In this document: positions 1-64,000 of the stretch, in pieces | How the letters are laid out: each line of letters begins with the position of its first letter | Position numbering within the stretch: position 1 is the stretch's first letter | Assembly: GCF_964355755.1 (NCBI RefSeq) | Contig: NC_092673.1 | Coordinates: 24,061,001-24,125,000 of the forward strand | DNA: 64,000 nt | Reading direction: 5' to 3' | Source: Antedon mediterranea | Lineage: Eukaryota; Echinodermata; Crinoidea; Comatulida; Antedonidae | Translations under genes and position numbers: made by a program | The notes under the pieces: model-generated | The model's database searches: none | What the model was told of the DNA's origin: nothing | What the model saw: only the letters and a program-made list of their open reading frames with translations

Positions 1-1648
1 GTGGAATTGAAAGAGTTGTGAGTTACAACCCTGGCACTAGGCCAGGATGGAACTTTGGACCTTGGGGTTGGAAGGCAAGCACGTTACAAACCACTAAGCT
101 ACAGATCCACTACAAGATACACGAACAATTATTATCTATATCTTTGTATATAACAAACACAACAGAAATGGCAAGAAGCTGTTTTATATTTCATTTATTG
201 TTATGGTTCCTCTATGTTGTTTATCATGGTAATATCTATGCTCTCTCTTTAAATGTCCAGTTTATCATACAAGTATTCACTTTCTGTACATTTTTATCTT
301 TTTCTATTTATAACATAAAATATACATTTAATATACGCATACACATTAAAATGTTTTGATTACTGTATTCACGTTTAACAAAAACACCTTTATAATAAAA
401 ATGCAGTACAGCCCCTATTATCTGAGATTAGGGAGCTTTCGATTTGCGACGACCGACGACGACGTCATGTTTATTCACTCTGCGCATGCGGGGATATTGA
501 TAATATGTTTTCCGCTTTCCAACTCGACACGTGTGTGACGGTTTCTAGGCCCAAATGATTGACCTAGGTACAGTAGATCGTCGGTCGTTGAAATTCGAAA
601 GGTCCCTACTATTAAATGATTATGTATTAAAGCACCATGTCGGTCGTTGAGAGAATAGATCTCATGACCTTGAAAATTCCACTATTTGGTTTATATGTAA
701 TAACGTTTTTCTTTCTATATACTTGACCTTCATTAAACTTTCTAATTCAATTATTAATAATCTGGCTATAATAATTTATCAATGAAAGATACAGCTGTGA
801 TCCTATATGCTGTGTCATGTGTTAATTAACATGTACAACAAACAGACGATCATCAGCCACGTAATCTTTCATTTTTGCGAACTAATTTAGCCTTAGATAA
901 AAGTATCATCAATCGCGAGTTTCACGTATTAATTATCGTATTACCAATTAAACAAGATAATTCATTTTAATTACGCGTAGGAATTAGGTATTTTTCATTA
1001 AATAACGAAATCTATAATTAATTGACATTTCGTACTTTTTATCAAGTTTTCATTTAATAGTTAATAGAATTTGACAAGATAGCTGTCTTCTCGTCATCAA
1101 GTTTTGAGATGATCTTGATATCTGAAGATAATGTATGTTATATATTCACTTTTCTTTTAGAGGATGAAAAAGCATTTAAAATTCAAAATGAACGAAAAGA
1201 AAATGTTTAAACATTTGATAGTATACATTAGTAAAAAGGCATAAGTGTTAGTATATACGGTAGTTATTATAAATTTCAATTAGATGTAGAGGTAACATAT
1301 TGGATTATCATTAATAACAGATGTCTGTATGCTATTATAATGCCTTTATCTGCAGGCGATTTTCGTACGTCTAAAGACAATAAACTGTGGGACTGTTTTA
1401 TGCCAATCGACGTAACAATCCCATCCATTTCATAACACACAAGTATCACTATCGTGAATCTTAGCCCTCTAAATAATCTCTCTCATTATTGTAAAAATAA
1501 CAAACCACATTGTCGGTGTTCGAACCCTTGTCTGATTGGGAAGCTAAAGCACTAAATATTCAGCCAAACACTTGGCATAACCTATTTGAAAGAGGCAATG
1601 TGTAGTATATAAGTAAGTGGAGAAATGTCAAGAGACAAGAAACTGCTG
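1..1648. other. Intergenic, A+T-rich, no supported gene
   Basis: No convincing coding frame. The first ~120 bases have the look of a degenerate dispersed repeat (an 'acaaccctgg' stretch, then 'aaggcaagcacgtta'), but I cannot assign a family. The remainder is A+T-rich with short open frames that look random. The 3' end borders the polyadenylation signal of the minus-strand gene that follows. Confidence 0.5.
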
Positions 1649-1654
1649 TTTATT
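1649..1654 (-). terminator. Polyadenylation signal of the coiled-coil gene A
   Basis: TTTATT on the + strand reads AATAAA on the minus strand. It lies 47 bases past the stop codon at 1701-1703, a normal distance for a short 3' UTR. It supports this gene ending in the same exon as its coding sequence. Confidence 0.55.
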
Positions 1655-1700
1655 GTCTATAGACTTAGTACCGTACGAGAACCGGGTTTTAGTTTACACC

Positions 1701-3338
1701 TTAAGCTGTTGGTATCGTGGGGCTTGCAACAACATTCTCCACAAGTGGGATGACCGATTCGGAAGACGATTGACGTTGAAGTTGTTGAGCACTATGATGC
1801 TCCTTCAAAAGTTCGTATTTTTGTTTCATTTGTGCGAATTTTGTCCATATTTCATCAAATCGTTGGTCTGCCTTCATATTCTCATTGTGAAGATTTTCAA
1901 ATGTTTCGTTAGCCTTTTGGAATTTCTCTTTCAATGACTGGGCTCGTTGTGGTTTTAAAGAAGTTTTTACCTTTTCATGTTCACTTTTAAGCGCCTCTAT
2001 CTTAATCTCCATTTTTGCACTTTCCATCGCCAATTTATCTTTCTTTACCTCAATTTTTTGGAAGTTTTCTTCACTAAGACGCCATCTTTCATCGAGTTTA
2101 AGAGCAGTTGGAGGATTCTTAGCAACTGAACTAAACCCTGAATCCAATGATGTAGCTCGCATCGTTGTATCAACTGGTGGAAACATTGTTGGATCTGCAA
2201 CTGGTATTGGTTGCAAACTGAGGCCAATGCCGAGTTGCTGCTCAAGATGTTCAACAAATGCAGAATCAAGCGAAATGGCACGATTTGCACGTACACCTGG
2301 CACGTGTTTCATTCGTAGCTGTGGGAAAAATGTAAAAGTCTGAGTGTTTTCGTCTTTCATATTTTCCGAAGACGTACTACGTTTGGCTCTTCGTTCGCTC
2401 TCTGATCGGCGCACCTTCACGACTGGCTCATTTCCATCTTTATACTTCCGGGAACTCTTCCGTCGCTCGATTCCTCTGGCAACTGGAGAGTACCTAGGTT
2501 CGTTCCTTAAGCTATTACCTCTTTTAATAAGATGGCCAACCTTTGTCTCCTGTTCTTCCGGTGTAGTAGTAGGTGATTTCTTTTCGTCAGTTTTTTCGTT
2601 AGTTTTTTCGTTATTTGCTTGTAAGCTGATATCAAGGTCTAAATTTTGAGGACGGATAATTCGTTTTTGGTGTACTTTCCGAAGACGTTTGACATCTGCG
2701 CATGAACTTTCGTATTTTGCTTCCAGTTCGTCGATCTTAATTACCATTTTCTTTTTTTCCAACTCAAGTCTTTGTAGTTTAAGCTGTGCTCTTTTCAGAT
2801 CTACGCCTTTTACCGTCAAGTTTGTGTTCTCATGCTCCAACTTTCTTACTCTGTCCACAAGTGTAGTGCGATCCTTTACAAGCTGATCGAAGGTTGACGC
2901 AATTTGGCCTAGAATATTATCCACAACTCCTTTGTATTTACTATATCGCGCAGTAGTCTCTGGTACATTGCTCATTAGATTCCGATATGTTTCCTCTTCT
3001 AGCCTGTCTGGCATGAACTCTTCCTCTATCTCATTCTCTCCACATGGCGGTTTACCTCTTTCAAATGGATATACCAACTTTCCGTTAGAATAAACACGCC
3101 CTCCACAATCTAGTAACGCAACGACTTTTGTTTTTTCTTCCATAGAATAGATCTTTAGACTGCAATTTTGTTTCGTCTGACAATACAGAATTTTAGATTT
3201 TCCATCTTTACTTTTTGTTGAAGACCGTAGGGTGTTTTTTCTTAGGCTGGAAGAGCTACGTTTCATACTACCCCGTTTAAACGATCCTCCATCAGACCGA
3301 ATGCTCTCGTCACTTGAACGAGACTGCTTGTTGCCCAT
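1701..3338 (-). CDS. N-myristoylated coiled-coil protein, paralogue A (unrecognised family)
   Basis: A 545-aa protein in one coding exon; I do not recognise the family. It begins MGNKQSRSS: Gly2 and Ser6 fit the N-myristoylation consensus, so membrane attachment is inferred. Residues 6-45 are Ser/Arg/Lys-rich. Residues ~48-93 form a compact conserved block including VVALLDCGGRVYSNGK and VYPF. Two heptad-rich coiled coils follow (about 120-220 and 415-525), separated by a basic, Ser-rich disordered region. Four R-x-x-S-L sites (RGNSL, RAISLD, RATSLD, RAQSL) resemble basophilic-kinase or 14-3-3 sites. The block and first coiled coil recur in the gene at 37542-38654 on the same strand, which is what makes this a real gene and a family. 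The start is the first in-frame ATG. A splice acceptor (tattttacag, read on the minus strand) sits ~40 bases upstream, so a 5' UTR intron is likely. No enzymatic motif is visible; a scaffold or adaptor role is only a guess. Confidence 0.85.
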   Translation of the reverse strand: MGNKQSRSSDESIRSDGGSFKRGSMKRSSSSLRKNTLRSSTKSKDGKSKILYCQTKQNCSLKIYSMEEKTKVVALLDCGGRVYSNGKLVYPFERGKPPCGENEIEEEFMPDRLEEETYRNLMSNVPETTARYSKYKGVVDNILGQIASTFDQLVKDRTTLVDRVRKLEHENTNLTVKGVDLKRAQLKLQRLELEKKKMVIKIDELEAKYESSCADVKRLRKVHQKRIIRPQNLDLDISLQANNEKTNEKTDEKKSPTTTPEEQETKVGHLIKRGNSLRNEPRYSPVARGIERRKSSRKYKDGNEPVVKVRRSESERRAKRSTSSENMKDENTQTFTFFPQLRMKHVPGVRANRAISLDSAFVEHLEQQLGIGLSLQPIPVADPTMFPPVDTTMRATSLDSGFSSVAKNPPTALKLDERWRLSEENFQKIEVKKDKLAMESAKMEIKIEALKSEHEKVKTSLKPQRAQSLKEKFQKANETFENLHNENMKADQRFDEIWTKFAQMKQKYELLKEHHSAQQLQRQSSSESVIPLVENVVASPTIPTA

Positions 3339-3377
3339 CTTGATAACTTAATCACAAGGCCTAGCACGATGGTTTCA
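3339..3377 (-). other. 5' UTR part of coding exon, gene A
   Basis: On the minus strand a pyrimidine-rich tract ending in 'tattttacag' precedes 39 bases that lead to the ATG at 3338. This looks like the acceptor of an intron in the 5' UTR. The upstream non-coding exon and promoter were not located. Confidence 0.45.
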
Positions 3378-4700
3378 CTGTAAAATAGAAATACACACTG
3401 TCAAAATAATGAAGTACCTGTGCTTTGGATACTAGCCTTTTGTATGAGCGGCTAACCATATTTCCGCTTCCGATTGTTTAATGGTGTTGTTAAAAAGCAG
3501 TTAGGGCAACGACTTTGGTTACTATTAACTACACACGTTACACGTCAGCGATGTATACAATAAGCCTAGATATAGGCCTATACATTTTCATTAAAATAAT
3601 TAATTAACAGTTATACCTAAATGTTTAAATCTGAACCAACATGTTCTTAAAAACGGCCCTAATCATAAGATGTAAATCTGGATTTCTTAATAAAAATCAC
3701 GATTTAAAAAAAACACGTTTCTGTTATTGAGTTTAAATTTATTGATATGAAACATTACCATATTAAAATTCTGTTTTTTTTAATCTCGCCGTGGGGGGTA
3801 AGTTATCTAAGCATTGAGACAAGTACTCCGGATATATCTATTGAATAACGCGGCCAGTTAGATATCCACAGATAGATTTAATTTCCGTTAGGTTTTTTTC
3901 TCTCTCTCTGACGAGTCTTTTGTCGCTAAACATTATGTCAGTTTTATTGTGATACCAGGCTTGATTTATATGCATGTTATTCTAAAATAGTTTGATACGA
4001 TGAATATTTTATTTAATTATAAATGTGGTGGTCTAATTCCAGAGAACGTTTAGGCCTAGACCACAATGCCTCCATGTTTAGATCTAACACAAACACACAC
4101 TTTCCTGTATATTTACTGTTTAGCAGATTGTTATTTCCTTATGTAATTAAAATCTATCCTAGAGAAAATGGTTTACTTTTAATGAAACTATAGACAGTGT
4201 TGTCACTCCCTTAGAGACGAGATACAGTTGTGGAATGATAGCATTTAAAGATTGAACCAGATCACCACATCAATGCGGCTGTTCTAAGTAAAACCCTATT
4301 GAGGGATTTTTATACGATTTAAACTTGCTTAATTGCAAAAATCAGCAGATTTCTTGCCCTGCCCAATGTTCTCAAATTTAAGGACCTTTTATAATGTATA
4401 AATTATTAGTAGGTTTATTTCAAATAGTTTAATTTAAGTCAGATTTATAATTGAATGTGACTCAATCAACCTAACACATTAATGAACGATAAAAACACAC
4501 TTAAATTGAATGTTAATTTTCTAGATTTAATTTCCACAGTGAGCATCAATCTATCACCGATTCTAATTAAAATCTTCACTCTTTACAATTAAGTTATCCT
4601 GCTTATTGTTTACTATTACAGCAGTGAATTAAATCAGTGAAATAACACGATGTTTAAATAGACGCTTGGAGTTTATTTTTTGGTGGAACTGTAGGCCTAA

Positions 4701-4842
4701 AGCTCTGTCTACACTGTCAAGCTTTATTTGACAAAACAAATGTGATGTGCCCTTATATGGACATATTTGAGCATATCACATTACCATATTTGGGCATATT
4801 ACATTTTTTTGTCACTTAAAGTTTGACAGTGTAGACAGAGCT
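4701..4842. mobile_element. MITE family 1, copy a (AGCTCTGTCTACAC termini)
   Basis: A 142-bp element. It starts AGCTCTGTCTACACTGTCAA and ends with the inverse GTGTAGACAGAGCT. Inside are two near-repeats of 'catattTGAGcata / catatttgggcata'. It is flanked by TAA on both sides, a 3-bp duplication like that of PIF/Harbinger elements. The same family recurs near 12.2, 51.1, 51.4, 54.9 and 61.3 kb. No coding capacity. Confidence 0.85.
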
Positions 4843-5149
4843 TAAAACTTCAGCTGTAGAATATGACATTATATGGCGTCATTGTTGATCATTTTATCAG
4901 TCCAGTTATTTGTAACCCTCTATATAACGACCACTGTTATGATGATGGTGTCTTGTATGTGACTTGGTTTCTAATTAGAAACAAAACTGATAATCTCGGG
5001 CACTGAAGACTTACTTTATTTTTGTTATGGATTGTTTCGGTCTTTAATTAGACATACATCGTAACCTGTACTTTTGATGCGTTTATATTCAAAGAATTGA
5101 TATCGAAAGTTCAGTTCTTATGTTATTAATACGCTATACTTTATACGCA

Positions 5150-5460
5150 TGCGCAGTTTAATTAAATGGTGACTAAATATTGCGTACTAATTTTAGTAGT
5201 AGTATAGTAGGTTTTGTTTTGCCGCATGACGTTTGTTATTCCTTCTAGGCCTAAATGTCCTATAACATTTATTTGCTTCTCCATATACATGTTGGGCTCC
5301 ACCGAGGCGGCAAATCGTACATAATACACACTTTAATACATACATACATACTCCAACGCATGCGCAAATAATTGGTGACTAAATATTGCGTACTGTTTTT
5401 AGTAATACAGGTTTTGTTTTTAATAGATTCTGCCGCATGCATTTTTCTATTCCTTCCTAT
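5150..5460. repeat. Diverged tandem direct repeat, two copies of ~105 bp
   Basis: Copy one (about 5150-5260) and copy two (about 5356-5460) both run through an ACGCATGCGCA palindrome, 'ggtgactaaatattgcgtact', a TTTTAGTA stretch, 'aggttttgttt', 'GCCGCATG' and 'tattccttc'. The copies differ by many substitutions and small indels, so the duplication is old. No coding potential. Confidence 0.6.
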
Positions 5461-6960
5461 GACACATTGAACTTCAGGACATTTTAATGTAACAGTAACT
5501 AACTATAATACCAAGGTATTTAGCAGCAGATGAACCAGTTTTCTGTCTTTCAATTTTGATTGTCATCAATTTTACTGCTTTACGAACAGTTACATTCATA
5601 TCGCCTTATTATGTACCTAGTTATTTCGTAATATTTTTACTTTGAGTTTTTAGAGTTTCATGTGAATCAAAACAAAATGTGTATTCAAAATAAATTGATT
5701 TTTTTATCAAAGTAAAGTAGTAAACACTTCATTATTATGCCATACATGTAATTTTTTAAATATGAAATGAATCCGTTATTCTTACATTTGTTCGATAAAC
5801 AGCTGTTCTAATTTTAAATTTCTATTAGGTTTATGACTGAAATTGGCTTGGTATAAAAAACAATAAACCTTATTTATGGAATAATAATAATGATGAAACT
5901 ATGTTAGAATTGATATGATAACCATCTGACTTGAGCCTAATGTTGCCTAAGAAAGACCTGATTATTTTAATCATAATCAGATTTATTTTATACAGCTGAA
6001 GGTGTGCTAAATAACTGTGTTAAAATATTTGTTTACCATTATATGGGGATATTTTAGTTAGTTTTAATATGTTGAATGGTTAAAGAAGGGATTTAATATT
6101 ACCACCTTGATGAATAGAATAATGTGTTTTTAGTTGTTTTTAAAAACCATTGTATTGTTAAAAAAAACATCTTGTATAATGATTGTCAGAAATTATTGGA
6201 AGTGGGTATTTCTAAACAACATTATTAATATGTGAAGTGATTACTTAGTACAGATTTCTGTAGCATAATCTATGAATTGTGAACTTATGATATGAACTAT
6301 TAATCAAAACAAAACCAATTAATTATGCAAAGACATGTTTCTATATGTAACTCTTTGAACCTTGACCCGTAATTCTAGATTTCCGTGAAAATCAAATGTA
6401 GAACAACAAGCGCTTCCTTCTTTAAAGACAGTTATTTACTGATTACAATTAAATTGAAACTAGTATAGAATGAATATGAATTAAATACAAATCATTCAAT
6501 GTTAAATGAATAAACACTGTCAACAGTGTGTTTTGTTATAGCAAAAACAAACAAAAAACTTTTCCATTTTATTCTACATTTGAAAATTCTATACTGTTTT
6601 AAATGATTGTGTTAATATATATTTCGCTAAGATCTAAGCTGATATACTTTAAAGCTAGTGGACAATGTAAGTTGCAGGTATTGCCCAATTAACCTCCATA
6701 TTAAAATACATAAACGGATATCCTTATAAAACGTACTGCGTTCTATGGAATAAAAATTCATGTTTAGAACAAGATCTTACCTGTTGTATCAGTCAGTATT
6801 TATTGTTCTATTCAACCAAAAACTCCATTTCAAACTTGTCTTGTCTGGGACAACAAAAAACAGGCACATTTACCCGTCCTTCTTGGATTGTTACTCAGCT
6901 CTTTCAAAAGTGGTTGTCGAAATAGTAGAAATCTTCCGCGTATTCAACAGAAGCAGCACA

Positions 6961-7129
6961 GGTCAGGATGCAAACGTTTGATAGTGACCTGGTTGTTTTA
7001 TCCAGACGCCCAATTGCTAGTTTCCTGAATCTGCAACGGCTCCCGCCAAAATCTTGATTGCAGGCGATAAATGTAACACAATGACAATTAATCGCTTTTA
7101 TGCAAATGGAATACAACGTTTCGTTGCGG
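6961..7129 (+). repeat. 169-bp direct repeat, copy 1
   Basis: Starts ggtcaggatgcaaacgtttg and ends tttcgttgcgg. It matches 7629-7797 with only two visible mismatches. The high identity over non-coding sequence indicates a recent duplication, 668 bp apart. Short open frames inside it (both strands) follow the repeat and carry no recognisable protein. Confidence 0.85.
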
Positions 7130-7628
7130 CTTTTTGCAGTTTTTTTAATTATTATATATAATAAGATAAGAATCCGAGTTTAAAATATTTTGACTTGATT
7201 TTTTTTTATAAACAATACAGACCTCGGTGGTTGAGTCATTTCGAGGGACACTCTTCAATGCCAAGTGCATTTGACAGAAACGTGTCTGCATACATACACG
7301 AAAAAAGTGAAACAACGATGAATCCAAAAACGTTTTGAGATTTTGTTCTTGAAAACATTATATATAATATGATCTAGATGAAAGTTCTTTTTTTATTTCT
7401 TTATTCGAATTCACAAAAACACAACATATAAAATACAAAGAATGAATTAAAGGTAACACAAAAAAGTAACCAAAGGTCTAACTTATTTCCATTGTGGCCT
7501 TTTACTGTTTAAATTTGTATTTTATTTAAGCTATAAACTTATTAACTAAAGGCTAATTTACACAGACGAGCGGTAACGGTAATACTAATTGTCACGCCCA
7601 GATTGAAGTTAACTATAATATAGCTACT

Positions 7629-7797
7629 GGTCAGGATGCAAACGTTTGATAGTGACCTGGTTGCTTTATCCAGACGCCCAATTGCTAGTTTCCTGAATCT
7701 GCAACGGCTCCCGCCAAAATCTTGATTGCAGGCGATAAATGTAACACAATGACAATTAATCGCTGTTATGCAAATGGAATACAACGTTTCGTTGCGG
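7629..7797 (+). repeat. 169-bp direct repeat, copy 2
   Basis: Second copy of the repeat at 6961-7129. Immediately before it (7553-7595) is 'ctaatttacacagacgagcg' followed by 'gtaacggtaatacta', the same string found in every unit of the minisatellite that starts at 8204. The repeat and the minisatellite therefore probably come from one transposon-derived block. Confidence 0.85.
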
Positions 7798-8203
7798 TGC
7801 TACTGAATGGCTACTGGAGAACGCAATTAAAAGTGTACAGATATATAATGTTAGCAACTGAATGTATTTATTTCTTTGTCCGCCGACCACTTCTTCGTGG
7901 ACTTGTTCACTACCAATTACAATCCAATCATACATAAACAATCATGTGTATACTCGGCTTGGTTTACTACAAATGGCGGTCAGACAGTTACGTATTGGTA
8001 CCAACTTCAGCCCAACGGGAAGCATATGGTCAATCTGTATTATTGCTGAGGTGCGACACCTCTCTTCTCTACAAGGTTGATGTGAGGTGTAATTACTACA
8101 TTCCTCCGCAATTCTTTTATACGGTAATACACCTGACTAGTTTTATGCAAATTACCCTTTGCGTTTAATTTTAAATACCCGTCACTTTTGACTGTGACAC
8201 TAA

Positions 8204-9730
8204 TATAGAATGTATCTATGTTATTCCTTATGCCCATTCACACACAACGCGGCGCAGACGGGCGGTAACGGTAATACTAATATAGAATGTATCTATGTTA
8301 TTCCTTATGCTCATTCACACACAACGCGGCGCAGACGAGCGGTAACGGTAATACTAATATAGAATGTATCTAGGTTATTCCTTATGCCTATTTACACACA
8401 ACGCGGCGCAGACGAGCGGTAACGGTAATACTAATATAGAATGTATCTAGGTTATTCCTTATGCCCATTCACACACAACGCGGCGCAGACGAGCGATAAC
8501 GGTAATACTAATATAGAATGTATCTATGTTATTCCTTATGCTCATTTACACACAACGCGGCGCAGACGAGCGGTAACGGTAATACTAATATAGAATGTAT
8601 CTAGGTTATTCCTTATGCTCATTTACACACAACGCGGCGCAGACGGGCGGTAACGGTAATACTAATATAGAATGTATCTATGTTATTCCTTATGCTCATT
8701 CACACACAACGCGGCGCAGACGGGCGGTAACGGTAATACTAATATAGAATGTATCTATGTTATTCCTTATGCTCATTCACACACAACGCGGCGCAGACGG
8801 GCGGTAACGGTAATACTAATATAGAATGTATCTAGGTTATTCCTTATGCTCATTCACACACAACGCGGCGCAGACGGGCGGTAACGGTAATACTAATATA
8901 GAATGTATCTAGGTTATTCCTTATGCTCATTCACACACAACGCGGCGCAGACGGGCGGTAACGGTAATACTAATATAGAATGTATCTATGTTATTCCTTA
9001 TGCTCATTTACACACAACGCGGCGCAGACGGGCGGTAACGGTAATACTAATATAGAATGTATCTAGGTTATTCCTTATGCCCATTCACACACAACGCGGC
9101 GCAGACGGGCGGTAACGATAATACTAATATAGAATGTATCTAGGTTATTCCTTATGCTCATTTACACACAACGCGGCGCAGACGGGCGGTAACGGTAATA
9201 CTAATATAGAATGTATCTATGTTATTCCTTATGCTCATTCACACACAACGCGGCGCAGACGAGCGGTAACGGTAATACTAATATAGAATGTATCTAGGTT
9301 ATTCCTTATGCTCATTTACACACAACGCGGCGCAGACGGGCGGTAACGGTAATACTAATATAGAATGTATCTATGTTATTCCTTATGCTCATTCACACAC
9401 AACGCGGCGCAGGCGGGCGGTAACGGTAATACTAATATAGAATGTATCTATGTTATTCCTTATGCCCATTCACACACAACGCGGCGCAGACGAGCGGTAA
9501 CGGTAATACTAATATAGAATGTATCTAGGTTATTCCTTATGCTCATTTACACACAACGCGGCGCAGACGGGCGGTAACGGTAATACTAATATAGAATGTA
9601 TCTAGGTTATTCCTTATGCCCATTCACACACAACGCGGCGCAGACGGGCGGTAACGGTAATACTAATATAGAATGTATCTATGTTATTCCTTATGCCCAT
9701 TTACACACAACGCGGCGCAGGCGGGCGGTA
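8204..9730 (+). repeat. Minisatellite, ~20 copies of a 77-bp unit
   Basis: Unit period is 77 bp, measured between successive 'tatagaatgtatct' starts (8204, 8281, 8358 and so on). Each unit reads tatagaatgtatctaggtta, ttccttatgctcattcacac, acaacgcggcgcagacgggc, ggtaacggtaatactaa. Units differ at a few fixed positions (ctatg/ctagg, gctcat/gcccat, ttcac/tttac, gacgag/gacggg), so variants can be followed along the array. It stops at ~9730, about 150 bp before the truncated LINE. There are no spacers and the variation lies within the unit, so this is not a CRISPR array. Confidence 0.95.
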
Positions 9731-9882
9731 TCTGGTATTCATAACTAAATATACATCAATTTTACAAGATAATCTAAAACGTGATATTAATGTTCTATAC
9801 TTAAAACTTAAATCATAAACATAATGTTCGTAAAAATGTTTTCATTGATTAAAATATAAAACCACATATAACCACAACCTGA

Positions 9883-11278
9883 TTGTTGTGCGACTTTTTT
9901 AACTTATCTTTAGAAAAAGGCATTTTACCAAAACAGTGGAAAACTGCTAATGTTGTACCTGTTTTCAAAAAGCATGGAAAACCTAAAGTTGATTTTAAGA
10001 GTTACAGACCTGTGTCTTTAACACCAATTGTTTGTAAAATTATGGAGAAACTTGTGTGTACCCGAATCAATAATTTCTTAGAGGCTAATAGTATATTATC
10101 AGATAATCAGTTTGGTTTTAGACATGCTTATAGTACTGAATTGTTACTCACTAAGGCGTTTCATTCATGGGCTCAAAGTTTAGATGCAAAAAATTGTAAG
10201 CAAGTAGATGTAATTTTCTTAGATTTTTCATCTGCTTTTGATAAAATACCCCATAATCGTCTGATTAAGAAACTTAACAATATTGGCTTAAACAAAGGTT
10301 TAAATAAATGGATCCAGGATTCTAAATAGAAAACAAAGAGTTTTCTATAGAGGTGAAATATCGCATTGGAAGAATGTAATATCAGGGGTACCCCAGGGGT
10401 CAGTTCTTGGCCCTCTTTTGTTTCTATTGTATGTGAGTGATCTTGAATATGGTATAGAATCTTCAATTTTTCAATTTGCAGATGACAATACCATTTCAAG
10501 ACCTATTCATAAATTAGAAGACTGTATAAAGTTACAGAGTGATTTAAATAAGATTTATGAATGGTCAGTTTTAAATAAACTACCATTAAATGCATCAAAA
10601 TGTGCAGCAATGAGTTTATCCAGGTGTAAAGATCCCATCATATTTGCTTACGATATCAATTCCGATTCAACGGAAAGAGTCCATGAATTCAAACTACTTG
10701 GTGTATATATCAACAGTAAATTAACATGCCACTCTCATGTAGATTATGTTTGTAGTAAGGCAAGCAAACTTCTTGGTTTTGTTTCAAGATGTAGTAAAGC
10801 AATGTCTTGGATGGCAATGCTAAATCTTTACAAAGCACTAATACTACCTGTTGTGACTTACTGTTGTATGTGGGCACCTACTGAAATATCTCATATGTAT
10901 AAACTTGAAAGGGTTCAGAGAAAGGCCACTAGAATAATTATGTACAGAAAAGAAGGAAATTGGGACACTTCATATTTATATAGGTTAAAGACCCTAAATA
11001 TTTTAAGTATTGAAGATATATTTAAAGTGTATAGACTCACATTAGGTTTTAAAATAATGCATGGCCTCTGTCCATCATCCTTTAATGAGTTTGTGAGATC
11101 AAGTGAGAGGTGTGAAGGGCGGTTAATACATTGGAAGGCAAAGACCAATACATTTTTAAATTCATCGTTTGTTATTTTCCCTAGATTATGGGAGCAACTT
11201 CCCAATGAAATTAAACAATGTGCTACAATTTCAGACTTTAAAGCCCAACTCATCAAACATTTGATCTCAAAATATTAA
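9883..11278 (+). pseudogene. LINE reverse transcriptase, 5'-truncated and frameshifted
   Basis: Non-LTR retrotransposon ORF2 fragment. The first frame (9883-10329) holds early reverse-transcriptase motifs: KGILPKQWKTANVVPVFKK, SYRPVSLT, NQFGFR and the VIFLDFSSAFDKIPH block with one catalytic Asp. A single-base frameshift near 10320 moves the reading into the next frame, which runs on through SGVPQGSVLGPLLF, the catalytic FADD box (Phe replacing the usual Tyr), and a C-terminal region with VVTYCCMWAP and a WEQLPNEIK motif, ending at 11278. The endonuclease domain and 5' part are missing. The layout fits the Jockey/CR1/L2 group. It is inactive as it stands. Confidence 0.9.
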
Positions 11279-11541
11279 GTTGTACTGTAATTGTTTATAT
11301 TGTTTATTCAATGCAGCTTATTTTTAATTGGTGTATCTCATTATAACTTTGTTTTGTTTTGTTTTATTTTGACTTAATTTGTGCTACCTAGTTTTGTTAT
11401 TTTTGTATTTTATAAGTAATGATGGAGTAAGAGCAGTTTTCTGTTTGGGCTCATGCCTATTACTTGCTCCTGGCAAGATGAATTGTAAAATGTACTTTAT
11501 GAACTTTTGCCGAATAAATATTATTATTATTATTATTATAA
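11279..11541 (+). mobile_element. LINE 3' UTR and (ATT)n tail
   Basis: Sequence between the ORF2 stop and a microsatellite of about seven ATT units at 11517-11540. LINEs of the CR1/L2 type commonly end in short tandem repeats rather than poly(A), so this marks the 3' end of the element. Together with 9883-11278 it makes a copy of about 1.66 kb. Confidence 0.75.
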
Positions 11542-12099
11542 CCGAAATTACCCAGAAGATGTTTTATTTCGAACGTTCAACAGTTCTTGCTTTTTTCCGC
11601 CCACGATCTTTGAGTTTGGTAGCATATATTTAGTAATCTATTATTTTCCATTTTATAAATTTTATCCAATACTTGATCATTCTCTTTATTACTTATTTCA
11701 AACGGTACCATATCTAAAAATATATTGATTAGATTAAATTACCGTAAATGTGTTAAATTGTATCTTTCTTGTGTCCATTTGTATGAGCTTTTATTGTTAT
11801 GATCGTGAAGCCAAGTAATTATAATGACAACAATTGGATTGCTTTTTTATTATAAACACATTTTTTATTTGAATAGGCATTGTCCAATAAAATAATCCTT
11901 TCGATTTATATTGCTATTTTATTACATGTTTGACTCTACTTTATGGATTTTGCATTTTCTACTTGTATTTTGATCTGTCTTACTTCAACAAACAGCTCTT
12001 CAACTTCTAAACAGCTCTTCTAACAAATAGATAACTGATAGTAATTTCACATAATATAGCGTAGTGTAGAATCTCACTTCACTCGTACAGCCGGTGATC
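11542..12099. other. Upstream region of lectin-like gene A
   Basis: A+T-rich, no coding frame. It should contain the promoter of the gene starting at 12100. A TATA-like 'cataatatag' lies about 50 bases before the ATG, but it is weak and I do not assign it firmly. Confidence 0.4.
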
Positions 12100-15000
12100 A
12101 TGATGCTCGTTCACACAGCAGATATTATGTGTACAATTTTGGTTGGTCTAAGTTTAGTCAGCTCTGTGACATGTAAGTAAATATCAGTATCTATTAATAC
12201 TAAACTATCAAAGTTTATGTGACACATGATGGTGTACCCATATATGAACATGATGATGTCATATCACTACCATATTTGGACATATCACTACCATATTTGG
12301 GCACACCATGCTTTTTTGTCAGACTAGTTTGATAGTGTAGACAGAGGTTTAGTAGCAGCTACTACTTTAGTAGTTAGGTTTCTTGCCATTTTTATTTTTT
12401 AATCCAAGACAGTTTTATGGTATAGTTTATTTTTAAATAAATTCTGGAAGTTTTGAGTGTTAGTGGCTTTTTAAAGTTAAGGTTTACCTTAAGAGGCGCC
12501 TCTGTGTAAAATATTGAACGAAAAAACATGAGAAAAAAAAGCCCGTAAAATTGGTTTAGAATTGTAAAATCCAATTTACGCTAATGTGGTTGTAAATAGA
12601 CTATTGAGACTTTGTTTAGTAATTATTAAAGATGTATTGTCCTTAAAAAACATGAAAAATGAAGATTAATAAAATCAGACCTTTAAAGATGTATTGTCCC
12701 CCTGAAAAAATAATTCAACAACAAAATTGTTGTTGATTATTCCATTTTAAAGTAACATAATAGTTGTACACTTTTAACAAAAAAATTGGATCGAAAAAAT
12801 GTATTTATTTGAAAACTGTGATTTAAAGCAAAAAATTGCCAAATTGGCTGCCAGCCAGTGTTTTTTTTTGGTAGAATTTAACAATTTATCTATATATAAA
12901 TTTACGTAAGGGCAAAATTCGGTAAATCGCGCGTTACTTCTAGAATGTTTACTCGATGGTATAATAAAGTTGGTTCGTACTTTCGGTACTGATTTTAACC
13001 ACCTGATGTAACCCTGTTTACTAATTAAATTGAGTCAGATAATTAGTTATTGACAATTAAAACGAATTTAGGTTCAACGATTTGCCCCAAATAGGGGTGT
13101 TTTCCGATCGTGGTATACACTGTCTAATGCATGTCCATCGTGAAAAATACCCGCATACAATAATACGAGGATGCTTCGCATTTTCCTATCTCCTCCTACG
13201 ATAATTGTTTTTAATGGCTGAAAACCGGTTGAACAGCTCGAGTACAGCATCATAATGTTGAAGACAGGCCGATTTTCTTTAAAAAATACTATTTTGATAG
13301 ATTTAATATACGTTTATACAAATGTATTGATTTGCAATGAATGGAACATTCCAAATTATTTGGTTTAACCATACTTGCATACCTCCATGGTTTAAAACAA
13401 GTAGGTAAATTTATAGACCCTTGGAGAATAAACAGAAATAGTATTGTAATGCTATACAATACTGCAAATAGGTATTAACCACGTTTGATCGCCATTTGAA
13501 TCAAGAGTGTGTTGGTACTGTTAGATATAATATAAACAAATATACTAATAAACTTTATCACTGTGAGTGTGGGTAGCCCCTACTTTTAGATTATAAACAC
13601 ATAATAATATAATACTTTAATACTGTCAGTTGTTTCTCAACATTTGTATTAATTAATAATTACAAAAATATAAACGTATTAGTGGTCTTTAAAGGTACTT
13701 TACTATTTCAATCGACCATGAGACAGTGACAGTTTTAATAAAGTATTAAATCGGAAATGTTTTACTCTATTTAGTGGTATATTATTTATAGGCCTATAAA
13801 AAAATATTTCGTTACTGAGTGGATAACAAAGAAATATAAAGAATAATTTAATATAAAGAATATATTAAAAAAATTTTCCTTTTTGTACCTATCCTCATCC
13901 CCACCGCTCAACTCTAATGTTAGATACAAAACCCTAAACTCTAATAGATACAAAATTGGGTTTGTTTAAATCAGTACAAATAACAAATTTGAACTCATTT
14001 TGTGACAAGTTTCTAGGTGCTAATTGTGGTTGACTACATAAATCATTGTGTCTATTTGTTTCTGTAAACGACAATGTTTTATAGTCTTGCCGTACGTACA
14101 TTTAAAATCGCCATTTTTTTTACGCTGAAATTACTATGTATTCGAGAACCATCTGTGGGCACGAACTAGATGGTACGCGAGCGAAGCGAGCGTACCATCT
14201 AGTTTAGTAAATTTATAGGTAAAAACATTATTTTTTCTATGGAAGTGATTAACTTTATCAAAACTACAAATTAACATATTCAAAGTCTGATTTAATTAAT
14301 CTTCATTTTTCATGTTTTTGGGGGACAATACATCTTTAATTGGCCATTTTTCAGTTTCAATTAAGTTATTCACCTCTGTACAAAGAAAAAAAACACCTTG
14401 GGAGCAATATATCTTTAATTAATGTAAATTTGTACTCAATTGGGTTATTTTACCGTCTGTTATTTGTTATGTGGAGTTCATACATTAACGACCAAATAGA
14501 TATCATTACACTTTACATATATTTTTTCTAAGGTGTAACGCCAGGTTTAAAATCAAAGGTTTTTACTTTAACTAACCGAAATAATGATCTGGTAACAAAC
14601 GTTGTTGAGATACCCACTGCTATTCGCTGCGCTCAACACTGCCTACGAATTGGAGATTACACATGTGAATATATAATAATTAAGGAAGGAAACAGAAATT
14701 GTGAATTTAAGAAAGAAGCAAGTACATTTAAATCTGGAGTGTATTTGGAATATAAAGTCACAGTAAGTAATGCGTAAACTATTATATTATTATAATTTCT
14801 TTTTAAAATCATAAATACCAAATCAATCATTTCAAATTTAGTAAATGCGTTATGACCTTATAGGTACTAGATGAAATACCCATCCAGAGGGTGTACCTCT
14901 TCCATACCACACCATACCTCCCCCTCCACTGCAGTAGTTTAAAAGCTTCCCCTCCCTGGATGCGCAAATAAGAAAAATGTGTATACCTATGAACAAACGT

Positions 15001-15938
15001 ACGTTCGCTTTCTTATATAGGTATGGGACGGAATTGTTGTTAAAATATCACGTGATGTAAATTATGACGAAGCGTCTACTGAATGTCGTCGTTTGAAAGG
15101 ATTTCTTGCTCCTTACGAAATACTGATATCTGCCATCAAGTACGGAATGAAATTGACGTGTGATATCTGTTGGCTGATTAGTGGTGAGGTAACGTTCAGT
15201 AACGACCAGACAACGTGTGAACTCGTTAATCCAGATCTGCGTTGTAATCTTTATCCGGATCGTGCAGCATTATATTCCTGTTTCTATTGTTACATAAACT
15301 CTATCATCATGCCTTTTGGAATAGACTACCATTCTAACTGCAGAATACTGCATATTAGCTATGATAGCACACAGGGATATCACTACGCTGATGCAGAAAC
15401 ACGCTGTAGAGATGAGTTTAACGGACACCTTGCGTTACCATTGGAGCTGTATAACGTTAGCGTAAATGGTGTTAAGACGTGCGCGAAATCTTGGTTTTCA
15501 GGCAACCAAAAATCGAAAGCTGACTTAGAAAAAGATGTGTGTTGGGAAAACGCAATAACGGGAAATAAATTTAGAATTGTCAATCCCGACATTTATTACC
15601 AGCAAGCCTATTGTTCATTGTTAAATGTGGAACCGAGTGCTTACCCATATCCAGATCATGGTATAATACATGTTATTCCGACAGATTCAGATGGTGCTGA
15701 CTTAACATACTGGCAGGCAATGCAAAAGTGTACAGAAATCGGCGGTTCTCTTGCCTCTAAAAACCAGATGAGAGCAGCTAACGAAGCTGGCTATCAACAA
15801 CTTAGAAGAGGATGGATCAAAGACAAATACGTTGCATATTCGTGTTTAAGTAACTGTAGCCCAATTGGAGCTGAATTTTCAGGACCGAAATCTGGATCTT
15901 TAAAGTATGATGCATTTTGTCACGTTCCAAAATCTTAA
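12100..15938 (+). CDS. Secreted Apple/PAN + triple Link-domain protein A
   Basis: Three coding exons: 12100-12172, 14533-14762, 15021-15938 (406 aa), all with GT-AG splice sites and matching phases (1, then 0). Exon 1 encodes a signal peptide with hydrophobic core ICTILVGLSLVSSV-like residues (actual run MCTILVGLSLVSSVTC). Exon 2 encodes an Apple/PAN-type domain with Cys57, Cys61, Cys69 and Cys81 (C-x3-C-x7-C-x11-C). Exon 3 encodes three Link modules at about 102-195, 205-300 and 314-404. The last is the clearest: A-M-x-x-C-T-E-I-G-G-S-L-A-S-x-N-Q-M, then G-W, then DAFC. Link modules bind hyaluronan and related glycans; Apple/PAN domains bind proteins or carbohydrate. Extracellular matrix binding or recognition is therefore likely, though the exact ligand is unknown. 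N-glycosylation motif NVS at ~246. A second gene with the same structure follows at 18994. Intron 1 carries transposons. Confidence 0.85.
12201..12350. mobile_element. MITE family 1, copy b (in lectin A intron 1)
   Basis: Contains 'aaactatcaaagtttatgtg', the paired 'catatcactaccatatttgg' blocks and the right end 'actagtttgatagtgtagac'. The left terminus is degraded. It lies just inside intron 1, ~30 bases after the donor of exon 1. Confidence 0.75.
12628..14337. mobile_element. 1.7-kb element with ~50-bp terminal inverted repeats
   Basis: Left end 12628-12680 (aaagatgtattgtcc, then aaaaaacatgaaaaatgaag) matches the reverse complement of 14285-14337 almost base for base over ~50 bp. The interior is A+T-rich with no transposase frame, so it is non-autonomous. 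Related termini (gatgtattgtccccctgaaa) recur at 12683, 24855-24885 (inverted) and 50185-50210, which shows a dispersed family. It fills most of lectin A intron 1. No clear target-site duplication was found. Confidence 0.65.
14164..14204. repeat. Perfect 15-bp-arm hairpin
   Basis: aactagatggtacgc pairs with gcgtaccatctagtt around an 11-base loop (gagcgaagcga). It stands out as G+C-rich in an A+T-rich intron. It may be a palindromic end of a small mobile element. Confidence 0.7.
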
Positions 15939-16370
15939 TAAGTATATGGTACCATTATCAGTTTTACAAATTCACCGATTGGTTGAATTGATTTTTTTTT
16001 TAAATGAACGCAACTCAACTCGACGTAAGCGCACCGCAAGTAATTTGACCAATCATGACGCGCGCGTAGATCATCCGAAGAACTTGCGTTGGTGCGCCTA
16101 TGCGTCGTTGAGTGGATTCAGGTGACATGCCACTTTACTGCGGCTCTTTTGATAAACAATATTTTACAATTTTTCTTCTTTAGTTCGATTATCACCCGGT
16201 TTTTTAAAAAACCTTTACGCATGTGAACTAAACTTTGTCGATAATTGTATATAAAATGTATTGTTATTAATAATTGCAATGAAGTATTTCAAAATTAAAA
16301 TGTAAATCAATAACAATCTATAATGTCTAATTGCCTTCATATTGGCAATATCACAATCCATCAATCAAAT

Positions 16371-16568
16371 TCAATTAAGACTCTTGGTGTTATATTTGAT
16401 GGTCAGTTAAGCATGTCAAATCAAGTGTCTGGCCTCTGCAGATCTGAAACCTTTATTTAATTATGTATACCAAATTCGTAGGTACGTATATTAACTGTAA
16501 TGTTGTCTTGGAACGACTCGACTATTGTAATTCCTTACTTCATGGAACATCTTGCAACGGAATCAAAC
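16371..16568 (+). pseudogene. Degenerate LINE reverse transcriptase fragment
   Basis: One frame reads SIKTLGVIFDGQLSMSNQV and, after frame breaks, another reads LERLDYCNSLLHG. Both are familiar C-terminal segments of CR1/L2-like ORF2 proteins. About 200 bp, broken by frameshifts and a stop. Confidence 0.7.
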
Positions 16569-17848
16569 GTCGTTAAGTTTTACAAAATAGGGGCAGCCAA
16601 GCTTTATATATATATATATATATATAAACTTTATTTATTCACGAGACTGATGTACAGTACAACTCGTTTAATCAACATTGATTGTTTTTACACAAGTTCG
16701 TGATATTACACACTAATCCAACACCATATAAATACGAAAAAATTAAAGAAAAAACATTTTTTAAATTGAAAAGAAAAATTACAGCAAATTCCCTTCCATC
16801 TGACACCCCTATTTAGGGAACACAATACCTGTATTTCCCGCGTAAACGGGAACCCCTATCCAGTGTCTCTTTCATAGGGATTCTACTGTAGTAGGCCTAC
16901 ATAATACATTTTTTGTTTTCATTTAATCTTAGAAGAATAGTAATAATTAACACATTTCACATAGTATCAAGCCATTTTATGAGCTGGATGTACACCATTA
17001 TAGATACCATACTATTATTTTTGCAATGCATTTTTCAGATACGTTTTAAACAACTTAACTGAAGTTGGGAGTGTATCTATATTGAGACCATCCAAGACAA
17101 ACTTCGTTTTTTTAAATCGATTTTTGGCTTCGGGATGAATATCATTGTATGTAAACATATTATTTAGCTAGTTTTTAACTTGAGAAAGTTTGATTATGTG
17201 TCTCATTTATTTAAAGAACTTCAATGTCTTAAAATTGAACAGCGTATAATCTTCCATCGTTTATGTTAGTCATTGGAAATCAGTAAAATTCGTATCTTAT
17301 AACATTATAAACAATGCATACCATTTTTTTTTTCATATTTCTCGACGCTTGTTACATTGAGCGGTAAAAATAGTTCATGTGCATCAAAATTAATTCTCTC
17401 TTTCCGCATTATATTTAGGATATGTCATAATTCTTTCATTTATAAAGCGCGTAGACACATTTGTTTTAGGCATTTGATATAAGCACTTTATTGTCACTAT
17501 TATAACATAATAACGAAACTTAATAAAATATGACAAACAAGACCAATATCATTTATATTAAGTATTGTACAAGTATGGTTGTTAAATAGTTCGAAATTTG
17601 CTGATTAATGTTTGTTTTTGACTTTAACAGAAAATAAAACTGTTTGTGATTAATAGTGGTTGTATTGTTTCGTCACACATTATTATGCATAATTTTAATT
17701 ACGCTAGCTTATACAGGTAACTCTGGAGTTCAGAACACCTTAGTCTACCAGTAGGTTGATGTTGCACGTGAATGAAGAAGCTGGAGTGAGATTTCTGTTA
17801 TTGAATGCCTGTGTTGGTTAATTTGGAATCTGGTATGAGCCGTTAAGC

Positions 17849-18056
17849 TTGGTTCCCACTAGTGACGCAACGTAACGCAATCTACGCAACGTAAGCAAAT
17901 GCCCTTCTAATAATTATGTTTACCCCCTCCTGCGTGAAATCAAACCTGCGATGTTTGCAGCATTTTTGCGTCGTCGGTTCCCACTTGTGATTACGCAATA
18001 CAACACTTCGTGTCGATACGTCGCGGTGTTGCATTCTAGTGGGAACCACTCTTTAT
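17849..18056. mobile_element. MITE family 2 (TTGGTTCCCACTAG termini)
   Basis: Left end ttggttcccactagtgacgc; right end contains ctagtgggaacca, its inverse. The interior is rich in 'acgcaacg' strings. The same type of sequence occurs around 35210-35510 and, more worn, at 39430-39650 and 15970-16130. No coding capacity. Confidence 0.65.
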
Positions 18057-18926
18057 GCCTATAATGTTGAAGTATTTTATCGTTTTGTGGGAACGCAAGC
18101 AATAACTTGTTTTGTTTGATTATGTTTTACAAACTCTGCAACCTGACATGAACAAGTTCACGTAAATTTATTTTATGAACATTTGTGGAACTGAAAACAT
18201 AACACTTGAATCAATCTGGTATATAAAAGCTGAATAACTATAATTTTGTGTACAATTGTAATGGTTGTTGTATATTTCACGATGCTTAATAATAATTTAT
18301 ATACTTTTTAGTGAAGTATTGTCACGTGTGCTCCTTTTGAAGATTTTACACTTTACTTAAGTGTAAGTTGCTCGAAAGTTGCTGCCCATTCGCGCATGGT
18401 GACAGAGATAACCGATAACCACGACTGTCACAACTTTCTTTATTGGTAATTTTGAATTTCGGCCCATATAAGTAAAAAATATTTTAGCCACACGTTTATT
18501 GATTGAAAATTATTGATTATGCAATATAATTAGTATTGTCGACTTGTATCTGTATACGGAGAAGGTAATAAGAACTGTAAGTGTATTGTTGCTATTATAC
18601 CATTGCCGTATTAATATTATTATTATTATATGTATTGTAGTTTTATGAGTATTGGACCTACATTAAATTCTATATTAAGAGTGTTAAATAAACATTTTAT
18701 TAGAAAATAATACAATAATTACTTTAGTAAATGGAATGAAATTGTAAAAAAAAACCAAATGTTCGTTCTATGAATACGCATTATCTACTTACATTACTTA
18801 AATTTTTATCATTTTATTACTACTGACTATTAGGCTTATATATTTTTATTTTTGTAACTGTGGTTTCACCGTTTAATAACGGCAATGTAATTATTTCATA
18901 CTTAAATGATAATAGTTGCACAACAG

Positions 18927-18937
18927 TATATATAATA
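18927..18937 (+). promoter_or_regulatory. TATA box of lectin-like gene B
   Basis: TATATATAATA lies 57 bases before the ATG at 18994, which would put a start site around 18960 with a short 5' UTR. It is the only strong TATA-like string close to this exon. Confidence 0.5.
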
Positions 18938-18993
18938 CAATGATCTAATGTGTTGACAATAGTATCTTGTTACAAGTACTGAACTAAACAACT

Positions 18994-20561
18994 ATGCAAC
19001 TTGTTCATATTTGTACAGTTTTAGTTGGCTTAAGTTCAGCAGTGGCTGTGACAGGTTAGTAGTACGATCTAGCTTCAAGTTATTTATTGAAGAAACTTGC
19101 TTTGGCGTCAGAATGCCTTTTAGTAAATTCATTCGTTCACTTAAGGTGTTCGATAGAATTGTTCTAGTTCAGACTTAAGTTTATTATACATTAGCCTTCT
19201 CTGTTACAAATTGATAGTATTACATTACAGTTTTGGTTATTATAGCTCAAAAAGTAAAGTGTAGTAGGCCTAAGTTCGCCTTTCTTGATCTACCTGCTTT
19301 TTTCCACTAAGGTATAACGCCAGGTTTGAAATCAAAGATATTTACTCTAGTTAGCCGAAGTAATGATCTGGTGACAAACGTTACTGCTATTCGGTGCGCC
19401 CAACACTGTCTACGACTTGGAGATTACACATGTTCATATATAACAGTTAATGCGAAAAATAGAAGATGTGAATTCAAGAAAGAAAAAAATGAGTCTAGAA
19501 CTGGAGTGAATTTGGAATATAAAGTCACTGTAAGTATTACTACGTTAACAAATCTATGTTAATCTCTCGATAAATATCAAGTATACAAACTATATGCTAT
19601 TATTTCATAATATATTTTTATTATGTGTTTTGTCTCTATATAGGTATGGGACGGAATTGTTGTTAAAATATCACGTGATGTAAATTATGACGAAGCGTCT
19701 ACTGAATGTCGTCGTTTGAAAGGATTTCTTGCTCCTTACGAAATACTGATATCTGCCATCAAGTATGGAATGAATTTGACGTGTGATATCTGTTGGCTGA
19801 TTAGTGGCGAGGTTACGTTCAGTAACGACCAGACAATGTGTGAACTCGTTAATCCAGATCTGCGTTGTAATCTTTATCCGGATCGTACATCATTATATTC
19901 CTGTTTCTATTGTTACATAAACCCTATCATCATGCCTTTTGGAATAGACTACCATTCTGACTGCAGAATACTGCATATTAGCTATGATAGCACACAGGGA
20001 TATCACTACGCTGATGCAGAAACACGCTGTAGAGATGAGTTTAACGGACACCTTGCGTTACCAATGGAGCTGTATAACGTTAGCGTAAATGGTGTTAAGT
20101 CGTGCGAGATAGCTTGGTTTTCAAATAACCTAATATCGAGGCCTGAAAACGCAGAAATATGTTGGGAAAACGCAATAACGGGAAATAAATTTAGAATTGT
20201 CGACCCCACCATTTATTACAAGCCAGCATACTGTTCATTGTTAAATGTAGAACCGGGTGCTTACCCATATCCAGATCATGGTGTAATATTTGTAACGCCG
20301 AAAGATTCGTTTAGGAATGTCTTGAATTACACGCAGGCTATGGAAAGGTGTACAGAAATCGGTGGTTCTCTTGCCTCTGAAAACCAGATGAGAGCAGCTA
20401 ACCAAGCTGGCTATCAACAACTTAGAAGAGGATGGATCAATGACAAATACGTTGCGTACTCTTGTGTACATGGTTGTAGTCCACTTGGAGTTACTGTTAG
20501 TAAGGGACAAAAATTGGAATCAAACCAAAATGATGCCTTTTGTCACATTCCAAAAACCTGA
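18994..20561 (+). CDS. Secreted Apple/PAN + triple Link-domain protein B
   Basis: Three coding exons: 18994-19054, 19312-19529, 19644-20561 (398 aa), with the same phases and domain order as the gene at 12100-15938. Exon 1 encodes a signal peptide (MQLVHICTVLVGLSSAVAVT). Exon 2 is an Apple/PAN-like domain with four cysteines at the same spacing (RCAQHC ... YTC ... RCEF). Exon 3 encodes three Link modules; the third contains CTEIGGSLASENQM, RGWINDKYVAYSC and DAFCHIP. The introns are far shorter than in copy A, which carries transposon insertions. The first ~450 bases of exon 3 are nearly identical to copy A, while residues after NVSVNGVK diverge (CEIAWFSNNLISRPENAE here). Likely an extracellular glycan-binding or recognition protein. 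A tandem duplicate with separate promoter. Confidence 0.87.
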
Positions 20562-21276
20562 ATTAACACATTTTTAGGCCTTTTTATTTTCTTGCGTTAT
20601 ACAATTATCAATGTATTATGATATTAATATCAATTAAAGTTAATTTAGTTGTTATCATTGATAATTATCAATGATGACCAACAATCTTGATTTGTGAAAT
20701 CTTTTATAGGGTCTAATTAAGTCGTTGTTTATACAAATTAAATAATTGTGCGTTAAATTCATGTTCTTGTCGTGGCCAGGAAATATTTTTGGATAGTCAT
20801 AGTCTAGCTCTATATTTATCTTTTTGATTTACTTTATATCCATTTTAATATTTAAGCAAATGTATAATCAGTGTTCAATCAATAATCAAAGTGTAAGGCT
20901 TAATTGAATTTATGGTATTTTATAGTAAATTGAATAAAATCCCCTTTAACGTGGCAGCGATAAATAGATAAACATGTATCTTGCATAAAACAAACGAAAT
21001 TAGAAAAGTTTTCATTCTAAAACAATACGATAACCATTTATGCTGTCTTGTATAAAAATCATATTAAATACAATTTTTTTAAAGGTTAGACAGATATGTC
21101 TATGGTTACCTTTCTCATGTTTGTTGTGACTAGGCCTATAAGAAAACGGTTCAAATGCATTAACAATAAATCAATTTTAGGTGATTTTTTTTTGCTTAGG
21201 CCTAAAAGTATTAATTTCAAAAAAAGCCGCGGAGAAGTGCGCTTGGCGCAATGTCATAGACGATGGTGGATTAATA
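20562..21276. other. Intergenic, A+T-rich, nothing recognised
   Basis: 3' flank of lectin-like gene B. An ATTAAA at about 20632 could serve as its polyadenylation signal. No other feature is supported. Confidence 0.4.
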
Positions 21277-21545
21277 TAATAATCATTTGTGAGTTTGAAT
21301 CCAACGTTTGTCGCATCGCTTGTATCATCCTCCAAGACTCTTCCAAGACACGTTGGTTTGCCTCTCTCCACCCAGGTGCACAAGTGGGTACATGGTAAAG
21401 TTAAAACACAATTGCGCTGATTTCACTAGCTGCATTTATTATGGTAGTAAGTTTCCGGCATGTTTGATCCAAAAAATGACCAGGGTAATAATGTGAAGCG
21501 CTTAGAACCTTTGTGCAAAGCTCTATATAAAATGAGTATTATCAT
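21277..21545 (+). mobile_element. SINE family 2, copy in + orientation
   Basis: Shares several blocks with the reverse complement of 62018-62290: a 'gcttgtatc' block, 'ccaagacac', 'tttgcctctctccacccagg', a 'gggtac' stretch, 'agctgcatttattatgg' and a terminal 'gctctatataaaatgagtat'. Its upstream side has 'gtttgaatccaa', like a worn tRNA B box. It is probably a tRNA-derived SINE lying between lectin gene B and the next gene's promoters. Confidence 0.6.
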
Positions 21546-21640
21546 TTTTTATTTATTGTTGTTTTGTGATAAAAAAATATAGATAAAGTAGGCCTACTTT
21601 AGATCGAATTTTATCAGAATACTTAATACGTCACATATGA

Positions 21641-21783
21641 GCATGCGCAAACAACCATGGTTACATCCTCTATGTTTTACGCATGTGCAAAAGATGCTAT
21701 CACATTGATGTGCGTGTGGTTACCATAACTACACGTATACATACTTGTCCATTCATCGCATACTCGAAAAAACTAAAATAAAA
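21641..21783 (+). promoter_or_regulatory. Promoter block for alternative first exon 1a
   Basis: Contains gcatgcgcaaa and gcatgtgcaaaa (NRF-1-like GCGCATGCGC variants), then 'tgtgcgtgtggttaccataa', 'ctacacgtatac', and finally 'ctcgaaaaaactaaaataaa' directly before the ATG. The same ordered elements precede exons 1b and 1c, which is why I read this as a duplicated core promoter with short 5' UTR. Confidence 0.55.
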
Positions 21784-21831
21784 ATGCCTTCTTTACTTTG
21801 CTGTTGCGGAAACAATAGTTCTACAGTCCAG
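21784..21831 (+). CDS. Alternative first coding exon 1a
   Basis: ATG to CAG, 48 bases, 16 codons: MPSLLCCCGNNSSTVQ, followed by donor gtaaagttt. It ends in phase 0, as exon 2 at 25109 requires. Sister exons 1b and 1c have identical length and phase. Confidence 0.7.
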
Positions 21832-24800
21832 GTAAAGTTTAAAAACTATAAAATTGTTTGTATGGGGTTTAGACAATTTGAAAAAATCAAGAAAAAACTT
21901 GGAAAACTTAACATTTTTCTAGGGCTTCTAGCCTAGGCCGCGCCGCCGCCTTCCGAATCGAGCGTTAGGAGGTGCGTGTGAGAATTAAAGAAACATGGAC
22001 GTGCTTTCCAATTCTAAGCTACACACCATCATGATTCGTTTGTGCGCATGTGCAAATAGGCTCACAATAATGTGCGCATTGTTAAGTTACCATAAACTAC
22101 GTACGCGTACATGGCCTATGAAGCAAAGTTTACTACATACTCGTTTAGAAAACCTAAAATAAATGTTATCTTTTCTATGCTGTTGTAAGAACAATACCTC
22201 AAGAATCCAGGTAAAGTTTTATAACTATACAAATTGGGAAGTATAATTTTAAATAAACAATGAAGAAGAATGTAAAAATTTGACATTTTGCTTTGCCTCT
22301 CCTCCTCCTCCTCCTCCCTCCTCCTCGCTACTAGCTAAGCGCGCCTGCTGAATTGAGCCTTACTGCTGGTGCGCGCGCAAGGATGAAAGAAACACAAGGT
22401 CAGCAGCATCGGAGAGGAGAGAGCCTGTTTTTAGTGTGTATAATAATAATATATGAGGCCGGCTGGCTCTCCTACACACTCTATCTTGATTTGGTGGTAT
22501 GTGCGCATGTGCAAATAGTCTCACAATTATTGTGCGCATGGCAACCATTAACTACGTACGCGTATTATAAAAATAAAATACAAAAAGTTACATACATTTC
22601 TTTCACATAAATCCGTACTGTACTCGAAGAAACCTAAAATAAAAATGTTATCTACTCTATGCTGTTGCAAAACCAATTCCTCAAGAGTCCAGGTAAAGTT
22701 TGATAACTTATTCTTTTTTTGTTTGTAATAATACATACATTTGAGCTAGGAGCCTAAGTAGGCCTAGGCCTAGCCTAGGCCTAGTACACAACACAGTAGC
22801 CTACTAGGGCTAGAGCCTAGGTAGTAGGCTAGTAGTAGGCCTTAGGGCCTAGCTAGTAGGCCTAGTAGGCCTAGGCCTAGTACAGTAGCAGAAAGCTAGG
22901 GCCGCCTGCGCTGCTGAAAAAACGAGCGTTTGTACGTCGTTGGTGTTTGGTGCGCGCACGCACGTCTCGTGAGGATTGATTGAAACAAGGTGTCAGGGAG
23001 AGCTAGTAGGCTAGCTAGTCTAGGCCTAGTAGGCTATTCTATATATACCCTAACTAGCTAGGCCTAGGCCCCTAGTAGGCCTAAAGGTAGGGCCTAGGCT
23101 AGGCCTCTTAGGGCTACTAGGAGGCCCCTAGGCCTAGCCTCCTTTTTGATCCTCTCTCTCTCTCTCTCTCTGTGAATAGAGACAAATTTCCATCCAATTA
23201 TGTATTGTGGTCGTAATTTAACGAAATAATTTAAAGTATAGGCCTAGGCTTAGGCTAGGCCTAGCCTTAGCCTAGGCCTAGGCCCTAGGCCTAGCTGGGC
23301 ATTTATTAGAGAAAAAGAAATTTTAATTAGGCCCTATATAGGCCTCAAGCTAGCTAGGCCCCCAGGCCTTCTATGCCTAATAAGTAATAGGCTAGGCCTA
23401 GAGGCCTAACTATCTAGGTTAGCCTAGGCCTATGCTAGTAATAATGTATAGGCCTAGATTGTTTTATTTCTTTTATCAAATACAAAATAAAAAAAAAATT
23501 AAAATTGCTGTGTGTTCTCTAAAAATTAACAATCCAATCAAACAACAGTGCGCGAGGCCTATAGTATTAGTTTTAGGTATCTAAGAAAAGCTTTTTTTTT
23601 TAGATATAAAAATTATTATATCCAAATATTATTAGTTTTGAAATGATATTTTATTTTTATCTGTCTGTTTAATATAATTTTATTCTTTGTCTATATACTT
23701 CTTATTTTCCACAAGCATTCTGCTTTTTCTTTATCATACCTTCTTCAACTGTTATCGGTTTTTTTTTCCCTAATGTAGTGTATATTCTTGTTTTTAAAAA
23801 TCAGCCTTTCTTTAGATGCCTATTATTTATCCAAGGGATATGCAGAACTATTGGTAAATAAAATATGTGTCTAATTTTATGTCACTGTGTGTTTATTTGT
23901 TTGTATCCTCATTTAATATATGTGTATTTCTGTATTTTCCCTTTTTATAAAACTTTGTAACATTTAAATGATTTTATTAATACACTGATTTAATTTAATA
24001 TTTTAAAATTTAATTTTCTAATTAATGTTATTAGATATTATTATTATTTCAATTATGAATATTTTGTATTCTATTAATTAAATATGAACTTGAACTTTAA
24101 AAATAATTAGGCCTACTTAATCTAAAATAAATTTATAGCTCATATTCATAATTAAAAATGTTAATAGGTATATACCTATATTGATTAATCTAAAATTATA
24201 ATAATTATTTTTTTTTTATTTAACTTTCCTCAAGAAATGGAAATTAAAATGTTACTATATAAATCCTTGTTATTTTATACCATATCATAATGCATTGATT
24301 ACATTTTCCAATCATGGGTTTTTTAATATTAATTAAACCAATAACTGAAAAATATAATAATTACATTTAATTTTAATCAATTTTTTTTTACATTTATTTT
24401 TTAAACAATTCAAATAAAGATAATAAATTTCTTTTTATTTAAAATGTGTTAATGTTATTAAATTATTTTTGTTATTGTTATTAACCTTAAATATTAAATA
24501 ATATAAAAATATTATCACAATATTATATATTTATTGTTATTAAAGTTTTCAACTGTTGATTGATTTGTTTAATTGATTTGTTAATGTTACTAATAATACT
24601 AACAATACAATTTGAAATACTTCATGTTGAATTTTTTTTTTATTAATTTGTGATTCATCAAAGTTGTTCATAGTTTGTTTTGTGGTTTGTGTTATTATTT
24701 CTTTGAAAAAGTTACTATCAATTAAAACAATAAAATAATAAACCTCCAGAATAATGACCAGAATTATGTGGTTTTACAAAAAGTCCCAAAACTTATTAAA

Positions 24801-27502
24801 ATTAGTGAAAAGTAAATAACCATTATATGACAAAAAATTGTATAAAAACGAATTTTTTCAGGGGACAATCTTTCAATTTAGTATTATTTGAGGGGTTTCA
24901 ACTTGCATGGAAATATTTGTTTTTGATAAAAATATAACTTTGCACTGACTAAAATTATTGATAAAATGTCAATGATCGTAATTTGATTTTTCTGTCTATC
25001 GAAAGACCTGTTTACATGATATATAAAGATAAATTATAAGTTTATTCAAACAACAAAATGTTATGTTAAGTAATGATTGCAATACTAATAGTTTTTATTG
25101 GTGTTTAGGTATTAGATACCATTGGACCAGCTGCCGCAGCTAATGCTGCCGCAGCTGAGGCTGCTGCTGCTGCTGCTACGCCAGCAGTGATCGCTGATGA
25201 CCCCATATTATCAGAAAACCAGCATGTATTCCTTTCGTGGATAAGGAGGAGGCGGAGGAGAAGAAGAGAGAGTAGTAGTCGGCAGAGAGAGGAAAGTGAT
25301 AGACAGGCTCAGTGGAGGAGCTATTACATGGGTGTGGGACCGAAAGTAGGCATAAATTGTTTTAACTATAATAACTGATCATTCAATTGAACTTCCATTG
25401 ATAGATTGAGTATTTTTTTGTTATTAATTAAACAAATACAGTGGCAGATCTAGGATTTTGAATTAAAGCAGGTTTGATTTTTTTTTTTTTTTGGGAAGGA
25501 AAAATGGGGTTGGGTGAGAGATGGTCTTGCAAGGCTTAATAAATGAAGTGAAGAACTTAACCTACTGTACATATGTGCCATTACCCTAGTATTGATGACA
25601 TATTCAAATAATAAAAAAAAGGATTTTTTGGTGAAATAGAAGGGCACTCCGAAAATGCTTCGCCTACTGTAAAATTCCCCCTACATAAAATATCACCAGA
25701 AAATTAATATTTAAAAAATGTTTAGTGTTAGTGTTGCATGTTAGACTAATTGCACTACACAACCTTGTGAGTTTCTTGTGGTTATATATCTAGCCTCTCA
25801 CAGTTGAGATCTATGGTTCAATTGCTGCTGTGGACCTTTTTTTTATTACTATTTTTTTATTATTATTAATTATTATTTATTCATTACCACATATCTGTGG
25901 TTTCAATTTGGTAAAGGTCTGGCAATAACTTGTTAAGTAATCCTACTAACTAACAAAAAATATAGAAACACACGCAATCGACTACATAACCTCTCGCCAT
26001 TCTGGCGGAGGTAATTACAGACAGATAATAAAAAGAGTTAGTAGTAATAAAGAAGTAGAATAGTAATTTTGTATTATGATATTGTAACAATTGACTGATC
26101 GATTTATTTATAGCCTATTGATGACATCGAAGATGTACCTACCATCAAACCAACGTTTAACACTCCGACAGTGGAACCAAGTGGGTGCCTATCGCCCACT
26201 TTCTCAACCACAACATACATTGTATCCTCTGTTGGAAGTGTTGAGAATGTGCAAGTTGAGGAGAGAGGTATAATGCAAAAAAGCTAACTCAACAATGATC
26301 TACCCATTATAGTATGATAAACAAAATATTCAAGTAAAAAGTATTCTGTATTATAACACAATTACTAAGCTAACATTAGTGAATAATAAGTTGGAAAAAT
26401 AACATGTTGTGTGTAATACACATAATGGAATACACAAATTAAATTAATTTCTTTAAAAATAAAAAAAAATAAATTAAAAATATTCAAATGTATAGACAAC
26501 ATACAAAATAAAAAAATTAAACAAAGGATACTTGAAAAAACAATCTAAAATTAAACAAAGGATACTTGAAAAAACAATCCAAAATTAAACAAACAGAGAT
26601 CAAACAATTTAAAATGCAACAGCATTGACCTAATTTAAAAGAGCATACTGGGCAAGTATTAAATCAAAAATAATTTTCCAAAAATAGTACAGTAGTTATA
26701 ATTAGAAATTAATAATATTATTTCATCATTAATTTTTAGATAGAACATCTTCAGCACAACCCACCACACCCCAACCTCCTACCAGTGAAGTTGATCCAAG
26801 TGCATCCCCAGTGATGGATAGAGATTCCCCGAGTGGTTCGATCGAACCAGATCCACTGGAAATGGCACGGAACATCTTAAATTCTGGAAAATGTGAATTT
26901 CCACCAGAGATTAAGGTTGCTTTTCCCCAAGCGCCCACTGAGAAAAGCTGGATCGACGTCCTTAAAGAACGTTTTAACTTAAGAAAGATGATTCTCAGAC
27001 TAAGGCGACGATCCGGAAGGTCATCCGGTAGGTCATCTGTAAGTATCATGCCTTTGGTGGTGTTTGTTTGTGGTGGATTTGGTTGAATGTAAAAGAAAAA
27101 AAGTACAATATGGACAAAGCACTAACTTTGGTTGTAATTCTAAATACATATATTATATTACATATAGGATGGTTGGTTTGGGTGAAATTGGTTTTTTTTC
27201 CTGTAGTAGATTTTAACATTCATTTTATTATAATTTTTATTTAAAAAAAATTAAAAGTTGTTTTATATAGTAAAAAACAAATGAATACACCAGAGTACTT
27301 TATATCAAAAGTACTTAGAAAATGAATAGATAATTTTTAATTTGTTTTACAGCCCTCCTTCGAAGATGAGCCCAAAGAACCGGATGACTTGCCTGGCGAT
27401 TTTGAACGTGATTACAACTCCAACTTAAACGTAATCCATATTTCGTCGGGCATCATTCCAGACGAGGATGTAATCCTCCCTGGAATGGTCATGCCATACT
27501 AA
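21784..27502 (+). CDS. Unrecognised protein with three alternative first exons (isoform a span)
   Basis: Isoform a joins 21784-21831, 25109-25345, 26114-26267, 26740-27038 and 27353-27502 (295 aa). All junctions are GT-AG and the phases agree (0, 0, 1, 0). Exons 1b (22163-22210) or 1c (22645-22692) can replace 1a. I do not recognise the family. Residues 1-16 (MPSLLCCCGNNSSTVQ) have a Cys6-Cys7-Cys8 cluster suited to S-acylation; there is no Gly2, so no myristoylation. Residues 24-39 are Ala-rich and 62-69 are eight Arg in a row. The middle is Pro/Ser/Thr-rich. Exon 4 has a more ordered segment (LEMARNILNSGKCEFPP ... SWIDVLKERFNLRKM) and another Arg-rich run. The C-terminus is acidic and ends in PGMVMPY. 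Membrane anchoring through the lipidated N-terminus plus basic run is an inference. Intron 1 holds the TAGGCC-rich block. Confidence 0.72.
22041..22162 (+). promoter_or_regulatory. Promoter block for alternative first exon 1b
   Basis: Runs tgtgcgcatgtgcaaatagg, ctcacaataatgtgcgcatt, then 'gttaccataaactacgtacg', 'cgtacatgg', and 'aaaacctaaaataa' before the ATG. The elements match, in order, those before exons 1a and 1c. Confidence 0.55.
22163..22210 (+). CDS. Alternative first coding exon 1b
   Basis: 48 bases, 16 codons: MLSFLCCCKNNTSRIQ, donor gtaaagttt, phase 0. It keeps the Leu-Cys-Cys-Cys motif and the Asn, Ser and Gln pattern of 1a and 1c while differing at half the residues, as expected of a duplicated coding exon rather than chance. 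Confidence 0.7.
22501..22644 (+). promoter_or_regulatory. Promoter block for alternative first exon 1c
   Basis: Runs gtgcgcatgtgcaaatagtc, tcacaattattgtgcgcatg, 'gcaaccattaactacgtacg', 'cgtattataaaa' and 'ctcgaagaaacctaaaataa' before the ATG. It is longer than block b because of an A+T-rich insertion after the cgtacgcgta string. Confidence 0.55.
22645..22692 (+). CDS. Alternative first coding exon 1c
   Basis: 48 bases, 16 codons: MLSTLCCCKTNSSRVQ, donor gtaaagttt, phase 0. It is nearest to the common exons. A further block downstream (about 22901-22990) resembles the sequence that follows exons 1a and 1b, but has no fourth CCC exon. Confidence 0.7.
22740..23470. repeat. TAGGCC/CCTAGG-rich low-complexity block
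   Basis: Dense, irregular TAGGCC, GGCCTA and CCTAGG hexamers (aggcctaggcctag-type strings), mostly palindromic, within intron 1 of the three-promoter gene. A (TC)n run at about 23153-23172 and ordinary sequence interrupt it. Single TAGGCCTA motifs are scattered through the rest of the window, and a smaller cluster lies at 42590-42730. It is not a strict tandem array. Confidence 0.8.
23471..25108. other. A+T-rich part of intron 1
   Basis: Very A+T-rich intron sequence with no coding frame. At 24851-24885 it has 'ttttttcaggggacaatctt', an inverted terminal repeat of the AAAGATGTATTGTCCCC family seen in lectin A intron 1. It ends at the acceptor 'ggtgtttag' before exon 2. Confidence 0.5.
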
Positions 27503-27660
27503 GTGTAAGGTAAGCAGTCGTTTAAACCACATCCTACATTGTTCTAACTAGCATCAGTTTATTTTTTATGGCAAAGCACTAAATTGTCAAAATTAGCAAA
27601 TCATACTTTAGGGGGGATGCGCGTCCCTTCCTGGATACGCCACCGTTGCTTAATAGTTAT
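25441..27660. repeat. Scattered transposon end fragments in introns
   Basis: A 'gtggcagatctaggatttt' string at 25441 and 'cctggatacgccaccg' at 27630-27645 resemble opposite ends of a hAT-like non-autonomous element. They flank genuine exons, so they are more likely separate fragments. 26515-26590 also has a short tandem duplication of 'aaattaaacaaaggatactt'. Confidence 0.3.
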
Positions 27661-29543
27661 GATTAAGTATAAAATTATAATTAGTTTAGTTTTTGTTTCC
27701 AAGCTGTTGTGAAGATAATACAGTGTGGTTCTTTTTAAAATTATTTGCCATGGGTTTTTTCCCCACTACTATCTTCAAGATATAATTGATTCGAAAAAAA
27801 TCCATTTAAACAATATGATTGTAATACAAGATGTACTATCAACCAAAAATCAAATTAAAAATATTAATTAAGCTATTATGATGATTGTATCTTTTAAAAT
27901 TATTTGCCATTGGTTTTCTCCCCACCACTATTTTAAAGATATATTTGATTAAATAAAAACCATTTAAATAATATGATTGCAATACGAGATGTACTATCAA
28001 CCGAAAATCAATTATAAAAATTTTAATAAAGCTATAGAAAAAAAAAATAGTTTACAGCCTATATTTACTGTGTTTCTATTCTTTTTTTTCAGGAATTGTT
28101 TTTGTGTAGCTCAATGGCGGTAAGTTTGTAGGGGAGAGAGAGGAGTGTGTTTTTCTTATGGTAGGTGGATGGCGAAACCTGTATATGACTCTTTCTTTCA
28201 AATCTCTTTACATATCTCTTGATTTGATGTGAAGTTATGAGCATGGGTTGTGTTATTTGTTTTGTGGTATGACTGATCGGTTATTTTGGTTATTTTTTTT
28301 TTACAGTAAGGTTGTGGGGAGTTTTAATTGGTTGCATTAATTAATCCTGATGCTTGAACGTGTTTTTGCCAAACATACAGGTTTATTATCATTGTTGTAA
28401 CATTGGCTAAATTACATCTTTTATAATTTTAATGAATATAGAAGTACTGCAAAAACACAAAACAGTATTTTAATGGTTACTAGTATAAGTCAGTGCATTT
28501 TTGTAACTAAATTGATGTTTGACAACATACGTTTTGGCAACGATAAACCTATAAAACAACTTCTCTGTTAATTGAATGTACAGGCGCTATTTGTTACAGG
28601 TAAAGAATAACACACTGTTATTTGTAATTGTCTACAATGGACAATTTGCAAACTATTGTTTTCTATAGGATGTATTTTTCCACAAATTACTGACTATAGT
28701 TCAAAGGTCAATAGGGTTATCAATGTGCATGCCTATATTTATCCGAGTGGCGCATAATGCGATTGCGTTCCGAGTGAGTATGTCTTTGCTTATCAATGTT
28801 CAAATGAGCTCGTTTGCTGTGTTGTGGTCGGTTAGAGGAGTCTTCGTTTTGAATCTCATGGATTTGTTCGGCTCGTGAGATGCATTCGTAAAGCCTACAA
28901 GTGTTGCCTATGTTATGTAAGTAGCATTTGTCGGTAAAAAAATGCTGCAACTCGTGCCCGGTATTGATTTATTTTGTCTTTGACTTGCGCTTACTCCTGC
29001 ATGGAAATTTCACCTTACGCGTTCTCTGATTGGTTAAATATTTTGAACAATTATCAATTGTGATGTAATCTCACTATTCTCTCATTGATGTATGAGTAAA
29101 AGGTACAACAGGTAAACAAATACTAAGAAAAAGTGAATGATATTTAACCAAAAAAAGTAGAAAGTTTATTAGGACATACAATACTGTACACGCTATAAAA
29201 TAACCTACCTATAGTAAAATTTCCACTTTATAATAATGGCCCAATTAAATCTTGTCTTGTCCCATTATTAGATGACGCGTTTTATGTTCGCACAATGGTC
29301 TGTATTTGAGAGAGTGCACTTGCCCTTATATGTCAAAAAACTAGGTTCACTAATACTGTAAAAAAATAATAAAAGACATAATTTTATTCCATAAAAAATT
29401 TGATTGGTTTGTTTACATTATGCTTACACACTAAAATATGAAATTAAAATAAACTCTTACAAAATAAATTCAAATTAAACTGATGATGTTGAATATTGTA
29501 TCTAGATATAATATTACATATCTCATAATTATCTCCATAAAAA
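27503..29543. other. 3' flank of the three-promoter gene
   Basis: After the stop at 27500-27502 a donor-like 'gtaagcag' at ~27511 and an acceptor after a long T-tract at ~28092 suggest a 3' UTR intron, but this is weak. 27720-28030 holds a diverged ~175-bp direct duplication ('aaattatttgccat ... ttttccccac' twice). No other gene is supported. Confidence 0.4.
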
Positions 29544-29812
29544 AAGTCTGAGAAACCTCTTTCTTAGGTTGAACCGTTCTTTCAGAACGTCGATCCAGCT
29601 TTTCTCGGTGGGCACATCGAGAAAAGCAAACTGGTGGAAATTCACACTTTCCAGAATTTAGGATGTTCATTGCTATTTCCATTGGATCTGGTTTGATTCA
29701 ACCACTCGGGGAATCCCTATCTACCACTGGGGAATCCCTATCTACCACTGGGGAATCCCTAACTACAACTGGGGAATCCCTATCTACCACTGGGGAAGCA
29801 CTTGGTTCAACA
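29544..29812 (-). pseudogene. Broken inverted copy of exon 4 of the three-promoter gene
   Basis: Read on the minus strand it matches 26740-27038 through NILNSGKCEFPP, EKLDRRSERT-type shifted frame and the 'agaaaagctggatcgacgt' stretch. It is broken by a TGA in place of a Ser codon after SPSG, and by an 8-base deletion after the CEFPP codons that shifts the frame. It also carries a four-fold 21-bp expansion (29708-29791). Both ends of the exon are missing, so it cannot be spliced as in the parent gene. Confidence 0.75.
29708..29791. repeat. 21-bp tandem repeat, 4 copies, inside the exon 4 copy
   Basis: ggggaatccctatctaccac plus t, four times, the third copy with three substitutions. In the parent exon's frame each unit is seven codons (D-R-D-S-P-V-V order). 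The parent exon has one unit. Confidence 0.9.
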
Positions 29813-29815
29813 TAT

Positions 29816-29968
29816 TCAGTTATTGTTTTTAGCTTCTCTCACTTCTATAGCTAGTTTCCATTCACCATTGTACATGAGAAACAATGCTCTCTTAATACTG
29901 TAGCTATTTCCAATCCCTGCCACTGTGAACTTTGCTATTGTTTTAGCTTTCACACCAGTCCCAGCCAT
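29816..29968 (-). CDS. Small 50-aa ORF of unknown status within the inverted array
   Basis: An ATG-started frame begins MAGTGVKAKTIAKFTVAGI, continues GNSYSIKRALFLMYNGEW, and stops at TGA. I do not recognise it. The first ~19 codons recur in each array unit (ATG positions near 30332, 30702 and 31067), where the frame ends early after ETRKSRN. It could be a real exon fragment or a chance frame. It sits between the exon 4 copy and the first exon 3 copy and has no counterpart in the parent intron. Confidence 0.25.
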   Translation of the reverse strand: MAGTGVKAKTIAKFTVAGIGNSYSIKRALFLMYNGEWKLAIEVREAKNNN

Positions 29969-30068
29969 GCAATTGTGTTATAATATACAGGATACTTTTT
30001 ACTTGAATATTTTGTTTATCATACTATAATGGGTAGATCATTGTTGAGTTAGCTTTTTTGCATTATAC

Positions 30069-30222
30069 CTTTCTCCTCAACTTGTAAATTCTCAACACTT
30101 CCAACTGGCGATACAACAGATGTTGTAGTTGAAAAAGTGGGCGATGGGCACCCACTTGGTTCCACTGTCGGAGTGTTAAAAGTAGGTTTGATGGTAGGTA
30201 CCTCTTTGATGTCATCAATAGG
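30069..30222 (-). pseudogene. Inverted exon 3 copy 1
   Basis: 154 nt, same length as the parent exon 3 (26114-26267). It is open in the parent frame (PIDDIKEVPTIKPTFNTPTV ... VENLQVEE) and keeps both the 'tatag' acceptor and 'gtataa' donor. Whether it is expressed is unknown; its downstream exon 4 partner is broken. Repeat period to the next copy is 369 bp. Confidence 0.8.
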
Positions 30223-30437
30223 CTATAAATCAATCAGTCAATTGTTACAATATTAGTTTCTAGACTTTCTAGTTTCAATCCCTGCCACTGTGAACTTTGC
30301 TATTGTTTTAGCTTTCACACCAGTCCCAGCCATGTAATTGTGTTATAATAATTATACAGAATACTTTTTACTTGAATATTTTGTTTATCATACTATAATG
30401 GGGAGATCATTGTTGAGTTAGCTTTTTTGCATTATAC

Positions 30438-30591
30438 CTTTCTCCTCAACTTGTAAATTCTCAACACTTCCAACTGGCGATACAACAGATGTTGTGGTTG
30501 AAAAAGTGGGCGATGGGCACCCACTTGGTTCCACTGTCGGAGTGTTAAAAGTAGGTTTGATGGTAGGTACCTCTTTGATGTCATCAATAGG
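30438..30591 (-). pseudogene. Inverted exon 3 copy 2
   Basis: 154 nt, intact frame and splice sites, almost identical to copy 1. The flanking intron sequence (including 'cttgaatattttgtttatca') is duplicated with it, showing that the whole ~366-bp segment was amplified. Confidence 0.8.
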
Positions 30592-30803
30592 CTATAAATC
30601 AATCAGTCAATTGTTACAATATTAGTTTCTAGACTTTCTAGTTTCAATCCCTGCCACTGTGAACTTTGCTATTGTTTTAGCTTTCACACCAGTCCCACCC
30701 ATGTAATTGTGTTATAATAATACAGAATACTTTTTACTTGAATATTTTGTTTATCATACTATAATGGGTAGATCATTGTTGAGTTAGCTTTTTTGCATTA
30801 TAC

Positions 30804-30957
30804 CTCTCTCCTCAACTTGCACATTCTCAACACTTCCAACAGAGGATACAATGTATGTTGTGGTTGAGAAAGTGGGCGATAGGCACCCACTTGGTTCCAC
30901 TGTCGGAGTGTTAAACGTTGGTTTGATGGTAGGTACCTCTTTGATGTCATCAATAGG
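30804..30957 (-). pseudogene. Inverted exon 3 copy 3
   Basis: 154 nt, intact frame and splice sites. It is the copy closest to the parent exon: the TTTYIVSSVGSVENVQVEER end is identical, and the main differences are IKEV in place of IEDV near the start. Confidence 0.8.
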
Positions 30958-31168
30958 CTATAAATCAATCAGTCAATTGTTACAATATTAGTTTCTGGAC
31001 TTTCTAGTTTCAATCCCTGCCACTGTGAACTTTGCTATTGTTTTAGCTTTCACACCAGTCCCACCCATGTAATTGTGTTATAATATACAGGATACTTTTT
31101 ACTTGAATATTTTGTTTATCATACTATAATGGGTAGATCATTGTTGAGTTAGCTTTTTTGCATTATAC

Positions 31169-31322
31169 CTATCTCCTCAACTTGCACATTCTCAACACTT
31201 CCAACAGAGGATACAACGTATGTTGTGGTTGAGAAAGTGGGCGATGGGCACCCACTTGGTTCCACTGTCGGAGTGTTAAAAGTAGGTTTGATTGTAGGTT
31301 TCTCTTTGATGTCATCAATAGG
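31169..31322 (-). pseudogene. Inverted exon 3 copy 4
   Basis: 154 nt with intact splice sites and open frame; farthest from the exon 4 remnant and first in the minus-strand reading direction. No copy of exon 1 or exon 2 was found beyond it, so the array lacks a start. Confidence 0.75.
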
Positions 31323-34300
31323 CTATATATAAATCAATCAGTCATTGTCACAATATAAGTTTCCTGGACTTTCTGCATTCTCACTCCTGACACACTGTAC
31401 TATGTACATATTTTTTTCTGCGGCCACAGATAAACCCTTTGATCTCAGGAGCGCAGCGTCCTGTTTGCCTTTGTTAAACACAGCATGTTGTTTAGCTTGA
31501 CAAACTTTCTACCCACTGGCGGTTAATAATCATAAACATTTTCAAATGGTTTGTTCACTTGTCACTTCCCATTCAAGCTCTTCTCTAACATCAATGCGAG
31601 ATAAGCGAGTTCATTGGTTAATAGTTCAAATATTAGACCAATCGGATTGCAAATAGGGTGTTACTGCACTGCACTGTAGGTAAAAGTTGATGGTTAAATA
31701 TTTCAAAATCGGGCTTTAGTTGTGGTGTTTTTTTCGATGCATCTTGGGGTCGGATGAATTCCAAAATGAGGTTTGAAGCGGAGGAGTCTCTGGCTGCCCA
31801 TGGCATGGCAAATACAGACTCATTGGGCATTGAATAGCGATTGATGTGCGCATTCGGAATGCAGTCGGATCATGGGTTACTCGGTTTTTTGTGGGCATGC
31901 ACATTGAGAACTCTATTGACAATATTGATACAGTGTGTATACATGGTCCTTTTTAGAAGGCCAACTAGGTATGCTTCGTGGTGGCACACATCTACAATTT
32001 TGTGTTGCCAATAAGAAACTAGTTATATATTTCTGTACCAAAATAAAGCATCTGAAAAGGTAAAAAAGAACGAGGAGTTTAATTTACCAAAAAGAAACAC
32101 CTTGATTGCAATAAACATCTTGCATTTAATGTAATTGGTTGCCATTTTGGTTTTAAAATGTTGCCGTTAAATGACATCATTCAGGAAATAAAATGCACCA
32201 TGATAACAATACATAAAGACCATTATTAACATCTGACAATGGTTTAGCAACTGTTAAAACACTGTTGCAAAAACATCAGCAAAAAAAAAACAGTGCTCTA
32301 TTAGTAGTCTGTTACAGAATTGCTTTGCTTACAAATACCAAAGCATTTAGCAAAATAATGAACCTACCTCTATTATGGCTTTATCGAGAGTATTGGGTGA
32401 TTTTGTTGCCATCGATTTTAACTTTTTACAACCTGAATTAAGTAAATAACATCAAAGATTGTCATTAAGCCGACCCGCCTGCTGCATTCATTTACTGTGA
32501 TTTTATGCAAATTTCTGACCAACTTCGTCTTGAGTTTGAACGGGGTGCGTTTGATTGAGAAGTTGTCAGGCTAGACTGAAGCCTGCCAAAGATTACATAA
32601 CGAGTCAAACCTACTGCTTGCCGCCACGAGCATACTATTTTAGCTACACCGCCGAACATTGAATAAACTTTGATATACAGTACATATATATGATATATTT
32701 TTAGTGTTTTATTTGTTTCGAGTTTTTGAAACATGTTTGCCAGGTCTTTAGATATTGTCCTGCTAATTTTAAACAATATTCTAATGTCACCAAAAATTCG
32801 ATAATAATAATTGAAACAAAAAATCGGAAACCAATTGTCTGGAAGGCAACAGTTTTCCGGTTAAGTTTATTTTGTCTTTTTAAAGCAAAATCGTTATTTT
32901 GGTTTTTATTCCCAACGAAAATGAATAACTTGTTTAAAAGGGTTTGATATTATCCATCTTTATTTTACCTTAACACGTTCTAAAATGATAAATGATGTTT
33001 TCAAACCTTTTAACCTTATATAACCTTACATAATGTATTTAATAATATTATTAAGATCAAATATGGATTTATTGACTTTCAATACTACCTATTGTATTGT
33101 ATAGACTATCATACTATGATACTTTAAATTACTTTTTTTTTGCAATAATTTGTTTAACCTTCAGAACGTTATGTTTATATGAAAATATGTATTTTCAGAT
33201 ATAATATTATTATTTCTATTGCCTTGATATAATTGGCTTATTTTCAATACCTTTATACTTTGTAAATATGTAATAACAAACTAGCTTCTATTTTAATTGG
33301 AAACAAACTAATTAGTTGTTCACTGTACAGTCAAATGTAGCTCAAACATAGAGATAGTATAGTATCCGAGTATGTATCCGATTTTAATAAGGTCTGTTAA
33401 AACGGGTTTTGACATTCTGAAATAAAAATGGTTTTAGTTTAAAAATATACTGCCCTCTGTCGGCGGAATAAAGTTTGTTTCTTCAGGGATTAGCGAGATC
33501 GCGATTTCAACTCCTAGAAATAAAAAATCCTTGATTGACGCCCTATGCTATGATTTAATGCAAATTAATGGTGTACATTTATCGGCGTGGTAATTGTATA
33601 AAGTTTCTTTATCCTATGACTAGAATTAATATGATGAAAGTTTAAGCTAAAAATCGTGCTTTTTAACCTTTTGTCACCTGATAAGAAGTTCTGATTCAAA
33701 CAAGGCCAAATAACACCGAAAACAACACGTTTTTTTATTGACAATATAATACCGGTAATAGCCAGAGTTGTGTATTTCAATGCATCTCAATTGAGGTGTG
33801 AAATTATACGATTTAAATGTCTTAGTGAATAAGCCAAAGATTAGGCCTACGATATATTGGAGGTTGAAGTAGTAATTATTTGAGTACCGTATAAATACGG
33901 CAACACCTTTAAGTCGATTGCTTGAGAGTAATTCAGTTCGAATGATTTCAAATCACCAAAGGAATTTAACAGAGAGTTGTTGTGAACAACTCTCTGAATA
34001 GCTTTCGTTTTTAAGCTACAACTGCCGCTTCCTCCGTCCCCTCCCTCTTCATAACAATTAGGCCTAGTAAATACGATTAGTCACCCGAAACTCGTTTATC
34101 TTTCCGGTAAAACGCGACATTTCAATAATCCACATGTTGCATAATACCTTGTGTAAATTACAAAATATGTTCCCACTTCGCTTGCATGCCGTGGGTGTTT
34201 AATCATTAAGAGGGCGTCGTTATTATCTGAAACTCTAAAAAATGAAGACGGAGCGTGCTCGAGAGTTAGGACGGGCGGTTGAGCGAAAGCCCGCGCGCCA

Positions 34301-37093
34301 CAGGATAGATACAGAGATATTTACGCCGGACAAGCTACGCGATTTTCCGCTTACCGTTAACGATCGTCTGTGTAAATTAGTCTTAGTATTTCTATGAGAA
34401 TGCTTCATTTATACTTTCATTACCTATACTGTAAATCCACATTTGGCTTTTGTCAGATCATAGGCAGATTCTATGATAGGCCCTACAGTATTCTGTATAA
34501 TGCTTAGACTATGGAGTAGGATACTGCAGTACTGACGCGTGTCGTAATATTTTGTGTTTGTTTCTGTTCATCATTTATTAATTCGGAATGTGAGACAGTA
34601 TGGATCCATGAATCCGTATGAATTACTGGCCCTCCAGTTAACCCCTTTTTATTTTGAAGGAAATTCTCGTGCATGCTTTTAACGATTAAAATATAAGAAT
34701 TATTGGCACTATTTTTTCAGAAGCACTGTCACCCAAACGTTGTTCACGCGGTTGAGTCATTCAACTTCGTGCTGCTGTCTATAAGACATTTAAGGCCCTG
34801 GGAAAAGAGGCATGTTAGCTGCAGAATTGTGCGTGAGCACATGTCAGATTATGGATTATGTTGACATCCTAAGCTCAGGAGTAAAAAAAAACCTTGCATA
34901 CTGATTCGAAATGTGATAATTAAATGGTTACCAGAGACCATGAGACATTTTGTTATATTAAATAATTATAGCACTTCCTGTTTGATTATTCATATTTTAT
35001 TGTGTTGCTAGGGTTATAAATAATTAAATTACAAGTTTATCATAAAAGCCTAATTTGAAAAACATATTTGATACAATGATGTCATTTATGTTAACTAAAT
35101 TATTTACATATTTCTCGTTAGGCACTATTCTTTTTAAAAATACAGAATGAGATACAACAATAACAGTAAGGTATAACGAGGCGCAATAGCACATTACTGT
35201 CTTAAGCCTGGTTCGAACTATGACGAACTCAACGAAATAAGTACATTGGTCAATTAAAGTGAGTTGACCATCACAAGCGACTTTGGATGATCGATTCCGT
35301 CGTGATTGGTCAAATTACTTGCGGCGTACTCACTCGTCCGTGTGTTGCGTGGGAACTAATTAAGCTTGAGTAGTAACTTGGTTCCCACTAGAACGCAACG
35401 CAAGGACGTAAACGCAACGTAAGTGAGTTGATCAATCACAAGCGATGGATTATTCAAACTGTCGTTTGTCATTGGTCAACACGCTCTTCGTTGCGTTTAC
35501 ATACGTTCCAAGTTAAGCTTAAGTAACTGAACTTTTGTTTTGATTTTTCGCGGAAGTCAGCACTTGATTCTCCCTCCTTCTTCTTAAATGTTAGCTGCAG
35601 TTGTTGAAAATAGGGTACAGTAGTTGTTCCTTTTTGTAGCCCAAACATTAGCGATTTAAAGCTTGGCGCCAAAACTAGTTAGTTCTTCGCTCTCCGAGAA
35701 AATGAAATTTGTAGGCACAACCGTTACAACCTCTTCCTAAACGTAAATGAAATTACCGGGCTTCCTTCGTATTAAGTACGCAGACAACGTTATTAAGTTT
35801 TCTGTATGCCAAATACACATTGAAACTCAGACAGAGTTTCAAGAGTATGCGTATTAACTGACATTTATTGCTCGTTTCTTAGTTTTACTTTCACAACCAA
35901 GTCTATAAAAAGGGGATTATAAATGTGCGCGTTAATTAACTCTGCGTTGTTCGTACGCTTAGAGATAAATTAAATTAGGCAATCTATAAGTGCAACGTCC
36001 TTATTCCATAACAACATAATGCTTTACAAAAAACAGGTCTACTACTGTTTATGAAAATAGAGACCTACTTCGAATGTGAAAGTTGTCCCTTTATAATCCA
36101 TTTATAATACACGCCCTCTATAGTTTTAAAGTTGTAAACTTTTTTTATACTTTTGAAAGAAAATTTCGTATGCATGGTGCTCAATTGTTTATTTTTTTTA
36201 TTCAATATCTAAAAATATATTTCGTAAAATGTTCGAATATATGATCAATATATTTGAAAATAACATAAATTTGAAATCTTCGTTAATTTTCTAATACGGT
36301 AATAATTATATACAATTATATAAATAATGCACAATGAAACGTATTTAACACACAGTCATGATATATAAAATACTATATAATATTTACAAATATATGAAAA
36401 TACTTATGCTAATTATTATAGAATACCAAATTCAGATTTTTTTTAAAATATGGTACGAAGTGCGGTTGTTGCGTTTGATATGTATACAGTATAGGTTAAA
36501 AATAATTATAGAGATAACCCATTTTAAATCGGTTCTAATACCAGTGCAAGAAGTACAAATCAGCAATTTGCAGCCAGTTGCTGAAAATTCAGTACATAAG
36601 AATAAATTAAATTGAACAGATCACTTTAAAGATAATTTAATTTATTTTAAATCTTCACGTGACAATGTTTACCATTAGTCAATGGACTTACTCATCTTTT
36701 TGGTAATTGGCTGAATTGGTTGAATCAACATTTTAACCGGTGTCTTATTAAGTAAATCGAACGAAGCCGGTGCTAACAACTATTACAATCTATCGGTCCA
36801 TTTGACATTCAACCAACACGTCAATCAATCAATCACAAAGGCATTAATTTGTTAACGAGTATACTTTTGATCGACGAGTTCATGAACTCGCATCTATTTG
36901 TTGACCGATATTTGACCTATTTGGTCACAATTACAAGCAGTTACGAAACGGCATAACACGATTGGCAACATTCATTATACCAGCATTACGTAACAACTAA
37001 TTACATTTGATAAATTAAACCAATTATGAGTACAATGGAAAGAGGCTGCCTTTAAAGAGAATAAATCTAAGCCTAAATTGAATGCTTAAGTTA
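31323..37093. other. Intergenic region, no supported gene
   Basis: Mostly A+T-rich with short random frames. 34240-34330 is locally G+C-rich. 34350-34385 contains 'taccgttaacgatcgtctgt', the inverse of the 'acagacgagcggtaacggta' string found at the minisatellite edge (7560), so it may be another end of that transposon family. 35210-35510 contains family-2 MITE sequence. A few exon-like frames were examined and rejected. Confidence 0.45.
35373..35510. mobile_element. MITE family 2, partial copy
   Basis: Starts 'acttggttcccactagaacg', as in the element at 17849, then runs 'caacgcaaggacgtaaacgc' and ends near 'cgttgcgtttacatacgttc', a partial inverse. The sequence before it (35210-35360) has the same 'ggttcgaactatgacgaact ... 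gcgtgggaact' character and may be a second, older copy. Confidence 0.45.
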
Positions 37094-37234
37094 TCTTCTC
37101 GGATAAAGACTATAAACCAGTGTACACAAAATGCACATGTGCACTTTATTAAAGAACCTAGTACATCTTCCGAGGCGAGTAGGGATGTTACCCCGGTGTA
37201 CTAGCTCACACAGTCACTGTCACACACAGCCATT
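37094..37234 (+). mobile_element. SINE family 1, body fragment
   Basis: Shares 'cttctcggataaagactata', 'aaagaacctagtacatcttc', 'ttaccccggtgtactag' and 'actgtcacacacagcc' with the full SINE at 45253-45631. The tRNA-like head and the A-rich tail are absent. Confidence 0.8.
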
Positions 37235-37541
37235 ACTTAAAAGTAGGCCTTCTGTAGGCCTCCTAGTTCCGTAATAACCAATGTGTTAATTGTGAAACTT
37301 ACGACGATGAAGAAATTAATTTAACATTCAACCTTGACAGGCGCCATATGTGATATGATACTGAATTACAGAATGTTTCTATGATACATTTGGACTATGT
37401 GGAAATACTGTTCAGAGAGAATCTATACATTTAAACACAGACTGTAAATAGAAATGTAATCAACCATGTATTGCATGTTCTCCAGATAAGAAATCAACGC
37501 CATTTTGCAAAGGTGAAATACGTCTGAACCCGGTTTAATTA

Positions 37542-38654
37542 TTACGGATGTTTAAACATCAGGTGAAAAACACATATGCACCCGACGACTGACCTTGCGA
37601 TTATTGCGAGAAATACTTTCAACATGACATCCATCATACAACAGAATTGATATATATTTGTTAGTACTTCCAAATTTGAAAGATACTCGATGGAAATTGA
37701 TGAAGAGGAACTTGGTGCCCTCTGCTGCACTGATCCACATATGCACGTTTCTACAATAGTTTGAGACTTTTCTTTTACCTTAAGTTTGGCATTCACCTCA
37801 GATGAAACTTCCGGTCTGCAATTTACTACCTCTTCCGTGTTTCTTTCTTCCAATTTCGACGTATCAATCCTCTCTTTCCTTCTTCTCCTTCTCTTCCGAG
37901 AGTCAATATTCAAAACATCCCCGTTCAGTTCAATCAACCCTTTGCCTTTACGAGTTTTGACTAAATCCTTAAGTTTTAATAACTCGCAATTAACGAATTT
38001 CATTTTTTCTGACATTTTGTTTACTTCGTCTTCCAACTGTTTTTTCTCGTATTCAGTTTCTTCAAGCTTGCTTTTAATTTGTTTTAATTCCAAAATATTC
38101 CAGCAAAGATGGTTATTTTCGTCTTCAAGTTTTCGCGTATATTGTTGCTCCTCGGACATTGCTCTTTGAAATGTGTCAGTAACCTGTGACATGATAGTAT
38201 CCAAAGTGAGCTGTTCACCTGAGTTGTTGGTTTGTTCCCCCATTTTACTGCTGCAGACGATGGATCTATCGCTAAATTCAACATCGGCACTATCGCAGCT
38301 AGATCTGCTGCCGTTATCATTACCATGTGTGCGTTCATCAAAAGGGTACACTTGTTTCCCGTTTGCAAAAACCTTTTCACCGCAGTCTAACAAAACAACA
38401 GTTTTCTTTTTTACCTCCTGGTAGTAAATCTTAAAACTGCAACCTTTAAATTTCTCGTTATAAATTAGTTTCGAACTTCCGCCGCCAAAACTGTTTCCAA
38501 ACGATTGTGGTCTGGACGCGTGCTGGTGTCGTCTGCCTCTTGATAGTTTGTCTCGTTTGTGTACGCTGTACATCCTCATCGGGGCATCTTGTTCGATACC
38601 ACTTTCAACCTCACTCATTTTGCTACCTCTGACTAGAGAATGTTGTGAGCCCAT
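37542..38654 (-). CDS. N-myristoylated coiled-coil protein, paralogue B (unrecognised family)
   Basis: 370 aa, starting at the first in-frame ATG: MGSQHSLVR, with Gly2 and Ser6 fitting N-myristoylation. The frame is open farther upstream but without an ATG. Residues ~60-105 match paralogue A at 1701-3338 (SKLIYNEKFKGCSFKIY, then VVLLDCGEKVFANGK and VYPF). A coiled coil follows at roughly 155-245 (LEDENNHL, LEETEYEKKQLEDEV), then a basic run RKRRRRRKER. It lacks A's second coiled coil and R-A-x-S-L repeats. The last ~70 residues look unlike coding sequence (hydrophobic, Cys-rich), and an in-frame donor-like AAG|gtaaaa at about 37780 means they may be intron read-through, so the true C-terminus is uncertain. 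A TATA box lies ~115 bases upstream. Function unknown; membrane-anchored adaptor by inference only. Confidence 0.75.
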   Translation of the reverse strand: MGSQHSLVRGSKMSEVESGIEQDAPMRMYSVHKRDKLSRGRRHQHASRPQSFGNSFGGGSSKLIYNEKFKGCSFKIYYQEVKKKTVVLLDCGEKVFANGKQVYPFDERTHGNDNGSRSSCDSADVEFSDRSIVCSSKMGEQTNNSGEQLTLDTIMSQVTDTFQRAMSEEQQYTRKLEDENNHLCWNILELKQIKSKLEETEYEKKQLEDEVNKMSEKMKFVNCELLKLKDLVKTRKGKGLIELNGDVLNIDSRKRRRRRKERIDTSKLEERNTEEVVNCRPEVSSEVNAKLKVKEKSQTIVETCICGSVQQRAPSSSSSISIEYLSNLEVLTNIYQFCCMMDVMLKVFLAIIARSVVGCICVFHLMFKHP

Positions 38655-38768
38655 CTTGTATCCAGCAACGTGTACAAAAGAAAGTACCGTATCACAGTAC
38701 ACAGCAAAACAAGTTTGCAACCGATCGCTTGAGAGCAAATGTCTGAGTTCCGATTCACATCCGTGCAA

Positions 38769-38774
38769 TATATA
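38769..38774 (-). promoter_or_regulatory. TATA box of paralogue B
   Basis: TATATA, within 'aaggtatatattgcac' on the minus strand, 115 bases upstream of the ATG at 38654. The spacing allows a transcript start ~30 bases on and an 85-base 5' UTR in the same exon. Confidence 0.5.
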
Positions 38775-41700
38775 CCTTGTTAAATGTCAACAACACTGCT
38801 TAGATATCCAAAGACTTATACAATTATCAACCGATTGCAGTCGATCAGCCCTGGCTTTTTATCTACCTTCTAATCCAAATCATTCAGTTGGCTGGTCGCC
38901 ATCATTTTGTTTTTTGCTAGGTCCCATTTGGCGGACGTGACGCGCTTCCTAACCCGTGTTTTGAGTATAAGAGAGAAAAAAATCATCTGTTTTGTCAAAT
39001 AAAACCTTATGACTTTGATATTAAGAATTTTTTAATGAAAATTTCAAAGTCACGTGATTTAATAATATTCTGAACGGTACCGGGCAGTTCCGTATACGGG
39101 TTTATTTGTCAATAGTTACTAATTATAGCAATCAGAGACAGCGAATCTGTTATTTAACCATACGTCTAGAACAATGATTGTAAAACCTTCAAACAAATAT
39201 TGCATATGTGCATGGTTTTATTCAAATATGCCAGTTTCAGTAACATTAAAACTAGGATTAACGCTGGAAGTTTACTACTGAGCTGGTATTAAAACCGGGA
39301 CAGAAATTATATTTGACAAAGCACCATATACAAAATAACAATAGCAACAAATAAATGCAAATTTGAAGCATGGTAATGAGGTAAACATGATAAAATAAGA
39401 GATTGTTATTGAATGAATGCCATTTCGATATCTTAAGCTGGTTCGCACTGTACTTGGACCAGAGAGATGTAATAAGCTTTCGGCTATATAATATCATTGA
39501 CTTGGACGCAACTACTCAATGACAAGGGCGCAACTCAAATGAGGTGACCAACTACAAGCCACAATCCACGGATGGTGCATCGCGTCATCGTCAATCATTG
39601 GGGTCAAATTACTTGCGTTGCGTCCTAATGGAAACCTACAAGCGTTATCTGCTACATTTCACATACAAATAACTAACCTTGATGTTCTGCGACAGTTGTT
39701 AATGCAGGTAAATTAGGCATACGTATGTATCATTACAAGATCATTTTCCCTGCTACAAGTTGCAATTGAAGAATTTTCATCACATAAAAACGAAATATAA
39801 ATTAGACCTAATCTGAAATCTGATTTTTGTTCTCAGATTTAAATAAATTAAACAAGATCATCATCATCATCTGAGTTATATTAATGAACTCATCAACGTT
39901 ATCTTGTCATGTTTGACACGATATCATATCCGAGTTAATTTTTCCAACATTTTAAAGAAGATGATAAATTACAGTACCTAATTCAAACTTTCAATTTAAG
40001 TTGCTTTAAAAGCCATTAAGTGAAAAGGCACACAGTTGAACCATGGTGTGTGTGATCATCAAATCTGCTAAGCCCTTCAGTTGAAGGGAAAAAACACTTC
40101 ACATACGTATGGTACAACTTAGAAATACATAATTAATATAATAAAGTAGGCCTACGAATGTGTCTGAAAGTCTTTTGGCCGTGGACAGATGAATTCTTAA
40201 TCGAGTAATTAAACTATAATGTATTTAGCCTAACGTATTTGCTTTCATTTTCACTCTTAATAACATAATAAGCATGGTCAGCGTTCATTTCCCCGACAGC
40301 TGTATTTTTTATCTAATTTTTTTACGTTGCAAATACTATACCTGAAAGGTTGAAATAAACATCAATAGTAATAATAATATTAGAACACCACAACACAATT
40401 AGGGACACCTTCGAAACCCAAAAATTGTCCACTGGGGGGGGGGGGGGAGGGGGGTATCCTTTAATAAATGTCCCACTAAGGAGGGGTTTTATACTGTAGA
40501 CACGGTACTAACTAGAGATTAAAATGAGATTGGAAGTAAAACTAAGTGCTAAGTCCGTCCGTATTTAGTCTTAGTTTCTATTGAATATTTTGATTTAAAA
40601 CCATTTTTATTTAAAGCGAAACAGACAACAAAGTGTTAAAGGCCAGGTGCGGGCAAAAAATTTCTATTGATCATACATTCCAATAATTATCGATCTATAG
40701 TTTCCCCTATGTTTCATAATTTTTGGGATTTTATTTGTGTTTACACAAGCTTTTTGAAAATTACCACTTTCTTATCAGATAGTTCAAATTACACAGTAAA
40801 ATCTCTATTCTTTTGTACACAAATTTTGAAAATAGAGAGGCATTTTAAAAAGCTATGAAAAATAAACGGTGTGGTAAAAAATGTTATCAGATGACTAAAT
40901 ATAGGTAATATAACTTGAATTTTACATTTCTGGTATTTTTATTCAACTTTAGAATTTTATTTTCATGTTATAGCAAAAATTATCCACCGTATATCCACTA
41001 TCTTTTTTCACCTTCTAGGGAGTCACCAGACATGTTATTACATTATGTTAACTACCTATCTACTGAAAAAAAGTCTTCCTAGTTTTTTTGGCAGAATTTT
41101 GCCAAATTTTGTATTTGACCATAATAGGGGAAATTCATGTTTTTTCGTCTTGATTTCTGTTACAAATATTAGATTTATGTACAATTAACCAGATATTATG
41201 TTTAAAATTCATGCCTGTACCTGAGCTTTAAAATGGATTAGGTATTCCCTGTCCATTTTTTACTTCTCACAACCGAGAGGGAGACTTGTTATATTACTAC
41301 TAATTTCACCATGACCCGTGACTCAACAAGTCAAAGTTTTTATAGCGAACACGCAGAGAGGGCGGCAGTCGGAACTTCCTAATAAAACTCAATGTTGAAT
41401 GTAACGTCGATTAGAATACCGCAAACATGACTAGTTTGGTTTTCCCATAACATCTATTCTATATTAGCTTTAAATACAATTAGTTTTGGTTTATCTATAG
41501 GCCTAATATATTAATAGTAATGACCATTTCACGGACATCGGGATTTATAAAAACAATCGGTGAAGATTTTCCAAACAGGAAATTTTTTGTGTAAATGGTT
41601 TACTCTTAAATTGCCAATTGTATCAGGGAAAATTATCTAGCAATGATAATATATACGTATGCCTTTATATTTACCTGTATAAACACCTGTCGCAGAACAT

Positions 41701-42923
41701 CAAGTTATAGTTATACTAATCTTATAGGCCTATTGTTGCCTGGGGCCGCGCGGCTTGTTCCTGTGATGGCTCCTAAATAAGTAAAAGCAGTGTTCACTCT
41801 TCCTGGTGGTGGTAAATCATGTAACAGGAACAGTCTTGTTTTCTTCACAAACTCATATCTGCTGACGTTTGTAAAATTAAAATCCTTATGTACATTTAGT
41901 AGGCTCATAGTTTATTTACTGGATGTTAACGTTATACTACATTTCAAATGTTAACTAATTATAATTATGTAATTTCCGTCCGTACTTCGTGAAGCATTTG
42001 GCGTTTGTTGACCAAATGTCCGGGTAAGAAATTAAAAAAAACCACATGCAATAGACCTCATGCAGTAACACTACAGACAGGCCTACGCATTAAGGATCCG
42101 CGCGCTCCTTGTCATCTGACTATAAATAGACCTGAGGAAACGTACTCCTCCATTTCCATTTTACGCCCACAGTATCATCAAAGTAAAATCATTCTTGGTT
42201 CGTAGTTTGTTCGAAATTAATGTAAATTTCATGGCGCATTTCGTAAAAAAATGTAAAGAAACCGTAAAAACTGTAACATATCTGACGCGTTATAAATATA
42301 AATTGGAAACGGTTGTGAAACGCAATTGACATAGAATCGAACAGCGGAAGTTAAATAAGTGTATTTTTATCGTGCGACGACGACACGATCAGCAGATTAT
42401 ACGTATGGTGCTTGGCTAGCATTTTCTGTTTCGTATACAAACATATTTGCCTTTTTTGTCAGCGAATAGGTAAAGATATGATTTTGTCACCAAATACAAC
42501 ACTGGTAAGTTGACCCCGTAAGTGGTCGTATATGAAGTGTACTCTCAGGCTCAGACATCATGACATGAACTTTATTATTGACTGAAGGCTAGGCCTATAG
42601 GCTAGTACTAGTAGTAGTAGGGCTGTATCTAGGGCCTAGCCAGGCCTAGCAGTGAGTTGAGGCTGGGGATAGGCTAGGTCTAGTGGCCTAGCAATGTATA
42701 GCAGGCCTGGTCTAGGTAGGCTAGACATTTCACACCTCCCCCTCCTATAATAGAATAGGCTAGATATGAATGACGAGTGGGAAACGTTTGATGTTGCAGC
42801 AGTCAATATATGTCTGGATGTTAAGATCTCAATAACGGAAAGTTTAAACCTTTTTGGAATTTATAAATCAAGTTACATCACCCATCAAGTTGCGATGTTG
42901 GCCTCCCCTTTCTTATCATTGAA
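38775..42923. other. Intergenic region, no firm gene
   Basis: Contains a worn family-2 MITE-like stretch (39430-39650), a run of G (40433-40455), and a small TAGGCC cluster (42590-42730). One minus-strand open frame at 41711-41908 is listed separately. Nothing else is supported. Confidence 0.45.
41711..41908 (-). CDS. Possible orphan coding exon or small protein
   Basis: 65 aa from an ATG: starts MSLLNVHKDFNFTNVSRYEF and continues VKKTRLFLLHDLPPPGR. Composition is more protein-like than surrounding frames (mixed charge, Pro-Pro-Pro-Gly-Arg, few rare residues), but I recognise no family. The last residues overlap a TAGGCCTATA motif, suggesting the frame runs past a real boundary. It could be a first exon, a pseudogene piece, or chance. 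Confidence 0.22.
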   Translation of the reverse strand: MSLLNVHKDFNFTNVSRYEFVKKTRLFLLHDLPPPGRVNTAFTYLGAITGTSRAAPGNNRPIRLV

Positions 42924-44793
42924 CAGGCCCTTAGCCAGGGGGGGTTTTTATGGTTCGGGCGAACCCTCCCTTTACAGCGAACCCCCTTAACCGACTGCGA
43001 ACCCCCATCCCCGATATGCCCAATACCGCACCCTCATCTCCGAAAATCGTCCAAATACGTGCCCCACAGTACAAAAAGTTGTTCGTAAATTAAAAAATTT
43101 CGTAAACTCGTTCGGAATAACTCATACAGTACATTCTTCCCTGTATGAGCGTACATCGAGCGATATAGTCTGTAAAGAGTTGCAAATGAATTGCCGATTT
43201 TAACCTGAAAAATAAATGTTTGGTCCCTGCATGTAACATGATATTGACGCGTCTCACACAGCGAGCTGGGGGACGAACGATTCGTACAAAGGACACCGCC
43301 AGACAACTGCGTACCAATTGTTTAGATCACTGGCAGTCAGGCAGCATGCATAAAGTATATAGCCTTCCGACATACATCAGTATTTATGTGTGGCTATGAA
43401 GTATAATGTATCATAGAGGATTATAGTGAATATTAATATTTTACACATAATATCTATGGTATCATGTACTGTAGTTCACATTATGGCATCCGATTATTTT
43501 TTTCTAGACCACCAGCCGATACGTACTCAAATGTATCAATATCACCTATTTACATTGGCATATTTAATTTCCTCAACAAATTGCTGTAAATAAATATTAT
43601 AGATAGAGCTATAATAAGAATTGCATTTGCCTTCACCCAGTGTGCTTTTTTCGGGGCTTCTCTTAAGCCCCTTTCTCACAGAGCTGAGTGCCAGGAATAT
43701 TGCAGGAATATACCATTACCATGCCGGTATGGTTTTCTGTGAGAACGGGTCGTCTTGGCATCATGCCGGCACCATGCCGGCATCGACATGACCTGCTTTA
43801 GACCTAGTAATATTCTAGGGATATTCCCCGCAATGCCAGACGGGCATTCTGTGAGAACGTAAACGCCGTTATATTCCGGGGTTCCCTGCCGAGACTTCAG
43901 ACACCTTGCGCGGTCAAGTGTATCACTTTGGCGCCGATTCAATTCAATTAACAATAATAATGTCGAACTGGAGGGATAATGAGATAAGAGAGCTGCTTAA
44001 AATAAGGGGACAAGAAGAAATTTGTAGCATAATCTATAGCAGGCCTAGGCCATATAGCTCTTTGTTGGTGCCTAACAACTAGCCTGACCCTTCGTCGCCT
44101 TGTAAATTGTACAGCCTTCTAAGGTGTTTTACAGATTGCCGATGACGGCTAATTAATTGCTGTAGGCCTACCTGTATAATATATGCACAATATACTGTAC
44201 ATAGCATGTATTGCATAAATATGCTATAAAGGAAGATAATAATCTGTAACCTAACATTCGCCGCCATATATCCCTAGACAAAAATAATAACAATAAAGAG
44301 ACTTTTTATTGGCCGAATATGCCCGACTCCTTTCTCACAGAAAGCCGGTATATACCGGTTATTTCCGGCACGATAGTCCGATGAAAATGGGTATATGCCG
44401 GTAACGATACCGGCACGACGCCAGCACTGTACCGGTATATTGCAGACACATCGGTGAGAAAGGGGCTTTAGACGTATGTTCGCATTGAACTTGAACGCAA
44501 AACAAAATATCGAGTAAATGATCAAACAATCGGCGGTTCCGCACAGAGCACGCGCATCTAACATACGGCAACAAATGTTATCGTTTAAATAGTCCACGAG
44601 TCCAAGTACGATCGTTTTGCTCATTGGTAGCATGCTGCATGAGAGTGTCTTTTCTGGCCATCTAGGGGTGTCATTTAACAAAATTTGCTTCGCCTCAGGC
44701 CCCACCCCAGGGGGGGGGGGTAGGTATGGGGGTGGGGGTGACCCAAATACTTAGTGTGCGAACCCCCCTTGACAGATCCTGGCTACGGCCCTG
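42924..44793. mobile_element. DNA transposon with CAGG...CCTG termini, carrying a nested MITE
   Basis: Left end caggcccttagccagggggg; right end tggctacggccctg, its approximate inverse. Both ends are followed inward by 'gcgaaccccc' strings. It is flanked by TTGAA on each side, a possible 5-bp target duplication. The termini resemble hAT-type non-autonomous elements, but those normally make 8-bp duplications, so the class is not settled. No transposase frame. A second element is inserted at 43666-44467. Confidence 0.65.
43666..44467. mobile_element. Harbinger-like MITE nested in the larger element
   Basis: Begins AGCCCCTTTCTCACAG and ends ...GTGAGAAAGGGGCT, 14 bp perfect TIRs. TTA flanks it on both sides (43663-43665 and 44468-44470), matching the 3-bp TWA duplications of PIF/Harbinger elements. 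Subterminal regions are full of short palindromes (atgccggcat, taccggta). Open frames across it on the minus strand follow these repeats and are not genes. Confidence 0.8.
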
Positions 44794-45252
44794 TTGAACT
44801 TTGTTGACTTTGTAGTTTTTCAATCTAGGTTAATTACAGTTAACCCCCTATAATAATTAATAGTATTAAGGGGAATACTTTTGGGACAAAAACAAATTCA
44901 TACAAAGCTTTCAAATTCTAGACTATGTACACCATAGGTTACATTGTTAATTGTATTTTAGTACTGTAAAAGGTCCTATAATGTCTGATTTTTTACAAAT
45001 ATGAAGTGAGTCTAATTTTTAAAATTGACACAACATTTCAGATTTAACAGTTCTTTTAATTTAAATTTTTTACCCTAAATTAAAATTATGTTTACTGTTA
45101 ACCTTCATTTTGACAATGCTTACATTAAAATGCATAAAACCAGATGTTTATACTAACTTTATTGTTATGTTTCCCCAAAAAGTTGTCTTTTATACATTCT
45201 CCTTAATTTCAACATTGATTAATTTATATCAAAGCAAGGCTATCAATAAGGT

Positions 45253-45631
45253 TGAGTGAGTGGCCGAGCGGTTAAGACAGTGGAACCGTAATTACGTAGC
45301 CATAACATCGGCAAGGGTTCGAGGCTCACTCGCTCCATGGTTCTGGTGGTAGAGCGAGTCTTCTCGGATAAGGACTATAAACCGTAGGTCCAGTGTACAC
45401 ATAGGTCATGCGCACTTTAAAGAACCTAGTACATCTTTCGAGATGAGTAGAGGGTTACCCCGGTGTACTAGTCCACACAAACACAGCCACTGTCACACAC
45501 AGCCACTGTCACACACAGCCACTGTGCAAATTGGGACTGGACCGTTTTAGAGGTGTTTACGACCTGTTGGTCCAGATCCTTCACTAACTGAGTTAGTGAG
45601 AAGTCGAATAAATAAAAAAAAAAAAAAAAAA
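45253..45631 (+). mobile_element. SINE family 1, full-length tRNA-derived copy
   Basis: The head resembles a Ser/Leu-type tRNA: A box 'tggccgagcgg', B box 'ggttcgaggct', with 'gagtgag' and 'ctcactcgctcca' able to pair. The body runs from 'cttctcggataaggactata' to 'ttaccccggtgtactag', then (ccactgtcacacacag) repeats. It ends in a run of A (45609-45631). The A and B boxes form an internal RNA polymerase III promoter. The anticodon arm does not fold, so this is not a functional tRNA. Confidence 0.85.
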
Positions 45632-47010
45632 GGTTACGAATTATGGATGATACCGTTTTGGTATCTACTGGTGTCTGTTAATAAACATTTAAGGAATCCA
45701 ATTAGCCAAAAGAAAATCAGTAGTAAAACGTTTAGAAGGCGGAGACTGATTGTTTTGAAACTAGAGGTAAAGCCTTTGATCTGGCAAAACTCAGCATCCT
45801 GTTGCCTTGGTCATGTATTTCCCCTTGTTTGTTTCATGGGAAAATGTCCCCTTGAAAGGTTCCGTCTGAAGGGTTTCTCAAAGGAAGCGTTATACTGTAT
45901 GTCTGAACATGTCATTTTGACTTATCAGTTAGTTAAGTTTAATTTTGTATAAATATTTAAAAATCATGCCCAAAATCCAATTTTTCTTAAATTTATCGCA
46001 GTATTTACAGCAGATAGTATTCAGAAGAGACGTAACATTTCCAATTGAAACAGTTTTTTCCAAACCTAATTGTCAAAGTATGCACATTTTGTTTTTGTGT
46101 TTTTCATTTAATTTATCAAGTTATTAAAATTTCCAATTTATGAATGAACAAAATTTGCCCCAAAATTTATAGTGTCCAAATTTTTTAGGCATTTTATTAT
46201 TTGTCATAAAGTTATTATCAAAAAGATGATTAATCTATCCATTCACAAAGTTGGCCCCAAATGTTTGTCACAAACTACTAACTTGTATACAATACAAATC
46301 GGCAAATAGGATACTTTTTGTTTACAACTTCGATGACCTTTTCCCATTACATTGTAGCTATTTATAGATGACCTTCAGTAACTTTGTTTATCATATTGTT
46401 GAGCAATACTATACAGTTTAAATGATAAAAATCAGTTTTTGGAACTATCTTATTATAGTGTCAAGTCCGAAGTCGCAAGTAATACTACTTCGTTGTACTT
46501 TTTACTTGCCTTTACCAATAGTAAACTGTGTTTTTCTGTTTTTAAAATTCCATAATTCAAATTGATTTGCAGGTAAATTTGAGTTTTGTTTACTGTTAGT
46601 TGTTTTTCAAATTTTATCTTAGTTGTCAAAATGTGTCTTATGTTATTTTAGTTAGTTCTACTGTAAACTGTTGTTATTTTAGTAAGCCATTTTATTATTG
46701 TTCATTTTCAAGAGCAAAACAAATGCTTTACTCCCTTAGTACTAGTACAATTAGTAATTTACTAAATGTATTTATTTATTTTTATCAATTTTATTTTATC
46801 AATCTCATCATGGGAGTGTTTGGACACTTGACTTTCTTACAGAAAGACCCGAGTTCAGGTGATGTATACAAAACAAAGGTTAAAGATCATATACAGTAAA
46901 TATATATTTTAATGCACTGTAAAAATTCTATTAATAATTATGTCATAAAAACACCGTAATATCAATAGTAAAATAAAACTAGAATTTAATTCGTCACTTT
47001 GACGAATTAT
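45632..47010. other. Intergenic, A+T-rich
   Basis: Short frames only. 46840-46985 shares blocks with 48640-48870 ('cagaaagacc', 'gtatacaaaacaaa', 'atatacagta', 'gtaaaaatt', 'taataattatgtcat', 'aatagtaaaataaaa'), so the two stretches are diverged direct repeats on either side of the element that follows. Confidence 0.45.
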
Positions 47011-48585
47011 AGGTGATCATTTTTATAATTTTACTAATACTTAATTTTTAAAGAAACATGCACGTACATTTAATATGACCGCAAAATATTGATTTATGCA
47101 ATTCTATGACCTGATGGATAAATGCTTATGGTGCTGATTGGTACCTATTAGTGTCATATAGAATATAATTATGCTCTATACTGTTACTGTATATATCTAT
47201 ATACAGTAAAAACATAGGTGAAAATTACTGGACCCACATTTTTGAATTTTTTGGTATGATGACGTTATCAAAATAAGCTTGAAGTTGACAATTTCAAAAG
47301 ATAATGAATTGAGCAACAAAATATAAGATTTGGAAACAAATTTGGCATGTACAGGAGATGCGCAGTGCGCGCTCTTTGAAATTTTTATAAATTTGACGAA
47401 AGAGATGAAAAAACTACTTTTTAAATTTAACTGGCTATATCATAACGTCACAAATTCCAAAAAGCTTAATTTTTATATGAATTTATATCTACATTTCATC
47501 AGCTTTCATAATCAATTATAATCAACAAAGTCATTTTTAATTCTGAAAAGATGTGAGATATTTAAATATATGCTGATGGTCAAATTACACAAGCTACGTT
47601 ATTAAAGTTTTTACGCGTGATGACGTCATCGGAATTAAAATAGTGGCAAGTCATGAGAAATTCAATTAATTGAGCAATCACATACTAAACTTTGAGCTAA
47701 AATTGGGCACAAAATAACAGAGAAGCATTCTATTGAATTTGATAAAATATGAAGAAAGTGAACAAAAACTTAATTTTAAATTCAAGTGGCCATTTGATGA
47801 CGTTACAACATTTTGTACGTAAAATGTGTACATAAATTCATATCTACAACTCAATGGCTTCCAGAATAAGTTAAAAAAATTGGGGGTCATCGTGCATTCT
47901 TAAGAAATATTTTCATTTTAAAATTGCCTTATTTTTTACAATTTTCAGCACTTTTGTGCAATTAATTTGCGCATTTTGTCATTTATAACGTGCTCGTATA
48001 GCGTTGTTTTAAGTCGGAACTGACTCAAATTTGGTGAATATACTAAGGATGGTGAGTAGAATGCGATTTGTAAAAAAAAATCATATATTTTACGCTTTTT
48101 AAGTATTGCGCGCAATTTTTTTTTTTTGCGCAGTATTTTTTTTAAACACGCAAATGGCCTAATTCATGCTCTAAATTTATCAAAACTTAATTTTGAGCTT
48201 TTTAAATTTTTAACGCGCAATTTCACGCGCATGACCTTGAAACGTGCAAGTTTTTATTATTGTTCATTTTTACCTTTGACTTGAAGTTTATGTGTAGTGA
48301 ATTTTATTTACATGTGATGATGAATTATGGAGATATGATTGATAATGTGATTTCACAAAATGCCGTATAAATGACGTCACGGATGAGTGATCACGCTGAA
48401 AAACTAACTACGACTAAACTAAATTATTTTTAATATATTTTGAAATTTTTGTGATTTATTGACATTTAACTTTTTGAGATAATTGACACACAAAATCTGT
48501 ACAGAAAGAAATAAATAATATTAAAGATTTTGTACAATAACAATAGGTGATCATTTTGTGATCATTTAATTCTAAATGATCACCT
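47011..48585. mobile_element. Candidate non-coding element with AGGTGATCATTT termini
   Basis: Starts aggtgatcattttta and ends aaatgatcacct (inverse). The right end itself forms a hairpin (48545-48585). The interior has two diverged ~200-bp tandem copies, near 47255-47470 and 47615-47820, both with 'atgacgt', 'gagcaa' and 'aacgt' landmarks. No coding frame. It is flanked by the diverged direct repeats noted at 46840-46985 and 48640-48870. Element status is inferred. Confidence 0.45.
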
Positions 48586-50269
48586 AAATATTTCTAGGTG
48601 GGAAAAGGAAAGTGATTGGCTGTCATACAGAAAGACCAGAGTTCAATTCCATGTAATTAAATACTAGGAAGGATATGTACAGTCCAATTGTGTATACAAA
48701 ACAAAAGTTGATGATGATCATTGATATGATATACAGTATTCATTCAATGTTAAAATAAAATTACCAAAATAACAATATATACAGTTTAAAGTACTGTAAA
48801 AATTAATTACAAGATCGATTTCATTAATAATTATGTCATTAAATAAACACCATTAATAGTAAAATAAAAATATTTGTAGGTGGGAAAAGGAAAGTGGTAC
48901 TGACCAGCTTCAACTCCAATTTAGAAAGGGAAATGATTAACCTAGCTCACTATAAAGTTGTTTATTTCAGAATTGAATGTCCTACTGGTGTCAATCAATT
49001 GGCCTACTGTGGAGTATATTACTGTGTTCCCACATACTTTCTACTTTCTTTTAAGTTTAAAAGATGAGGTACACTGTACTGTAACTGTATTAAACGCTTC
49101 AATACTCACTAATAGTCAATAGGCCCATACGCCTATTCATGTTCATTGTTTTGGGTTTTCCCCAGTTACTATCTATAGAATAGTTTCAGAGTATCTACTG
49201 TTTAGTATCTGCGTCAAATCTATTCTCGATTTTATCGTAATATTGACGAATGAAATATTGGTCAATTTTTATTCTTATGCAATTTTTGTACCTGCTTATT
49301 TTGAGATATTTACAATATGTGTCTACAGTTATACCAAACAAACGCAATAAGTATCTGTATTTTTAACTCAATTTGTATTTTTTGTGCCCTCTTTTAACTT
49401 TTTATATGACATCTTGTTCTCAGTTTTATGTGATTTTATTCTTTTTTACTGTTGGTGCGACAATGTTTTTAGACAATTTTAATGTGTGTACTTTCAGCCA
49501 AAGTTTCAAGCCATTCGTGAGTTTGTCAATAAAGTTTATTGAATTGAATTGAACAGGCCCACCACTGCCGTCCTACAGTGAGTTTCCTGTCATAGTTACT
49601 ATCTGTACCACCATTGGAAGATTTTATTGGTTTTTGAAACCAAATTTACCTATAGTACTATGTTAATGGTCCACCATCAACTTCAAGTGTATGGAAGTTG
49701 AAGCCAATAAATTAAAGTGTTGATATTGTGATAGGATTTAATATTTTGACATATATTACTACACAGTACCGTATATTATACGTCATCAGGAACTCCGCAT
49801 GACATAACCTACTGTAGGTCGACATAATTTATGTTGAAATTACATGTACAGTATTTTGTTTTGTATGTAATATAAACTGTGCTTTCGTTCCACTTTGTAT
49901 ATAAAGTTTATTATTAAAAAATACCCTGTGTAATTATGAGTGTGGACTTTATTACTGAGAAATACGCATTGTATACATGCATCTATTCTCTTGTAACTCC
50001 TTAGAATTGTGTGCAAAATATTAGATTACAGTACTCTTGTGAATTTGTTACTGTACTACGTGATGTTTTATTGCAGTAGCGTTCCCCAATGAATTTTTAT
50101 TGTTGATGTTTAACATTACTTCAATATTTGAATTTTTTTTCACCCATCTGAAGTTATTTGATTTATTATTTTACTCTACTGTAGGTGTATTGTCCCCCTG
50201 AAAAAATAACTGTAAAACATTTTATTGTATTGTCCAATTTATTGCTTACCTTAGTGATGCTTACCTTAG
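48586..50269. other. Intergenic, with LINE/SINE tail
   Basis: 'aggtgggaaaaggaaagtg' occurs twice (48596 and 48881). At 49520-49555 'caataaagtttattgaattg aattgaac' is a typical 3' end of a CR1/L2-type retroelement with a short tandem tail. At 50185-50235 part of the gatgtattgtcccc repeat family is seen. No gene. Confidence 0.45.
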
Positions 50270-50590
50270 TGACATAAGGAGGCAAAGAGTAATTTCTCGT
50301 ATAGGCTGCCTCCTCTCATAGTGTTTATGTATTTGTCATATTTTTGTTTGAAAGTGTCAAGTGTTGGGCTTGAAACAATGTGATAAAGTAATCAATTCCA
50401 TGTTTTTATGATATGTAAATCAAAGAAAGAAGCTGTACTAAAGGTATTAAATCATGGTTTACACAGGTTAAAAGGATGGCCTCGTGTAAAAAGTAAAAAA
50501 AATCAGAAAAACAAACATTTTTAAGACCATGAACAATCTTATAAGTTTCAATCATGTCACCTCTATTGTAATGTTTAAATTGTTTTTGTT
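50270..50590 (-). pseudogene. LINE ORF2 C-terminal remnant, minus strand
   Basis: Translating the minus strand from ~50573 gives HYNRGDMIETYKIVHGL, a signature of CR1/L2-type ORF2 C-termini, followed (after frame breaks) by KTWN and SSPTLDTFKQKYDKY. At least one stop and one frameshift are present. It ends ~10 bp before the putative 5' UTR acceptor of Roquin. Confidence 0.75.
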
Positions 50591-50599
50591 TTTACGCAG

Positions 50600-50665
50600 A
50601 GGGTTATCCCTATTCAAGACTTGTTTATCTACTGATAACTATGAGCAGAAGACAGAAGTAGCAAT
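50600..50665 (+). other. 5' UTR part of the first coding exon of Roquin
   Basis: A strong acceptor, 'tgtttttgtttttacgcag' ending at 50599, precedes 66 bases leading to the ATG at 50666. In the vertebrate genes the start codon also lies in a second exon. The upstream non-coding exon was not found and may lie far to the left. Confidence 0.5.
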
Positions 50666-53600
50666 ATGCCAGTTCAACCACCTCAATGGACGGACTTCCT
50701 CTCCTGTCCTATATGCTACACAGTGTTTAATGAAACCGTACACAAACCCATAAGCTTAGCATGCGGCCACACAATGTGCAAGAAATGCCTGGCGACTCTC
50801 TGCAAGAAGCAGTGTCCATTTGACCAGGCTATGATACAACGAGATGTGGACGAGCTACCAGTGAACTTCGCCCTCTTGCAGTTGGTCGGGATCGAGATTT
50901 CATTGGAGAGGGATGTGGTGCCGTCTAACATTGTAGACCAGTATGTTAAACATTATGCAGCTGCCAAGAAATGTGTGGAGGAGTTAGCACTCTATTTGAA
51001 ACCACTTGGAAAAGGTAGGTAGAATATACCAGTGTATTTTTACTCAAATCAAAAAGTCCCTTATAGAATTGTTACCATCTTAAAAACAAAGGCTTACAGT
51101 CTAAATTTCTGTCTAAACTATCAAACTTTATGTGACAAAAAAATGTGATGTGATGTCATATACCTACCATTGGGCATACCACTACCATATTTGGGCACAC
51201 TTGTTTTGTCCAACTACTATGTAGACAGAGCTTAACAGTACAATGACATGGCCTATGAAATTACGTGGGATGTTTAATCTTCATACAACAATGTACTTTA
51301 AAAAGTTCACGTTGTCTTTTGAAACCTAGTCTGCATGCATTTGAAGAATTTACTGGCCAAAACAGCCTGTAATTTTGAGGTTTTACAGGACATTGACCAG
51401 TACTAATAATCTTAAGCTCTGTCTACACTATCAAACTAGTTTGACAAAAAAGTGTGCCCAAATATGGTAGTGATATGCTCATATGGTAGTGATATGACAT
51501 CATCATGTCCATAGACACATCACATTTTTTGTGACATAAAGTTTGATAATTTAGACAAGGCTTAATACTGTCCAAATATCAACAGTATCTACAGTACCAA
51601 TAAAACTAGCATACAGTAGGCTATTCCTTTCCTTTTTTAGGTTGTTCTACAAAATACTAACAAGTATTCATTGCCATTTTCAGTCATTTCAGAAGAGTTA
51701 AACACGACATGACAATACTGAACTGACAAGATTACAATCCTTATCATATTGTTCCATGTTTATGTGTATATAATATTTTCACAGTTTATAATCAATATAG
51801 AGTGGTACATTGTTTAACGTAACCAGCGAAAGGCCGATTTTGATTTTTTGTTACTTCTGTAAAATTCAGTAGAAAAAAATATTCTTCCAATAGATAATAC
51901 AATCATACAAACAACATACACAATAGCATTATATTAAAGATGGTTGATTAGTTTCAGTAATGCAATTTGAATAATAAAAACTTTATCACATACTGTACAC
52001 TCATTTTGACAATTCATACAGTATATCGTCTATAGAAAAGGAAGTGGTTCAATGAACACCAATTACTTGATAAAGGAAGTTATACATTCACTGACTAATT
52101 GCTTTGAATACAAAAACTATATTTCCTAATCTTCATTTACATTGATAAATATATTGAGTATAACCTTGTTATATTGTCTGTAAGCCTACCTATTCAAATT
52201 TAATTCTTATAGGTTTTCCCTCTTTAAATGACGACTTTGTTGAAGTTTGACATTGACTTGTTATAGACGTATGCACTTTGCTGTATCTATTATAAAAAAA
52301 CTTTGTTATTTAATTTAAGATTTCAAATAAGAAGGATATTATTATGTCTATACAATAATATAATTGTACTGTAGTTAAATTATTTTCCCCACAGTTGTAG
52401 TAAACAGTTAACACAAATAAGTTTAACTAAAAGGTAGATTCACTGTACAATAGTACAGTACATAATATAATTTTATTTGTCAGTTGTCTAATATTAATGG
52501 TAAAGATTTCTATGTTAACAGTTGTATGTATTGTGCGATGTGAGAACAATCATTTGTTTATCGGCGCTATATAAAAATAAGTTATTATTATTATTATTAT
52601 TGCATGTATACAATTTATACAAAAGGTGGATTTACATTGTAGATTTTATATTTTGTATATAAAATTAATGTCCAATTTGATTTAAAGCTTGGTTCGCAAG
52701 ATAACTACAAAGTTTATATCTTTTGTATGAAATCTTTTAACATAAAAACAATACTTTTTTGGTTGTGGGAAAGCTTCATCAATTACTTTAGATTTCAAAA
52801 TTTAAATAAAAATAAATTAATTAATAAAACAAACAGAATATAATGAAATAAATAGATAAGGAAATGTCAATTTCAAATCATTTTTAAATATTAATAAGTT
52901 ATTTTTTGGAATAAAGTTTTATTTGTGCTATTTTTTCCTCCTCAAACTGTATAAAGGTTATCCTGTACAAAAAAAAAAGAAAAACCCAAAATAGGACCGG
53001 TATGAGTGCAAATGGAATGACTTACTATTTCCTTACATTTTTGTAGTTCCTTGTTCCTTTTACCTATAGTCTATCATTCCTTGTTCCTTGTACATTTTCC
53101 AGGAAGTATAATTTTGAGGAGGAAGTCGAATGAGGATACGGTGTTCATCAGAATAAAAGTCATTTGTGATTTGTCACTGTTCATATGTTTATTTTATTAG
53201 AGTTTAGCCTAATTCCATTTTGTGTATTTTTTAAAATCCTATTTTTATCCTTTACTGTAGAGAGGTGATGCAAAAATATATTAACAACAGGTTTAAATGG
53301 TACATATTATATACTCTATCATTCCTTGTTCTTTGTACATTTTTCCAGGAAGTAAAACCTGAGGAGGAAGTCAAATGAGGATGCGGTGTCCATTAGAATA
53401 AGTCAGTTATGAGCTGTCAGACTGACTGACTAATCATTTCATATTTATTTTTTTCCTTTATAATTTAAAGCCAGAGTCCCTGTTATTATTAAAACAAACA
53501 CACAATATTGGGTTCAAAATTAAAGTTTATAAAAATAGAGTGTATAATAATTTGAACATGTTATTTAAACCTGCCACAGGTGGAACAAGTATCGGAGCTT

Positions 53601-56600
53601 GTGTACTTAGTCGGCCAATGCAGAGGAAATTAGTAGCACTTCTGAACTGCCAGCTGGTTGAAGACGAGGGACGCTCGAGGGCATTGAGAGCAGCTAGATC
53701 GCTGGGAGAGCGTACGGTGACAGAACTCATTCTTCAGCATCAGAATCCTCAACAGTTGTCGGCCAATCTATGGGCTGCGGTACGCGGAAGGGGATGCCAG
53801 TTTCTTGGCCCAGGTACAATTTTAATGTACTCTAGTTAAAAATAACTTGTGATTATCGGATATCAATTCTTATTAAGTTATCTTTTTGGGCAAACTTTAT
53901 ATAGAAAGTAGTATACCCCCACCTTAAATAAACGCCTCTCCCAGATATTATGCCCCTCCCTCTATAGAATAGAATTTTCAACCCCCCCCCCCCCTCAAAT
54001 AAACACCCCCGGGATCTTTATTTATTACCTTAAATAAACGCCCCACCAAATGCATACATACACAATATTGCATTACATCACATTTCTATTTTTAGTAGAA
54101 TTCATTGACATGAAAAAAATTAAAAATTACCATTAAATTGTTACGATATCACTTCTCGATACTGTGTTTTTTGTTTCTAGAGGGTATTTATACATGTTAC
54201 CATATTAATAAAAGACTCCTCCAGATAAAGGAGCCCTTGAACACCCCCACACCACCAACAACCCTGGGGCATATTCAAATAAATACGGTAATACGATAAA
54301 ATGTAAATTTTAATACTTGTTTATTTCAGCAATGCAAGAGGAAACATTAAAACTGGTACTATTGGCGTTAGAGGATGGAACAGCCTTGTCTAGGAAAGTT
54401 CTTGTACTATTTGTCGTTCAAAGACTAGAGCCTCAATTCCCTCAAGCATCAAAGACGAGCGTAGGCCATGTTGTGCAGTTACTATACAGAGCGTCATGTT
54501 TTAAAGTCACCAAACGTGATGCGGATTCATCACTCATGCAGTTAAAAGAGGAGGTATGCTTTATATACACCTTGTTTAATTTGTAAATACTATATTTGGA
54601 AAAAGCCACAAGGCTCGAGCTAGGTGTAAATTACATTATTTCATATGCTATGCAAAAGAGAGTTTTCAGCAACTGTTTGAAGATGTTCAATTTCTTAAAT
54701 TATGGGCGAGAATATTTATTAATTAAGAATGTGTTTTTGTCTGCTTTTCTAGTTCCGCAATTATGAAGCTCTCCGTCGAGAGCATGACGCTCAGATTGTC
54801 CAGATTGCGATGGAAGCTGGACTGCGTATTTCACCAGAACAATGGTCATCTCTCCTGTATGGAGACTTAAATCACAAGTCACACATGCAGTCTATAATAG
54901 ATAAGGTAAAGCTCTGTCTGTACTATCAAACTTTATGTGTCTATATATGGACATGATGTCATATCAGTACCATGTTTGGGCATATCACTACCATATTTGG
55001 GCACATTAAATTTTTTTTTTTCAAACTAGTTTGATAGTGTAGACAGAGCTTTAGATTGTTTACAATGAACACTGCTTTTATTTGTTATGCTTTTAATCAC
55101 TCTAGCTCATCACTAAAACTGCATGTTTGATCATGTCAGGAATTTACACAATTAAGATATTTATTATAAATTCATTAAAACCCCTACTAAGGGGACATCT
55201 TTAGGACCCAACACTGTCTTTTTAATAGGAAATTTTATGGAAATGGTGTTGGCAAGTGTTGCCTGAATAGTAGGATTTCTACTATAGAAAAAGAAAAAAA
55301 TACATTATTTAAACAAAATAATAGAGTGGCTGAGTAGTTTTGTGCCCTATAAACTTGTCCATCCGGCTGGGTTCGAGTTGCAGACTTGATGTAGTAGTAG
55401 AACAATTATTTAAAAACTTTTTAGAGGACTAATTTTAGAGGAAATATTAACCTGTGAGCCGACAATTTTGTTAAATTATGGGATTTCCAACTTTTTTGGA
55501 CTTTTTTTCTATAAAATCATTGTACTTTTAACCCAAATGAATTCTTTATCACAAGGTAATGACCTTCTGCCGAACACATAGAAACAAGAACATTATGCAT
55601 TTTCATAATTAAACCTTTTCTTTTACAGCTACAGACACCTGCTTCATTTTCCTCAAGCATCAATGAGTTGACAATAGCATTACAGCGTTCAGGGGATCCA
55701 GGCAACTTGAAATTACTACAACAACACCTGGAATACCTGGCAGAGATTGATGGTAGCACAGGTATGCAAATCACAATTTTCTTGTTCAAATCAAGTATAC
55801 TTACATTTTGGCCATGATTTCTGGCGATGCAGTAGACACCTGTACTGTACACCTAAAAAAATTGATCACTGTTCGTAAAATAATGGAAATGCTGTATGAA
55901 ATGTGAAGCCAAGTGGTTTTGAGGTTTTCGGTAATTTAAAGATTCTTAGTTAGTCCTATATTACTATTTTATTGTTTTAATCATGCCTCAATAAAAGTTT
56001 GAATTCAATTCAATAGAACTTTATTATCCCGCAAACCCCAGGGAAATTCATTTGGTTGTGGTGATACAGTTTCATAAAAACAACTAAAAAGGCAAGAGCA
56101 CTATAATCATAATAAAAATCTAAAATGTGTTAAAAAACACAGAGAGAAACAAATAGCACACAAGTAAATTCAGGTTTATAAGTTCCAATGATCAATAAAA
56201 AGTGTATAAAAAAAGTTAAAAGATTCAGTGAAAAACGATGAGCAGTTTGTCACGACAACCTTGTCGCCACACGTGCAGCGCCATAAGCTGCCAATGTAAT
56301 TTATTTTAATGAATATTTAGTGAAAAATAATAGGTATAGTATAATATATTGTTCATTATTTTGTGTTACTATTTTTGTTTAAAGAGAGCAGTGTGCCTTC
56401 CTGGGAAGAGTGTGAACATGCAATGAGTGCTGTCAAGTTGATTGTTCAGGGCTTTGTAGATTTTGCACAGAATTTTAGTCACACAAGAAAAACAATCAAC
56501 CAACAGGTAAATAATGATGCTGATTGATACTGATTAGGTTTTTAGTTAGTTTAGTCGATACTCGTTTGGCCCATTTAGACTTAGGCTAACCCTTGTGGTT

Positions 56601-59600
56601 GTTGAACTGGTAGGGCAGAGCCAGATACAGTTGTTTCTATCTCTGAAAGATGCACTGATTGCACCGCACATGAGTTAGATCTGTACAATGGACTTCCAGT
56701 TGGATACATTGATCTAAAGTTGGGGAAGATGGGTGAACTGGACCTCCCTTTAATTCATAAAATGTGACTTATTCTAACAACAGAATTCTAGGCTTTGTAT
56801 TTTGAAAATGTTTTTTTATATTCTATATATAGACTCCAAACGTTACATTTAAAACGACCATGTGTCGAGACATTCAAAAGGGAGGCTGCCCTCGAGGTTC
56901 AAACTGCACGTTTGCTCATTCCGATAGAGAGAGAAAAGAGTAAGTACTTTTGATTATAAATATGGTCGAGTATTTATTGGTTTGAAGTGTGAGGTATGAT
57001 TTGAAGATGGTAATTGGTCAAATATTATTTCAGACATCGTGCAGAAAGTCGTAGGCTAATGCAGACAATGACGAGACAGACAAGTCAAACAAGTATTGGT
57101 GAAAAAATTGAAAAGAAGTCATTAGTGTCACGTGGACTAGGTCATCCAATTAGAACACCATCACCAAATCCAGTATCAGGATTGCCTAATATGGAAAGGT
57201 TAGAAGTTGGGTTTGTGTTTATAGAAGTTAAAATTTAGAGAATGTATTACAACATCGTTGTTTTTGTGTTGAATTGATTGCACTAGTGGTGTTTATGGAT
57301 TATACCATTTATGGATCAGGTGATTCCTTTTTATTTGCTGTTTATCCAGATAAATGCTGCACCACTCAGATTCCCTCTTTTTTTAGACAGGGGTACATTA
57401 CCAAGGAAATTTTAACTACTATAAATTGTAACGAATGTTATATTTTTATCAGGGAAACAATTTCTCCACACGATATGTCAAAACATCCTACAGCTATTGG
57501 ACGTCATGAAGAACGCCATTCACCAAGTAATGTGGACGACAGTACAGCCCAATTATATGCACATAAGGTTCAGCAAGAAAGCCGAAGGAGTGAAGGTGTA
57601 GCCAGAGCATATGGACACCATCTGCATGATGAACCGCCTTTAGCAAGAATGTTCCATCAAGAACATCAAAGCCAGAAGGAGGAAGAGGAGGAAGCTAGGC
57701 TGTATGGACATGGCAGATATCCTCCGCCTCATGCTATGTACCAATATGAAGGCAAGTACTGTATATATATATATATGTAACACAAGGCTTAAATGCATTT
57801 TTTATGTATTTCTTATGTGTTGCCAGGTAAATAGTTGCAGTGTTCAAAATACAAATTTGTTTAAATTGTATAAATGAATATTCATTTACTAGAGAAAGGC
57901 AAACTTAAGTGTATGTTCCAACCAACATATTATAGGTTTGTATTACAAGTGCAATTATATATTGAATAACTTGACACTTTCCTTTACAAAGGAAGTGATG
58001 GCCAGTTGCGCATGCAAGATTCGATTTAATTGGTTGATTTGGTTGATGATGCATAACTTGTTTTTATCATAACTAAATTTAAATTTCAGTGGTTTTTGTT
58101 TTGGTTTTTTTACATCACCCATCATTCTACTTTTAAAACATTCCTTTTCAGATCCATACTATTACGAAGCATATTCCCATCAAGGCTTTAGATATCCAGG
58201 GATGAAAAGGAGCTCTCCACCTTACAGTTCATCAAAATCTACCTCTGGTCACCCTGTATCAGACATGTATTCACCTGTACAAGGCCAACAGCACCCAGGC
58301 CCCTATAGACAATTAAAAGCTAGGCCGTACGAGGCCTACGAAACTTACCCAAAGCATGAAAAAAGTAACTATTTACCATGGTTCAGAGAGCCACCTGACC
58401 ATCCAATTGACTATCAATACTCGTCGCATGAGGGTAGCAGAAAACGGCAACCGTACCCGATTGAGCGTAATGGTGGGTACGGTGGTTATCCACCTCCTCA
58501 GCCAGTACTACCTAAAAGAGGCTGGGAGCAGCATATATATGGCAGAAGGACTGCTGATGTTGCAGACCACCCAGATGCGTATTCGTCACCAGTGGCACGA
58601 CAGTATTCAAGGGATAAGATGGTAGAAAGTCTACGTTTTACCGAGAATGAAATGGAATGCAGACGAGACGAAAATAAGGATGTTTTACAAAACGATACTG
58701 TAGACAAGAATAAGGAAATGACAGATGTTTCAGCTCAGAATTATAATGTAAGTTTTTATATTATATTGCGATTATTATATATTACATAATTATCAAGTTA
58801 TCGTAACATTTGAAATTAACACATTAAAATGAACATTCATAGGAATTTATTGCTGAACAATTTTCACTTCCAATTTCAAATTCAAAGTTTTATTATTAAT
58901 TTATCCAGCATATAATATTCTATATACATGTATTTGGTAATAAAGACAATTTCTTTCACAAAATATTTATTTCATTGCTTGCACCTGATCGAATATAAAA
59001 TCTTCAGTAAAATTAGGATTTATTTAATTCTCTGTTTGGTTATTAATATTTAGTATTACAGTACAGTAACTGTTTAATTTATTTATCATTTTGTTTTTAA
59101 TTATTAGTTGCCATCTATAGGTGTAATAACACATTTGGTAAGATCCAAAATGAAAGCCGCCTCTATTAATTTCATGTTTCCCCCCCCCCCCCCCCCCCAC
59201 CCAACTAAGCACAGCACACCTCTATACCTTTCAATTGTAAATCATCTTTTTTATTTTATTTTTCCTTTTTTTCTTATAAGCATGCTTTTCATTATATTTT
59301 TATTTCTTTTTAACACAAAATAATATTTTTTGTCAACCTATTTCTATTCTTGTGTGATAAAAAAAAAAATCTTAATTTAGATATTAAAAGTTTTCAATAT
59401 GCTCAGTTTTATATTCTAAAATGTCTTTAAATCCTAGACAAATTTTTATTAATTTTAATCATGCAGTAAATATCACTTGGTTTACAAATACTGTACACTA
59501 TTGTTTTACTTTATTTTAGAAAATAACACAGCACAACACCAACTTAGGCTACATAATAATATATTATAGAATTATATTGTATAAGATGATTTTAAAGACA

Positions 59601-62369
59601 AATTTTATGACACAATTTGTTGTTTAATTAAGGTTCCAAGTATCAATCAGCTGAATGAGAGAGAAGCCAAGCTTATTGATCTTCTTACCGAAATGTCACC
59701 AAACGTACCACCAAACACAATATTTGATGACCCAGAAAATTTCTACCACTCTGTCAGAATGCCCCGTATGGCTGAAAATAAACGACCGCAATATAAGGAA
59801 GATTTCACACGGTTCTACCGGCAAGATTCATCAAATGATACTTATTCATCAAAACTTTTGGGTAACAATCGCTTAAGCATATCGTCGATTACCGATGATC
59901 AACCGGTTTATGAAATGTTCCCAGCTAACAAGGAAGTGTGCACAAAACTAACGCCAACACTCAGTAAAACGCATATACGACATGTTTCTACACGAGCAGA
60001 AAAACAGGCGCATGCATACCACGATTTTAATGATTTGGAGAACTTATCATTGAAAGATGTAGACGAACAACCGGATACGTTTTTGTCGGGTCTCGATAAT
60101 CATAAAGAGTTATCACCGCTTGTTATTTCAACAACAAATTTATCATCTGAAAGATCAGCGCTCCTGAACTCGCCTGTAGAAAATGTTTTTCCTTTAGGTT
60201 TCGGGCCGATTTCTCGTTCATGTCGTACGTCTAGTAAAATATCTAATCCGGTTCAAGTGAATGCAGGAAAGGCTGGTTTTACAATACCGGTAAAATTGAA
60301 CTTAGACTGCCATACTGCACCAGCTCTTCAGGAACCATCTGGCTACTACAGCGGCTTCCATTCTCCATGGTCCAATGAATTTTCAACATTGTCATGGGGT
60401 ATAGGTGAAAGGTTTGTGATTTTTTACATTTTTATTTATTCAGATTTCTGTACAAAACAAAAGGAAAGGAGGAGAAAAACCTAACAAGTGCTAAGTAATT
60501 TCTAATTAGAAAATTGTTGCAAATTTCAATGGATTATTCTACAGTCAGATCTCTGTATACCGGACGTTGTAAAAACTGGAGACTCTCCCAATAACAGACT
60601 TTTCTTGAAGTCCAAACATTCCCAAATTCATTTTTACCATTTAAAATGCATTCCGAATACCATAATTTCCACAAAACCATCATATTTTGCCAGCCCATAG
60701 ATTTCTGGTATTGACTGTATTACGTATTCAATACATAATAACTATTATTAGCTTCGTGAGGTGGTTTTCCGAATGATCGTAAAATAAAAACGGTACTGGG
60801 TATGACCAACTAGCGTTATTGTCACCGACTAGTCATCCATTCATAGAAGTACTGATGTAGTAGCCTACCTGTACGGTGACCATAGAATGTGACCCGAGGC
60901 ATGACTAACTACGACTTTTAGTTTATAGAAGATTGAAAAAATTGTTAAGAAGAGTTGTACTGTATGTGGATGTTTAATGAAATTATGTCAATAATGTTTA
61001 CACACTAGGCATATAAATAGTAATGTTTGTTAGTAAAAATAATTTTGAGTTAATAAGAATAAGATATAAGGAAGAAAAGCAAAGAGACTATGGAGCGGCT
61101 ATTCCTGAATATACAATACTAAGTATCGTAGATTTAAATTATAAATTTTAGGCGATCTTGTCAAAGGTCAACCGCCTATAGCCTGCCACGTTTCGATATT
61201 CAATATTGAACTTTACCTCATCTCAATGGTGTTTTTAGTTTTTACATTAGTACTAGGTTGAAGCGAGTGACCGAGCGGTTAGGACAGTGGAACCATTTAA
61301 TATCCATAGAGCATCTGTCTACACTATCAAACTAGTTTGACAAAAAAACTGTAATGTGCTCAATATGGTAGTGATATGCCCAAATATGGTAGTGATATGA
61401 CATCATCATGTCCATATATGGGCATAAAGTTTGATAGTGTAGACAGAGCTTAATATATTATGTTGATTTATTTACCTATAAAAGATTGCCTTCTTTGGTG
61501 AATAGTGGAGAAAATGAGGAGGAACAGAAAAGAAAAATCAAGGAAGAATTAAAATTTGTACAAAATCAGATACAATGTAGAAAGGTAAGTGTGTGTTCTT
61601 CATGATACCATCAACAATAAAAAGTGGTTGTTTATGATGTACTTAATTAATCAATTCCATTTGTTGAAAAAAATAAATTCAAGCCATAAAATGTATGGAA
61701 GCTTATACTTGTACATTACTGCAGCAACTTCAGTAGATTAATTTTTACATGATCCCTTAATGATTTAAAATAAAATACAATATTTAAACAATAATTATGA
61801 TTGTTTTTTAAAAGGATGCTACAGACATTCAATTAGTAGAACGTGAATGTAAAGCAATCGCTGAGCATGATATCTCGTGCAAGACAGATTCCAAATTGAT
61901 GGATAGTGAAGCGTCACCACGAGACACGTCTATGCATGTGCTGATGGAGGAGCATTTGAAATTGACACCTGAAGCAAAGGTATGGTGAATAATAATTACC
62001 ACATTTCTATAGCACCCTTTTCATAAATAATCATGCTCAAAGGCGCTTTATAACACATTGTTAATCATCACGTATGGAAACATACTCCCATAATGCAGCT
62101 CGTAATCAGTGCAAAGTTGTGTCTTGATCTAACTGGGTTCCCATTTTATACACCTGGGTGGAGAGAGGCAAACTTAAGTAAAGTGTCTTGCCTAAGGATA
62201 CAAGCAATGTGGTAAGTTAGATTTGAATCACGATCTCACGATCAGTAGGCCGACGTGCAATACACTGCGTCACATACTCCCACAAATGTTTTGTTTTCTC
62301 TTATAGGACAACTTAGTTTGGGCTAAACACTGTTTTGGGAGAAGCCAAGCAAATTCAGATGGAAATTAA
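50666..62369 (+). CDS. RC3H1: Roquin, RING/ROQ/CCCH RNA-binding protein
   Basis: Fourteen coding exons: 50666-51014, 53580-53813, 54330-54553, 54753-54905, 55629-55761, 56385-56506, 56833-56939, 57034-57198, 57453-57751, 58152-58747, 59633-60411, 61485-61584, 61815-61979, 62307-62369. All phases agree and give 1162 aa, close to human Roquin-1/2. Domains: RING at 14-53 (Cys14, Cys17, Cys33, His35, Cys38, Cys41, Cys50, with Asp53 as last ligand, as in Roquins); ROQ core at ~117-370 ([49 protein letters not shown]); CCCH finger at Cys416, Cys424, Cys430, His434; a long Pro/Tyr-rich disordered middle; a short charged helix at ~1055-1085. Roquins bind stem-loop decay elements in 3' UTRs and recruit CCR4-NOT for deadenylation; the RING suggests ubiquitin ligase activity. 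It is probably the single invertebrate counterpart of RC3H1 and RC3H2. The donor after exon 57453-57751 is either GC (AAG|gcaagt) or, 9 bases on, a weak GT (57761), which adds three residues. Introns hold four MITEs and a SINE. Confidence 0.95.
51106..51232. mobile_element. MITE family 1, copy c (Roquin intron)
   Basis: Runs from a worn 'tttctgtctaaactatcaaa' to 'ctatgtagacagagct', with the internal 'accactaccatatttgggca' block. It lies about 90 bases after the donor of the first coding exon. Confidence 0.75.
51415..51562. mobile_element. MITE family 1, copy d (Roquin intron)
   Basis: Starts agctctgtctacactatcaa and ends with 'tttagacaaggct' (two changes from the consensus end). It contains 'atatggtagtgatatgacat' in inverted orientation relative to copy c. 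Confidence 0.8.
53080..53420 (+). repeat. Diverged direct repeat in Roquin intron, two ~105-bp copies
   Basis: 'ctatcattccttgttccttg', 'tacattttccaggaagta', 'gaggaggaagtc', 'aatgaggat' and 'cggtgt' occur in order at about 53082-53150 and again at 53318-53395, ~236 bp apart. No coding potential. Confidence 0.7.
54910..55050. mobile_element. MITE family 1, copy e (at a Roquin splice donor)
   Basis: Starts agctctgtctgtactatcaa and ends gatagtgtagacagagct. Its first base is intron position +5 after the exon 54753-54905, so bases +5 and +6 of the donor (gtaa|ag) belong to the transposon. Confidence 0.85.
55970..56200 (-). mobile_element. Retroelement 3' end fragment, minus strand
   Basis: Read on the minus strand it contains 'caaatgaatttccctggggt', 'gataataaagttctattgaa' and ends in 'ttgaattc', the usual look of an L2/CR1-type 3' end with a (GAATT)n tail. 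It lies in the intron between exons 55629-55761 and 56385-56506. Confidence 0.6.
59172..59200. repeat. Homopolymeric C run in Roquin intron
   Basis: About twenty C in a row, followed by 'acccaac'. Similar G or C runs are at 40433-40455 and 53979-53994. Such runs are prone to length error in assembly. Short frames made of Pro or Gly over it are artefacts. Confidence 0.85.
61258..61309 (+). mobile_element. SINE family 1 head fragment, cut by a MITE
   Basis: 'gaagcgagtgaccgagcggt taggacagtggaacc' matches the tRNA-like head at 45253-45290. It is interrupted at 61310 by MITE copy f. Confidence 0.75.
61310..61450. mobile_element. MITE family 1, copy f (Roquin intron)
   Basis: Starts agcatctgtctacactatca and ends gatagtgtagacagagct, with 'atggtagtgatatg' blocks between. 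It ends 34 bases before the acceptor of exon 61485-61584. Confidence 0.85.
62018..62290 (-). mobile_element. SINE family 2, copy in the last Roquin intron
   Basis: Reverse complement starts 'gacgcagtgtattgcacgtc', passes a B-box-like 'gattcaaatc' and 'tttgcctctctccacccagg', and ends 'gggtgctatagaaat'. It shares these blocks in order with 21277-21545. It ends ~17 bases before the last acceptor. Confidence 0.65.
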
Positions 62370-62464
62370 AGGATGTTTTTTATGAAGATTTGAGTATGTT
62401 GACAGCAATGGCAGTCAAGCAAGAACTTAGAAAAGCTCATCATTTTGGTATTATTAATTTTTTT

Positions 62465-62470
62465 AATAAA
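62465..62470 (+). terminator. Polyadenylation signal of Roquin
   Basis: AATAAA 96 bases after the stop codon at 62367-62369, followed by a T-rich stretch. This gives a short 3' UTR; longer forms using later sites cannot be excluded. Confidence 0.55.
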
Positions 62471-62489
62471 GTGTTATAATATAATTCAC

Positions 62490-64000
62490 TTTTCACTTAA
62501 TTAACATGTATAATTTGAATACATTGTTCCGACTAAGAATGTTCCACAGTAGTAGGCAATCCTGCAAAAACAGATATAATTTTTATTAATTATTTATCCT
62601 CGCATTAAAACTTATGAAACAGAATTTATATATATTTTTCAAATATTGAATATTTATTTATATATATTTTGTTTCCCACTAGGAATAAAAGGAAATTTAA
62701 TTCCGTTTTTAAATCATATTTTGTATGTCTTTATAAGACATAGTGGCCATTAAATAAATAATGTTACTGTATACTGTGACACTTAAATTTAACTAGTACT
62801 GTACTAATTTTTATCAAGTATAAATTAATAATATTCTATGAATAATTTTTATAAAATTTACATATTATTCAAAAAGTTCTTTTCTTTTTATAAATGAGGA
62901 AACTTATTTCCAATTTAATGTTGGAATTATTTTGATGATATTGCAGCTTTATTTCATTGTCTTTCAATGACTAAATATTTCGTTTTTTTTGTTTCCCGAA
63001 ACATTTGTTTTCCCATTTACAAATTAATGTGACCGTAATATTATTGTTGTTTATGAGAATGAAAAAGAGAATTTATATAATTTTTGCTTTTACAATTTGC
63101 TGTGTACAGTCGTAGTAATTTGCTATTGTGTTTGAACAAATTTCAGAATTCCAAAATATTATCTATCGTTATTATTGTTCTTTACTATTAGAACAAGATT
63201 ATTATTACTACCTGCCATTATTATTTTTCATTTGCAGTTTGCTGTGTAGTAGTTTTAAGAATATTTTAAACAAATTTATTCAAATTTTCTGTCAGTTGTG
63301 ACTAAATATATACAGTATGACAATGAAAAGGAGAATTCTATTATATTATATATGATTTTTCATCTACAATTTACTTTGTTTTTATTTTTTAATACACATT
63401 ACATAGGTTTCAATGTTATATTATAAGTATAATGAAGAGGTTTACAAATCACTTGATAATGTATTGTCAGGTCTAGTTATGTGAACATTATGTGTTTTTA
63501 TACATATTGAAAGATTATTAGGCCTAATTTTATATTAAAATGATATTGATTTTGAAAAAAAAAAATGTATTCAGAAGATGGAGATTATATCATAACAATG
63601 TTGCAGACTCGGAGACGTATCCTTCGTTGTGGTAAATGAAATATAAACTACATTTTGATATCAATTTTTGACGGACTAATAATCATGTTAAAAATAAATC
63701 CTGGATCCGCCCCTTAGACTTGTATGTACACAACATAGCTCAATGTGTAAAGTAATTTGTCTTCAGTGATCACAGAATGAAATAGTCATTTTAATATTAA
63801 GACGATCTGCAAGCATTTGTTTGCAGTATCACCAATATTAAAATTGTGTGAGTTAATGTTGCCATATTTAGAAGCTACGTTCACACTGAGGCCGGATAAA
63901 AAATCATGAAATATAGTGTATTTTTTAAGCAACTCTTCACACTAACACATTCTGGATACTGTTATTAGTTAAGTTCATATATACAAATATATTCATCTAT
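62490..64000. other. 3' flank of Roquin, A+T-rich
   Basis: No coding frame. 63880-63960 has 'gctacgttcacactgaggcc' and later 'cttcacactaac', like worn ends of another short TIR element. Otherwise nothing recognised. Confidence 0.45.

What the first reader, a model, noticed from the sequence alone, without database searches (positions are those of the whole stretch)
21641..22692. Three tandem, homologous alternative first exons, each with its own promoter
Seen: three 48-nt exons (21784, 22163, 22645) each encode 16 residues of pattern M-x-S-x-L-C-C-C-x-x-N-x-S/T-x-V/I-Q, each followed by gtaaagttt and each in phase 0 for exon 2 at 25109. Each is preceded by the same ordered promoter strings (gcgcatgtgcaaa, tgtgcgcat, ctacgtacgcgta, cctaaaataa) and followed by a related block (gagcgtt/gagcctt ... 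ggtgcg ... gaaacaa). Known: clustered variable first exons are used by protocadherins and UGT1 to make isoforms. Inference: promoter choice swaps the lipidated N-terminus of an otherwise constant, unrecognised protein.
Basis: partly seen in the sequence, partly recalled or inferred. Interest (0 to 1): 0.8.

Follow-up and report, generated by a model that had tools for sequence, protein, structure and literature searches.

The report
Gene with three duplicated first exons
A single animal gene of unknown function carries three side-by-side copies of its short first exon, each with its own copy of a promoter-like stretch, so it can probably be switched on from three start points that give proteins with slightly different cysteine-rich front ends; whether all three are used is untested here.

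Summary
Three 48-nt exons (21784, 22163, 22645) match the stated pattern, end at the same GTAAAGTTT donor and join in phase 0 to exon 2 at 25109. I extended the gene: exons 2-5 splice with GT-AG sites and compatible phases into a 295-aa protein. It has no Pfam match above cut-off and no significant PDB match, and tblastn finds it once in the 354-Mb genome apart from a broken inverted copy nearby. The units were found only here. BLAST finds the exon block between all pairs and the promoter block between copies 2 and 3, not the spacers, which points to selection on both. Two corrections: the four upstream strings are exact only in copies 2 and 3; and all three exons keep CCC, so lipidation, if real, is shared rather than swapped. 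Best reading: a tandemly duplicated promoter plus first exon making three start sites for near-equivalent N-termini, copy 1 neutral and copies 2 and 3 at +2 charge. The layout is known (UGT1, protocadherins, Arabis alpina PEP1). No transcript evidence was available, so use of each exon is unproven.

The parts
21675..21743 (+). promoter-like block P of unit a (degenerate copy)
   Evidence: profile 54.5 bits; 89% and 81% identity to b and c over aligned columns; not found by blastn
21784..21831 (+). first exon 1a, 16 codons MPSLLCCCGNNSSTVQ, donor at 21832
21955..22000 (+). intronic block D of unit a
   Evidence: profile 26.3 bits
22038..22109 (+). promoter-like block P of unit b, with TGCGCATGTGCA (NRF1-like)
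   Evidence: profile 62.8 bits
22163..22210 (+). first exon 1b, MLSFLCCCKNNTSRIQ, donor at 22211
22350..22396 (+). intronic block D of unit b
   Evidence: profile 36.8 bits
22497..22564 (+). promoter-like block P of unit c, with TGCGCATGTGCA (NRF1-like)
   Evidence: profile 70.6 bits
22645..22692 (+). first exon 1c, MLSTLCCCKTNSSRVQ, donor at 22693
22919..22990 (+). intronic block D of unit c, with insertions
   Evidence: profile 25.0 bits
25109..25345 (+). constant exon 2 (poly-Ala, poly-Arg)
   Evidence: GT-AG, phase 0 at both ends; tblastn
26114..26267 (+). constant exon 3
   Evidence: GT-AG, phase 0 to 1; tblastn
26740..27038 (+). constant exon 4
   Evidence: GT-AG, phase 1 to 0; tblastn
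27353..27502 (+). constant exon 5, coding part with stop codon
   Evidence: end worked out from the exon lengths and the 295-aa length
29545..31374 (-). broken inverted partial copy: exon 3 four times in a 369-nt tandem, then exon 4 with a stop and a frame change

Best explanation
A promoter plus first exon plus the start of intron 1 was duplicated in tandem twice, the b-c split probably being the later (b and c are the most alike). The result is three start sites feeding one constant set of four downstream coding exons. Each start site most likely makes its own pre-mRNA, whose first donor (GTAAAGTTT) is spliced over 2.4-3.3 kb to exon 2; copies further 3' are removed as intron. The products are 295-aa proteins identical except for the first 16 residues. 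Those residues keep a Met-x-Ser-x-Leu-Cys-Cys-Cys core that probably anchors the protein to membranes by S-acylation. Shown: array, frames, donors, constant exons, focal conservation of exon and promoter-like block, no second intact copy found in the genome. Inferred: transcription from each copy, splicing to exon 2, acylation, and that the main difference between copies is when or where each is used, with a smaller effect of N-terminal charge.
For: Coordinates, frames and donors; five-exon gene with matching phases; three and only three copies in the window and in two searches of the genome. Unguided BLAST of 20501-33500 against the window finds the exon block between all three pairs and the promoter block between b and c; even at E up to 0.1 no other match joins two units, apart from short-repeat matches after exon 1c. 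Pairwise z for b-c: 16.4 promoter, 17.0 exon, 0.1 spacer, -0.1 intron. dN/dS for the three pairs 0.18, 0.49, 0.61. With the observed 11, 3 and 4 changes, start codon, open frame and GT donor survive in all three by chance in 6.1% of simulations, and in 0.39% if CCC is also required; with 12 changes per copy 0.36% and 0.0025%. The 9-nt donor has 0 changes in 27 sites against 18 in 144 exon sites, P=0.038. No AG in the 60 nt before exon 1a.
Against: No transcript data. One genome only, so conservation across species is untested. Copy a has a degenerate promoter block that blastn does not match to b or c and may be weak or silent. The contrast between blocks and spacers is strong for b-c only: the a-b intron still aligns (z 6.9), the a-c spacer gives 3.5 and the 100 nt upstream of P give 3.8 for b-c. 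Frame survival alone is not decisive (6.1%), and CCC was chosen after seeing it. dN/dS rests on about 10 synonymous sites per pair, and 9 amino-acid changes against 10.6 expected is not low (P=0.26). Gene conversion could also keep blocks alike. AG dinucleotides occur upstream of b (-41, -36, -16) and c (-59, -17); the nearest ones lie within one column of each other in the alignment, and that of b follows TTT, so a use as acceptor is not excluded for b and c.
Confidence: 0.7

Rival explanations
1. Only one or two units are active; the rest are relics of a duplication still looking intact by chance.
For: Copy a's promoter block has none of the four strings exactly shared by b and c; frame, start and donor would survive in all three by chance in 6.1% of simulations at the observed change counts.
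Against: b-c spacer and intron have diverged to chance level while promoter and exon blocks stay at 91% and 90% identity; adding the CCC core lowers chance survival to 0.39%.
Confidence: 0.18
2. Promoter choice gives functionally distinct N-termini (for example neutral versus basic anchors sending the same protein to different membranes), as first proposed in stronger form. This refines the best explanation rather than excluding it.
For: Copy a is neutral, b and c carry +2; KChIP genes use N-terminal variants with different membrane anchors (PMC3973911 passages).
Against: The cysteine core is the same in all three, and b and c differ at only four residues.
Confidence: 0.2
3. The array is selected as a cluster of factor-binding sites that boosts one promoter; the repeated exons are passengers.
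For: 4 of 6 NRF1-like sites with at most one mismatch in the window fall in 21600-23000.
Against: The exon block is conserved at least as strongly as the promoter block, with donors unchanged; two of those four sites are duplicates of each other and one (22953) lies in a D block.
Confidence: 0.08

Closest known systems
Arabis alpina PEP1 (FLC orthologue), tandem first-exon duplication (PMC7927791, one passage read)
   Same: Tandem duplication of first exon with parts of promoter and first intron, giving overlapping transcripts with different start sites.
   Different: Plant; a duplicated region of about 2 kb with two first exons, against three units of about 0.33-0.49 kb here; transcripts are reported there, not available here.
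UGT1 and protocadherin variable-first-exon clusters (PMC1885805, PMC3325998, PMC7811963, passages read)
   Same: Tandem similar first exons of nearly equal length and same frame, a conserved motif upstream of each (for most protocadherins), one constant exon set.
   Different: There each variable exon is large and encodes a signal peptide plus a recognition or ectodomain; here it is 16 codons with a conserved core. CTCF-type control was not tested.
KChIP / DPP6 N-terminal variants (PMC3973911, passages read)
   Same: Different start sites give different N-termini on a shared core; 8 of 17 KChIP variants are listed there as S-palmitoylated, by prediction and mutational analysis.
   Different: The passages I read do not describe a tight tandem array of homologous exons; no relation of the core proteins was found or specifically tested.
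GAP-43 N-terminus (recalled, from no call)
   Same: Short N-terminal cysteine signal for acylation beside basic residues.
   Different: Recalled as a single first exon; no comparison was run.

Membership tests
Multiple-variable-first-exon gene (UGT1/Pcdh type) | Tandem array of homologous first exons, same length and frame | tested here: met
Multiple-variable-first-exon gene (UGT1/Pcdh type) | Common downstream constant exons | tested here: met
   exons 2, 4 and 5 found intact once in G000
Multiple-variable-first-exon gene (UGT1/Pcdh type) | Conserved motif upstream of each first exon | tested here: met
   profile hits at all three; strings exact in two of three
Multiple-variable-first-exon gene (UGT1/Pcdh type) | Each exon transcribed from its own promoter and spliced to the first constant exon | not testable with these tools
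   no transcript data
Multiple-variable-first-exon gene (UGT1/Pcdh type) | Variable exons are large and encode a diversified functional domain | tested here: not met
   16 residues with conserved M-x-S-x-L-CCC core
PEP1-type tandem first-exon duplication | Duplicated segment spans promoter, first exon and part of intron 1 | tested here: met
   P, E and D blocks in each unit; promoter character itself not testable
PEP1-type tandem first-exon duplication | Transcripts start from each duplicated first exon | not testable with these tools
   no transcript data
NRF1/P3A2-controlled promoter | GCGCNTGCGC site bound by NRF1 | tested here: inconclusive
   TGCGCATGTGCA and TGAGCATGCGCA are each one mismatch from a recalled 12-base consensus, consistent with the GCGCNTGCGC of PMC10810270 (passages); binding not testable

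The most novel reading that the evidence does not exclude
A possibly lineage-restricted, probably membrane-anchored protein whose acylated N-terminus is supplied by an expanding array of very small promoter-exon cassettes, a miniature variable-first-exon cluster in which each cassette is specialised for a cell type and a charge state.
Probability: 0.15. Interest if true: 0.6.

Novelty: new member of a known kind. Interest (0 to 1): 0.36.

Why it matters
If all three units are used, this is a very compact natural case (three promoter-exon units in 1.3 kb) for studying how duplicated promoters share or divide a gene's expression while feeding the same protein core, and whether small N-terminal changes next to an acylation cluster matter. 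It would also show that the variable-first-exon layout can arise on a very small scale.

Tried and rejected
Considered and rejected: separate small genes (only one intact set of exons 2, 4 and 5 found); a dispersed repeat (the unit was found only here); cassette exons in the middle of a transcript (no AG in 60 nt before copy a; less firmly rejected for b and c, which have AGs at -16 and -17); a fourth related unit (none in the window); a tRNA or Rfam RNA (none in the window).

Led nowhere: bacterial promoter scan, 4 found against 4.1 expected, not meant for animals. RFX X-box idea: two-mismatch matches are scattered all over the window. Composite promoter pattern in G000 with a 10-40 gap found only copy c; copy b's gap, from the positions, is 41. 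TGCGCATGTGCA in G000, 320 hits against 14 for the backward pattern, is not a clean promoter signal: the backward control has more CpG, and a ten-site array at C1:1100396-1104262 lies in EGF-like coding exons by my own reading of the one kilobase fetched, which holds 3 of the 10 sites. COX1 search to identify the phylum found nothing. Echinoderm or relative is my guess from recalled sequence character, from no call.

One search printed 25 of its 26 rows; the one under 40 nt lies at 29708-29797, outside the array. Mirror rows were dropped in both.

Literature: five searches on first-exon arrays, seen as listings; 'tandem duplicated first exons' 0 papers; 'duplicated first exons' 1 paper, on PEP1; two more on acylated N-termini and NRF1/P3A2. 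Five papers were opened for passages (searches cover six openings: PMC1885805, PMC3325998, PMC3973911, PMC10810270, PMC7927791, PMC7811963; so six in all). Zhang et al. 2004 is not held. I ran no literature search for this particular gene, which has no name here.

Full report
What is there. The three exons exist as described. They are 48 nt each at 21784, 22163 and 22645, encode MPSLLCCCGNNSSTVQ, MLSFLCCCKNNTSRIQ and MLSTLCCCKTNSSRVQ, and are followed by an identical GTAAAGTTT. Exon 2 at 25109 is open only in the frame that phase-0 joining requires. A relaxed grammar for such an exon hits exactly these three places in the window, both strands, and none in 40 simulated windows. Profiles built from the copies find no fourth unit in the window: exon block 70-77 bits against at most 5.7 elsewhere, promoter block 54-71 against at most 6.1, downstream block 25-37 against at most 1.3. 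In the 354-Mb genome a 211-base DNA query and a 35-place pattern with two mismatches found only these copies.

The gene. Following the frame gives exons 2-5 at 25109-25345, 26114-26267, 26740-27038 and 27353-27502, with AG acceptors, GT donors and compatible phases, ending in a stop: 295 aa with any of the three starts. Pfam gave nothing above a curated cut-off (best 15.2 bits against 25), and the best PDB match has E 0.014 over the low-complexity part. tblastn with exons 2-5 found 10 matches in G000, all at this locus: 4 are the gene's own exons, 6 lie in an inverted partial copy at 29545-31374. That copy holds exon 3 four times in a 369-nt tandem and an exon 4 broken by a stop and a frame change. 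Cysteines are at 6, 7, 8, 120 and 198, and the most hydrophobic 19-residue stretch averages only 1.2, so the CCC cluster is the only obvious membrane-anchoring candidate. That it is acylated is inference from the resemblance to short acylated N-termini (GAP-43 recalled; KChIP variants, PMC3973911 passages).

Each unit. Each unit reads P-E-D: a promoter-like block of about 70 nt, then short 5'UTR, exon and donor, then an intronic block. Unguided BLAST (20501-33500 against the window) recovers the exon block for all three pairs and the promoter block for b-c; even at E up to 0.1 nothing else joins two units, apart from short-repeat matches after exon 1c, and copy a's promoter block and the D blocks are not found. 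With hand-chosen segments, b-c alignments score z 16.4 (promoter), 17.0 (exon), 0.1 (spacer), -0.1 (intron). The contrast is weaker elsewhere: the a-b intron still aligns (6.9), the a-c spacer gives 3.5, and the 100 nt upstream of P give 3.8 for b-c.

Is the coding part under selection? dN/dS is 0.18 (a-b), 0.49 (a-c) and 0.61 (b-c), on about 10 synonymous sites per pair. Against it: 9 amino-acid changes from the majority sequence against 10.6 expected, P=0.26. Start codon, open frame and GT survive by chance in all three in 6.1% of simulations at observed change counts, 0.39% with CCC required; CCC was chosen after the fact. The 9-nt donor is unchanged in all copies, P=0.038. Together with the focal conservation I read this as moderate support.

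Control elements. TGCGCATGTGCA in units b and c and TGAGCATGCGCA at 21638, upstream of unit a's block, are one mismatch from a recalled 12-base NRF1 consensus, and NRF1 has a sea-urchin homologue P3A2 (PMC10810270 passages). 4 of the 6 such sites in the window lie in 21600-23000, but two are duplicates of each other and one lies in a D block. The genome-wide count of that word (320 against 14 for the backward pattern) is partly coding EGF-like repeats, by my reading of L014, so I draw nothing firm from it.

How it probably works. Each unit is a start site; the transcript's first donor joins exon 2, and any later unit is spliced out as intron. That exon 1a has no AG in the 60 nt upstream fits a first exon; b and c have AGs at -16 and -17, so internal use of those two is not strictly excluded. 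The copies most likely differ in timing, place or strength of use, since b and c encode nearly the same peptide. The change from neutral (a) to +2 (b, c) could tune membrane binding; that is inference.

Comparison. The layout is that of multiple-variable-first-exon genes (UGT1, protocadherins; passages) on a very small scale, and closest in origin to the tandem first-exon duplication at Arabis alpina PEP1 (passage). It fails one feature of the UGT1/Pcdh type, large diversified variable exons, so I file it under the broad kind only. Interest is moderate: well-supported anatomy, known principle, unknown protein, no expression evidence.

Noticed in passing
29545-31374 (- strand): Inverted partial copy of the gene with exon 3 amplified four times in a 369-nt tandem, each copy keeping its AG acceptor and an open exon frame, and a broken exon 4; antisense transcripts from it could pair with the gene's RNA (speculation).
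   Followed up: partly
1701-3347 (-) and 37542-38786 (-): Two related proteins (32% over 171 aa) containing MGNKQS and MGSQHS, which look like N-myristoylation starts (recalled motif); no Pfam family above cut-off.
   Followed up: partly
15021-15938 and 19644-20561 (+): Tandem pair of open frames 81% identical; the first has Link domains, the second was not scanned.
   Followed up: partly
8199-9730: Tandem array of about 20 copies of a 77-bp unit, just before open frames with a reverse-transcriptase match.
   Followed up: no
50645-53839 (+): Probable Roquin gene: RING exon at 50645 and start of a ROQ domain near 53800, the latter below Pfam's cut-off.
   Followed up: no
22740-23440: Intron 1 after unit c is rich in TAGGCC-type short repeats, which may account for part of its divergence.
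   Followed up: no
L014 (G000:C1:1100300-1101300): Tandem EGF-like exons (my reading of the letters) with the listed word spaced near 415 bp; found because TGCGCATGTGCA is part of the coding sequence there.
   Followed up: no
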